Origin: Beroe forskalii
Lineage: Eukaryota > Ctenophora > Nuda > Beroida > Beroidae
Length of the DNA stretch: 64,000 bases
Assembly: GCA_011033025.1 (NCBI GenBank)
Contig: WFMF01000580.1
Coordinates: forward strand, 1-64,000
Direction of reading: 5' to 3'
This document shows positions 1 to 64,000 of this stretch, one piece after another (the stretch's first letter is position 1; each line of letters starts with the position of its first letter). The translations under genes and the position numbers were made by a program. The notes beneath the pieces are model-generated. The model did no database searches. It was not told where the DNA came from and saw nothing but the letters and a program-made list of their open reading frames with translations.

Positions 1-60
1 TCTGACGTCCAAATGAACGTTGCACCGCGCGCGAGGGTAGGTAACATCCATGCGAGCATG
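1..60. repeat. Fragment of a CG-rich short repeat (GACGTCC ... GTAACATCC type)
   Basis: The window opens with a CG-rich stretch running from gacgtccaaatg through gcgcgcgagggt to gtaacatcc. The same arrangement recurs near 41285-41340 and, inverted, near 24930-24985. At 41235-41345 the family lies between 8-bp direct repeats, so it behaves as a small non-autonomous DNA element. This copy is cut by the window edge. Confidence 0.55.
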
Positions 61-74
61 GCGCCATAGCCATT

Positions 75-313
75 AGGTCTCCCCATATAAACGGAGCCTT
101 CATTATCTATGACAATGACGTCATGAAGAAAATATAATTAGCGCACCTAGCGCTTTAAAGACCTGATTTACGGTCAGATTAGGGTCAAGATTTGTTAGGG
201 TTAGGGTTAGGATTAAGGTTAGGGTTTTGGTTAAGGTTATGGTTAGGTTTAGGATACAGAAAAATTGACGTTTAGATCTGTGACGTCACTCAGAGCCGTT
301 TATATGGGAGAGA
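75..313. mobile_element. MITE with telomere-like TTAGGG core (copy 1)
   Basis: The ends form an inverted repeat: CTCCCCATATAAACGG on the left, CCGTTTATATGGGAG on the right. The interior carries a degenerate TTAGGG array (about 180-255), an atgacgtcat palindrome and a gcgctttaaag block. Related copies lie at 13696-13941 and 35411-35699. A defined element with terminal inverted repeats explains the telomere-like motif better than a chromosome end. No clear target duplication was found. Confidence 0.7.
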
Positions 314-496
314 TACCATAGCGTGTGTGTACGCGCCGCGCGCTTCCCTACGCGGAGGAATTACTGGAAGCTTAAGCGCACCGCGCTGCGCGCGCGCGCG
401 ACGATAACAGCGGTATACGTTTTTAGCAATCAGTCCATGTGATCGATGCGATATTGAACGATGAAACCGAACCACCTTTTCATCTTGCATAGGTTT

Positions 497-727
497 CCCC
501 CTAACCAGGGGCGTCGAGTCCCCGAACCTTGCCGCGCCGCGCACTCTGTGCGCGAAACCAGGGTCCTGGTTGAATTGGGGCAATGGATATAAAATAGGAG
601 AATATACCCCATTACTATTTTCAATTTGGCCCCTTTTTAGAATAATTATTCTACTAACCAGGGGTGTCGATACGCTTGCCGCGCCGCGCGCACTACGTGC
701 GCGTAACCAGGGCCCTGGTTAGGGCAA
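497..727. mobile_element. Two CCCTAACCAGG-type MITE copies
   Basis: Two copies of the short element family defined at 52034-52093 lie at about 497-582 and 655-727. Each starts with a CTAACCAGGGG(C/T)GTCG block, has a GCGCGC core and ends with a CCTGGTT-type block followed by GGGCAA. Both are diverged at one end and I could not define their target duplications. Confidence 0.55.
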
Positions 728-902
728 TTAACATTCACACAGGGATCCTGAAGATGGAATTTTAAATTCCAAAACTGTCAGCAGATTTGCGTGGTTGTGT
801 GAAATTGTTTGATTCATTCCATTCATTATCATCATTAACTTTCATAATTCATTCACTTGATATCATGAAGGATCACATTAAACTTACCAACACTACTAAT
901 TA

Positions 903-963
903 TTCCTAAGCCCGCATAGGTGTGTGTACGCGCGAGCCACACAGGGATATACGTGTTTAGCAA
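903..963. mobile_element. 61-bp MITE (TTCCTAAGCCCG / GTGTTTAGCAA ends) with 9-bp target duplication
   Basis: The element begins TTCCTAAGCCCG and ends GTGTTTAGCAA, an imperfect inverted pair with consensus TTSCTAARCMCG. It has a CG-rich centre. The 9-bp sequence tactaatta flanks it on both sides (894-902 and 964-972). At least four other copies in this window also carry 9-bp duplications. Confidence 0.8.
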
Positions 964-1093
964 TACTAATTACAATCAAATTTGAGGGAGGTGCTTATCA
1001 CCAAATGGAGTTTTCTGAAAACGAGAAATAATATAATCATTTTCAATGTTGTATTCTCGAAACTGGCAGTAAACCAGCGGTGTAAAGTAGATC

Positions 1094-1875
1094 TTTTTAA
1101 TCAGAAATAGGACGAGTAGAGTGGTTACGAACATCTTCAATTGTAACAATTAAAACGTCGTGTTCTTGTGATATTTCAATGAATATATCATTCATCATAG
1201 TCATACATTCTGAGAAGTTTATTGGTTAGAACATACAACTGACACGCAACATATTCATATCACTAAGCTCTTATCTTATCTAAATCTATAAATAATTGAA
1301 TTAAATTAATTTATTGGAAGATGCAATGCACTGAATATATTATACGATAATCTACTGTCTGCTATTATGTGAAATACAATATACATTATACAAAAACTCT
1401 GAGTTTTTGTATGCAGTGACGTATTGACAAGCATAGGGTTTGAGCGGGAACTCTCTCTCTCTACTAGCTCACATACGTCATTACGTCACCGTGTACTGAG
1501 TACACTGTACAGTGCTCGTGCCTTGACATTGCCAATTGCTGTGTATATTGTATAATGTATATTGTATTTCACATAATAGCAGACAGTAGATTATCGTATA
1601 ATATATTCAGTGCATTGCATCTTCCAATAAATTAATTTAATTCAATTATTTATAGATTTAGATAAGATAAGAGCTTAGTGATATGAATATGTTGCGTGTC
1701 AGTTGTATGTTCTAACCAATAAACTTCTCAGAATGTATGACTATGATGAATGATATATTCATTGAAATATCACAAGAACACGACGTTTTAATTGTTACAA
1801 TTGAAGATGTTCGTAACCACTCTACTCGTCCTATTTCTGATTAAATTGACGAAGAAATCCCTATTCTACACACCA
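1094..1875. mobile_element. Long inverted-repeat element (296-bp arms) with 11-bp flanking repeat
   Basis: The arms 1096-1391 and 1550-1845 are reverse complements of each other and look identical along their length, around a spacer of about 158 bp. The 11-bp sequence AAAGTAGATCT occurs just outside, at 1083-1093 and 1876-1886, as expected of a target duplication. About 30 bp after the right arm are unpaired. No coding capacity was seen. It is probably a non-autonomous foldback-type DNA element, superfamily unknown, and the arm identity suggests it is young. Confidence 0.65.
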
Positions 1876-1985
1876 TAAAGTAGATCTGATTTGAATCCAT
1901 TTTTGCATTCTTAGTGTTTTACTATGGGGAGTTAGAAATGCCATTGTGTCTTGAATGTGGGCTTTTACCAGACTCCCCATCACTA

Positions 1986-3622
1986 TGGTGGCTCAAACCC
2001 GCCACCAGAAAAAAATTAAAAATTTTTTCAAATTAAAAAAAAATTAAAAACATAATTTAAAAAAAAATAATTTTTTTAATTTTAAATTTTGTTTTAAAAA
2101 ATTTTTCAAAATTTTTTTAAATTTTAAAAAAAAAATTAAAAAAAAAAATTTTAAATTTTTTAAAAAAAATTTTGAAAAAAAAATTGAAAAAAATTTGAAA
2201 ATTAAAATCATGGCTCAAACCCGCCACGAAAACTAAAACTGAAAATGAAAATCGTTTTTTATTCAAATTACGTACGAACTTTTTGTGCGCCGCGCAAAAG
2301 ATTTTAAAATTAATTTGAAAAATGAAATCGCTTCATCTTGAAACATCATGAAAAACGCGTTTGGCGTTCGCGCGTTACGTTAAGTTCATAATGTATAAGT
2401 AAGCAAAATGATATGAGCAGCCAAATTCACGTCCCAGTAAGGTTCTCGGCCAGTCCATCAGACTTTCTACTCAATTACGTACTTGTAGAATGACAGGCAA
2501 TCAGCAGGCACCCCAGCCCAATGAATAGAATAACGAGGGATCTACCCATTATTGAGGGGAATAACAGGCGGCCCCACCCATTTGAAGGAATGTGAAGCGG
2601 CCGGGCCCCGCCCATTGAGAAGAATAAGAGACGAATCCGCCTGGTTAGGATTTTTAGTAAATCAATGACAGGCAGCCCACCCATTGAGAAGGATGACAGG
2701 CATCCCCGCCCATTGATAAGAATGACTGATGGCCCTATCCATTGAAGGTACTAAACTCCTAAACAGTTTGATTGTCCTCTTATTCTTTTCAATGGGAGGG
2801 GCTTCATCACATTCCTCCAAATGCAATGGGTGGAGCCGCCTGTAGTTCCCCTCAATGGCTGGTGTAGCATGACATCATTCTCAGAGGATGGATCCCCTGT
2901 CATTCTATTCAATGAGTCAATGGGCTGGGCCGCCTGCTGATCGCCTGTCATTCTACTCAATTCTACATAATTGAGGAGAATGGCAGGCGTCTCCGTTGTG
3001 GGTAACAACAGGCGGCTCTGTCCTGTGATGCATATTGAGAAATAAGGTGACTGCAACAGCCCCGCCCATTGAGAAGAATGACACTGAAGGATTACAGATA
3101 GCCCAGCTCTGGCCCAGTGGGAATAAAAGGGGTAACATCGACTAGGAAAGGTTGATGGACTGATCGAGAGCTTTGCCGTTGGGACTTGAATTTGGCTGCT
3201 GCTCATATCATTTTGCTAACATTATGAACTTAACGTAACGCGCGAACGCCAAACGCGTTTTTCATGATGTTTCAAGATGAAGTGATTTCGTTTTTCAAAT
3301 TAATTTTAAAAACTTTTGCGCGGCGCACAAAAAAGTTCGTACGTGATTTGAATAAAAAACGATTTTCATTTTCAGTTTTAGTTTTCGTGGCGGGTTTGAG
3401 CCATGATTTTTAATTTTCAAATTTTTTTCAAATTTTTTTTCAATTTTTTTTTTAAAAATTTGAAAAAATTTTTAAAATTTTTTTTTAAATTTAAAAAAAT
3501 TTAAAAAAATTTTTTAAAACAAAATTTAAAATTAAAAAAATTATTTTTTTTAAATTGTTTTTAAATTTTTTTTAATTTGAAAAAATTTTTAATTTTTTTC
3601 TGGTGGCGGGTTTGAGCCACCA
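1986..3622. mobile_element. 1.6-kb long-TIR element flanked by TA
   Basis: The element begins TGGTGGCTCAAACCCGCCAC and ends with the reverse complement, and TA dinucleotides flank it (1984-1985 and 3623-3624). The inverted arms extend about 480 bp each (roughly 1986-2468 and 3145-3622). They include an AT-homopolymer block, a second copy of the terminal motif, and a CG-rich segment (ttcgcgcgttacgtt). The centre (about 2480-3130) holds degenerate repeats of cattgagaagaatgacaggc. No transposase was seen. The TA flanks would fit a Tc1/mariner-type target but could be chance. Confidence 0.65.
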
Positions 3623-3624
3623 TA

Positions 3625-4560
3625 CATCACATCAAGTCCTTGAATGCGTGAACTATTCTTCAGTACACAGAGATGCACTCAGTTTGTTGATCGGGAGATT
3701 TGAGTACAATTTTCATATCCCAATTATCTTCAATCAAGAAGATGAAACTAATCCTGCAATTATTGATTTTCATGATCAGCACGAACTTTCTCTAAATCAT
3801 TGTCCTTCTGAATTGAGTCGAATGCATTTTAAGAAACAAGTCGGGATTATATGTGCACAATCTCAATTTGGTGATCAGTTGTTAACTTATTAATTTGAAG
3901 TTGTTATCTTATTCATTTTTTTCTATTTATTAACTGTATTAGGTAGTAAGGCAGTTTTGTTTTTTACAGGTGATAATTTTTCATACCTTCAGTTGAAAGC
4001 ATTAAAACTTCTAGACCAAATTTTGATTTTTAGCTATTTAGCTATAGGGACCTTGTTGGTCATTGGTTTAATTGAACCTTTAATTTGATCATTTTACATT
4101 TACTCTGGTTTGAAACTTTTCGTTTTTCCCTGCAAGTAGAGGGCGTGTGTCACAAGTTTGAGGTTTTTAATTCTATTTGTATATAAGTTTTAAGTTATTT
4201 TTAATTTATTTGCATATAGTGACACATGTTATATATTAGAAGTAAATAAATAAATAAATATGGGGTCCCCCTCAGTCAATGCTAAAAGCATTCAAGTTCA
4301 ACAAGGATCACATTAAAGATTGTTTAATTTCATCAGTTGATTTGTCAAAGATTGGTCAGTTTGAATATTCTGCAGTCTACATATGTCTGGTTTCTATTTG
4401 TTGTGCTCTTACTTAATAACATACATAGGATAGGCCTGTCTGTCATCTCCTGAAGTATCAACTATCAAGCTTGGATTATGGATAAGCTCTCCAAATCATC
4501 AAACATTTGTTATGCTTCCAATTACTTCACGTATATGTTCAACATATTAACATACACTTT
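3625..4560 (+). other. Unassigned stretch with a possible short coding exon
   Basis: An open frame to 3893 follows the long-TIR element and gives about 85 residues of ordinary composition ending ...SQFGDQLLTY. It is followed by AT-rich sequence with a run of aaataaata near 4247-4260, which could serve as a poly(A) signal region. I recognise no domain. It could be a terminal exon or the tail of an old retroelement. The rest of the stretch shows no other feature. Confidence 0.25.
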
Positions 4561-4564
4561 TGTT

Positions 4565-5560
4565 CCTGGAACTGAAAACTTGATCCTGAGAGATCCCCTT
4601 TGATCCTGGGAGAGTCTCCTTGACCTTGGAAAAGCCTCGATGGTCCTGGAATAGACTTCTTGTTTCTTGGACAGACTCCTTCTTCCCAGGATGCACTCTT
4701 TGATAGTTTGATCCGAGGACTGATTCCTTGATCCTGGGATGGAATTCTTGATCCTTGAAGGGTCTCCTTGATCCTGTTTATGGGAGCGTCATCTTGGTCC
4801 TGGGAGAGTTTCCTTGGTACTAGGAAAGACTCCTTGATCCTAGAACTGATTCCTTGTTCCTGGGATTGAATTCTTGATCCTAGAAGAGTCTCCTGGATAG
4901 TCTTCCTGATTTTGGGATACTCTCATCAAGTCATCTACACTGGGATGCACTTTTTGATCCAAGAAAAGAATCCTTGAACCTCGTGAAGGCTCGTCTATCT
5001 TGAAACCGACTCCTTCAATCTGGCAGCACTCCTCCATCACAGGGTACATTCCTTGACCTGCCTTCGGTCCGCCGAGGGAAAGTCGGCTTCTTCCAGATTG
5101 CCCTTCAGTCCCTGTGATCCTTTGAGAGTCTCCTTGATCCTGAGAGAGTTTCCATGATCCTAGGGAGGACTCTATGATCCTGGGATGGGCTTTTTCATCC
5201 TGAGAGTCTCCTTGATTCTGGACCTGGAAAAGACTTTAGACTATAATACATGGAGAGGCCCATTGATTCTATGAAAGAGTCTTTGCTCACCTTCATTCCA
5301 GTGTGCATTCCTTGATCCTAGGACTGGCTCCTTGATCTGGAAAATTGTCCTTGATCCTGGGAGAGTCTCCTTGATTGTGAGAGAGTCTCCTTGATGCTGA
5401 GAGAGTCTCCTTGATGCTGAGAGAGTCTCCTTGATCCTGAAAGAGTTTCCTTGATCCTGGGAGGTTGCCCTTGATCCTAAGAGAGTGTCCTTGATCCCAG
5501 GGAATACTATATGATTTTGAGAGAGTCTCCTGAATCAAAGAGACTCACTCAGTATCAAGG
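4565..5560. repeat. Degenerate 20-22 bp tandem array (CTCCTTGATCCTGGGAGAGT)
   Basis: The unit CTCCTTGATCCTGGGAGAGT recurs with many substitutions and small length changes over about 1 kb. Related units with GGACA in place of GAGAG occur in the copy A/B region at 42480-44900 and 54160-60120, so this is a family of minisatellites. Open frames read from it on the minus strand are repeat translations and were not annotated. Confidence 0.8.
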
Positions 5561-5569
5561 AGACTCTCC

Positions 5570-6129
5570 CAGTCTCTCAGGGTCACTACCTCTGAAATTG
5601 AGATGGATCTACAATAGATTTGGTCAGACATGGGACACCCTGGGAAGTCCTAGCCCAGGTGATCCTTGTTGCCAGGGTGACTAAGGGTGGATGGGAATGT
5701 CCCCTGTACCTCCCAGGAAAGGCCTGTCTGCCTGTAGTGCACTGGTCTTCGCACCTAAGCTCCAGGACAGTGAATCTTGCCCAGTGTTCGGATTGCAGAG
5801 CAGCCTGGAGCATCCCTGGGAGTCACAGGACCTTCACTTGCTATTTCTTCGGTTATATTGCTAAACTTAGAATCTTGAAGTTGACATTTCGTGTGCGTTC
5901 TGTTCCAGCCAATGAAAGAAATCGAAGGGTTCAAGTTTAACTAGCCAGTGATGGTTAAGGAATTGTAATCCCTAAGCTACTTTATTTGCCTGAGACTTCG
6001 CTGCAATGGGCAGCTCATTGTATAACCCTCCTGCACAGTTTCCTGTATACTCGGCTGAGTGAGGTTGGTGACTGCTTTAGATTCCAGGGATTATTTTCTC
6101 ACTCTTAACACAGTGAAAATTGATGGGAA
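5570..6129. other. Unassigned spacer between two tandem arrays
   Basis: An open frame of 106 codons lies at 5620-5940 on the plus strand. It has no recognisable domain and no clear splice or start context. I see no other feature here. Confidence 0.3.
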
Positions 6130-7645
6130 TTGGCTGGTGTCAGGGACACACCGTGTGACGTATTGGCTGGTGTCAGGGACACACCGTGTGACGTATTGGC
6201 TGGTGTCAGGGACACACCGTGTGACGTATTGGATGGTGTCAGGGACACACCGTGTGACGTATTGGATGGTGTCAGGGACACACTGTGTGACTTATTGGTT
6301 GGTGTCAGGGACACACCGTGTGACGTATTGACTGGTGTCAGGGACACACCGTGTGACGTATTGACTGGTGTCAGTGACACACTGTGTGCCGTATTGGCTG
6401 GTGTCAATGACATACCGTGTGACGTATTGGCTGGTGTCAGGGACACACCGTGTGACGTATTGGCTGGTGTCAGGGACACACCGTGTGACGTATTGGCTGG
6501 TGTCAGGGACACACCGTTTGACGTATTGGCTGGTGCCTGGTGTCAGGGACACACAGTGTGACGTATTGGCTGGTGTCAGGGACACACTGTGTGACGTATT
6601 GGCTGGTGTCAGGGACACACCGTGTGACGTATTGGCTGGTATCAGGGACACACCGTGTGACGTATTGACTGGTGCTGGTGTCAGCGTGACATTGACTGGT
6701 GTCAGGGACACACCGTGTGACGTATTGGCTGGTGTCAGGGACACACCGTGTGACGTATTGGCTGGTGTCAGGGACACACCGTGTGACGTATTGGCTGGTG
6801 TCAGGGACACACCATGTGACGTATTGGCTGGTGTCAGTGACACACCGTGTGACGTATTGGCTAGTGTCTGGGACACACCGTGTGAAGTATTGGCTGGTGT
6901 CAGGGACACACCGTGTGACGTATTGGCTGGTGTCAGTGACACACCGTGTGACGTATTGGCTGGTGTCAGGGACACACCGTGTGACGTATTGGCTGGTGTC
7001 AGAGACACACCGTGTGACGTATTGGCTGGTGTCAGGGACACACCGTGTGACGTATTGGCTAGTGTCAGGGACACACCGTGTGACGTATTGGCTGGTGTCA
7101 GGGACACACCGTGTGACGTATTGGCTGGTGTCAGGGACACACCGTGTGACGTATTGGCTGGTGTCAGGCACACACTGTGTGGCGTATTGACTGGTGTCAG
7201 TGACACACCGTGTGACGTATTGGCTGGTGTCAGGGACACACCGTGTGACGTATTGGCTGGTGTCAGGGACACACCGTGTGACATATTGACTGGTGTCAGT
7301 GACACACCGTGTGACGTATTGGCTGGTGTCAGATTCACACCGTGTGACGTATCGACTGGTGTCAGTGACGTTTTGGCTGGTGTCAGGGACTCACCGTGTG
7401 ACTAATTGGCTGGTGTCAGTCACACCGTGTGACGTATTGGCTGGTGTCAGGGACCCACCGTGTGACATATTGGCTGGTGTCAGGGACACACCGTGTGACG
7501 TATTGGCTGGTGTCAGGGACACATCGTGTGACGTATTGGCTGGTGTCAGGGACACACCGTGTGACGTATTGGCTGGTGTCAGGGACACATCGTGTGACGT
7601 ATTGGCTGGTGTCAGGGACCCACCGTGTGCCGTATTGGCTGGTTG
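6130..7645. repeat. 33-bp minisatellite, about 45 units
   Basis: A 33-bp unit (core GGCTGGTGTCAGGGACACAC followed by CGTGTGACGTATT) repeats head to tail with scattered substitutions and a few partial units, for example near 6535 and 6675. Because 33 is a multiple of three and the unit has few stops, long open frames appear on both strands with an 11-residue period. They are by-products of the repeat. The core CTGGTGTCAG also occurs, inverted, in the 22-bp array at 61.57-62.17 kb. Confidence 0.95.
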
Positions 7646-7649
7646 ATTA

Positions 7650-9389
7650 TTCTATTAAGTAATTGGAATTATGCACACACTGCAGCACATAACTTAAAAA
7701 TGGTGTCATCGTGATACCATTGGCAGTCCCTTTCATGAATTTAAATTGCTGTCTTTGTCTTACATTCCACTTCCAATAACCCCACAATAAATAAATCGAC
7801 TTTTATGGTCACCAACTCTAATAAAACAGCTATATATTGAAGTCTCACAAATGTTGACGTTTTTTATTGATTTATGTGCGTCAGGTTGAGCTATCTTAAA
7901 GTAAAGGTTTTTATTTTATTGGTTTTTTATTTCATTGGTTTACAGCGTGCTTCTTCTCTAAGTATTGGATGGCATTGTGATAATTTCCTTTTCTGAATAA
8001 CTATGTAACTAATCAAAATAATAAGAAAAATTGAAGTTTATTAAGTAGGTACATTAAAGTTTACTCACCAGTGTTGCAACTGATAACCAAAACTGAATTA
8101 TTAGAGGGATAATGTAATGAATTAGTAATAGATATTTGTGCTTTTCTCACCAAGTTTTTCTCATCAAGTCCCTTCTCGAAATACTTATCTAAACATTAAC
8201 TAACTGAGGTTGAATGGTTTTGTGTGACTGAAGCAACGTTGAAGAACAAAGGCAAGTTCCTTATTAATTTTTTGAAGACTATTTTAATTTGCCCCATTGG
8301 CCTCTGGACACCTTTGATGAAACCAGGATTCATAAAATCAGGTGATGAGTATCATGGTGTAAACACTTCAGTTGTGACTACGCCACCCGGGGTTGCGGCA
8401 AAGGGTTTAAAATTTTGGATCATGTAGGTACGTGTGGTCGTGTGACATTCACGCTCGCACGGCATGAATTAGCACTTTTTCAAATTGCCGAATCGATGCT
8501 GATCAGCACCGATATACCACCGATCAGCACTGATCGGCGGTGCCTATTTTACAGGCCCTTTTGAAGGTTAAATCGACCTTCAGTTTGTTCTTCATAGGGC
8601 CCGTTAAAAAGACTTTTTTAAAAAAAAATACTGGTCAAATTAGGGTCAATAAAGCAATAAGGTACTACCCACTGATTGTCTATTAGCGTGGTGACCACAG
8701 CAGAGCAATTATGCACATTTTCGGGGGCACTTAGTGAAATTGTCCTTTTGTCACCCTTGCTAAATGCAGAATAGACCCTATCGGGTGACCCATTGAGCCC
8801 GGTCCTTACCTAAAATGACTCTAATATCTGCGCAGAATCGACCCTTTCGAATGCCCTCTACCCCTACCCTCTACAGGACACTGACAGACCTGGTAGGTAG
8901 GACAGGTTTTGCTCAAACTTTCAGTCTGCTTGGCCATCGATTGTCGAAAAATCTCAGTTCTTCCCCTTTTTGATGATAAATTTGCAAACTTGTAGAGGCT
9001 ATATATCCTGAACTGGGTTTTCCTTTTCCTGCAATATGTGGTCTTATACTTCCTTACAAGTTGCAAGGTCTTATGAAATGGTCCTACATTTTGTACCCAA
9101 TTTTGCAGTAAGATCATATGTCTTAAACGTGCGCGGCGGAATACAAACAGCATCACACGATAAAAAGCCGACAATTTCATATCTACTGTGATATTAGCGC
9201 AGCCGCGCGTTATTTGGTAATTTCGCGCTTTTCAATGAAGACATTTTGCAATTACTGTAAAAGACTAAAGATTTTAACAGTCAAGTTACTCCATAGATAC
9301 CGCCAAAACTTCTATCGAAGTCATTTTCAATACTTTTCAGGCCAATTGTGTTGTTGAAAGCTCTATCAAAGTAATCAAAACCTCTCAAC
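7650..9389. other. Intergenic region upstream of the CaaX gene
   Basis: AT-rich unique-looking sequence. A small CG-rich inverted repeat of GATCAGCAC/GATCGGCGGTG lies near 8498-8541. The part nearest 9390 is the expected promoter of the downstream gene, but I recognise no TATA box or other defined element. Short open frames at 8224-8427 (+) and 8821-9180 (-) have no supporting features. Confidence 0.4.
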
Positions 9390-12300
9390 ATGGAAGTCGT
9401 GAGTTTTAGGCGAAAGTTTCATTGAATCTTTCATTCTTAAACATATGCCATGACATCATTTATCTAGAAAGACTAATGGAAAACTCATTATAGTTTGTAA
9501 TCTAACTGTTTCTCTCAACCGTTTTGGCGCTATCAAAGTATTTCATAATGTATTTGCAGGAAAATGCAAACGCTATTCGACCAGACAATGACGGAGGTGA
9601 GGATCATGCTATACCATCCGTGGCTTCGGGCTTGGTCACCTCCGCCCTTAAAAACGCTAACAATATCTTATACCCTGACACAACTGACAATCATGTTGCC
9701 CTTGACCAGAAAGCATCAGCGTCAAGTGAGTCGCTCACCGCAACCTCAGAAATCATACATAACACACACCTCACAGACCACAATTGTAACCAAAACAAGA
9801 GTGCTTCGGAGCCACTCGTCTCAGGAAGCTCGATAAGTCTCATCAGGGAAATAGAATCTGCTATGAAGCAAGTTCCCGAGAACACGCCTGTCTCTGATCC
9901 TCCCCAATCCACCTCAAATGAGAACATCGTGGATCAGGTGACAGCAGGAGATCAGGTGGAAAGTTTAGAAGATCGGGTGACACCAGTGGAACAGGTGCTA
10001 AGTTCAGGAGATCAGGTGCCAAGTTCAGTAGATCAGGTGCCAAGTTCAGTAGATCAGGTGGCAAGTTCAGTAGATCAGGAGACAAGTTCAGGAGATCAGG
10101 TGGCAAGTTCAGTAGATCAGGTGACAGCAGTGGATCAGGTGCCAAGTTCAGTAGATCAGGTGCCAAGTTCAGTAGATCAGGTGGCAAGTTCAGTAGATCA
10201 GGTGACAGCAGTGGATCAGGTGCCAAGTTCAGAAGATCGGGTGCCAAGTTCAGGAGATCAGGTGCCAAGTTCAGGAGATCAGGTGCCAAGTTCAGAAGAT
10301 CAGGTGACACCAGTGGAACAGGTGCCAAGTTCAGTAGATCAGGTGACAAGTTCAGTAGATCAGGAGCCAAGTTCAGAAGATCAGGTGACAGCAGTGGATC
10401 AGGTGCCAAGTTCAGGAGATCAGGTGACAGCAGTGGATCAGGAGCCAAGTTCAGTAGATCAGGTGACAAGTTCAGTAGATCAGGAGACAAGTTCAGTAGA
10501 TCAGGTGACAGCAGGAGATCAGGTGGCGAGTTCAGTAGATCAGTTGGAAATTGAAGAAGAGTCTGCTGACGTGAGCAAATCGGTGACGGCATCTGGAGGA
10601 TCCAACGTCATTACAACTAACTATAGTCAAGATAGTTTTGACATGAGCTTTAAGGAGTCTGGAGTGCCTCCTACAGCGACTGCCGACCAAGTTGGTGATA
10701 AGGAAATGGAGTTGCAGAGAGCCAGATCAGGTTAAATACTTAAACACAAAGTAAACTTCGCTTCGGGTAATTTTCTAAAGTTCACCTAATCTACCGTGTG
10801 TGGATTCGCCGTCAATTCACTGCGAATCCACATTCCGCATGGACTAGGTGGACTTTAGATAATGGACGACTTCATCGTTTCACCAATTCACCATTATGCC
10901 TGATCGGCAATCATTCGATCGTACTATCATGAGGTGATATCAATTCATTTGACTGCTGTCTAATTCCATGAAATAAGTCATCATATCGGACAATAAACGG
11001 CATTTTTAAAACCAAGCCCTCAAATTCGAAAGCTTAACCCCCGACCCCAATCATTACGTCACTTATCCTGTCAGGGAGTCCTTTGCTAGACAATACGACA
11101 TCAGGGGAAGTTGTGACTGTTTTGGTTAGCAACAGCGCTCTGGCAAGCTCAGAACCTGTTGTTACCCAAGAAATGGTCCAGGTCAGTCATGTCTCAATTT
11201 AAATTTTTCTTGGGAAATGTGACAAGTTTGACGATCCATAACCATTGACTGTGGTAAATGTATGGCCTATAATTTTGATTTTTGGCTCAATTTTCCGTTT
11301 CACCATCGCCTGACGTCGTTATACATCTCTCTGAAGGCGTATATTCTAATTAGAATTCTAAGATCACACATTTTGTATTGGTCTCTGGGGTAATATTTTG
11401 AACCGTTGAAGGGATACGTTTTTACAGGAAAGGTCCAACAGCGCTCCAGAGAAAGAGACTCCTAAAGAAGATAACCTAAGTCCAGGTCAATTTCGTCAAT
11501 TCTGTCAGATTTTGAAATTGGAATCCATTCCGTTTAAATCGTGAAAATATCGCATGAGCTTTCTCCTTTTTTTTTAGTCTTATATCTCTCTTTTTTAGTC
11601 TTCCATATCCATTTTTTAGTGTTACATCTCTCATTATCATATGGGGATGGGGGACAGCCCCCATAAAAGCATAAACCTCTGGTGGTCCCTCTAATATCCA
11701 AGTACCTTTACTCGGCAATCCCATCAGCCGGTATATCCAGACCTACGGGCGGCAGGCGGGCCTCATTCTTCGTGGAGGACACAGAAGAGGACCTAAAGGG
11801 GGAGGATTCAGAAGGAGAGGAAATGAAAGGGGCGGAAATAAGGGCGGCAGATTCAGAGGAGTTCAGGGAAGCATTCCTCACCCAATCCGCGCCCTCAGGG
11901 AACACTACTGCCGAACGTAAGTGATGTATGCTTTAACTGTACAACTTTGAACTCGTTTATATGTTTAAATACGGAGATAGTACGATTAAGAACACCGCTA
12001 TTTTTCAGATATGACCACTGACCAGCCACGATCTTTTTTGTAAATTCTATCTAGCAGTTAGCACTTTCAGCACACAAGAACTTTACTAACACTCAAATAT
12101 AATAGCAGCCGCTGAAGTAAAAGATTTGGAAAGAGAGGTTGAACGCCTGCAGAACAAGGTCAGGAAGCTCTCTCAAGATATGGAAGTGAAGGTCGCGTCA
12201 TTGGCTGAGTCCGAGAGACAAAGGAAGTATCTGGAACAGGATCTTAATAACATCAAGATTAGGTCGGTGATGTCTTTTGAGTCAACAACACTAAATAACG

Positions 12301-12614
12301 ATCAAACTTGAATACGAGCACCTTATATTTTATAATTATATTCTGATTTCTGTAAAAACTTGAATGCCTTATTTTTGTAAGTTAGGATTGTTGTAAGTTA
12401 GGATTAATTCGCTTGAACTTTTATCATCATTTCCTTCTGCAGAAAGGAGAAGAGTCAAGAAGACGGAGCGATGGTTCCCACTGCGGATATGGTTCCTACC
12501 GCGGTTAGAAAGACCAAAGAACGGAGTAAAACCAAAGGAGAACCGTCTGGCAAGGCGGCACGTGGCCGACAACCTGGCAAGTCGAGGAATAGCAAGCTCT
12601 GTGTAGTGATGTAA
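9390..12614 (+). CDS. Unrecognised CaaX-box protein with DQV repeats and a C-terminal coiled coil (7 exons)
   Basis: Exons chain with matching phase and GT/AG introns: 9390-9398, 9560-10730, 11075-11181, 11428-11485, 11728-11916, 12109-12262, 12443-12614. Together they give 620 codons including the stop (619 residues). The start ATG sits in a good Kozak context (AACATGG) and codes MEV before the first intron; this nine-base first exon is the least certain part. Exon 2 encodes a Ser/Thr/Asp-rich region, then about thirty six- or seven-residue units (DQVPSSV, DQVTAV and variants, about residues 126-330). Exon 5 is acidic (FFVEDTEEDLKGED). Exon 6 encodes a heptad-rich coiled coil (VKDLEREVERLQNKVRKLS). 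Exon 7 is strongly basic and ends SKLCVVM. A C-terminal Cys-aliphatic-aliphatic-Met is a farnesylation signal in known proteins, and a basic stretch before it resembles membrane-targeting tails such as K-Ras4B. I infer a membrane-anchored, mostly disordered scaffold. Paralemmin has a coiled coil plus CaaX but in a different order. I recognise no family. A candidate AATAAA lies at 13136-13141. Confidence 0.75.
9940..10540 (+). repeat. Coding 18/21-bp minisatellite inside the CaaX gene
   Basis: Units of 21 bp (gatcaggtgccaagttcagta type) alternate with 18-bp units (gatcaggtgacagcagtg type). All lengths are multiples of three, so the frame is kept. Substitutions change mainly the P/A/T and V/G/E positions of the peptide repeat, while DQ is nearly constant. 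The minus strand is also open across the repeat (a Leu/Pro/Asp repeat), which is a shadow. Confidence 0.9.
10774..10859. mobile_element. 86-bp MITE hairpin in an intron of the CaaX gene
   Basis: The two halves pair as an imperfect hairpin. TCTAAAGTTCACCTA on the left matches the reverse complement of TAGGTGGACTTTAGA on the right, and inner arms TGTGGATTCGC and GCGAATCCACA flank a short loop. It lies between exons 2 and 3 and should not affect the protein. Confidence 0.65.
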
Positions 12615-13695
12615 ATAACGTTTATTTAAGTTAACTCTATAGAGATAGAACCATTAGACTTCAGAATTCATAATAGGACAAGTAAAAAATACAGTAGAAT
12701 GTTATGTAAATTGGCACGGATGCAGCTTGCAGACTTGCAGTTGTATTAAACGCCTATGGAATTATCGTTTACAGAATTATGTTCAACCTACTGCAGTGGG
12801 TAATGTTTAGCTAAATGATTTTATATTACCCGACTTTTTGAGGAGCGGCGTTTGCGATTTACGCCGCGCCTGGGTACTTTTGCTTGGTAGTTTCAGCTAA
12901 AATTCGCAAAATCACTTTTATTTTTGAACTGTGTCTGTACCTTCTCAGCAAATTTTCGTGCTATCACGCGCCGCAAAAAGTACCCAAGCGCGGCGTAATA
13001 CGCCGCGCTTCAGGAAGTCGAGACACCACTCGCAGCAGAGCTTGGCTTTGTACTGTATTGTTTCTTAGGACCATTTTACTGCCTCTTTTGCGTGCTGCTT
13101 TTGACTGATGAGCACGTATGTTGCATAGCGGCAAGAATAAACAAAGAAGGGGTCAAGGACTTTTTAGAAATGTGATTTATGAAATTTTGAATTAAATTTT
13201 CATGCTGTATTGGCAGAATGAAGTCTGGATTAGGGAAATTGATGAAAGATTAAGATGAACGATTACCTACTTGTTTTTCAAGTTTTTTTGAGTTCTTCGG
13301 CAATATTTGCATTCTAAGGCACGTTTAATTTTGTGTGACCAATAATGTTAAATTATTTGAATTGTATATGAATGTGATATTTCAGCTTTATTTCCATGAA
13401 ACTTTCAGTCAACTGTTAAGTTTCTTTTGTGTCTCTACTATAGTAGGTTCAATGGGTCTGGGGAATCCCTAAACGCTGATTGGGGGCTGGTCAAGGGTCT
13501 TGAGCTTAATGCGTGGAACGAAACCCTAATCGGTCATCAGGGCATGATTTTTGAGCAATAAATATGATTAAAAAGAGGTGGTGGTAGATGATAATTTTTC
13601 AGCAACAGATGTCGATGGAAATTTTTTGTCTGACGTCGTCAGGCAACGCCTGACAAGGAAATTGCCCTTCTGCCCCTAGATAGCCAACTTCTTTT
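12615..13695. other. Intergenic region downstream of the CaaX gene, with a CG-rich inverted repeat
   Basis: An inverted repeat at about 12838-13016 pairs TACGCCGCGCCTGGGTACTTTTGC with its near reverse complement (GCAAAAAGTACCCAAGCGCGGCGT) around a spacer, and is probably another small DNA element. An open frame crosses it at 12884-13108 but has no support. The remaining sequence is AT-rich with nothing recognised. Confidence 0.5.
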
Positions 13696-13941
13696 GGTAT
13701 CTCTCCCATGTAAACGGCTCTGAGTCACGTCACAGATCTAAACGTCAATTTTTCTGTATCCTAAACCTAACCATTGCCCTAACCAAAACCCTAACCTTAA
13801 TCCTTACCCTAAACCTAACAAATCCTGATCCTTACCAGAACCCTAACCTTAATGCTTAAAGCGCTAGATGCGCTTGATTATATTTTTCTGAGTGACGTCA
13901 TTGTCGTAGATAATGAGGGCTCCCGTTTACATGGGAGACTA
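13696..13941. mobile_element. MITE with telomere-like core (copy 2, opposite orientation)
   Basis: This is the reverse-orientation counterpart of 75-313. It starts GGTATCTCTCCCATGTAAACGG and ends CCCGTTTACATGGGAGAC, with a CCCTAA-type degenerate array in the middle (about 13760-13860) and the same gcgctagatgcgc and gtcattg blocks. Two copies with the same ends and opposite orientation establish the element borders. Confidence 0.75.
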
Positions 13942-15959
13942 GCCCTTCTTTTGTGTTAAACTCCATCATATCATCATGCATAAATTGTTGAGTGCGCGCG
14001 TCATAAATTCAAAAAAACGTGCGTGAAGCGCATAATAACCACTTTTAAATTTGTTCGGCGTTCGCGCGTTCCTGCAATTCCGCAATAAATGAAATGCAAC
14101 GGAATGGTGATAACTTCCTTTGCATTTACCGGATCGAAGCATGTAGCTATGTAGATATGAGCGATTAGGCTAGGGATACTCTCTTGGACGACAAACATTC
14201 CCAAACTAACAGAACGCCCAGCATTTCATAACGCTAAGGGTGTTGTCGATAATGAGATAGTAGGCAAATAATTCCGCTGGTACCGGCCCAGAAATTTACA
14301 ACATATTTCCCGAATACCAGTTTTGGCATGATTCCCATAGTGAAGGAGCATATGAACTTATGAATTAACGGCATATACCGTTCTCCCACTTACAAAAGAG
14401 AGCTTCAAGAGGCTACAAGACGCCTTATTTATGTTACGTAATAGATGATTCATCATTCAAAAGAGCCAAAGTGACTTAGTGAATAGAATACCTACGTCAT
14501 ACTCATTACTCAACTCTCAATGAAACAATGACATACACAAGTAGGTTCTTAATAGTCACATAGCACAGCAATTTATCATTCAAAGATAATAAGTCGCCTT
14601 GTAAAATTGTAACAGGGCACAAGTAAATGTCGTTTTGAATTAAATGACATCAGTTCGATGACGGACATTATATCCACTTGTCCGTTTATTGCTTCTGACA
14701 TAACCCGAGAATGCAATAATGTAACGTCCTACGAAATAATAGATTGAAGTAAGAGTTCGATTAAAAGAATTAACTTTCTTTTGCATCTCAAAATGAATGA
14801 TTACCTCAATGCACATTACGCATGATAACTTTATTGTCATTGACTTCAAAAAGCTGCATGGGAATTGTGTAATGTTCCTGTTATACGGAAAAGCGGAAAA
14901 CATATATTGCTTAACTGCATGTTAGATATACTGATATCATTACTTCATTATTTAATCATCAATGTTTTTATCGTTATAACATATTTTACGGATAGACTCA
15001 AGTATAATATTAATACAGCAAAACATATATCAGGATACAGATACGATACAGATACTTTTATAGCATAAATATTCTGGAATAAATAATAAAGGTTGATATA
15101 TTTTCGGTTATTTATCGCTTCACCAAGTGCACTTTTCGTACCCATATGTATGCACATGCATCGATCGATGGAGAGTTTGACGAAGAGGAGCAAAGTTTAC
15201 TGTGTGCACAGTTGCTGTCGAATTCTACGCGTTTTTATTGATCGATCCATGAGCACATATATGGGTTAAACAAAAAGGTATTGGGATAGGGTAAGCAAGG
15301 TCGTGCTTTGAGCTATGATAATGACGTCATTCTAACCGCCTATTCATCGCACATATAAGTAACACAATAGAACACTATTTATATATAGTGATCTCAGTAT
15401 TGTTTCACGATGGGCAGGTGGCATTGAGTCACCTGGTGCAAGGTGGCACTAAACTTCGCATTGTGTATCAACAATATTACTGAAAACCTGTGCTTCGGTT
15501 GATAGAATACTTGAAATATGACAGAAAACTTGGCTGAAATATATTCATTAAACAAGCATGCGACATTTGACACAAGAGGTTAAAAAGATATTTAGGAAAG
15601 ATCACAAAAATTGGAATACATAAATTTATCCAAGGGGAGGCTTCGTCTATCACCTTTAGATTTTACATCATCATTGAGTTGAAAAATCCATCCGTCCATC
15701 ATAAAACTCCAAAATATGATGAAAAAATAGTGGTTGGTGAAGTACGAACTGTAGCTATAACATTCCAGATGAGCAGATTATTGGGTGTACATATAGTATG
15801 CAGCATAGACTTAGAGCATATGTATGTGTTCTCATATTCTAATGAGCTCTTTAAATATCCAGAATAAATGAAGAGGGTTACTGAATCATTAAGTAATAAA
15901 GATCCAGCTGAAACAAAGTACTTCAGTACAATAGTCGAGTATAAGGCTTAGAGGGGTAG
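13942..15959. other. Intergenic region, nothing recognised
   Basis: AT-rich sequence with several short open frames (60-90 codons, for example 14640-14903 minus and 15679-15867 plus). None has a domain, a compositional bias or splice context. A motif atgataatgacgtcat near 15325 recurs near 19370. Confidence 0.35.
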
Positions 15960-16065
15960 TTCGAAGACTTTGCGCGTCTTTTGTGTGCGCAGATTAAGTT
16001 ACATGTCGGTACGCCGAGCAAACTTAAGCCGCGCACACAAAAGACGCGCAAACTGTAGTTCGATC
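15955..16065. mobile_element. Hairpin MITE downstream of GUK1
   Basis: An inverted repeat with arms of about 40 bp: GCGCGTCTTTTGTGTGCGC on the left and its exact reverse complement on the right, extended outward by a TAGTTCGA / TCGAACTA pair. The spacer is about 20 bp. Short open frames across it are symmetric reflections of the palindrome. Confidence 0.65.
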
Positions 16066-16607
16066 TGTCACCATTGTCCATTAAGGCTGAGTTACTGCGG
16101 TTCACAGTCAATTCACTGTAAAGTTACTACTATACTATCAGAGCCGGCCAGGGGCTACAGAACACAGGGCTCCAGACAGCATTCCTGACTTCAATCAATG
16201 ACGGAAAGATTTCCTATTTCCTGACATTCCTTTCAAAAAGTTCAATTTGGAACGCGCCAAGATATGAGCTACGTAACGAAAACAGCTAAGTCAGACAAAT
16301 AATTACAGTAGGTCTCAGCTGATAATTTGAAAGTTTGAAATGAAGTGTAGCTATGAATCGTCCTGGCAGCATCCACACTGAACACTGAACAGTGACGTCA
16401 CTGTTAGTTCTAGAACAGCTCATCTGTGACGTAACACTAACAGCATTAAAGAGGCGCGCGCAGCATTAAGTTCAGTGACTGTTCTGTGTGTTCATCTAGG
16501 CGGGGGGTTGTAGCAAAAAACTCTAGCCCAAGAATTGGAAAAGTAGGGCTTGTTTTCAGCTACGACCCCCCATCTTGAGTAACTGTTCAATGACTGTCTG
16601 TTCTTCT

Positions 16608-20923
<4,316 letters not shown>

Positions 20924-20929
20924 TTCTTA

Positions 20930-21877
20930 TGGCTCAAATTTGAGATATTAAAGCACTTCATTATTCATGTAGGTATTTGTGTAAACTTACAGCTCATGAT
21001 TTAATCATATCAATAATCAAACAGGGGCGAAGGAAACACAGGCAGCTGCCGCCTGCCCCCCTTGTTCGACAGACAATAAAAAATGTTGTTAATTTTGATA
21101 AAATGAGAGCTTTGAGCCAAGCAGAATAAAACATTGAGCATGTTGAACTTGATTGCTTATAACATTGAGCAGGTTTTTAATTATCTTGCCACCCTTTTTC
21201 AAAGATTTAGCATCTAGCTGGAGCTATTTTAATTCAAATAGCTAGACCCCTGATATCAAAATGCCATCACGTATATGAGCAGTCTGGTTTTTAAGCTCAT
21301 ATATTTCACAATACCACGGATTAAATATATGGACAAAATATAGGTCATAGGTACTGCTCTGATGCTCACCCTCCATCCTCAGATGCTTTAGTGTCCAGGC
21401 AAACAATAAATGAAAATAAATAAAGTCTTGCAGATAGATGTCTCAAGGAAAGTTTTCTTTATGATTTAAATGTAAAAAGCAATTCAGTATGATAAAATAA
21501 AATATAATAAAGAATAAAGCAAAGGAATAGAATAGAATATTAATGACAAGATAGAAGTGGCAATGTAGTACAACAGGAACACAGAGCAAAACAGCCCCTG
21601 TGTTGAGACAGCCTCCTATGAATTGGAAAAATTTAAAATTCTGAATGCTTTTTCTTTAATGCAATACTTCATGATATATTGATTTAATATTTTAATGTGA
21701 ATGAGATAACATAACATAACATAAATATTATGGTATTCAACCATCACAATTCATTTCAATAATCAAAACCAATGGCTTCCATTAAAAAACACACCTTTGA
21801 ACACTGGTGCCCATTAATTCAAAAGCAATTCAGAACATTTGACAAAATATGAAAATAAAAACAGCTTGAATGTTTAG
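20930..21877. other. GUK1 upstream region
   Basis: This stretch should hold the GUK1 promoter. At about 21022-21250 it carries a diverged fragment of the hAT-type MITE seen at 17870-18036 (CAGGGGCG start, shared GAGAGCTTTGAGCCAAGCA). The rest is AT-rich and grades into the 3' side of the LINE. No core promoter motif was recognised. Confidence 0.45.
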
Positions 21878-24590
21878 CTACTTGATATTTATCCCTTTTC
21901 GTTTAGCAACATATGGATTATTTAGAAGATAATCATTAAACTTCTCTTTATTAGACAAATAATTCTTACCTTCTATCTTTTCCATCACCAATTCAGAAAC
22001 ATACCAAAAGTTATCAGGACTTAGATTAGTAGTTTCCTTCTTATAACACTCTAAACAACCCTTGAAAGAGTTTACACTGGAAGCCTCACGCACATATTTA
22101 GGTAGATTATTCCAATAATTTCTTACTCGTTCTGATATAAAATTTTCATTCAAATTACGAACCACTTTAGAGCAATTAATAGTTGAATGCTTGTAAGTTA
22201 ATAAGTTTCTTCTGCTTCTACCAAGTTTGAATAAGTTATGGCCATATTCAACTTCATTATTAACAACTTTAAAGCCTCAATTAGATCCCCCTTATTCTTC
22301 TTTCAGCCAAAGTAGTCAATTTCAACTTTTCCAGCCTCTCACTGTAAGGAAGTGTACCAATGCCATTTATCAGTCTTGTGAAGCGGCTGGACACCTTCCA
22401 GCTCAAGATGGTACCCCAGTTCCCATGGTGAGCAGCAGGACTCTCCCAAAGTTGAGCATAAAAATTCAAGCTTAGGCCTAACTAGAGCTTTATAGATTCT
22501 CAACATAATATCCATATCTTTAGCAATAATATTTCTGCTTATCCAAGCAATAGTTCTATTTGCCTCTTTTATGCATTTATTAATATTGGCATCCCAATGT
22601 AAGTTATTATCAACCATAACACCTAGGTCCTTCTCTAAAGAGGTTTCTTCAAGAATTCTATTATGCAAAATATACTCATTCCTAGGTTTTCATTCATATC
22701 AATATGCATGACTTTACATTTATCTATATTAAACTTCAAAAGCCATGTTTCCTCCCATTGTTCTAGTGATTGTAAATCAGCATTAGTATTACTACTCTCA
22801 ACAGCATTTACTACAACTTTCAAATCATCAGCAAAGATTTTGGTTGTATTCTTTTTATTCCATTAGGCAAGTCATTAATAAATAGTATAAACAATAATGG
22901 TCCTAATACTGATCCTTGTGGAACACCTGATATGACTTTTTTGCTTTCAGAATATTCTCCTCTTATAACTGTTTTCATTGTTCTACTAGATAAAAAATCT
23001 TGTATTATAGCTAACAACTTTCCACTAATCCCAAAATTTTCTAATTTGATCAGAAGCCTATAATGAGGGACTGTATCAAAAGCCTTCATAAAGTCCAAGA
23101 ACAACACATCAACTGGCAAACCTTCTTCAATTAAATCAATGATAGTGTCAAAGATTCTAAAAATTAGAAAGGCATGACTTCTTAGGGACAAAACCATGTT
23201 GGTCTTCTGCTAATTTGCATTCAACAAAATCTAAGATATGCTGTCTAATGAACTTCTCTCATACACTTACAAATAATACATGTTAAGGAAACTGGTCTGT
23301 AATTGTGTGGATCATTCCTAGAATCTTTTTTATGAAGTGCTACTACATTAGCCTCTTTCCAAATATCAGGAATACTTGCATCATTTGCACATTTATTAAA
23401 CAAAATAGTTATAATTTGAACAAAATCACTGTTATCTGCTAAGGCCTTAAGCAGTTTTGGGTGTATCTTATCTGGCCCAAAGCTCTTATAGATATCAAGC
23501 TTTTTCAACTCATTACATACATCATCATAATCAATAATCAGACTTTCAAAATTCTCTTCATTCTCTGTATTATAACAATTTTTTGGCATTGGACCTTGAG
23601 GCTCCCGGACAAAAACTGAACTGAAGGCATCAATGGACATTCAGCTGTCTCCTTATCCTCATTAGTTGTTCGGGAGCCATCAGGTTTGGTCAGTCTTGTA
23701 ACAATATCCTTAACTTTGTTACATGACCTCAAATATGAGAAAAGGCACGTGAATTATTTCTTGAGGTTTTTGGAAACCTTCCTCTCATATTTGACTCTAG
23801 CATTACATTCACATTTTTCAAAAGCTGCTTCTCCACAGCTGCATTCCAATTCCTCACATTAGGAGCCACATCAAATATACTCCATGCTTTATTTTTTGTT
23901 TCTAATTGCTCTTTTCAGTGACCTATTAACCCATGGTGCATTATAGTTAATATCTACATTACTCTTATTGTTCTTAGATGGTACTTTTTCTGATAAAATG
24001 TTCAATTTATCTAAAATTATAGACCACAGTTCATTTACAGACATATTATCAACTTCATCAGGTTCTAACTTCCAACTTATATCATTTGACCATTGTAGAA
24101 TCTCTTCTGAAGTTACTCTAGACCAACATCTTCTTTCTTCATTCACAACTTTGTTTTCCAAACTTGAAGAATGTGACACATTAAGTTCTGTAGTGATAGT
24201 TACATGGTCACTCTTTCCCAGATGAGGGCCAAGCTGATACTCATTGACCAGATTTTCTTCATTGAATAGAAGCTGATCTAGTAAACTTTCATTCATGACA
24301 CCTGTTGCCTTATTCAGTCTTCTTCGGTGAAATCTGATGTCAATAACCATGATAGTCCCATTTCATGAATGAAATCTAAATACTGTCTTTGCATACAAAC
24401 TGTACCATTGCTAGAATCAGCAAGACCCATCATAGTACCTGACTGCCAGCAAACTTGAGAGAGATTAAAATCTCCATAGCAATGAGTGAAAGTGTGAAAC
24501 TCAAGTTTCAGTGATAATAATGAATGCAATGAATCTAATGCTTTTGACTTTTTAACAGGAATAGAACATCGCAAATAAATACGCATAAAA
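21878..24590 (-). mobile_element. CR1-like LINE, 5'-truncated and frameshifted
   Basis: Minus-strand pieces spell a non-LTR retrotransposon ORF2. The end of an endonuclease domain (HCYGDFNLSQVCW, GKSDHVTI) comes first, then reverse transcriptase motifs in order: SFGPDKIHPKLLKAL, NYRPVSLTCI, FLDFMKAFDTVPH, GVPQGSVLGPLLFILFIND, FADDLKVV, and WLLKFNIDKCKVMHI. A C-terminal region of the type RVRNYWNNLPKYVREASSVNSFK follows. The order and wording fit the CR1/Jockey group. The frame breaks at least six times and the upstream half of the endonuclease is missing, so it is a dead copy. Confidence 0.85.
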
Positions 24591-24649
24591 TAAGATAAGG
24601 ATGCTGATATTTAACCATCACTCAACATGAACATAAACCATTTTTCACG

Positions 24650-24715
24650 TGCGCAGGGGCCAGACAATGCCTGGCAAGTATATATTGCCACGCGTTGCCT
24701 GGCCCCTCCGCGCGC
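24650..24715. mobile_element. Small CG-rich hairpin (GGGGCCAGACAATGCCTGGCAA type)
   Basis: AGGGGCCAGACAATGCCTGG and CACGCGTTGCCTGGCCCCT form an imperfect inverted repeat around gtatata. Related pieces (GCCTGGCGTTGCCAGGCCCCTCCGCGC in outline) occur near 25195 and 36170. This is probably another short non-autonomous element. Confidence 0.5.
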
Positions 24716-24985
24716 ACAGCAGACAGCCTAGCTACACTGCTACAGACAACGTCTAGGTCTGACAAGGTTAGTAAAGGGGAATTGTGTATAAAAACGAAGG
24801 ATCATTTGGTCTTACGCGCGCGCGGCGTAATGTCGTATTTTCTTGTAAGGCGACGCACGCGTCGCGTGACGCCCCTCGCCTCGAATTCCAGTCAGTAGAT
24901 TTAGAATTATTGTTATCGAATTTTGTCGTAGGATGTTACCTCACCCTCGCGCGCGGCGCAACGTTCCACATTTGGACGTCACTTT

Positions 24986-25051
24986 TTGCTAAACACGTAT
25001 ATCCCTGTGTGGCTCGCGCGGCGCGTACACACACCTATGCGGGCTTAGGAA
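24986..25051. mobile_element. 66-bp MITE (TTGCTAAACACG / GGGCTTAGGAA ends) with 9-bp target duplication
   Basis: Same family as 903-963. It starts TTGCTAAACACGTATATCCC and ends GCGGGCTTAGGAA. The 9-bp sequence cgtcacttt flanks it (24977-24985 and 25052-25060). It is inserted inside another CG-rich short repeat of the GACGTC...GTAACATCC type, so insertions are nested here. Confidence 0.85.
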
Positions 25052-25075
25052 CGTCACTTTGCAACCTCGCCCGGG

Positions 25076-25196
25076 TTGCAAAGTGACGTCCAGTCAGAAG
25101 AAATAGACGGGGCAACGTCCGTCGAGATGTTGCCTCAGGCAACATCTCGACGGACGTTGCCCCGTCTATTTCTTCTGACTGGACGTCACTTTGCAA
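25076..25196. repeat. Perfect 121-bp palindrome (60-bp arms, 1-bp centre)
   Basis: From TTGCAAAGTGACGTCC at the left end to GGACGTCACTTTGCAA at the right end, each base pairs with its mirror position around the single C at 25136. I compared all 60 positions of the arms and found no mismatch. A further inverted copy of the terminal GTCACTTTGCAACC lies just left of it (about 25052-25068), so the same end appears three times in alternating orientation. No target duplication was established. Confidence 0.9.
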
Positions 25197-25375
25197 TGCC
25201 TGGCCTCCTGCGCGCCCCCAAACCCACTAGGGTGTCTGGACGCGCCCGCGAGGGGTCAGACAACGTTTGACAATGCAATGTGCAATGGCAAATTGAAAGA
25301 AATAGACGGACAAATACGTGTAATTTAGCAAAACCTGGGTTATATTTATTATTAAATTATTCAATTCACGCGACA

Positions 25376-26175
25376 TCTTATATATAAAGTAAATTCACAC
25401 GTGAATAATGTTTGTCTGTGCGGGCGCACACCATTAAATTTGAGCTTGCCAAGTAAATATCAAGAGAAACAAAGGCAAAAGGGAGAAATGAGGCGCCGTT
25501 GCTATGGAAACCAATTTTCGCACGTGCAGATGATAATCAGTTCTTTGAGAGTGCTTTCTATTACGTTACTACTGTTAAATGTTGTGCTGCAGTTTTTGAA
25601 CATTTGACATTCTTTTTACTTCAAATTCAAGATCTCAAGATGGACATAACTCGAATATAATCCAGATAGATGGTTTTTAAAAAGAACTGCGGTAGAGGTC
25701 GGCCGATAATCAATGCTCGGTCGGCGTAAATGTAGTTTTTAAATTAGCCGTAAAGATCAATTTAAGGTTGACAAAAGTTCTATTTAACCGAGTCGGATAA
25801 ATTAGCAGATTATGAAGACCATTCCTGGCCTGGATCAATGTGATCAAAACAAAGTTGTCCAATGACAGTAAGTCAGTATGAGAATCAATATCAGTTATCA
25901 GAATAAACATCATCTTGCAATCAACATGGAACAAAACGCACATGGTTTAGCACGATTGACCGAACTACTTTGCACTCTGCTCCTTCATAAAATTCATTAT
26001 TTCGTTTAAGTTAATAATTGGATTGCTACATAAGGTTTAATATTCCGTTCTTTTTTCAAAATCTGCGAACGAGGTGGCTCGAAGCGCCGCCGAGTGAGCT
26101 ATGTATCCATTTATATATTGTTCTAGCAGGTCCATCATTTACATATTATTCTAGCAGGCCCAACGGGCCTGCTAG
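25376..26175 (+). mobile_element. Non-autonomous Helitron, copy 1
   Basis: The 5' end is A|TCTTATATATAAAGTAAATTC. The 3' end is GCAGGCCCAACGGGCCTGC, a hairpin, followed by the terminal CTAG. This gives the Helitron hallmarks: 5' TC, 3' hairpin just before CTRR, and no inverted terminal repeats or target duplication. The first 150 bp are shared with copy 2 (GTGAATAATGTTTGTCTGTG, then a GCGGGCGCACACC block). No Rep/helicase coding was seen. Confidence 0.8.
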
Positions 26176-26537
26176 TCTTAATAATAAAGTAAATTCACAC
26201 GTGAATAATGTTTGTCTGTGCGGGCGCACACCATTAAATTAGAGCTTGCCAAGAAAATATCAAGAGAAAGAAAGGCTAAGCCGGGATAAGCCGGGCTTAG
26301 TCGCGCCGTTGCTATGGATACAGATATTCTGCACGTGCAGATTAATCGCGCGCGCGTTCTTTACGGTTTAATGCTGTTTTGATTTCGGAGCTTTATAACT
26401 TTTGGTGTGATTAGAATTTTTTGATGCGGTAAAAATAATTTAGTTGATTTGAGTTGCGGGGTTTGAAATTTGCGAACGAGGTGCTGCGTAGCAGCGCCGA
26501 GTGAGCTCTGTGTATGCAGGCCCAACGGGCCTGCTAG
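26176..26537 (+). mobile_element. Non-autonomous Helitron, copy 2, directly abutting copy 1
   Basis: It starts TCTTAATAATAAAGTAAATTC immediately after the CTAG of copy 1. It ends with the same hairpin (CAGGCCCAACGGGCCTG) and CTAG, followed by T, which is the expected Helitron 3' context. It is 362 bp long and shares both ends with copy 1 but lacks much of its interior. Confidence 0.8.
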
Positions 26538-26750
26538 TTCAATTATAATTACAATTCGAAAATTACAACAAAGTATTAGTAACCTACAATTCGAGAACTC
26601 AAAAAATTAAAATTGGAAAGCACCCTCCGCCCTGGCCCTCAACAAGTTATTTTAGTTTTGACCTTGTGCTATTGCTATTACACAATAATAGTAATTTCCC
26701 TCTAAGTCTACCAGTCTGGTTGAAATTTTATTATTTTTTTCTGGGGTAAA
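26538..26750. other. COG8 3' flank
   Basis: A reverse-strand AATAAA lies at 26727-26732, about 20 bases past the COG8 stop, and could be the poly(A) signal of an unusually short 3' UTR. Nothing else was recognised. Confidence 0.45.
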
Positions 26751-29700
26751 TTATTCCTGAGGTGAATCATTGACATTTGGATCTTCCAGTTCATCCAATT
26801 CTTTTTCTGATGGATCAGCTGTGATCACTGATCCCTCAGTGAATTGTTCATGTTGAAGCTCATAATCATTATCATTTTCTGAATGTTTATTGTCCATTAA
26901 CTTAGCATTTGTGTCTTGTGGCAAGGAAAGAGGTGAAACGACCTGTTCCAAATTCAAATTTGTCTCTGATTCGGCTTGCAAATCATGTTGGTCTACTTCT
27001 AGAGGTTGAAGTACATTACTGACAGCCATAGCCTCTTTTTCTGAGTCCTTGAAGCCTTCATTCGCATTATTCCCCAATTCTCCTACTTCCAGGGAGTTCT
27101 GAGCGGTCACATCAAGATTCAGTCCATCACCAGCTCCTGGACTTCTTCCAGTGCCACTCACTTCATCCCCCAGAGTCTCTGGCACCCCCTCGCCAGAAGA
27201 GTCTCCCGCGCTAGGACCTGCAGGAAGAGAAACGGAAGCTTCAGCATCTTCATCCGTGTTCTGTTCCAAGATATTTTCCGAAACATTTGCATCCGTAACA
27301 CCAGGATCTTCCACATCCATGTCAGTACTCGGAACTTCGTCCTCCACCTCCATCAACTCAACTTTATTAGCTCCTTCATCATGACTGGTGATGTCATTAG
27401 CTCCATCTTCATCATGACTGATGACGCCATTAGCTCCTTCATCATTACTGATGACGTCATTAGCTCCATCATCATGACTGATGACGTCATTAAGATCATC
27501 TCCCTTACTGACCTCGTCTGTCACAGTGAAGGGGAGATCGGATAGGAGTATCTTTGTAGCAGCAGAAAGGAAAGGCATGAGGGGTTCCTGGAGTGCAGCC
27601 AAATCGAGGTGTAGACGTGTTTTGTTCTTAAACCTGGGGTTATGGATACATGCTAGGACTTTGATTCTTGAAGCAGCGAACTAAACTTGAATTAATTTTA
27701 AATGGCTATCGTTTAAGTAACAGACTGCCATTTCTTCACTCATAGAGTCAAGATCATGTGATATCATTGTTAAACTCAACTTACGATTCAGTTCCGAAAG
27801 TTCGGTGATTGTATATTTCCGGGATAGCCTTGAAAACTGTTTTGAAATTGCTATCAATCAGAGGCAGCATTTCCAAGACGATTATCGTACAGTACTTCTC
27901 TGTTAGAGTTGGGTTGTGCCTGAAGCAATATTCATAAATTTCGACAAAAAATTCCCATCCTTGATGATATTAGTTGATCATTCGAACTAGAGAAACCCTG
28001 AAGGTATTCGAATTTTGACTGGACGATGAATAAACCATCTTAATCGACGAACTGTAGAGATTTTTTATAATTATACCGGGTGTCCCGAAATATTTTATTC
28101 AGTAATCCGGCGTTTGATTAGAGCTTCTTAATGATAATTTTGGGATGTCATAAGAAACTTCAAATAACAGGCCGAGTTTCTGAGTTATTGAGCCTTTTCA
28201 AACTATTTTAGGACACCCGGTACTTATAAGTAAAAGAACCCACTGTATGACTCGTAGAGTCTCCCTTATGACAGCAGTCAGAGAAGTCTGAAGAGCTGAC
28301 ACTAGGTTGAGCATGATGGATACTGGGGCACAGTGTCGCAGTTCGTTGAGCATGTTTGTCACGGAGTTGGTGTAGAGGGCCAGAGGGGTTAGAGATACCA
28401 GCTTCGGTTCACCTGGGGAGATGCAGTTTATTTAATGGGATAGGACTCTTTCGTGTCATTTGGGTGAAAGGTAGGTAAAAAGGTTTAAAATGGCTAAGGT
28501 TCTGAAAAAAATTGCAGCACACAAACCATGGTAGGAAACGTCGAGAAGGCTCTCAGAGGTTTTCATAAACTTCCGAGTCGCTATCTTCACGGACTTCAAG
28601 GACATTGCCAGAATGCGTTGCTGGAATAGAGGAACGAGGGCTCCTCTGAAATCTGTCCCAACTCGACCTAGGGCAGTTGCTTTTAAAACTACACAAAATG
28701 TCATGGAGGGCGTTACGACATTTAATCTCACGACATTTCATCTCAAGAGTCAAAATTCTCAAGACTTATAGAACTTGGCTTCGCCTCGATGTATAAGGAA
28801 TGTATCACACTGCGCTTCGTGTGATAATAAGAACCGGTGTTCCTCGAACGATTTTGGTTTATGTAGGCCAAGTGCCAACTTACCAAGCGACATTCCAAAG
28901 TACATGGCTTGAGCCAGAGTGGAATCCAAGATAGCCCCAGTGCAGCGAGGGAGATTCTCATTGAGGAGACTCAGAAAATGTTGGACCTGAAAACAACATT
29001 GATACGTTAGAACTCGTGATCCAGAATTGAGCACTCGCCTAGGCAGTTTTAATCTATTAATTGTACGAAACAACATTTACAGTTGCTGAATCGTTATAAC
29101 ATCCAACTGATGTCCTATTAATCCCTGACTAATATAATTAATTTGATGCAATCAATAATTTAATGCAATTGTGCATGCATTTGATGCTTATGGCCGCGCC
29201 CGCACGGTCATCATTTTCGTTGATTGGTCAATTTCGTTTAATCATTAAAATGTCATCGCGCGCTACGCGAAGTGATTCTACATTTGAGACAATGCGCGGC
29301 TCGGGCAAAGTCACTGTCAATTCTGCGTGCGCCGAACAATTTTTCCCACTCCAAAATCACTTTTGGGGGCAATTGGGATGCTGCCAAGTGCTCATTCTCC
29401 CCTTTAATAAATTCAAGAACAATAACCTGCTGATGCAGCCAAGAGTTGAAGATAAGTCCTGTTGACTTGTCTTCAATGAACACTGATCTGTACTGCGTAA
29501 TGATGTCGAAAAGGTTGACTCTGTAGCTGTCTATCATCTTGCACATATAGTACTGAACTGTCGGTAATTTTAAATTTTACAACACTACTTTATGACATCA
29601 AATTTGAGATTATGAACTAGGCATGACAAGTTATAAAAGTGCTGATGATTTAAGAAATTAATTAACTAATTTGTTATTAAAACTTTGCTTCTCGCTGCTC

Positions 29701-32700
29701 AAGAGCTGTCTATTATTCATTGAACTGTCGGTAGGGAATAATTTAAAGAACTCCCAGGGCAGTCAGTGTTGGAAAAGTCTCATGGGGCGCACAGGGCTTA
29801 GTTTAGAGTTTATTTGGTAAAAAAGAATGGTTTATCAGATAAACTTACTTTCTCCTTTGTTGATACTGTCAATAACACCTCTGAACCATTCAGTTCTTAC
29901 TTGCAGGAATTTAACCTGGCAAAGAAAACCTTATATTAACTATTGCAACCTATTCTATTCTATTGTCAAAATGTATGTACATTATACCGGGTGTAACAAA
30001 AAAGGTATTTCTTAAGCTACGCACTTCAAATTCTTTGTAAAAAAAACTTATAACCCATACCTCTAACATCCCAAAATTTCATCTAGAAACTACAAAAACA
30101 AGCCAAATAACCGAGCTTTACTTCTTCCCTCTTTCTTGGTAGTTGGTACTCCCGGAACACATTAAAACATGAATTTGTTAACAACTAACTTTAAGTTGAG
30201 CATCAGAGTCTGAGCCAATTCGTCGCAGGAGTCCCACGCTCTTTAGGCACTGTGCAAGAGTTATCTGTCCTTGAAGCTGCTTCATCAGTATCTCCTCCAT
30301 GTTACGGATACACGCATCAGAATCTTCTTTTATCATCTGTATTATATCGTTAACATAGAATAATAAATACTATCTCGTTTTAAAAGCCGTACACGTTACG
30401 CCCGACCCGTGGGAGAGGGTCACAAAGAGTGAAGGTGTTATAAAACTCCATGGATTAGGACCGATTGTGCTGCTACGCGACCCACGTTTTTCAGGTAGTA
30501 AGGTGTGGCTGATGGACTCTGTATAGTTAGAAATATAAGCCCCTTCCAGTAATCTGGGTTTGTGTTGAGAGTTACAGTTTCCATTTAACAAAAATTTTCA
30601 GTGTGAATGTAACCTCCAAAATTGAGTTCCTTGTTAAACGTTGGCGACAATCATCTAGGCTCCGAGAAGATCGTCGCAGCATATCATATTGGTAGTATTA
30701 ATATTGTAAATCTCAGGGAGCCGGTAAAATGGTAGTACAGGAACATGGATGAATTTAGCCCCCAATAGCCCCCATTAGCCCCCATGGGGGCTACGTGAGG
30801 GGCTAATAAGGGGCTAGTGAGGGGCTAATTTTAAGCATTTAGCCCCCGTGGGCGCCAAAATAGCGTGGGGCTATGGTGGGGCTATAGCGCCCACGGTGAG
30901 GGGCTATTTAGCCCCATTAGCCCCCCCTCACTAGCCCCCCTCACTAGCCCTCACGTAGCCCCCATGGGGGCTAAAAATGAAGGTTAGCCCCTTATTAGCC
31001 CCCATTAGCCCCCACAGAAAAATTAGCCCCCATTAGCCCCCCACGGATTTTAAGTTTGTGAATTTCCATGGGGGGGCTATTAGCCCCCATATGAGGGCTG
31101 ACTAGCTTCCCCATATGAGGGGCTATTGCGCCCTTTTATTAGAGGCTAATTTGGCTGGTTTCTGCAAAATCAGCTAGCCCCCACCAGTAGTAAATTTTGT
31201 GCTAAAAATGCAAATTTTTCAAATCGTATTAAAAATTGCAAGACCACTAGCCCCTGTCGTTACAAAATACCTAACTAGGTCCCTAGCCCCTTACTAGCCC
31301 CCTTTATTAGCCCTCACTAGCCCCTTTATTAGCCCCTTTATTAGCCCCTCACTAGCCCCCTTTATTAGCCCCCTCACTAGCCCCTCACTAGCCCCTTTAT
31401 TAGCCCCTCACTCAGCCCCTATGCCCCTCACTAGCCCCTTATTAGCCCTCACTAGCCCCTTATTAGCCCCTCACTAGCCCTCATTAGCCCCTTATTAGCC
31501 CCTCACTAGCCCCCTCATTAGCCCTCACCATTCTTTACCAGCCTCAGCCCTTCACTTAGCCCTTTATTAGCCCCCACCCCCTCACTAGTCCCTTGCCAGC
31601 TCCTCACCAGCCTTCACCAGCCTCTACAGCCTTCACCAGCCTCTATTAGCCCTCACCAGCTCTCTTCACCAGTCTTTAGCCACTTTAAAAATTTGGGGAA
31701 AAAAAGGGGAAAACCCAATTTGGGGGGAAAAAAACCAAAAGGGGAAAAAAAAGGCCAAAATTTTTAACCCCAAAAAAACCCCCCCCAAACCCCCCGGGGG
31801 AGGGGGAAAAAAACCCGGGGGGGGGAAAAAAGGGTTTTTTTTGGGGGAAAAAGGGGATTGGGGGGCCCCCCGGCCCCAAAACCCCCCCATTCCCCCCCCC
31901 CCCCCCCCTTTTTCCCCCCCCCCTTTTTTTTTTTTTTTTTTAAACCCCCCTTAACCCCCTTTTTTTCCCCCCCCCCAGGTTTTTGGGTTTTTTTGGGGGG
32001 CCCCATTGGGGGTTTTTTTTGGGAAAAATTTTTTTAAAAAGGGGGGGAAAAAACCCCCCCCCTTTCGGGCCCCCCCCCACCCAAAATTTTTTTTTTCCCC
32101 CCCCAACCCCCTTTTTCCCCAGGATTTTAAAACCTTTCCCCCCCCCCCCCCCCCCCCCCCCCTTTTCCCCCCTTTTTTTTTTTTTTTTTCCCCCCCCCCC
32201 CTTTTTTTTTTCCCCCCCTTTTCCCCTTTTTTTCCCCCCCCCCACTCCCTTTTTTCCCCCGCCTCAAGCCTTTCCCCCCCCCCCTTTTTTTTTTCCCCCC
32301 CCCCCCCCTTTTTTTTCCCCCCCCCCCCCCCCACCCCTTTTTTAAAAAACCCTTTACCCCCAAACCCCCCCTTTTTCCCCCCCCCTTTGGGTCCCCTTTT
32401 CCCCCCCCCCTTTTTCCCCCCCCCCCCCCCCCCCCCCCCCCTTTTTTTTTTTTTTTTTCCCCAATTTTTTTTTCCCCCTTTTTTTTTCCCCCAAACCCCA
32501 AGGGGGCCCCCCCCCCCCCCCCCCCAAACCCCCCCTACCCCCTTTTTTCCCCCCCTTTCCCCCCCCAACCCCCCCTTCCCCCCCCCCCCCTAATTTTGCG
32601 CAAAAAACAGGGACGTAACATGGTAATTTTCAGGTGTTGTATTGCCAGGCCACCTGGAGCCTTTCATTATCTATGGACAATGACGCTACCACATAATTAA

Positions 32701-35700
32701 GCGCATCTAGCGCTTTAAATAGTTAAGGTCAGGATTAGGTCAGGATTTGCTAGTTTAGGTTTTGCTAGGGTCAGCGGTTAAAGGTTCAAATATATTTAAA
32801 GGATTAGCATCAGTAATGAGGTAATGGTATTTTTCTAGCTTCAAGGATCAAAGTGGAGATGCGCACGAATTTTACTTACTTATTTATTGATGATTTAATG
32901 AGGATCGGATAAAATCGGCACTGATATAATCAAGCACTGATATAATCTGCACTGAGAGAACTAGATGTCACGTGATATGTCTTGTGGTCTGCCATGAGTC
33001 ACGTGATATCACTTGACGTAACTGTACGTCACGAATGCATGTGGCCAATAAGGGCCAGTGAGGGGCCAGTGAGGGCCAAGGGCCAAGGGCCAATAAGGCC
33101 AGTGAGGCCATCTAGGCCAGTGAGAAGATCGTCGCAAAAATGGTAGTACAGGAACATGGATGAATTTAGCCCCAATAGCCCCCATTAGCCCCCATGGGGG
33201 CTACGTGAGGGGCTAATAAGGGGCCAGTGAGGGCTAATTTTAAGCATTTAGCCCCCGTAGGCGTTAAATAGCGTGGGGGCTATGGTGGGGGCTATAGCTC
33301 ACGGTGAGGGGCTATTTAGCCCCCATTAGCCCCCATTAGCCCCTCACTAGCCCCTCACTAGCCCCCTCACGTAGCCCACACGGGGGCTAAAATGAAGGTT
33401 AGCCCCTTATTAGCCCCCATTAGCCCCCACAGAAAAATTAGCCCCCATTAGCCCCCACGGATTTTAAGTTTGTGAATTTCCATGGGGGCTATTATGCCAT
33501 ATGAGGGCTATTGCTCCCATATGAGGGGCTATTGCGCCCATATGAGGGGCTAATTTGGCTGGTTTCTGGCAAAATCAGCTAGCCCCCACCAGTAGTAAAT
33601 TTTGTGCTAAAATGCAAATTTTCAAATCGTATTAAAATTGCAAGACCACTAGCCCCCACCGTTACAAATACCTAAATAGGTCCCTGCCCCTTACTAGCCC
33701 CCCTTATTAGCCCCCTTATTAGCCCCTCACTAGCCCACCCCTTATTAGGTAGCCCCTCACTAGCCCCTCACTAGCCCCTTATTAGCCCCTCACTAGCCCC
33801 TTTATTAGCCCCTCACTAGCCCTCAGCCCCTTATTAGCCCCTCACTAGCCCCCTCATTAGCCCCTTATTAGCCCCTCACTAGCCCCTTATTAGCCCCTCA
33901 TTAGCCCCTTATTAGCCCCCCTCAGCCCCTCACTAGCCCCTTATTAGCCCCTCTTTAGCCCCTTTATTAGCCCCCTCACTAGCCCCTTTATTAGCCCCTA
34001 GCCCACTAGCCCCTTTATTAGCCCCTCACTAGCCCTTATTAGCCCCTCACTAGCCCCTTTATTAGCCCCCTCACTAGCCCCTTATTAGCCCTCTCACTAG
34101 CCCCTTATTAGCCCCTCACTAGCCCCTTATTAGCCCCTTCACTAGCCCCTTATTAGCCCCTCACTAGCCCCTTATTAGCCCCTCACTAGCCCCTTATTAG
34201 CCCCTCACTAGCCCCTTTATTAGCCCTCACTAGCCCCTTATTAGCCCTCACTAGCCCCCTTATTAGCCCCTTCCTTTCATTAGCCCCTTATTAGCCCCTC
34301 ACTAGCCCCTCACTAGCCCCTTACTAGCCTTTATTAGCCCCTTATTAGCCCCTCACTAGCCCCTTATTAGCCCTCACTAGCCCCTTTATTAGCCCCTCAC
34401 TAGCCCCTTTATTAGCCCCTCTAGCCCCTTATTAGCCCCTCACTAGCCCCCTTATTAGCCCCTCACTAGCCCCTTATTAGCCCCTCATTAGCCCCTCACT
34501 AGCCCTTCATTAGCCCTTTTTATTAGCCTCACTAGCCCTTTATTAGCCCTCACTAGCCCCTTATTAGCCCCTCACTAGCCCCCTTATTAGCCCTCACTAG
34601 CCCCTTATTAGCCCCTCACTAGCCCCTCACTAGCCCCTTATTAGCCCCTCACTAGCCCCTTATTAGCCCTCACTAGCCCCTTTATTAGCCCTCACACTAG
34701 CCCCTTATTAGCCCCTCTCTAGCCCCTTATTAGCCCTCACTAGCCCCTTATTAGCCCCTCACTAGCCCCTTATTAGCCCCTCACTAGCCCCTTATTAGCC
34801 CCTCACTAGCCCCTTATTAGCCCCTCACTAGCCCCTCACTAGCCCCTTTATTAGCCCCTCCTACTTAGCCCCCCTCACTAGCCCCTTATTAGCCCCTCAC
34901 TAGCCCCTCATGCATTCAGATCATAGTGCAGTTACTACGTCACGTGATATGTCACGTGACATTTCACGTGGTAGACCACAAGAAATATCACGTGAACTCT
35001 AGTTCTCTCCAGTGCAGATTATATCCAGTGCTGATTATATCCAGTGCCGATTTTGTCCGATGCTCTGTTGAATCGTAAATAAATACTAATAAGTAAAATT
35101 CGAGCGCGGCTCTTCCACTTTGATCCTTGAAGCAGAAAAATACCATTACTGATAGTGATACTAATCCTTTATATTGTCAGACGCACGCCTCTTCCAGTTT
35201 AAATGCCCCTGGTCAAAGGTAAAGGGGGGTCAGCCCTAACCAGTGACCAGGGGCATCACAAACCCTCGGCACGAGCCTTCATTATATATCACAATGACGT
35301 CACTCTAGCGCTTCAGAGGTTAGGATTAGGGTCGGGATTTACAAATACAATGTTTTTGATGGATTTCTCCCATCCCTAGCGCGCAACACTCTGAAGTTTG
35401 GGTTGGACTTGGTCTCCCATATAAACGGGAGCCTTCATTGTCTATGACAATGACGTCACTCAGAAAAATATAATTACGCACACCTATCGCTTTAAGGACT
35501 AGGGTTAGGGTCAGGATTAGGGTCAGGATTTGTTAGGGTTAGTGTTAGGATTAAGGTTAGGGTTTTGGTTAGGGCTATGGTTAGATTTAGGATACATATT
35601 GCCCTAACCAGGACCCTGGTTTCGCGACGCCCCTCAACAAGAAAAACAAAAACGTTTAGATCTGTGACGTCACTCAGACATTTATATGGGAGACATACCG

Positions 35701-38700
35701 AAGTTTGGAGGGTCGCAAACGATGTGTGCATACGGCGGAGGGTAGGTAACATCCTACGGCAAAGTTTAGGGTAAGGATTAAGATTTGTGTTTTGCTTAGG
35801 GTCACAGTTAGGTTGAGGATACAAAACTTGACCTTTAGATCTGTGAGGTCACTCAGCCCTGTTTATATGCCTAGACATAACACCTGGTAAGGGGAAGCTA
35901 ACGCGTGCATACACCTTTCCTAAGCCCTTATACTTATAGGTACGCATATGCGTACAGGCGCCCGCGCCACGCTTCTCTGGGGGAAGCACGCCGCGTGCAA
36001 CGCACACAGGGATATACTGATACATGTTTAGCAAACGCAAACCTATACTATGAGTATGGAGGCTTTGCTTAGGAAGGGTTTGCATTCTGCATTAAGGTTA
36101 GGGTTTTGGTTAGAGCTATGGTTAGGTTTAGAAGCAATGCTAACGGTGTGAAGGGTGACTTCCTAATCCTTGCCTGGCGTTGCCAGGCCCCTCCGCGCAC
36201 TCGCGCGCACAGACTCAAAGAGTCTGTCAGACGTTGTCTGACCAATTTTTCCTTTGCTTTTGGCAGGCCGGCGGGGGCTTGCGTCTGACAATATAAAGGA
36301 TTAGTATCAGTGATGGTATTTTTCTGCTTCGGGGATCGGAGTGGAGGAGCCGCGCACGAATTTTGCTTATTAGTATTCATTAACGATTCTACAGAGCATC
36401 GGATAAAATCGGCACTGGATATAATCAGCACTGGATATAATCTGCACTGGAGAGAACTAGTGTTCACGTGATATTCTTGTGGTCTACCACGTGAAATGTC
36501 ACGTGACATATCACGTGACGTAACTGTATGATCTGTGAATGCATGAGGGCCAGTGAGGGGCCAGTGAGGGGCCAATGAGGGCCAATAAGGGGCCAATAAG
36601 GGGCCAGTGAGGGGCCAATAAGGGGCTAGTGAGGGGCCAATAAGGGCTAGTGAGGGCCAATAAGGGGCCAGTGAGGGGCCAGGCCAATAAGGGGGGGCCA
36701 ATAAGGGGCCAGCTAATAAGGGCCAGTGAGGGCCATAAGGGGCCAGTGAGGGGCCAATAGTGAGGCCAGTGAGGGGCCACAGGGGCCAGTGAGGGGGCCA
36801 GTGAGGCCAGTGAGGGGCCAGGGGCCAGTGAGGCCAATAAGGGCCAGTGAGGGGCCAATAAGGGCTAGTGAGGGCCAATAAGGGCCAGTGAGGGGCCAAT
36901 AAGGGGCTAGTGAGGGCCAATAAGGGCCAGTGAGGGGCCAATAAGGGGCTAGTGAGGGCCAATAAGGGGCCAGAGGGCCAATAAGGGCCAGTGAGGCCAG
37001 TGAGGGCCAATAAGGGGCTAGTGAGGGGCCAATAAGGGGCTAGTGAGGGGCCAATAAGGGGCTAGTGAGGGGCCAATAAGGGGCCAGTGAGGGCCAATAA
37101 GGGGCTAGTGAGGGCCAATAAGGGGCTAGTGAGGGGCTAATAAGGGGCCAGTGAGGGGCCCAATAATAAGGCCAGTGAGGGGGGCCAGAGGGCCAATAAG
37201 GGGCTAGTGAGGGCCAATAAGGGGCTAGTGAGGGGCCAATAAGGGGCTAGTGAGGGCCAATAATAGTGAGGGGCCAGTGAGGCTAAGGGCCAGTAAAAGG
37301 CCAGTGAGGGGGGGCTAGTGAGGGGCCAGTGAGGGGCCAGTGAGGGGCTAATAAGGGGCTAGTGAGGGGCTAATAAGGGGCTAGTGAGGGGCTAGTGAGG
37401 GGCTAGTGAGGGGCTAATAAGGGGCTAGTGAGGGGCTAATAAGGGGCTAATAAGGGGCTAATAAGGGGCTAGTGAGGGGCTAATAAGGGGCTAGTGAGGG
37501 GCTAATAAGGGCTAGTGAGGGGCTAATAAGGGGCTAGTGAGGGGCTAATAAGGGGCTAATAAGGGGCTAGTGAGGGGCTAGTGAGGGCTAATAAGGGGCT
37601 AGTGAGGGGCCAATAAGGGCCAGTAAGGGCCAGTGATAGTGAGGGGCTAGTGAGGGGCTAATAAGGGGCTAGTAAGGGGCTAATAAGGGGCTAGTGAGGG
37701 GCCAATAAGGGGCTAGTGAGGGGCTAATAAGGGGCTAGTGAGGGGCCAATAAGGGGCTAAAGGTAAGGGCAGGGACCTAGTTAGGTATTTTGTAACGGTG
37801 GGGGGCTAGTGGTCTTGCAATTTTTAATACGATTTGAAAATTTGCATTTTTAGCACAAAATTTACTACTGGTGGGGGGCTAGCTGATTTTGCCAGAAACC
37901 AGCCAAATTAGCCCCTCATATGGGCGCAATAGCCCCTCATATGGGGGAGCAATAGCCCTCATATGCAATAGCCCCATGGAAATTCACAAAACTTAAAACT
38001 GTGGGGGCTAATGGGGGCTAATTTTTCTGTGGGGGCTAATGGGGGCTAATAAGGGGCTAACCATCATTTTTAGCCCCCGTGGGGGCTACGTGAGGGGCTA
38101 GTGAGGGGCTATTGAGGGGCTAATGGGGGCTAAATAGCCCCTCACCGTGGGCGCTATAGCCCCCACCATAGCCCCCACGCTATTTTAGCGCCCACGGGGG
38201 CTAAATGCTTAAAATTAGCCCCCTCACTAGCCCCTTATTAGCCCTCACGTAGCCCCCCATGGGGGCTAATGGGGGCTATTAAGAAGAAGAAAAAGAACAT
38301 GCCATTCAGCGGGGCAATTCAACAGATTAGGCTCATTAGTTCATCAGATAAGGCTCATAATTCATACCGAGTACTGTGACAAATGTAATGTTAAGTACTT
38401 CACCTGTACTATGGGAATGTCACTGTATTTCACAGAGAGACTGGTAACGAAGCTATGCAGCTCGAGCCCTTCCTCAAAGAAGTTGTTTCGGATGCTGGTG
38501 TCTATGAGCTGAGGTAGTTCCAGGATTTCCAGCAGTTGGGGGTGCTTGGCTATGCTCATGTTTGCCTCCTTCCTCCTAAGACACCGTATTATGTCAGAAT
38601 GAGACAAGTTGATGTGGGAAATGGATACTATACTGGGGATCGAGATTTTGGGGGTTCGAGGATCTAGGTTTGGAACGTTTTTTCACAAATCTTCAAATTT

Positions 38701-40212
38701 TGCACCCCAAATTAAATAAACGAATAAGGGGTAATTCCTCTTTTTCATTTGAACAAAATAAAGATATTTACGGAACAAATCGGATAATTCAGTTCAAATA
38801 TCATAATTATAGATCCTCGTTCTCTTCCAATCTACCAAACGAGGGGTGAAAAGAGCACTTATTAAACTCACTGTTTGTTAGTATTAACAGCAAGTTTACT
38901 GCATTGCTGCAAGGATTCCAACAGCTCAGGAACAGTCTCTATCACGCTCCCCAGCCGTTCTTCCAGGGTTTCAAAGGAGTTCCTGAAAGTAGGTCAAATT
39001 TCTAAACCCTCTGCTACTTTTATTGTTTATCATAATTCTAGTTCAAAATAATACAAGGGATCACCAGACCTGCCAGATATGACTACCACGAAAACTCAGA
39101 AAATCTAGTTACCCAATGTCATTGGAGCATACTGATGTTGTCACAAAGGATTGATAGTGTTTGAAAGCAAGAGTTTTCTGTTCATCAAGGAGGCGCTTCT
39201 CTTCCTCTTCCCATTTTTCCTTTTCACGAACTGAAATCACGAAATGATAGCAATTAAGAAATGTGCAGTTTATAGTTGAATGATAAGTAGCAGGGTCCGG
39301 TAACTTCCAGTCACGGCTAAACATGGCCTGTCCTCAATTAATATCAGTGGATTGTAATCAGTGGATTATAATCTTGCCACCTTCTTGCAATGTGGTGTAC
39401 AGATTGCATGATGATTGACAGAGGGATTAATAAAAACGTGCAATTTATGCCAACTCTCGACAAGATTTATATTATAGAAAGTTGATGGGCAAATGGTAAA
39501 TTGAGATTCCATTCCATTTCACAGTTAAATCCAATTTGTGCCATCAGTTATCATTTAAGTCAGCTGAGGCTGGTATTGAGGTAATTGTAACTTGTTCCTC
39601 TCCCCCAAAGTGTCATTTGAACATATTTAACAGTCCAGCACATCCTAATGTGCTGCATTCATGCAAATTGTAGATCCCAATATCATATGCCTGTTATTGA
39701 GATAGACAGATCTGTCTTTGATATAACTATATAACTGTGACAGTTCAAACGGCAGTTTTGTGTGCGAAGCTTAAGTATGAGCAGTGTACACTGTACAGAT
39801 GTGTTATTTATATGTCTTAATCCCTTGCAAGCTTAAGCTGCACTGTACACAACAGTTCAAACTGTCACCCTTATTAGGCTGTTTTGTGCCCAATTTACTC
39901 ACCAAAATTTTCAGATGTAAGATTACAGATAACATTGTTGAAATAATCCTCAAAGCCCTCAAAGGTTAACCAGCTCTCTGAAATAAGAGAATGTCTCAAA
40001 ATAATAAACACAATTTGAAAAAATTTCATGCCATTTTAGCATTTTACAAGACAAATGAAAGGTTTTTGTTCGAGGAACAGTGTGTTATTAACCCATGAGG
40101 CGACACAATGTGTCATAAATGACCATAATTATTATGAAAGATTAAAATGAGGCTTGGACTTACCCTTAAAATAACTAGCAAAGAACTTCTGGTATCTTGA
40201 GTGAGAGGACAT
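26751..40212 (-). CDS. COG8: Conserved oligomeric Golgi complex subunit 8 (complete, 13 exons)
   Basis: COG8 belongs to lobe B of the COG tethering complex, which acts in retrograde transport within the Golgi. The minus-strand exons are 40164-40212, 39903-39977, 39113-39230, 38872-38982, 38404-38575, 30190-30336, 29849-29915, 29427-29557, 28884-28986, 28527-28667, 28244-28412, 27785-27919 and 26751-27633. All twelve junctions are GT/AG and keep phase, giving 766 residues against about 612 in human. Family signatures in order are KTLAFKHYQSFV, PQLLEILELPQLIDTSIRNN, NLFDIITQYRSVF (about residues 261-273), LAQAMYFGMSLGRVGTDFRG and AALQEPLMPFL. The extra length is an acidic C-terminal tail of about 240 residues in the last exon. 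The intron between exons 5 and 6 is about 8 kb long because of the satellite foldback. Copy B at 47513-50801 duplicates exons 1-8. Confidence 0.95.
27370..27495 (-). repeat. Short coding repeat in the COG8 tail (SHDEGANDVI type)
   Basis: The acidic tail of COG8 contains about four copies of a nine- to eleven-residue unit (NDVISHDDGA, NDVISNDEGA, NGVISHDEDGA, NDITSHDEGA). At DNA level the repeat contains tgatgacgtcatta, a palindromic CRE-like sequence that is probably incidental in coding DNA. Human COG8 has no such repeat that I know of. Confidence 0.8.
28076..28220. mobile_element. 145-bp MITE with CCGGGTGTCC ends in a COG8 intron
   Basis: The element starts CCGGGTGTCC and ends GGACACCCGG, and TA flanks each side (28074-28075 and 28221-28222). 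It lies only about 20 bp inside the intron from the exon 11 splice donor (GTGGGT at 28238-28243), but the donor is intact. The same terminal motif is found at 58712 and about 29993. Confidence 0.75.
31680..32600. other. Homopolymer-rich, probably unreliable consensus
   Basis: For over 900 bp the sequence is almost only homopolymer runs of C, T, A and G of 3-30 bases. It lacks the ordered TAGCCCC units found on either side. This looks like an unpolished or low-coverage consensus of the satellite, not biological sequence. Open frames here, rich in Pro/Phe or Gly/Lys, should be ignored. Confidence 0.8.
32640..33110. repeat. Degraded duplicate of the foldback centre
   Basis: This stretch follows the order of 35430-36590: part of the telomere-like MITE (gcctttcattatctatg, gcgctttaaa), then the segment running from aaaggattag through ggataaaatcggcactg to cacgtgatat, then ggccagtgagg repeats. 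It has more small differences than the other copies. It supports the view that the left third of the foldback is a second, poorer pass over the same sequence. Confidence 0.6.
35411..35699. mobile_element. MITE with telomere-like core (copy 3), interrupted
   Basis: It starts GGTCTCCCATATAAACGGG and ends TTTATATGGGAGACATACC, with the TTAGGG-type array at about 35500-35590. A CCCTAACCAGG-type piece (about 35600-35640) interrupts it near the right end. Further partial copies flank it at about 35262-35345, 35763-35876 and 36090-36135. All lie in the centre of the satellite foldback. Confidence 0.65.
39735..39867. mobile_element. Hairpin MITE in COG8 intron 2 (also in copy B at about 50322-50458)
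   Basis: The ends GTGACAGTTCAAAC and GTTCAAACTGTCAC are inverted repeats, and AGCTTAAG and CAGTGTACA motifs pair further in. It is present at the same place in both copies of the locus, so it predates their separation. Confidence 0.65.
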
Positions 40213-41230
40213 TCTATAAACTTTGAATAGTCATAAACCTCCAGACAGAATAGCATAGCTTCATCTTAATTTCGAGGTCCAATCCCTCCTGATTTTTTAT
40301 TCCCCTCTCCAAAAACCACCCCTTGAAATTTAAAAATCCAATATCCCCTTCTGAGTACCCTCCCCCTGAATAAGCAAGAGGGTGCCATCCTCTTGACCAT
40401 TCAGGTGGAGGGTACTCAAAAGGATGGTCAGATGCATAATCTCAAAATATTAAGAAAAATTTGAGCAACACTACAGTAATTGTACTATAAATGGGAGTGT
40501 GGCATAGGGTGGCATAGGCCACAGTGTGCATCTTATTGTGGATATGAATACTGAAAAGGGGTTTATGAATGAAAATTTTCCTGAAGAAATGGAATACCAG
40601 GTCATCTTTTAATGTGTGTCCTGATCCTGCTAATGAATGGAGATCTAATTGCATTTGTTTCAGAAAAGATACTAGATAGGTCTTTGTCCCTAAAATGTAA
40701 ACTTTATTGTTGCTAAACACATAAATCCCTGTTTGCGTTGCATTTCTGTCTTCTGTAGGGAAGCACTGCGCCCTACACACACCTATGCAGGCTTAGGAAA
40801 CTCGATTGTCTAATTCAGAACATTAAAAATGTTGATACTTAACTTATTAACCTCCTATTCATTAACCAGGACCCGACCAGAAATTTGTCAAGGAAAAGAA
40901 TGGTATCAATCAAGTGTTCGTTGTTCATTAGAAAAAGAAATTTAAAGAAACAGAGATTTTTTATCAGCATTATAATACAATTAAAATACAAAACAAAATA
41001 ATTCCTTTCCTTTTCCATAATTTTCCCAATTTTTACAATTAAAATTGACCCAATTGCCCCAGCCCACCAGGGCGCAGCGCAATACGCCGCGCACCCTGCA
41101 AATGAGACCCTCTGATAGAACCATATCATGATCAATAGTTTGTATGCTATGCTTTCAATTGCCCTGACCAGGACCCTGGCCCTGGTTTCGCGCACAGAGT
41201 GCGCGGCGCGGCGCAGAAAGCCGCGCGCTT
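40213..41230. other. COG8 upstream region (copy A)
   Basis: This segment matches 50802-51795 of copy B closely. It holds an old TTGCTAAACAC...GGCTTAGGAA MITE (about 40713-40798) present in both copies and the start of the CG-rich MITE cluster. The promoter of COG8 should be here; I recognise no core motif. The ACCATTCAGG / CTGAATGG pairing near 40395 is weak. Confidence 0.4.
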
Positions 41231-41234
41231 AGGA

Positions 41235-41345
41235 TCGACGGGCGATGTCCGTCCCTTTCTTCTGACTTGTTGTTGGAAGGCGCGAAGTGACGTCCAAATG
41301 TGGAACGTTGCGCCGCGCGCGCGAGGGTAGGGTAACATCCTACGA
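41235..41345. mobile_element. 111-bp CG-rich element, present only in copy A, 8-bp flanking repeat
   Basis: The sequence gcttagga occurs on both sides (41227-41234 and 41346-41353), and copy B has a single gcttagga at the matching place (near 51808). The insert starts TCGACGGGCGATGTCCGTCC and ends GGTAACATCCTACGA. It belongs to the same family as the piece at 1-60 and that near 24930. Confidence 0.75.
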
Positions 41346-41383
41346 GCTTAGGAGGGCAAGCAGCATTGCTAAACAGGTATGTC

Positions 41384-41481
41384 TTCATAAGCCCGCATAG
41401 GTGTGTGTACGCGCCGCGCGCTTCCCTGGGGAAGCGCGCCGCGCGCGGCGCGAGCCACACAGGGATATACGTGTTTAGCAA
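41384..41481. mobile_element. 98-bp MITE, present only in copy A, 9-bp target duplication
   Basis: It starts TTCATAAGCCCGCATAGG and ends GTGTTTAGCAA. The 9-bp sequence aggtatgtc lies on both sides (41375-41383 and 41482-41490), and copy B has one aggtatgtc with nothing inserted (near 51835). The interior is CG-rich and folds on itself (gcgcttcccc / ggggaagcgc). Confidence 0.85.
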
Positions 41482-41568
41482 AGGTATGTCACGTATATCC
41501 CTGTTTGTTGCCCTAACCAGGACCCTGGTTAGTGGTTACGCGCACAAAATGCACGGCGCGGCAAGCGC

Positions 41569-41676
41569 TTCCTAAGCCCGCATAGGTGTGTGTACGCGCC
41601 GCGCGCTTCCCTACGCGCGCTTCCCTACGGGAGAAGCGCGCCGCGCGAGCCAAACAGGGATATACGTGTTTAGCAA
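41569..41676. mobile_element. 108-bp MITE, present only in copy A, 9-bp target duplication
   Basis: It starts TTCCTAAGCCCGCATAGG and ends GTGTTTAGCAA. The sequence ggcaagcgc flanks it (41560-41568 and 41677-41685). Copy B shows the empty site ggcaagtgc, one base different, near 51999. Its inner palindrome is longer than in the 61-bp copy. Confidence 0.85.
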
Positions 41677-42469
41677 GGCAAGCGCTAAAACGCCCCTGGT
41701 TAGGGGAACTCTGTTTGCGTTGCTTCCGTAGGTAAGCGTGCGGCACGTACACACAATACACATATATGCTCCATGCGGGCTTAAAGTATGGATTACAATA
41801 TTACACTTGCACTTCCTTAACTGTCACTGGCTTGTTTACACTTGAATCCTTTGATTCCTGTCATTGGCTGTTACAGCTGTTGGAATAGATTAATAGAAGT
41901 CCTTCAAAATAAAAAATGTTTTGTTTTGCCCTGTAGACTAATTTTCAATGAAGACAGTGAATTGAATATTTTAATTCCTAGTACCATGTCAAGGTACATA
42001 ATCAAAGGATTATCTTATCTTATCTTATTATTGATTAAGTGTTTTGAAGAATGATATGCACTGAATTGTGTTGTCCAATTGGCAAAGATTCTTTTATTTA
42101 TTTTTGAATTAAAGAGAAATCTTTCTTCAAGACATCAATCTGCAAGACTTTTCTTCAACTCCGTACTTGAACATTTACTTAATCACTTCACTTTTAGCGA
42201 CCAACCAAAGATCAATATTTGATCAATCGTGGTACAATGGTACATTTTTAAGCAGTTTTGGACATTATTTTGCGATATATAGAACAAATTCGTGCATACT
42301 TGTTTTAACTAATCATCCTAACTTGGATTAACTTTCATCACATCAGCATTCTTTTTTGTATCCTTCCCTCAACAGCTAAATTAAATCACTTTGTTTACTT
42401 AATCACTTTTTTACCTTTTGATACAATGCTTAATCATGAAATACTATTTATACCTATGACAAACAGCTT

Positions 42470-44910
42470 AATCTCGAAGCCCAATCCTTGATCCTTGGAC
42501 AGACTTCTTGATCCAGTTGCAGAGTGCACACCTTGATCCTCTGACAGTCAACAGACTCCTTGATTCAGCTGCACACTCGTAGATCCTGGGACAGATTCAA
42601 TGATCCTAGGACACACCTTGTTCCCAGAGGCGTGCCGTGGGGGTGTTGGGGTGTCCATGTACACCCCGTTAAAATTAAGAAAATCAAATTTATTTGAATT
42701 GAAAAGAAAACTTTCTTCAAGACATCAATCTGCAAGACTTTTCTCCAAGAGAAAAACACAAATTCAAGAGAAAAACACAAATTTGATTTACATTTCACTA
42801 CATTAGGTATATCCATAAAATATGTTTCTATATAGGTATGTTAAGATTCCTGAATATGTAAAAAAAATATATATGATTGGCCTAATATGATTGGTCTGAT
42901 CTCTAAAAATATGATTGGCCTAATCTCTTTTTGAGTTTATGACTTTATTAAAATCTGAACACATTTATGGGGGGGAAAGTGCATGCTCATCGTACTTGAA
43001 CTCCAACATGATCCCTTTAGGTAATGCGATGTAGAGAGCAGCAGGATCTAAATGAGTCACACCAAGATGAGCGGTGTGCAGGCATCTTCAGTCCAATACC
43101 TACCTCATTTTTCGGGGCGTTTTATTTTTATCATTTTCGTGATCGCGCGCGCGATCATTGCTCTAGCGTCTATCGCTGAATGCCCCGTTTAGTCAACGTT
43201 GCGCCGCGCATTTTGTCATTTATCTTACTGAATTCTCCTCCGCAAAACTAGCGCGCAATTGTTGCGCGCGGCAACATCGTAAAACTCTCATACACCCGTA
43301 CTACTGTAAAATTGCAATCTCCCTAGGCGTGCCGTGAAATCGGGGTGCCTACTGTATTTAATTGCGCGGGGTGCCCGTGACACCCCCGATTTTCAATTCC
43401 GCATTCAGTTTGCAGTACACGTACCATTTCCAACATTGTCTTTTAGATTTCGCGGTCACTTTTTACTCTTCTCAAATGTTTTGCGACTGATTTTTTCTTT
43501 CTTGTGACGGATTTCTAAGATTCAAGACGGAACAAATATAGTGACAAATAAGTTTTAATTAACATATTAATTATTGATTTTTACCGTTTTCTCGATCTAA
43601 TGATCCGACATTCCGATGTACCTGTGTTCTGATGTTCAAGTGTTCTTGATCTTATGATCCGATGTACCTGTGACCCAAGATGTAGTGCTCTAATGTTTCA
43701 GTGTTCTCGATCTAATGATCCGACGTACCTGTGTTCCATGATGTAATGATCCGATGTTCCAGTTTTCTCGATCTAATGATCCGATGTACCTGTGTCCCAT
43801 AATCTTTTGTTGTGACGTTCCAGTGTTCTCGATCCAGTGATCGGATGTAAATGTGTCCAATGATCTCGTGTAGAAGTGTTATACCTATGTCCTTGTATTC
43901 GCGATCTTATGATTTAACGTTCCTGTTTACGCTTTGAATAATGAATTTCGTACATCAACATGATATGAGCATTTAAAATTTTGCAAAAAAATACAACTTT
44001 TGAAACATAGTATAATTTGTAAAAAGAGACTTGTTTTAGGCACTTTTTGAGTGCTTCTTTCAGCTATTTTCCAGAGGTTTCGCCTGCGGCGCATAGCCTC
44101 CGGCGGGTGGGGGGCCCGCCCCCAAAACCCCCTGAGTCAGTCGGTACCGTACACCCCAAATATGCTCACTAGACCGTCCACGGCACGCCTCTGCTTGTTC
44201 CTGGGACATTCCTTGATCTTTGGACAGACACCTTGATCTTGAGCCCAATCCTTGATCATGAGGCATTATTTAAATGTTTTGTTAAATAATAGATAGTGAA
44301 TGAATAGGTAGTGAATGTCAAGTGTATGCTATGCCTATGTGAAGAGGCTTGATAGTGTAGGTTCATGTTTATACTATCACCAGATTCAATAATAATAATG
44401 ATCCTAGGACAGACACCTTGATCCTAAGACTGACTCCTTGAACCAGCTGCACACTCCTTGATCCTGGGAGAAACTCCCTGATCCTGACAGAATAGTAATA
44501 AACATTCTTCCTACATCCTGTCCTGATGTCCCTTGCTATCCTGTCATACCAGCTAGGGTAGAATGTGGTGAGATACCAACAAGACTCTTTGATCCTTGCA
44601 CATAAACCTTGGTCCTGGGACAGACCCGTTCATCTTGGAACACCTCAAACCTTGAACACATACCTTGATCTACCTTCACACTCCTTTATCATTACATGTC
44701 AGAATCCTTGATAACCCTGGGACTGAATTCTTCATCCTGTGGAACAATCTTTGATGCTGGAAAATACTCCTTGATCCTGGAAAATACAACTTAATCCTGG
44801 GACACACTCCTTGATCATAGGGGATGCTCCTTGATCCCAATGAACAATCAATGATCCTGAGGCACACTCCTTGATCATGGGAAATATCTCTAAATCATGG
44901 TAAATCTGAA
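42470..44910. repeat. CTTGATCCTGGGACA degenerate tandem repeat, copy A
   Basis: Units of about 20 bp of the form CTCCTTGATCCTGGGACACA, in several runs (42480-42615, 44195-44260, 44400-44490, 44575-44935) separated by unique sequence and by the hAT element. The equivalent runs in copy B are at 54170-54340, 54345-54390, 54540-54630 and 59810-60160. Short minus-strand frames here are repeat translations. Confidence 0.75.
42625..44193. mobile_element. Non-autonomous hAT element, 1569 bp, present only in copy A
   Basis: The ends are CAGAGGCGTGCCGTG and CACGGCACGCCTCTG, exact inverted repeats. The 8-bp sequence cttgttcc lies on both sides (42617-42624 and 44194-44201). Copy B has a single cttgttcc in the same context (near 54337), giving an empty site. 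Eight-bp duplication plus CAGAGG ends define the hAT superfamily. No transposase frame was found. An internal array (about 43600-43870) repeats a unit of about 30-60 bp with ctaatgatccgatgtacctgtg-type sequence. Confidence 0.9.
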
Positions 44911-44939
44911 ATACTCCTGGATCTTGGGGCACACTTTTT

Positions 44940-46375
44940 AGGAATTATATCTTGAGTTTATATCCCTAGATAACAGATCCCAACATTGCTTATAGTTTAT
45001 AACACATTGGATTTTTATCTTAAATCCAGATGCACACTCCTTGATCATTGGAAGGGGAACTATAATCTTATAATTGTTAATTAACAATGCCCCCATCACT
45101 AGAATCAGAGAATGTCATGGAATGATGTACCGAAGTTTTGTTGAAGAAGAAAAAGAGAGTCTACCTTAATGTCTAATGAGACTCTGACACTGTGATTTGA
45201 CCAAGAATACCCACACACTTCTGACAATCATCAGACTTGAATGCTACCATTGAATACCGTGACTATTTGAGTGTTATCATTATACACAGCTAAAATGACA
45301 TCAGTTGCTAAGAGTCTGTATGGAGTATTTCCTATCTAAACCAGCAGGTTAGTATCATCAACTTATATCAAGGAATTCTTAATGCTTAAGGGTTGGTGTA
45401 ACTTCCCCTGCGGTCAAGAACATCTATTATTTGGTGTGTTTTGGAAGTATACCTAAGTTGAAGGTATTTCAAACATTCATCATGAAGAAAATAAAAATAA
45501 TAGTCAAACAGGTAGGTAAAATTCTAGCATTTTTAAACATAATGAATGTAACACATATGTGTGCAGATTGCTCAATTGATGGATGCCTCGAGAAAGACAC
45601 ATGGATTTCCTCATCTCATGTCAACTTTCTATATAAATTCTGTTAAAAGCACACAATTTTGCACGTCTTTATCGAGGCATTAGTCAATCAAGTGATACGC
45701 AAATTGCACGCATATGTGTAGTATCTAATCTTACTTATTTTTCAATAATAGCAACATATTTTCAGGCTGTACAACCAATACAATTATGAACATGCTTAGA
45801 AAGAACCTTGGAGTTGAAAAGGTATACCATTCCTATTCATTCATACTCGCCACCATTGAGGTTTTCATTATTCGCTTTAATTCCTACATAAAAATGCTTC
45901 AATTAATAGAGAGGTACGTTAGAAATACAGTGTTCAGTGCCCCATTTGCTTGAGTACCTATGTAATTGAACAGAATTGTTACTATGTTGCCACAGTTGTG
46001 CAGTTTCCTTCGCCCATGCTAATTCATGTTGCTCGTATGGCTATAATGTACTATGTTTAACAAGTTTAGTGGCATTGAACTTCCGGCATCATCTAGCAAG
46101 GTAGGTAGGTAGGTCAAATGCGCTTCTGAAGAAGTCCTGTGCTGCTATCGGGTCGACATGCAAAAAGCGCCAAAAAGAAAGTACTGTACTGTTTAAAGCA
46201 TGTTTGGGTTATTTATTTAAAGGGTCAAGGTGAGAAATTTTTTGTATAGCTTATTTTGTGTATTCCAACTTGATGCTTAAAATAAATTTATTCCAAATTT
46301 TTTCCTCAACAACCCCCAACTATAACTATTTGGTATCGAATAATCTGGAGTGCTGGTATCTTTCAAAAAATTGAC
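44940..46375. other. Non-coding stretch duplicated at about 60165-61400
   Basis: The two copies match closely over their length. I see no gene: the 71-codon frame at 45431-45646 is not kept in copy B, which argues against coding. Confidence 0.5.
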
Positions 46376-47225
46376 GTTTTAAAAATAAAATGTCACTGTC
46401 CAATCTGCGTCTTTCCAGGGAAATTTAAAAAAGGGAAAAAAAAAGGACAAAGGGGCAAAACGGAAAATGGGTCCCTTTTGTTCAATCAAAAGCGGGCAAA
46501 ACGGACATGTCTGTCGTATCACTGACACCAGTCTGTCATCCGCAAGCTGCCCTATCACGCCCCCTCCTTCACTGACACCAGCGCCCTATCCTGACCCAGT
46601 CGTCATACTGACCCCATCTTCCATGTGACACCCGTCTGTCGATCCGACACCTTTTGCTTCGTGACACCAGCTGTTATCAACCCAAGTCTGTGATCCCAAC
46701 CCGTCTCCCATACGCACCGTCTCCTCCCTGACACCATCGCCCATCACGACTCCGTCTTTATTCACTGACAACTGTATCCGCACAGTCTGACTATCACGAC
46801 AACATCCGACACTGTGACAACAAATTGAACCATTCCGTCGAAACCCTTCCTGCCAATCTTTTAAATTTGGGATCGGTGTAACTCAAAACCAGTTTGATAT
46901 ACATTAAAGGCAGTTTGAAAATTTGATCGGTTATATTTAGATTTGAAACAATAAAATAAAATTTTTTGACGAAAAAAGGGTATCGGTTGGTTTTTGATAT
47001 GACAGCAACACAGATCATTAGGTTTTTTGGTATTTTTTAAAAAAGGGGCTGGCACTATCCAATCTCTGGTGATTGGGGTAATTTAGGCAATCCGCAATGT
47101 GACGCCTAATTTTCTCTGGAAAAACCAAAATTTAAAATAAATAAAGTTTGAATAAAATAAAAATATTTAAAAAAAAAATCTGTTAAAAGGGCCCCCTTTT
47201 TTTTCTTTTCCAAAATTTCCATATG
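46376..47225. other. Low-quality end of copy A, next to the A/B junction
   Basis: The order of blocks follows 61400-62650 of copy B (cggacatgtctgtcg, gacaccagtctgt repeats, aaccattccgtcgaa, tttgatatacatta, gcaatccgcaatgtgac). Bases are missing throughout, repeat units are lost and homopolymers are stretched. At about 47226 the sequence switches abruptly to the match of 29139. The pattern suggests a poor consensus at an artificial join. Confidence 0.65.
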
Positions 47226-47512
47226 GTAATTTGATGCAATCAATAATTTAATGCAATTGTGCATATTTGATGCTTATGGCCATGCCCGCACGGTCATCAT
47301 TTCGTTGATTGTCAATTTCGTTTAATCATTAAATGTCATGCACGCGAAGTGATTCTACATTTGAGACAATGCGCGGCTCGGGCAAAGTCACTGTCAATTC
47401 TGCGTGCGCCGAACAATTTTTCCCACTCCAAAATCACTTTTTAGAGTAATGGGGGCAATTGGGACGCTGCTCAATGCCCATTCTCCCCTAACATAAATTA
47501 GCAAACAATAAC

Positions 47513-50500
47513 CTGTTGATGTAGCCAAGAGTTGAATATAAGTCCTGTTGACTTGTCCTCAATGAACACTGATCTGTACTGCGTAATTATGTCGAAAAGG
47601 TTGACTCTGTAGCTGTCTATCATCTTGCACATATAGTACTGAACTGTCGGTAATTTTAAATTTTACAGCACTACTTTATGACATCAAATTTGAGATTATG
47701 AACTAGGCATGACAAGTTATAAAAGTGCTGATGATTTAAGAAATTAATTAACTAATTTGTTATTAAAACTTTGCTTCTCACTGCCCAAGAGCTGTTTATT
47801 ATTCATTGAACTGTCGGTAGGGAATAATCTAAAGAAATCCCAGGGCAGTCAGTGTTGGAAAAGTCTCATGGGGCGCACAGGGCTTAGTTTAGAGTTTATT
47901 TGGTAAAAAAAGAATGGTTTATCAGATAAACTTACTTTCTCCCTTGTTGATACTGTCAATAACCCCTCTGAACCATTCAGTTCTTACTTGCAGGAATTTT
48001 ACCTGGGGAAAACCTTATATTAACCATTGCAACCTATTCTCTTCTATTGTCAAAATGTATGTATGTACATTATACCGGGTTTAACAAAAAAGGTATTTCT
48101 TAAGCTACGCACTTCAAATTCTTCAAAAAACTTACAACCCATACCTCCGACATCCCAAAATTTCATCTAGAGACTAAAAAACAAGCCAAATAACCGAGCT
48201 TTACCTTTTCATCTTTTTTGGTCCTTCCGGTACACATGAAAACATGAACTTTTAACGGCTTACTTTAAGTTGTGCATCAGAGTCTGAGCCAATTCGTCGC
48301 AGGAGTCCCACGCTCTTGAGGCACTGTGCCAGAGTTATCTGTCCTTGAAGCTGCTTCATCAGTATCTCCTCCATGTTGCGGATACAAGCGTCAGAATCTT
48401 CTTTTATCATCTGAATTATATCGTTAACATAAAATACTAAATACTATCTCATTTTGAAAGCCGTGCACGGAACGCCCGACCCGTTGGAGAGGGTCACAAA
48501 GAGTGGTGTCATAATACTCCATGGATAAGGACCGATTGGGCAGCTACGCGACCCGGGTTTTTTTAAGGTAGTGAGGTGTGGCTGATGGGCTCTAGATAGT
48601 TAGTTATCTGGGTTTGTGTTGAGAGTCACAGTTTCCATTAAGCAAACTTTAACACAGTATTTCAGTCTGAAAGGAGCCTCCAAACTTGAGTTTCTTGTTA
48701 AGCGATGGCGACGATCATCTAGGCTCCTAGAAGATCGTCACAGGATATCATATTTTCATATTGGTAGTATTAATATTGTATATCTCAGGGAGCCTTGGGC
48801 TCAGCTAGCGGAGGTTGGTCCTAACGGCACGGTTAGTAGGGCTTCCACCGAATAATAGCGTTCCATCCTAATAGAAGAAGAAAAAGAAACATGCCGTTCA
48901 GCGAGGAAACTAACCAGAATAGGCTCATTAATTCATCAGATAAGGCTTATAAGTAATACCGAGTACTGTGACAAATGTTTTGTAAAGCACGTCACCTGGA
49001 CTATGGGAATGTCACTGTATTTCACAGAGAGACTGGTAACGAAGCTATGCAGCTCGAGCCCTTCCTCAAAGAAGTTGTTTCGGATGCTGGTGTCTATGAG
49101 CTGAGGTAGTTCCAGGATTTCCAGCAGTTGGGGGTGCTTGGCTATGCTCATGTTTGCCTCCTTCCTCCTGAGACGATGCATTGTCAGAACCAGACATGTG
49201 GGACAATGATATATACTGGGGATCGAGATTTTGGGGTTTCGAGAATCTAGGTATGGAACGTTTTTTCACAAATCTTCAAATTTCGCACCCCAAATTAAAT
49301 AAACGAATAAGGTGTTATTCCTCTTTATCATTTGAACAAAATAAAGATATTTTGGGAACAAATCGGATAATTCAGTTCACAAATTATAATTCTAGATCCT
49401 CGTTTTCTTCCAATCTACCAAACGAGGGGTGTGCGAAAAGAGCCTTTATTTAACTCACTGTTTGTTAGTATTAACAGCAAGTTTACTGCATTGCTGCAAG
49501 GATTCCAACAGCTCAGGAACAGTCTCTATCACACTCCCCAGCCGTTCTTCCAGGGTTTCAAAGGAGTTCCTGAAAGTAGGTCGAATTTCTAAACCCTCTG
49601 CTACTTTTATTGTTTATCATAATTCTAGTTCAAAATAATACAAGGGATCACCAGACCTGCCAGATATGACTACCACGAAAACTCAGAAAATCTAGTTACC
49701 CAATGTCATTGGAGCATACTGATGTTGTCACAAAGGATTGATAGTGTTTGAAAGCAAGAGTTTTCTGTTCATCAAGGAGGCGCTTCTCTTCCTCTTCCCA
49801 TTTTTCCTTTTCACGAACTGAAATCACGAAATGATAGCAATTAAGAAATGTGCAGTTTATAGTTGAATGATAAGTAGCAGGGTCCGGTAACTTCCAGTCA
49901 CCGCTAAACATGGCCTGTCCTCAATTAATATCAGTGGATTGTAATCAGTGGATTATAATCTTGCCACCCTCTTGCAATGTGGTGTGCAGATTGCATGATT
50001 GACAGAGGGATTAATAAAAACGTGCAATTTATGCCAACTCTCGACAAGATTTATATTATAGAAAGTTGATGGGCAAATGGTAAATTGAAATTCCATTCCA
50101 TTTCACAGTTAAATCCAATTTGTGCCATTAGTTATCATTTAAGTCAGCTGAGGCTGGTATTGAGGTAATTGTAACTTGTTCCTCTCCCCCAAACTGTCAT
50201 TTGAACATATTTAACAGTCCAGCGCATCCTAATGTGCTGCATTCATGCAAATTGTAGATCCCAATATCATATGCCTATTATTGAGATAGACAGATCTGTC
50301 TTTAATATAATTATATAACTGTGACAGTTCAAACGGCAGTTTTGTGTGCGAAGCTTAAGTATGTGCAGTGTACACTGTACAGATGTGTTATTTATATGTC
50401 TTTATCCCGTGCAAGCTTAAGCTGCACTGTACACAAATCTGCAGTTCAAACTGTCACCCTTATTAGGCTGTTTTGTGCCCAATTTACTCACCAAAATTTT

Positions 50501-50801
50501 CAGATGTAAGATTACAGATAACATTGTTGAAATAATCCTCAAAGCCCTCAAAGGTTAACCAGCTCTCTGAAATAAGAGAATGTCTCAAAATAATAAACAC
50601 AATTTGAAAAAATTTCATGCCATTTTAGCATTTTACAAGACAAATGAAAGGTTTTTGTTCGAGGAACAGTGTGTTATTAACCCATGAGGCAACACAATGT
50701 GTCATAAATGACCATAATTATTATGAAAGATTAAAATGAGGCTTAGACTTACCCTTAAAATAACTAGCAAAGAACTTCTGGTATCTTGAGTGAGAGGACA
50801 T
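47513..50801 (-). CDS. COG8: Partial second copy of COG8 (exons 1-8 only)
   Basis: The exons at 50753-50801, 50492-50566, 49700-49817, 49459-49569, 48996-49167, 48264-48410, 47936-48002 and 47513-47643 match exons 1-8 of the complete gene in length, phase and splice sites. I saw no stop or frameshift. The copy codes the first 290 residues, up to NSWLHQQ, and ends because the duplicated segment begins inside intron 8. As a true duplicate it would lie upstream of the full gene on the same strand; its exon 8 donor (phase 0) could in principle join exon 9 of copy A. The alternative is an assembled second allele. Introns match as well as exons, so separation is recent. Confidence 0.85.
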
Positions 50802-51860
50802 TCTATAAACTTTGAATAGTCATAAACCTCCATACAGAATAGCATAGTTTCATCTTAATTTCGAGGTCCAATCCCTCCTGATTTTTTCTATTCCCCTCTC
50901 CAAAAACCACCCCTTGAAATTTAAAAATCCAATATCCCCTTCTGAGTACCCTCCCCCTGAATAAGCAAGAGGGTGCCATCCTCTTGACCATTCAGGTGGA
51001 GGGTACTCAAAAGGATGGCCAGATGCATAATCTCAAAATATTAAGAAAAATTTGAGCATACTACAGTAATCGTACTATAAATGGGAGTGTGGCATAGGGT
51101 GACATAGGCCACAGTGTGCATCTTATTGTGGATATGAATACTGAAAAGGGGTTTATGAATGAAAATTTTCCTGAAGAAATGGAATACCAGGTCATCTTTT
51201 AATGTGTGTCCTGATCCTGCTAGTGAATGGAGATCTAATTGCATTTGTTTCAGAATAGATAGGTCTTTGTCCCTAAAATGTAAACTTTATTGTTGCTAAA
51301 CACATAAATCCCTGTTTGCCTTGCATTTCTGTCTTCTGTAGGGAAGCACTGTGCCCTACACACACCTATGCAGGCTTAGGAAACTCGATTGTCTAATTCA
51401 GAACATTAAAAATGTTGATACTTAACTTATTGGACTCCTATTCATTAACCAGGACCCGACCAGAAATTTGTCAAGGAAAAGAATGGTATCAATCAAGTGT
51501 TCGTTGTTCATTAGAAAAAGAAATTTAAAGAAACAGAGATTAATTTATCAGCATTATAATACAATTAAAATACAGAACAAAATAATTCCTTTCCTTTTCC
51601 ATAATTTTCCCAATTTTTACAATTAAAATTGACCCAATTGCCCCAGCCAACCAGGGCGCAGCGCAATACGCCGCGCACCCTGCAAATGAGACCCTCTGAT
51701 AGAACCATATCATGATCAATAGTTTGTATGCTATGCTTTCAATTGCCCTGACCAGAACCCTGGCCCTGGGTTCGCACACAGAGTGCGCGGCGCAGAAAGC
51801 CGCGCGCTTAGGAGGGCAAGCAGCATTGCTAAACAGGTATGTCACGTATATCCCTGTTTG
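50802..51860. other. Upstream region of the partial COG8 copy
   Basis: Matches 40213-41510 of copy A apart from the MITE insertions seen only in A. It holds the shared old MITE at about 51296-51380. No gene was recognised. Confidence 0.45.
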
Positions 51861-51872
51861 TTGCCCTAACCA

Positions 51873-51947
51873 TTGCTAAACACGTATATCCCTGTCTCAT
51901 GTCTGCGTTGCGCGGCGCGCGTACGCACACCTATGCGGGCTTAGGAA
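51873..51947. mobile_element. 75-bp MITE, present only in copy B, 9-bp target duplication
   Basis: It starts TTGCTAAACACGTATATCCC and ends GCGGGCTTAGGAA. The sequence ccctaacca lies on both sides (51864-51872 and 51948-51956), and copy A has the single empty site near 41512. The target is itself an older CCCTAACCAGG-type MITE, so this is a nested insertion. Confidence 0.9.
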
Positions 51948-52033
51948 CCCTAACCAGCTGACCCTGGTTAGTGGTTACGCGCACAGAATGCACGGCGCGG
52001 CAAGTGCTAAAACGCCCCTGGTTAGGGGAACCC

Positions 52034-52093
52034 TTCCCCTAACCAGGGGCGTCGCGCACTCCGTGCGCGTAACCAGGGTCCTGGTTAGGGCAA
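52034..52093. mobile_element. 60-bp CCCTAACCAGG-type MITE, present only in copy B, 9-bp target duplication
   Basis: It starts TTCCCCTAACCAGG and ends CCTGGTTAGGGCAA (13 of 14 terminal positions inverted-complementary). The sequence ggggaaccc flanks it (52025-52033 and 52094-52102). Copy A has one ggggaactc with no insert near 41704. This copy defines the family borders. Confidence 0.9.
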
Positions 52094-52247
52094 GGGGAAC
52101 CCTGTTTGCGTTGCTTCCGTAGGTAAGCGTGCGGCGCGTACACACATATATGCTCCATGCGGGCTTAAAGTATGGATTACAATATTACAACTATTACACT
52201 TGCACTTCCTTAACTGTCACTGGCTAGGGCTTGTTTACACTTGAATC

Positions 52248-52307
52248 TTCCCCTAACCAGGGGTGTCGCGCGGCGCGCGCGTAAAACTAGGGATCTGGTT
52301 AGAGCAA
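52248..52307. mobile_element. 60-bp CCCTAACCAGG-type MITE, second insertion in copy B
   Basis: It starts TTCCCCTAACCAGGGG and ends CTGGTTAGAGCAA. The sequence acttgaatc flanks it (52239-52247 and 52308-52316). Copy A has the uninterrupted site near 41839. Confidence 0.9.
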
Positions 52308-52473
52308 ACTTGAATCCTTTGATTCCTGTCATTGGCTGTTACAGTGTTACAGCTGTTGGAATAGATTAATAGAAGTCCTTCAAAATAAAAAATGTTTTGT
52401 ATTGCCCTGTAGACTAATTTTCAATGAAGACAGTGAATTGAATATTTTAATTCCTAGTACCATGTCAATCCAA

Positions 52474-53700
52474 TGTCTTATCTATAGAGGTGTATGGGTA
52501 TACTACAAACATAACACAATACTGTACATCGATTTATTAATTCAAGGATTGACATAAGAGGCGGAAGAGACTAAACTGTGAATCATCAGCGGTTACCCTA
52601 CAGTTGTAAGGTCTCCCTGCCATCTGCGATGTAGGTGTCCCATCAGCAGGTGACAAAGGGAAACGGAGGGGTTTCGGCCCATGTACCCTCACAGCACACA
52701 ACTGCAGGGCTGGGCCACCCAGGACTCGGATTCCTGAGCAACACAGTTTAGAGGGAAGGGGAGAAAAGGAAAGAGTTCAGTAGAGGCAAAAGATCAATAA
52801 GTGTTATTAAATTCGGGTGAAACATCTTAATGTTACGCTATTTAAAACCTGAAAGTGGAAGTTAAAATGAATGGGAGGTTACAGGCATCTGCCTGTCAGC
52901 CCCACATTCAGTCCCAGGCTAATCATACAGTAAGTTGCTCAAGGTCAGCAACAAGCTGCACAACTATCCAGTACAGAATGTGAAGAACCTCGCGTGCCAA
53001 TACCTAAACAAATTGATCTAAAATTGTACTGTTATCTAAAATTGCATATTTCTGAAAGACTAAGCTATTCTTATTAAGGCAACGTTTAATAATGTCTACA
53101 AGATTGAGTTACTATATCCTCTTTCAATCAGTTTTGGAAAACTTTTTAAGATTGAAGAGGAAAGTTTCTAATTCAGTACAAATGTTAGCATACCTAAGAA
53201 TTTGACTATAGAATACATTATGGCCTACTTCTAGAGGGATATTACTCTGTGGAAATGTTAAGGAAACTACAGAGAAATTAAAGTCATCGGTCTTGTTATA
53301 TACAGACACAATAACCTTGCTTGGTTGGATAGAAATATTGAGGTCCAGGTAGTTCACGTTCTTGTTGTCATTACCTGACCTCTCCATTTCAAGAGAAGGA
53401 TGATAGATTTGTTTGATTAGAGCTTCAAAGTTGAGATAATTAGTGGTGATAAGATCATCGACGAAGGCGTCGTGTTTTAGAAAGAATCTTAGCTAGGGAA
53501 AACTTTTTTGGACTTTAAAAGATTTAGCATGAAGTTAAACTCGTTTAGCGAGTGAGATCCGCGATGGGGGAACTGGAATTTCCACCCATGGGGATTCCTA
53601 AGACTTGGATAAAAACTTTACCTGCGAAGACTATATAGGTGTGATAGATGATAAAATGAACTGCTTCTTTGAGCTGATCTCTATCAAAACTATGGTAGCC
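52474..53700 (-). mobile_element. Truncated reverse-transcriptase retroelement (possibly Penelope-like), present only in copy B
   Basis: Copy A runs without interruption across this place (near 41987). On the minus strand the insert contains reverse transcriptase wording: GIPMGGNSS, FVDDLITTNYLNFEAL, VNYLDLNISI, VYNKTDDFNFSVV and SNIPLEVGHNVFYSQILRYA. This pattern (GIPMG, VDD, YLDL, a KxDDF block, SNIP and SQxxRY) is common in an invertebrate and fish retroelement group that I think is Penelope-like, though I am not certain. It is a fragment of the C-terminal half. A piece at 52473-52535 recurs at 62945-63005. Confidence 0.65.
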
Positions 53701-54634
53701 ATCAAAGGATTATCTCATCTTATCTTATTATTGATTAAGTGTTTTGAAGAATGATATGCACTGAATTGTGTTGTCCAATTGGCAAAGATTCTTTTATTTA
53801 TTTTTGAATTAAAGAGAAATCTTTCTTCAAGACATCAATCTGCAAGACTTTTCTCCAACTCCATACTTGAACATTTACTTAATCACTTCACTTTTAGTGA
53901 CCAACCAAAGATCAATATTCAATCAATCGTGGTACAATGGTACATGTTTAAGCAGTTTTGGACATTATTTTTCGATATATAGAACAAATTCTTGCATACT
54001 TGTTTTAACTAATCATCCTAACTTGGATTAACTTTCATCACATCAGCATTATTTTTTGTATCCTTCCCTCAACAGCTAAATTAAATCACTTTGTTTACTT
54101 AATCACTTTGTTTACTTAATCACTTTTTTACCTTTTGATACAATGCTTAATCATGAAATACTCCTTGATCCTATGACAAACAGCTTAATCTCGAAGCCCA
54201 ATCCTTGATCCTAGGACAGACTTCTTGATCCAGTTGCAGAGTGCACACCTTGATCCTCTGACAGTCAACAGACTCCTTGATTCAGCTGCACACTCGTAGA
54301 TCCTGGGACAGATTCAATGATCCTAGGACACACCTTGTTCCTGGGACATTCCTTGATCTTTGGACAGACACCTTGATCTTGAGCCCAATCCTTGATCATG
54401 AGGCATTATTTAAATGTTTTGTTAAATAATAGATAGTGAATGAATAGATAGTGAATGTCAAGTGTATGCTATGCCTATGTGAAGAGGCTTGATAGTTTAG
54501 GTTCATGTTTATACTATCACCAGATTCAATAATAATAATGATCCTAGGACAGACACCTTGATCCTAGGACTGACTCCTTGAACCAGCTGCACACTCCTTG
54601 ATCCTGGGAGAAACTCCCTGATCCTGACAGAATC
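53701..54634. other. Copy B match of 41990-42610 and 44202-44490
   Basis: Non-coding sequence shared with copy A, with an added cactttgtttacttaat duplication near 54100. It holds the runs of the CTTGATCCTGGG repeat and the hAT empty site (cttgttcc at about 54332-54339). Confidence 0.55.
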
Positions 54635-55130
54635 TGGCTTATCCTTGGACGGACTTGTTAATACCCCCATTCCCTGGACAAAAGGAAGGGACTTTGAATA
54701 AAACAAAAATTGAATAAAACAAAAATTGAAATTTCATGCCATTTAACAAAAACATTGAATAATTCAATATCAGAGCGAATATGGGATGGAATAATTAATT
54801 AATTGTTGCCTTAAGGTGGTTAATATGGTTTTTCTGGGCAAGGTTTATAGACTATTATGTATAATGGTCAACAATTATCCCATAGTGTAATCTTACATGT
54901 AGCCAATTATTACAAAGTCTGGGGCATAGGAATCAATTTGCTGGGGCTATTGTGTGAACTGAAACAGAGAATGTAAGACTAAGTCAAGCCAATAGTTATA
55001 TGTTAAGCAAGGTGAGGAGTTGATTCTAAGTGGCTACTGTGTAAGATTCACTAGGATGGACAGTTTTGAGGTGTTGGATAGGGTAGATAAAGTAAATTTT
55101 AACTAGAGACTTAAATGAAAATATTTATAA
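54635..55130. other. Left part of the 5.1-kb insert of copy B
   Basis: This is part of a block (about 54635-59722) missing from copy A. It is AT-rich with no recognisable coding and may be the 3' untranslated part of the LINE that follows, or another element. Confidence 0.4.
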
Positions 55131-58100
55131 GAACTTTATTGAATCATAATTCACACGCATATTTACTTTCAAGCATTTAATTATATATAAACATACGAAA
55201 TTATACTATATACCTTTCAAACTTACACAACAATACCTTTAGTACCAAAACTATCACCTGGACAAGGACACCACCTGGACCTGAATTTGGGATAATGTGG
55301 TCGTCATTAGTATCTAGACGAAGTGGTTACTAGGGTAGTTGCATGTGAATTCTGCAATAATTGAATAAGGTTTAGAAATAAGGTTTTCGAAATAAGGTTT
55401 AAAATCTTATGCTCATTAGCATAAACGACTCAGCCTCAATCAGGGTGCTTTGAGGTTTTTTGATGTTGAAGTCATGTGATGGGAGCCATTCAACATCATC
55501 ATGAGCATGCTGGTTTCAAAAGTGCATTCTTAAGCCTGCCTTTAGGATCACTTAAACTTTTAGAGGGTCAGGACAGAATTTTTGATGAAGTGTATTCCAG
55601 AGGATTGCCAGATTGGTACACAAAGTGTCTGGAGGGACTGGGGGGTTATTAAAGCACTTGAGGTGGCCCTTTTAGAAAATTTAAAGAGTGAATGTATTGA
55701 AATGGGGCTTTGGAATTTAATAATTTTAAATATATCCATAAAGCAATGGTATATATAGGTTTTTGACAGTAAGGATTTTGTACTTTTTGAAGAGAGGTTT
55801 AGTATGTTCTTTCCTATAGAATTCTTCTCCAAGGATTTGATCATGAATTGGTCAGGTACGGCAACAGGTTTTAAATTTATTGACATAAGCATTATAGTCA
55901 CCAAAGAGGACCCTTATGCATTTTTTCTGTATAATAAATAGTTTGAAATTTTACATCTGATATACCGCCCCACACAGATATGCAGTATGCAAGATGGGAG
56001 TTCGAAGAGAGTATGGTAAAGGCTAGGTGGAGTCCTCCGGAATACACTTTTTATTCTAGAAAGAGGGCAATGGCGTAATTAAGTTTTCGTTTGCATTCGA
56101 GGGATGTGCTTATCCTAGTTTAGATCTTGGTCAATAAACACCCAAGGAATTTTTGTTTCAGCAACCTTCTTGATTTCTTGTGAATTGGATGAACAATTTA
56201 AAATCACGAATGTTTTCAGAATTGTTTTTTGTCTTAGGTTTGAAGTGTATATAATAACATTTTTGATTGATTAATGTGCAATTTATTCAGGATCATATAC
56301 TGATGTACTGATTTAAGTAGTAAGTTTGCTTTAGAATATGCATCTTTGCAGTCTTTCCAGTTATAAAATGTTAGTATCATCAGCAAAGAGGACAAATTCA
56401 CCAAGTTTGGAGCAATTTGAAAGGTCATTTATGTAGATTAGGAAGAGTAGTGGACCAAGGACAGATCCCTGTGGCACCCCAAATTGAATAGCAAGTTTTG
56501 TGGATTGGTGGTTCAGTACATCAGTATATTGACTCCTGTTAGTTAGGTATGATTTGATAAGTGAATGTGATGCTCCCCGTATTCCATAATGGTACAGCTT
56601 ATCCAGCAGTGTTCCATGATCAATGGTGTCGAAAGCTTTACTCAGGTCAATAAATATACCAAGGACATGTTGTTTCTTGTTTATGGCTGATTCAATGTGC
56701 AATTGAATAGTTCAGTGCATGACTGGTTGAGTGAGACTTTCTAAAACCATATTGATTTTGGTGGAGTATGTTTTGGGAAGTGAAGAAATTATAAAGTCGG
56801 GGAATAGATAAGTTTTTTCAAAGATTTTTCCAAATATAGAAGTGTTGAGATTGGCCTATAATTTTCTATTGAGTCAGGGCTTCCTTTTTTGTACACTGGT
56901 GTAATTTTGCCAACTTTCAGTTCCTCAGGAAATGAGCCCAGGGACATGAGGTCGTTAAATATTTTTGAGAGTGGCTTTGCAATTATATGAAGATTTTTAA
57001 TGACTTTGACAGGGATATCACTTGCTTTGCCATTTTGAAAGTCCGAAATGATTTCATTAATTTCAAGTTCAGTGCAATCTTCAAGAAATATTGAGTTGAT
57101 GTTTGCTGGCATTAAGAATTCAGTAAACGATTGGAAGTGGGACCTGTTAACACTTATTCCATCTAAGTCAGAGTTCAGGTCAGAGGCAATTGAGATAAAA
57201 TACTTGTTGAAAGCATTAGAAATAGTTCTTTTGTTAAGGATTTTTTCATTATTGATAACGAATGGAGGTTTTATTTGTTTTTTATTAGAGCCCCTGAGCT
57301 CATTTATTAGTTTCCAAGTTTTCTTGGGATCCTCCCTGCATTCCTGGAATTGAGAGCATTTGTATGATTGCTTGGCCTGCTTTATAATATGTTTCAATTT
57401 TTTACGATAAGTACTGAAATTTTCGTGAAGTTTGCTGTTGCCTTCTGGATTGTTTTTGGTAATGGTGTTAGTCCATTCGGCTCTCAACTCATACTTTCGG
57501 TTTATCGATTCAATTATACCTTCAGATATCCATGGATTATTGAGGATAGTTCTTTTCGTGGTTTTAGGAACTGTAAGTTTACAACTACTGTCAAGACAGG
57601 AGTTATAAGTCTTGAAAAATTCACTGAAACTTTGAGGAGTTTCACTAAGCTTATTAGTAAGTTCATCAATAAAATTATTAAGGTTTTTATTACTGTAGTT
57701 AAAATATTGTGTTTGTTTCTCAGTCTTACATTGGCTTTCAGAACTGAGGTCTGAGAACTGGAATGCAGGGAGGTGGTGACTCATTTTATCACCTATTGTC
57801 CCTGAGGTAATGATATTGTGGATGTCGTTTGTGAAAATATTATCAATGCAGGATGGTTTTGTGCCAGGCCGTTCATGAGTGTATGTGGAAATGAGAGGGG
57901 TATAACCTGCAGCCATGAAGGTATCTTCATATTTACTTAGCACATTTTTACTGAGTAGGTTTAGGTTGAAGTCACCCATTATGTACACATTATTGCTAGG
58001 CAGAGCTTCAAAGATTTTTTCCAGTTTAGCACAGAATTTATCTTTACAGCCATCATTGGGGCGGTATACTACTCCAAATGTGATGGAAGTACTTGTATTA

Positions 58101-58615
58101 GTTGATTGAAGAAAAAGGCACTCTATGTCTTCACAACATTCAGAAATATTTTCTAGGATTGTGACATTGATCGAATCATGGATATAGAGTGCAACACCAG
58201 TGCCTGATTTTTTGTTTTCATTTATATCTTGGTAGTACCCACTGTAATTAGGCAATTGGTAGGTGCGACCCACATTTGGAGCAGTATTTGTTTCAGCCAA
58301 ACCAATTGCAGTGAATTTGTGATTTATGCATTTTAATTCAGCACTAAGAGAGTCAAAATTGGTGAAGTTACCATCAACATTAAGAAAATATGTCGACAGT
58401 AGCTTGTCACAGTTTCGTAAACCAGGCTTTAACCCACCTTCCTGTAAGAGTTGATTCAGTTCCTGGATACTATAGGATTTACATCCATCCAGGACACACT
58501 CCATAAGTTGTCCAACTGGGCCAGCACTGTATGCCCAAATAAACCTCTTGTGTCCCAAGTTGGCTGACACTGGTTGCCCAAATAAAACCAGAGATCGTAT
58601 CTAAATAAACTCTCT
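55130..58615 (-). mobile_element. Jockey/CR1-group LINE, nearly full coding part, present only in copy B
   Basis: The main minus-strand frame (58570-56789) has an endonuclease domain (AIGLAETNT, TGVALYIHDS, YIMGDFNLNLL, SCIDNIFTND, SHHLPAF) and the first half of a reverse transcriptase (GKASDIPVKVIKNL, GKITPVYKKGSPDSIENYRPIS). The reverse transcriptase continues in another frame at 56702-56361 with FIDLSKAFDTIDH, GVPQGSVLGPLLFLIYINDLS and FADDTNIL, and further frames follow to 55560. At least two frameshifts are needed, so this copy is dead. A minus-strand AATAAA-like signal lies near 55133. Copy A lacks it, so the insertion is recent or polymorphic. Confidence 0.85.
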
Positions 58616-58711
58616 CAAACCACTCGCTCTCATCACAAGAATGTAAGTATAATATATTGTATATAAATATGATAAGATTCAAGGAATAAACCAACAGACC
58701 GAAAAACTACC

Positions 58712-59621
58712 GGGTGTACCACGAAAAACGTTACAAAAGTAAACGTTTATAAATCAGCTTCTGTTTGGAGTTCCTGGATGAAATTTTGGGAAGTCATAGA
58801 TATAAGCTGAAAGTTTTTGCGCAAAAAAATTGAAGTGTCTAGCTAAAAAAATGCCTGAGTTATCAACAAAAACCCTGTTTTTTGGCTATTTTTCAATTTC
58901 TGAGAGTCAATAACTTGGCTTCTGTTTGGAGTTTAAAGACGAAATTTTGAGACGCCATAGGTATGGGTCAAAAGTTTTTGCATCAAAAATTTGAAGTGTC
59001 TACCTCAAAAAATGTTTGAGTTATCAACGGAAAACCGTTTTTTGTCCGTATCTCCGCTCCTGGAACTCAAAAATGTTAGCTACTCCTTGAACATATTGGT
59101 CATATATTGCCCGTGATATCCTGAAAATTTCATCAGAATCCTTCAAAAAACGTCGGAGATATGTGCATTTTTGTAACACAAAATAGTGTGTATACGCAAG
59201 CTTTTAGACATGAAATGTAAACAAACACGGTGCTTATCTCCTTATTTGGACATGTAAAACTATGCAAGCTTGATAATGTACCCTTCAATTGTGCTTTATG
59301 TACACTTTTTACGATACAAAAATGCGAATATCTCCGAGGTTTTTTGAGCAATCTTAATGAAACTTTCAGGATATTACGGGCAATATTTGACCAATATGTC
59401 CAAGGAGTAGCTAACATTTTTGAGTCCCAGGAGCGGAGATATGGTCAAAAAAGCGGTTTTTTGTTGATAACTCGGACATTTTTTGAGCTAGACACTTCAA
59501 ATTTTTTGTGCAAAAACGTTCATCCCATATCTATGACTTCCCAAAATTTCATTCAGAAACTCCAAACAGAAGCCGAGTAATAAACGTTTACTTTTGTAAC
59601 GTTTTTCGTGGTACACCTTGT
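58712..59621. mobile_element. 910-bp foldback element with CCGGGTGTACC end
   Basis: The left end is TA|CCGGGTGTACCACGAAAAACG and the right end the reverse complement, missing the last bases (cgtggtacacct). The two halves pair along nearly their whole length of about 450 bp around about 59166, with scattered mismatches (shared GCTTCTGTTTGGAGT and GAAGTGTCTAGCT). Open frames at 59133-59417 (-) and 59230-59580 (+) mirror each other. A short related piece starts near 29993 in copy A and 48075 in copy B. Confidence 0.75.
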
Positions 59622-59721
59622 ACTATACATGATAACCACTTACCGTAATGGGGTACCAACTCCTCTAATGGAAGTTGAGTTCTCTTTTTTTCCTTCTGCC
59701 TTCTACCACATGGAACTGTCG

Positions 59722-61400
59722 TAATAAACATTCTATCTACATCCTGTCCTGATGTCCCTTGCTATCCTGTCATACCAGCTAGGGTAGAATGTGGTGAGAT
59801 ACCAACAAGACTCTTTGATCCTTGCACATAAACCTTGGTCCTGGAAAGACCCCTTCATCTTGGAACACCTCAATCCTTGAACACATACCTTGATCTACCT
59901 TCACACTCCTTTATCATTACATGTCAGAATCCTTGATAACCCTGGGACTGAATTATTCATCCTGTGGAACAATCTTTGATGCTGGAAAATACTCTTTGAT
60001 CCTGGAAAATACAACTTGATCCTGGGACACACTCCTTGATCATGGGGGATGCTCCTTGATCCCAATGAACAATCAATGATCCTGAGGCACACTCCTTGAT
60101 CCTGGGAATATCTCTAAATCATGGTAAATCTGAAATACTCCTGGATCTTGGGGCACACTTGTTAGGAATTATATCTCGAGTTTATATCCCTAGATAACAG
60201 ATCCCAACATTGCTTATAGTTTATAACACATTGGATTTTTATCATTATAATCTTAAATCCAGATGCACACTATAATCTTATAATTGTTAATTAACAATGC
60301 CTCCATCACTAGAATCAGAGAATGTCATGGAATGATGTACCGAAGTTTTGTTGAAGAAGAAAAAGAGAGTCTACCTTAATGTCTAATGAGACTCTGACTC
60401 TGTGATTTGACCAAGAATACCATCAAGCTTCTGACAATCATCAAACTTGAATGCTACCATTGAATACCGTGACTATTTGAGTGTTATCATTATACACAGC
60501 TAAAATGACATCAGTTGCTAAGAGTCTGTATGGAGTATTTCCTATCTACAAACCAGCAGGTTAGTATCAACTTATATCAAGGGAATTCTTAGTGCTTAAG
60601 GGTTGTTGTGTTACTTCCTGCGGTCAAGAACATCTATTATTTGGTGTGTTTTGAAGTATACCTAAGTTGGAAGGTATTTCAAACATTCATCATGAAGGAA
60701 ATAAAAATAATAGTCAAATAGGTAGGTAAAATTCTAGCATTTTTAACATAACGAATGTAACACATATGTGTGCAGATTGCTCAATTGATGGATGCCTCGA
60801 GAAAGACACGTCATGGATTTCCTCATCTCTGTATAAATTCTGTCAAAAGCACACAATTTTGCACGTCTTTATTGAGGCATTAGTCAATCAAGTGATATGA
60901 AAATTGCACGCATATGTGTAGTATCTAATCTTACTTATTTTTCAATAATAACAACATTTTTTCAGGCTGTACAACCAATACAATTATGAACATGCTTAAG
61001 AAGAACCTTGGAGTTGAGAAGGTATACCATTCCTATTCATTCATTGAGGTTTTCATTATTCGCTTTAATTCCTACATAAAAATGCTTCAATTAATAGAGA
61101 GGTACGTTAGAAATACAGTGTTCAGTGCCCCATTTGCTTGAGTACCTATGTAATTGAACAGAATTGTTACTATGTTGCCACAGTTGTGCAGTTTCCTTCG
61201 CCCATGCTAATTCATGTTTCGCTCGTATGGCTATAATGTACTATGTTTAACAGGTTTAGTGGCATTGAACTTCCGGCATCATCTAGCAAGGTAGGTAGGT
61301 AGGTCAAATGCGCTTCTTAAGAAGTCCTGTGCTGCTCTACAAGCCCCCTCACAACTATAACTATGTTGCGTATCGAATAATCTGGAGTGCTGTTATCTAT
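59722..61400. other. Copy B match of 44490-46370
   Basis: Non-coding sequence with the remaining CTTGATCCTGGG runs (59810-60160), then unique-looking AT-rich DNA. No gene was recognised. Confidence 0.5.
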
Positions 61401-61559
61401 GCAAACTATTGATCGCTTAAATAATAGGGGGTGTCTCTGTCCAATCTGTACGTCTTGTCCAGGAATATTAAAGAATTAAAAAAGGACACGGACAAATAGG
61501 TCAAAACGGACAAATCGGATTTGTCCGTTTTGTTCAATTTTCAAATTGCGGACAAAACG

Positions 61560-62170
61560 GACATGTCTGTCGTTTCACTGACACCAGTCTGTCGTATCAC
61601 TGACACCAGTCTGTCGTATCACTGACACCAGTCTGTCCTATCACTGACACCAGTCTGCCCTATCATTGACACCAGTCTGTTATATCACTGAGTACTGACA
61701 CCGGTCTATCATATCACTGACACCAGTCTGGCACGCTGACGTTGCGTATCACTGGACACTCACACCAGTCTGCCGTATCGCTGACACCAGTCAGTCGTAT
61801 CACTGACCCAAGTCTGTCGTATCACTGACACCAGTCTGTCCTATCACTGACACCAGTCTGTCGTATCACTGACACCAGTCTGTCCTATCACTGACACCAG
61901 TCTGTTATATCACTGACACCAGTCTGTCCTATCACTGACACCAGTCTGCCGTATCACTGACACCAGTCTGTCCTATCACTGACACCAGTCTGCCGTATCG
62001 CTGACACCAGTCAGTCGTATCACTGACCCCAGTCTGTCGTATCACTGACACCAGTCTGTCCTATCACTGACACCAGTCTGGCGTATCACTGACACCAGTC
62101 TGTTATATCACTGACACCAGTCTGTCGTATCACTGACACCAGTCTGACGTATCACTGACACCAGTCCGAC
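61560..62170. repeat. 22-bp minisatellite, about 27 units
   Basis: The unit TCACTGACACCAGTCTGTCGTA repeats head to tail with a few irregular units near 61690-61770. Read on the other strand it starts with the same CTGGTGTCAGTGA core as the 33-bp minisatellite at 6130-7645. Just before it, a small palindrome (AAAACGGACAAATC / GGATTTGTCCGTTTT) lies near 61505-61535. A degraded version occurs at 46500-46800. Confidence 0.9.
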
Positions 62171-63068
62171 ACTGTGACATAACAAGTTGAACCATTCCGT
62201 CGAATCACTTCCACCATGACCAATCTTACATTGCTGACGCCATCTGGTGTAACTCTGACACCAGTTTGATATACATTAGCCGACAGAAATTTGAATATTA
62301 GATCGAAAAGTTATATTTCTTAGATTTAGAAAACAATAAACATACAAATTTGTGTGACAGAAAAAGGATATCAGTCGTTAGTTTGTGATATGACAGCTTA
62401 AACACAGATCATTAGGTTTTGTGGTATTTTTCAAAAAGTGTGGCAACTGGCACTATCACAATCCTCGTAGGTAGATTTAGGCAATCCGCAATGTGACTGC
62501 TGCACTAATTTTCTCTGAGCCAAAAACAGCAAAACATTAATATAAATAATGTGGCAAAAACAATAAAAATAAAGTAGTGTGGAAGAGAACGAAAATCTGT
62601 GTTAAAGTGCCACGCTATATTCTTACTTTCATATATTTGCCATATATTTGCCATTATAGTGTGTCATTTGTGACAATGTGGCAATCATCGTTAACTTTAA
62701 TGAGTGGCCCTCTTCTGGAAAGCGCGAATAAGAAATTCAGCTGTCCACCTCGCATTCTGGCTGCGCGCAATTTAATTTTGTTAAATTGGGAACGCGCGCG
62801 CTTGCATGCCGGCATGCATGCATGTACGTATATGGGCCTGATGCGTACCGTACGATGTATGCATGCAGTGGACCCAATTGCCCATTTCTCCTTGCTACTG
62901 ATACCAGTAAACAGTTGATTGACACTGCTCTTAAAAACCATTTACTCCAATGTCTTATCTATAGAGGTGTATGGGTAAACTACAAACATAACAAAATACT
63001 GTACATACCAATTTTACTTGACACCACCTACTCAATAATGTTTACAGAACATAAATCAGTAATATTGA
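62171..63068. other. Spacer before the TRUB2-like exons
   Basis: The match with copy A fades out at about 62570-62650. A CG-rich alternating stretch (gcatgccggcatgcatgcatg) lies at 62803-62825. A piece at 62945-63005 repeats 52473-52535. The 5' exons of the TRUB2-like gene were expected around here but I could not identify them. Confidence 0.4.
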
Positions 63069-63720
63069 CACCAGTTTACTCTCGGTACTGACGGTCACTT
63101 TAGGGCCGTCCTTAAAAACGTCTGCAATGAGGGGGACTTGGGAGGTTTGGCCAGTGTAGCCATGGGGGTGTGTAGCCGATTCGAACGTCTGCATTTTACG
63201 AAATTTTGCGGACGTCCTTTCTCGACAGCCCCTAATTATTCTATCGACTGCGGTTTGCTACAACATCAAAAACTCCTTCAGATGAAACACTCTGGTGCCC
63301 TTAACGCGTACTCAGAAGGAATTATCATCATTGGTCTTGGAGAAGCTGTTAAATACAACCAGGTAAGGTTTATTACTGTATTATAGGGCCTGTATCGGTC
63401 GATCTAATGGAATGGGATCGGTCCATCGATCAGCCGATCGAATGGAGGAGATTGATCGACAACCCAATTCGATCGACCGATTTGTTATACATGCCCCACA
63501 GAATTAAAATGCCTTGCATTACAAGGATATTTTGACTTCTTTACTTGGTATGATTTTTAGCACCACTAGCCATGGTAATTATATGAGAAGTTACTGAATT
63601 AACTGGTAGTATCACCTGCCTCACCTGCAGGCAATCCGAAGTCACACTAGGATGTATCTTGTCAGAGGGGTTCTAGGGGTCGCCACTTCCACCTTCGACT
63701 GCACGGGCGACTACACCAAA
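63069..63720 (+). CDS. TRUB2: TRUB2-like mitochondrial pseudouridine synthase, two internal exons (partial)
   Basis: TruB-family enzymes convert uridine to pseudouridine; TRUB2 acts on mitochondrial RNA. The first exon is open from 63069 at the earliest (true 5' border unknown) to 63362. It encodes LLQMKHSGALNAYSEG followed by IIIIGLGEAVKYNQ and ends at a good donor (gtaagg). The second exon, 63631-63720 (acceptor ctgcag, donor gtaag, phase 0 on both sides), encodes YLVRGVLGVATSTFDCTGDY. Aligned without gaps to human TRUB2 (LKVGVGHRLDAQASG), the two match at the conserved Leu and Gly of the catalytic motif, but the catalytic Asp position is Asn here. The N-terminal KPxG region was not found, and later exons lie beyond the window. 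It could be a real, diverged gene or a decaying copy. Confidence 0.6.
63390..63490. repeat. GATCG-rich palindromic cluster in the TRUB2-like intron
   Basis: Repeated cgatcgat, ccgatcgaatgga and gatcgaccgat pieces in direct and inverted order make a small self-complementary region. It is probably another short element. Confidence 0.4.
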
Positions 63721-63734
63721 GTAAGACTGATAGA

Positions 63735-63890
63735 GATCGTTCACATATTACGTAATCAATTTTTGGCCGACTTTACCCCCCCCCCCCTCGTAATCAAGTT
63801 TACAGTAGTTGCATTTGTTACAATAACATTTTACGTAATCATTCGGAAACACAATCTCCCCCTTGGTGATTACGTTATATGTGAACGATC
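63735..63890. mobile_element. 156-bp MITE with 24-bp inverted ends
   Basis: The ends GATCGTTCACATATTACG and its reverse complement match over 24 bp with one difference. It lies just after the donor of the second TRUB2-like exon. The interior has runs of C (63778-63787) and repeated ttacgtaatca pieces. The 94-codon frame that crosses it is not supported. Confidence 0.7.
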
Positions 63891-64000
63891 TGATATTGGC
63901 GAATTAGTAATTCGCCAGTTACGTCATCTTTTGTAGCGCGCGGTAGCGCTTGGTGACGTCACATGGCTGGCGCGAAATCTAACGGCAGTATTTTATTGGT

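Follow-up and report, generated by a model that had tools for sequence, protein, structure and literature searches.

Cut-and-paste transposition is marked by constant element ends, duplications of fixed length and empty sites, and Merlin elements make duplications of 8-9 bp. A MITE is usually classed by way of an autonomous partner that shares its ends. For MULEs, duplications of 8-11 bp are given (PMC6446971), and for MITEs a size range of about 50-800 bp (PMC6245586). Tm1, a MULE/Foldback element of root-knot nematodes, combines 9-bp duplications and MITE-like members with two different terminal motifs; features of its own are tandem repeats in the ends, MITE-like members averaging 431 bp and terminal letters other than those reported below (PMC3169594).

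The window analyzed here is a stretch of 64,000 bp (C670:1-64000) from a ctenophore assembly of 216 Mb in 1,134 contigs. Innexins are encoded in this genome (13 matches) and a zf-C4 domain did not turn up in a search that has no positive control, which suggests a ctenophore host: ctenophore nuclear receptors are not known to contain zf-C4, and innexins are not known from sponges and placozoans. It harbors two MITE families, family A (TTCCTAAGCCCG...CGTGTTTAGCAA, with a variable and GC-rich middle) and family B (TTCCCCTAACCAGG...CCTGGTTAGGGCAA), the copies of which are clustered and nested and vary in their interiors. The ends of A and B agree in their first four bases and in an asymmetry, one end reading TTCC and the other TTGC, and then share, after 0 or 2 bases, the motif TAA.C. 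Like other MITEs, A and B are short and non-coding, have inverted ends and a duplication of constant length, reach high copy numbers and have left empty sites. Their terminal inverted repeats, taken from the end consensus, match in 13/14 bases in B, whereas that of A is weak with 9 of the first 12 bases. With Tm1 they have in common the 9-bp duplication and a different motif at each end (PMC3169594), whereas the element sequences of A and B contain no tandem repeats within the ends.

Insertions in the window and its duplicated blocks

Seven insertions in the window had been reported by the first-pass annotation to carry exact 9-bp duplications, and direct reading found the quoted 9-mer matching exactly at both flanks of all seven. 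Two of them stand apart from the other five, a 61-bp family A element on the forward strand at 903..963 (TTCC end left, TTGC right, duplication TACTAATTA at 894-902 and 964-972) and a 66-bp family A element on the reverse strand at 24986..25051 (duplication CGTCACTTT). In three cases (41569, 52034 and 24986) a 10- or 11-bp duplication with shifted boundaries can also be read owing to 1-2 bases of chance identity; constant ends TT..AA with a 9-bp duplication are the reading that suits all seven insertions. The TTSC start ascribed to both families is indeed common to them, except that the copy at 41384 begins with TTCA.

The remaining five insertions distinguish block copies A and B of one duplicated stretch, which are 96% identical over 38282-41234 versus 48873-51813 and share further pieces. 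For each of them the flanks of the element were joined by script and scored over 40 bases against the other block copy. Block copy A alone contains a 98-bp family A element at 41384..41481 (forward strand, duplication AGGTATGTC, empty site 40/40 in copy B), which interrupts one arm of an A-like element of greater age, and a 108-bp family A element at 41569..41676 (forward strand, duplication GGCAAGCGC, empty site 39/40). Restricted to block copy B are a 75-bp family A element at 51873..51947 (reverse strand, duplication CCCTAACCA) and two 60-bp family B elements on the forward strand at 52034..52093 (duplication GGGGAACCC, empty site 39/40) and 52248..52307 (duplication ACTTGAATC, empty site 40/40). 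The ungapped score at 51873 is low (23/40) because a 2-bp indel (CT) adjoins the target, and gapped alignment reveals one target copy in the other block. Flank joining and gapped alignment thus agree on the single empty site that had been proposed for each of the five differences, and such empty sites indicate mobility. Since the opposite block holds one target copy per site, the simplest reading is that the block was duplicated before the five insertions took place. Once these are removed, 320 of 325 aligned bases are identical between the block copies locally and a few other small indels remain. The sequence at 52034..52093 is present six times in the genome in identical form, itself counted, a hint that copying was fairly recent.

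One older insertion is shared by both blocks. This family B element, at 41508..41708 (reverse strand), is flanked in block copy A by CCCTGTTTG/CTCTGTTTG with one mismatch and encloses the family A element at 41569; its counterpart in block copy B, at 51861..52099 (reverse strand), has the exact duplication CCCTGTTTG and is enlarged by two nested insertions. An older family A element of 90 bp at 40710..40799 (reverse strand) has flanks ACTTTATTG/ACTCGATTG that differ in 2/9 bases, and an A-like end lies at the matching place of block copy B, at 51371. It appears as if flanks decay with age.

Copy number, duplication length and end pairing

Exact A ends occur 7,039 times in the 216-Mb genome (3,540 + 3,499), about 90 times as often as a reversed-motif control (76; 46 + 30), and exact B ends 2,752 times (1,387 + 1,365) versus none for the control. 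Pairs of B ends spaced 48-78 bp were found at 274 places, C/G and other pair types counted together. The sizes of 100 listed A pairs from a 43-73-bp search peak at 66 bp (23 pairs) and 68 bp (38 pairs), with some of 43-54 bp, and set family A apart from the MITE range as given in the source (PMC6245586). Three of these pairs measure 43 bp, and one 43-bp copy that was read shows an exact 9-bp duplication. The first-pass annotation, which had placed 60 bp near the lower size limit of mobile elements, was right about the very small size. Simple copies, as read, are 43-108 bp long, GC-rich, non-coding and numerous. If the copies of 43-68 bp are themselves mobile, a transposable element could be very small indeed, and its transposase would need no more than two short unlike ends.

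The length of the duplication was assessed in the window and loci L001-L068, i.e. 69 sequences or 276 kb with overlaps, picked by their A/B ends or MULE matches. Here an exact 9-bp repeat flanks 53 TTSC..GSAA pairs of 35-400 bp, 26 of which are distinct (including some that use alternative ends of a single nest), while repeats of 6, 7, 10, 11 and 12 bp are absent and those of 5 and 8 bp occur six times each. Consensus ends with at most two mismatches per end were then combined within each family at 34-450 bp. Pairs less than 40 bases from the edge of a locus, pairs from L089-L106 and recurrences of identical flanks were left out. What remained were 108 distinct pairs, 73 from family A and 35 from family B, of which 89 are asymmetric, with one TTCC and one TTGC end, and 19 symmetric (C/C or G/G); these denominators are end pairs, not elements, as one end may enter several pairs and the target GAGTCCTTG entered twice via two alternative right ends. 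An exact 9-bp repeat flanks 35/89 asymmetric pairs and one with at most two mismatches 44/89, whereas among the symmetric pairs neither an exact repeat nor one with fewer than five mismatches was seen (0/19 each). The flanks of the other 45/89 asymmetric pairs differ by at least three mismatches, which counts against the explanation preferred below; some of these pairs join ends of different nested elements, and others may stem from copies that are ancient or damaged.

Chance repeats were rejected as a source of the duplications, since sliding the left flank from -12 to +12 over the 89 asymmetric pairs placed 35 exact 9-mers at offset 0 but just a single one, at +9, among the 24 other offsets, in line with the excess at length 9. 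The possibility that the ends are internal parts of a larger element, raised as a caveat together with the initial proposal, was likewise discarded: the pairs that carry a duplication all break off at this TT and AA and so do not look like such parts. Among wider TTSC..GSAA pairs, 401-12,000 bp apart in the same 69 sequences (mostly 3-kb loci), the sole 9-bp repeat links the two duplicated blocks.

All 44 duplication-bearing pairs (at most two mismatches) in the sampled DNA consist of one TTCC and one TTGC end. Genome-wide, short A pairs (43-73 bp) comprise 498 of the C/G type (261 + 237), five C/C and one G/G, palindromic pair patterns being counted once per place. The first-pass annotation had written the third base as C or G; both do occur, not as free variation but one of each in the duplication-bearing pairs. 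The ratio 498 : 5 : 1 need not show that an enzyme refuses C/C or G/G pairs, because a single founder with unlike ends would give the same asymmetry throughout a family, so that the excess may be inherited. The pairing recurs, however, in two families of otherwise different sequence, and this recurrence argues for a possible functional rule. Small size together with the pairing of a C end with a G end is unusual for this kind of element.

The putative transposase and competing explanations

We consider it most likely, with a probability of roughly 0.6, that A and B are MITEs mobilized by the MULE superfamily, through a single transposase or a closely related pair. As non-autonomous cut-and-paste DNA transposons they would depend on a putative DDE transposase encoded elsewhere in the genome, which would bind the two non-equivalent ends, TTCC... 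and TTGC..., excise the element and insert it at a staggered cut of 9 bp, whereupon the host would repair the gaps and the 9-bp duplication would remain. Such a system may be active at present. One transposase for both families is plausible, and one or two closely related enzymes are favored because A and B share the TTCC/TTGC pairing, TAA.C and the length of the duplication. The families are new ones of a known kind, probably Mutator-related. Their 9-bp duplication falls within the MULE range as stated in the source (PMC6446971).

Transposase domain matches in the genome number 46 for MULE, 35 for the Merlin-type domain PF12762 and 18 for PF20700. PF20700 also matches a THAP-bearing protein, which is reminiscent of Kolobok. 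Sections of 3.2-3.8 kb, with about 1.5 kb on each side of the domain, were read for 30/46 MULE, 10/35 Merlin-type and 10/18 PF20700 loci. The element ends of many MULEs were not found within the stretch read, while several MULEs could be bounded through their 9-bp duplications; the two ends of such a MULE are unlike, in most cases GGT... and GAT.... One of these, in locus L009 (746-3163), has the ends GATTCCC/GGTAACC; L016 (689-3197), L017 (200-2569) and L032 (557-2598) resemble it in their 9-bp repeats and unlike ends, and the MULE domain is present in all four of these loci, i.e. in 4/4 delimited loci scanned. Further delimited MULEs with 9-bp repeats and unlike ends lie in L010 (969-2274), L036 (968-2514) and L038 (86-2708). 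This suggests that MULEs of this genome combine 9-bp duplications with unlike ends, as does Tm1, to which the full-length MULEs are nearer than A and B are (PMC3169594). The Mutator assignment of A and B and of their putative mover is likely. A and B as deletion derivatives of the delimited MULEs were rejected, as the terminal letters differ (GGT/GAT and similar versus TTCC/TTGC).

It is less likely, though possible, that the MITEs are moved by a transposase of another superfamily, Merlin-like or still undescribed. None of the MULEs delimited here has TTSC ends, 35 Merlin-type matches are present in the genome, and other short TT..AA families with 8-bp duplications indicate that several small-element systems coexist. 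Within the 50 loci of 3.2-3.8 kb, outside of which most of the genome lies, neither an exact end of A or B nor any TTSC..GSAA pair flanked by a 9-bp repeat turned up, and there was no autonomous partner with TTSC ends; this counts against a MULE mover, but the ten Merlin-type and ten PF20700 loci are equally devoid of such ends and pairs, and both the duplication length and the unlike ends are found in MULEs here. It is very improbable that A and B represent isolated ends left from a larger element, or repeats arising from recombination, gene conversion or replication slippage with flanks that match by chance. Variable interiors and clustered copies would suit such an origin, as would the short tandem duplications by which the block copies in the window also differ, but it is at odds with the 35 exact repeats at offset 0 versus one over the 24 other offsets, the empty sites at the five differences and the failure of all 19 symmetric pairs to come within fewer than five mismatches. 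That chimeric assembly or polishing artefacts underlie the block differences is scarcely credible. An odd, almost purely C/T stretch of the window, at about 31893-32586, may be an assembly fault, but many contigs carry elements with these ends, hundreds in all, and 9-bp repeats also flank the copies that were read elsewhere.

A viral or bacterial spread was also rejected. The 18-base A end has no match in IMG/VR, and the B end has two viral and 16 bacterial single matches, no more than expected by chance from rough arithmetic. No published description of either family was found in titles and abstract openings among the matches listed.

Genomic setting, chromatin loops and target sites

For the ctenophore Mnemiopsis leidyi it is reported that DNA transposon insertions lie at >90% of looping promoters, that a GC-rich motif with two CpGs is present in >75% of loop anchors and that the ctenophore-specific loop proteins CTEP1 and CTEP2 bind this motif when it is unmethylated, at thousands of loop anchors (PMC12221973). 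In placozoans, Mutator transposons sit at promoter hubs (PMC12221973). A and B resemble the latter in that putative Mutator ends are spread through the genome of a non-bilaterian animal (PMC12221973). Intact copies of our CpG-rich micro-MITEs run to hundreds and partial ones to thousands, in a genome from an animal group for which chromatin loops have been linked to DNA transposons and to a GC-rich motif (PMC12221973). The ratio of observed to expected CpG is 1.48 in A, 0.97 in B and 0.61 in the window. Size, paired unlike ends and this possible setting, with its putative link to loop anchors, are what is notable about A and B.

By analogy one could go further and imagine that few mobile DNA units known from animals are smaller than A and B, that their transposase would need little more than a C end paired with a G end, an obligate pairing reminiscent of the 12/23 rule of V(D)J recombination, and that the units would scatter candidate CTEP1/2 sites and seed loops. 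We regard this combination as improbable. The loop-anchor part is weakened because anchors in introns and intergenic regions are reported to be more conserved between species than comparable sequence, and such conserved anchors would not be recent insertions (PMC12221973).

Single-strand folding compared with shuffled sequences gave z -6.7 for the B copy at 52034, z -3.0 for another B copy and values from 0.75 to -2.2 for five A copies, and strong folding is not general among copies. On contig C1, the 92 A/B ends fall into 31 clusters at a linkage of 2 kb, while random placement of 46 elements (2,000 runs) gave 44.4 clusters on average and never fewer than 40; 15/25 B ends on this contig have an A end no more than 2 kb away versus 1.1 expected. 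Copies are also nested inside other copies. By eye, the 34 distinct targets have no clear consensus. Their G+C content is 62%, compared with 50% in the flanks and 41% in the window, and the GC-rich targets may reflect either a target preference or survival in harmless places.

Mutator-like elements of the same genome

Among the loci read from the same genome (numbered with L and given in their own coordinates), several carry Mutator-like transposable elements (MULEs) whose two terminal motifs differ (GGT.../GAT...), whose ends contain repeats of a motif, and which are flanked by 9-bp duplications. These include L009 (746-3163), L016 (689-3197) and L017 (200-2569), in all three of which a MULE domain was found on scanning, as well as L036 (968-2514) and others. 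With their unlike ends, internal end repeats and 9-bp duplications, they strongly resemble Tm1, the Mutator/Foldback family of root-knot nematodes (PMC3169594).

Short families with 8-bp flanking repeats

A third short family, apart from the MITE families A and B, has ends of TTGTCAGACGTTGTCTGACC or similar and 8-bp flanking repeats, present at L055 (1057-1158 and 1945-2046), L127 (23-117), L064 (976-1055), L044 (1606-1710) and L049 (462-525). Two of these six noted copies are nested within an A and a B element. Flanking repeats are likewise 8 bp in a fourth short family, which ends in TTACTCCATGTTAC/TTACCACATGTTAC or similar and occurs at L124 (259-372) and L049 (806-876).

Other repeats and small differences in the window

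A perfect inverted repeat with 298-bp arms and a 154 bp spacer occupies positions 1096-1845, with TTAA close to either outer edge; as TTAA is self-complementary, its presence does not prove a target duplication. Tandem arrays are found at 5997-7452 (33-bp period) and 61488-62254 (22-bp period), and long arrays of ~11-bp units (TAGCCCCTTAT / GGGGCTAGTGA) lie in opposite orientation at 30700-38300, their arms separated by about 1-3 kb. Runs of C and T compose nearly all of 31893-32586, possibly an artefact of assembly or sequencing.

Short tandem duplications, perhaps footprints left by excision or perhaps the result of slippage, further distinguish copies A and B of the window's duplicated stretch: TGTTACAG is present twice at 52337-52352 versus once at 41869-41876, and a 9-bp tandem duplication lies near TATTACAAC at about 52183-52199.
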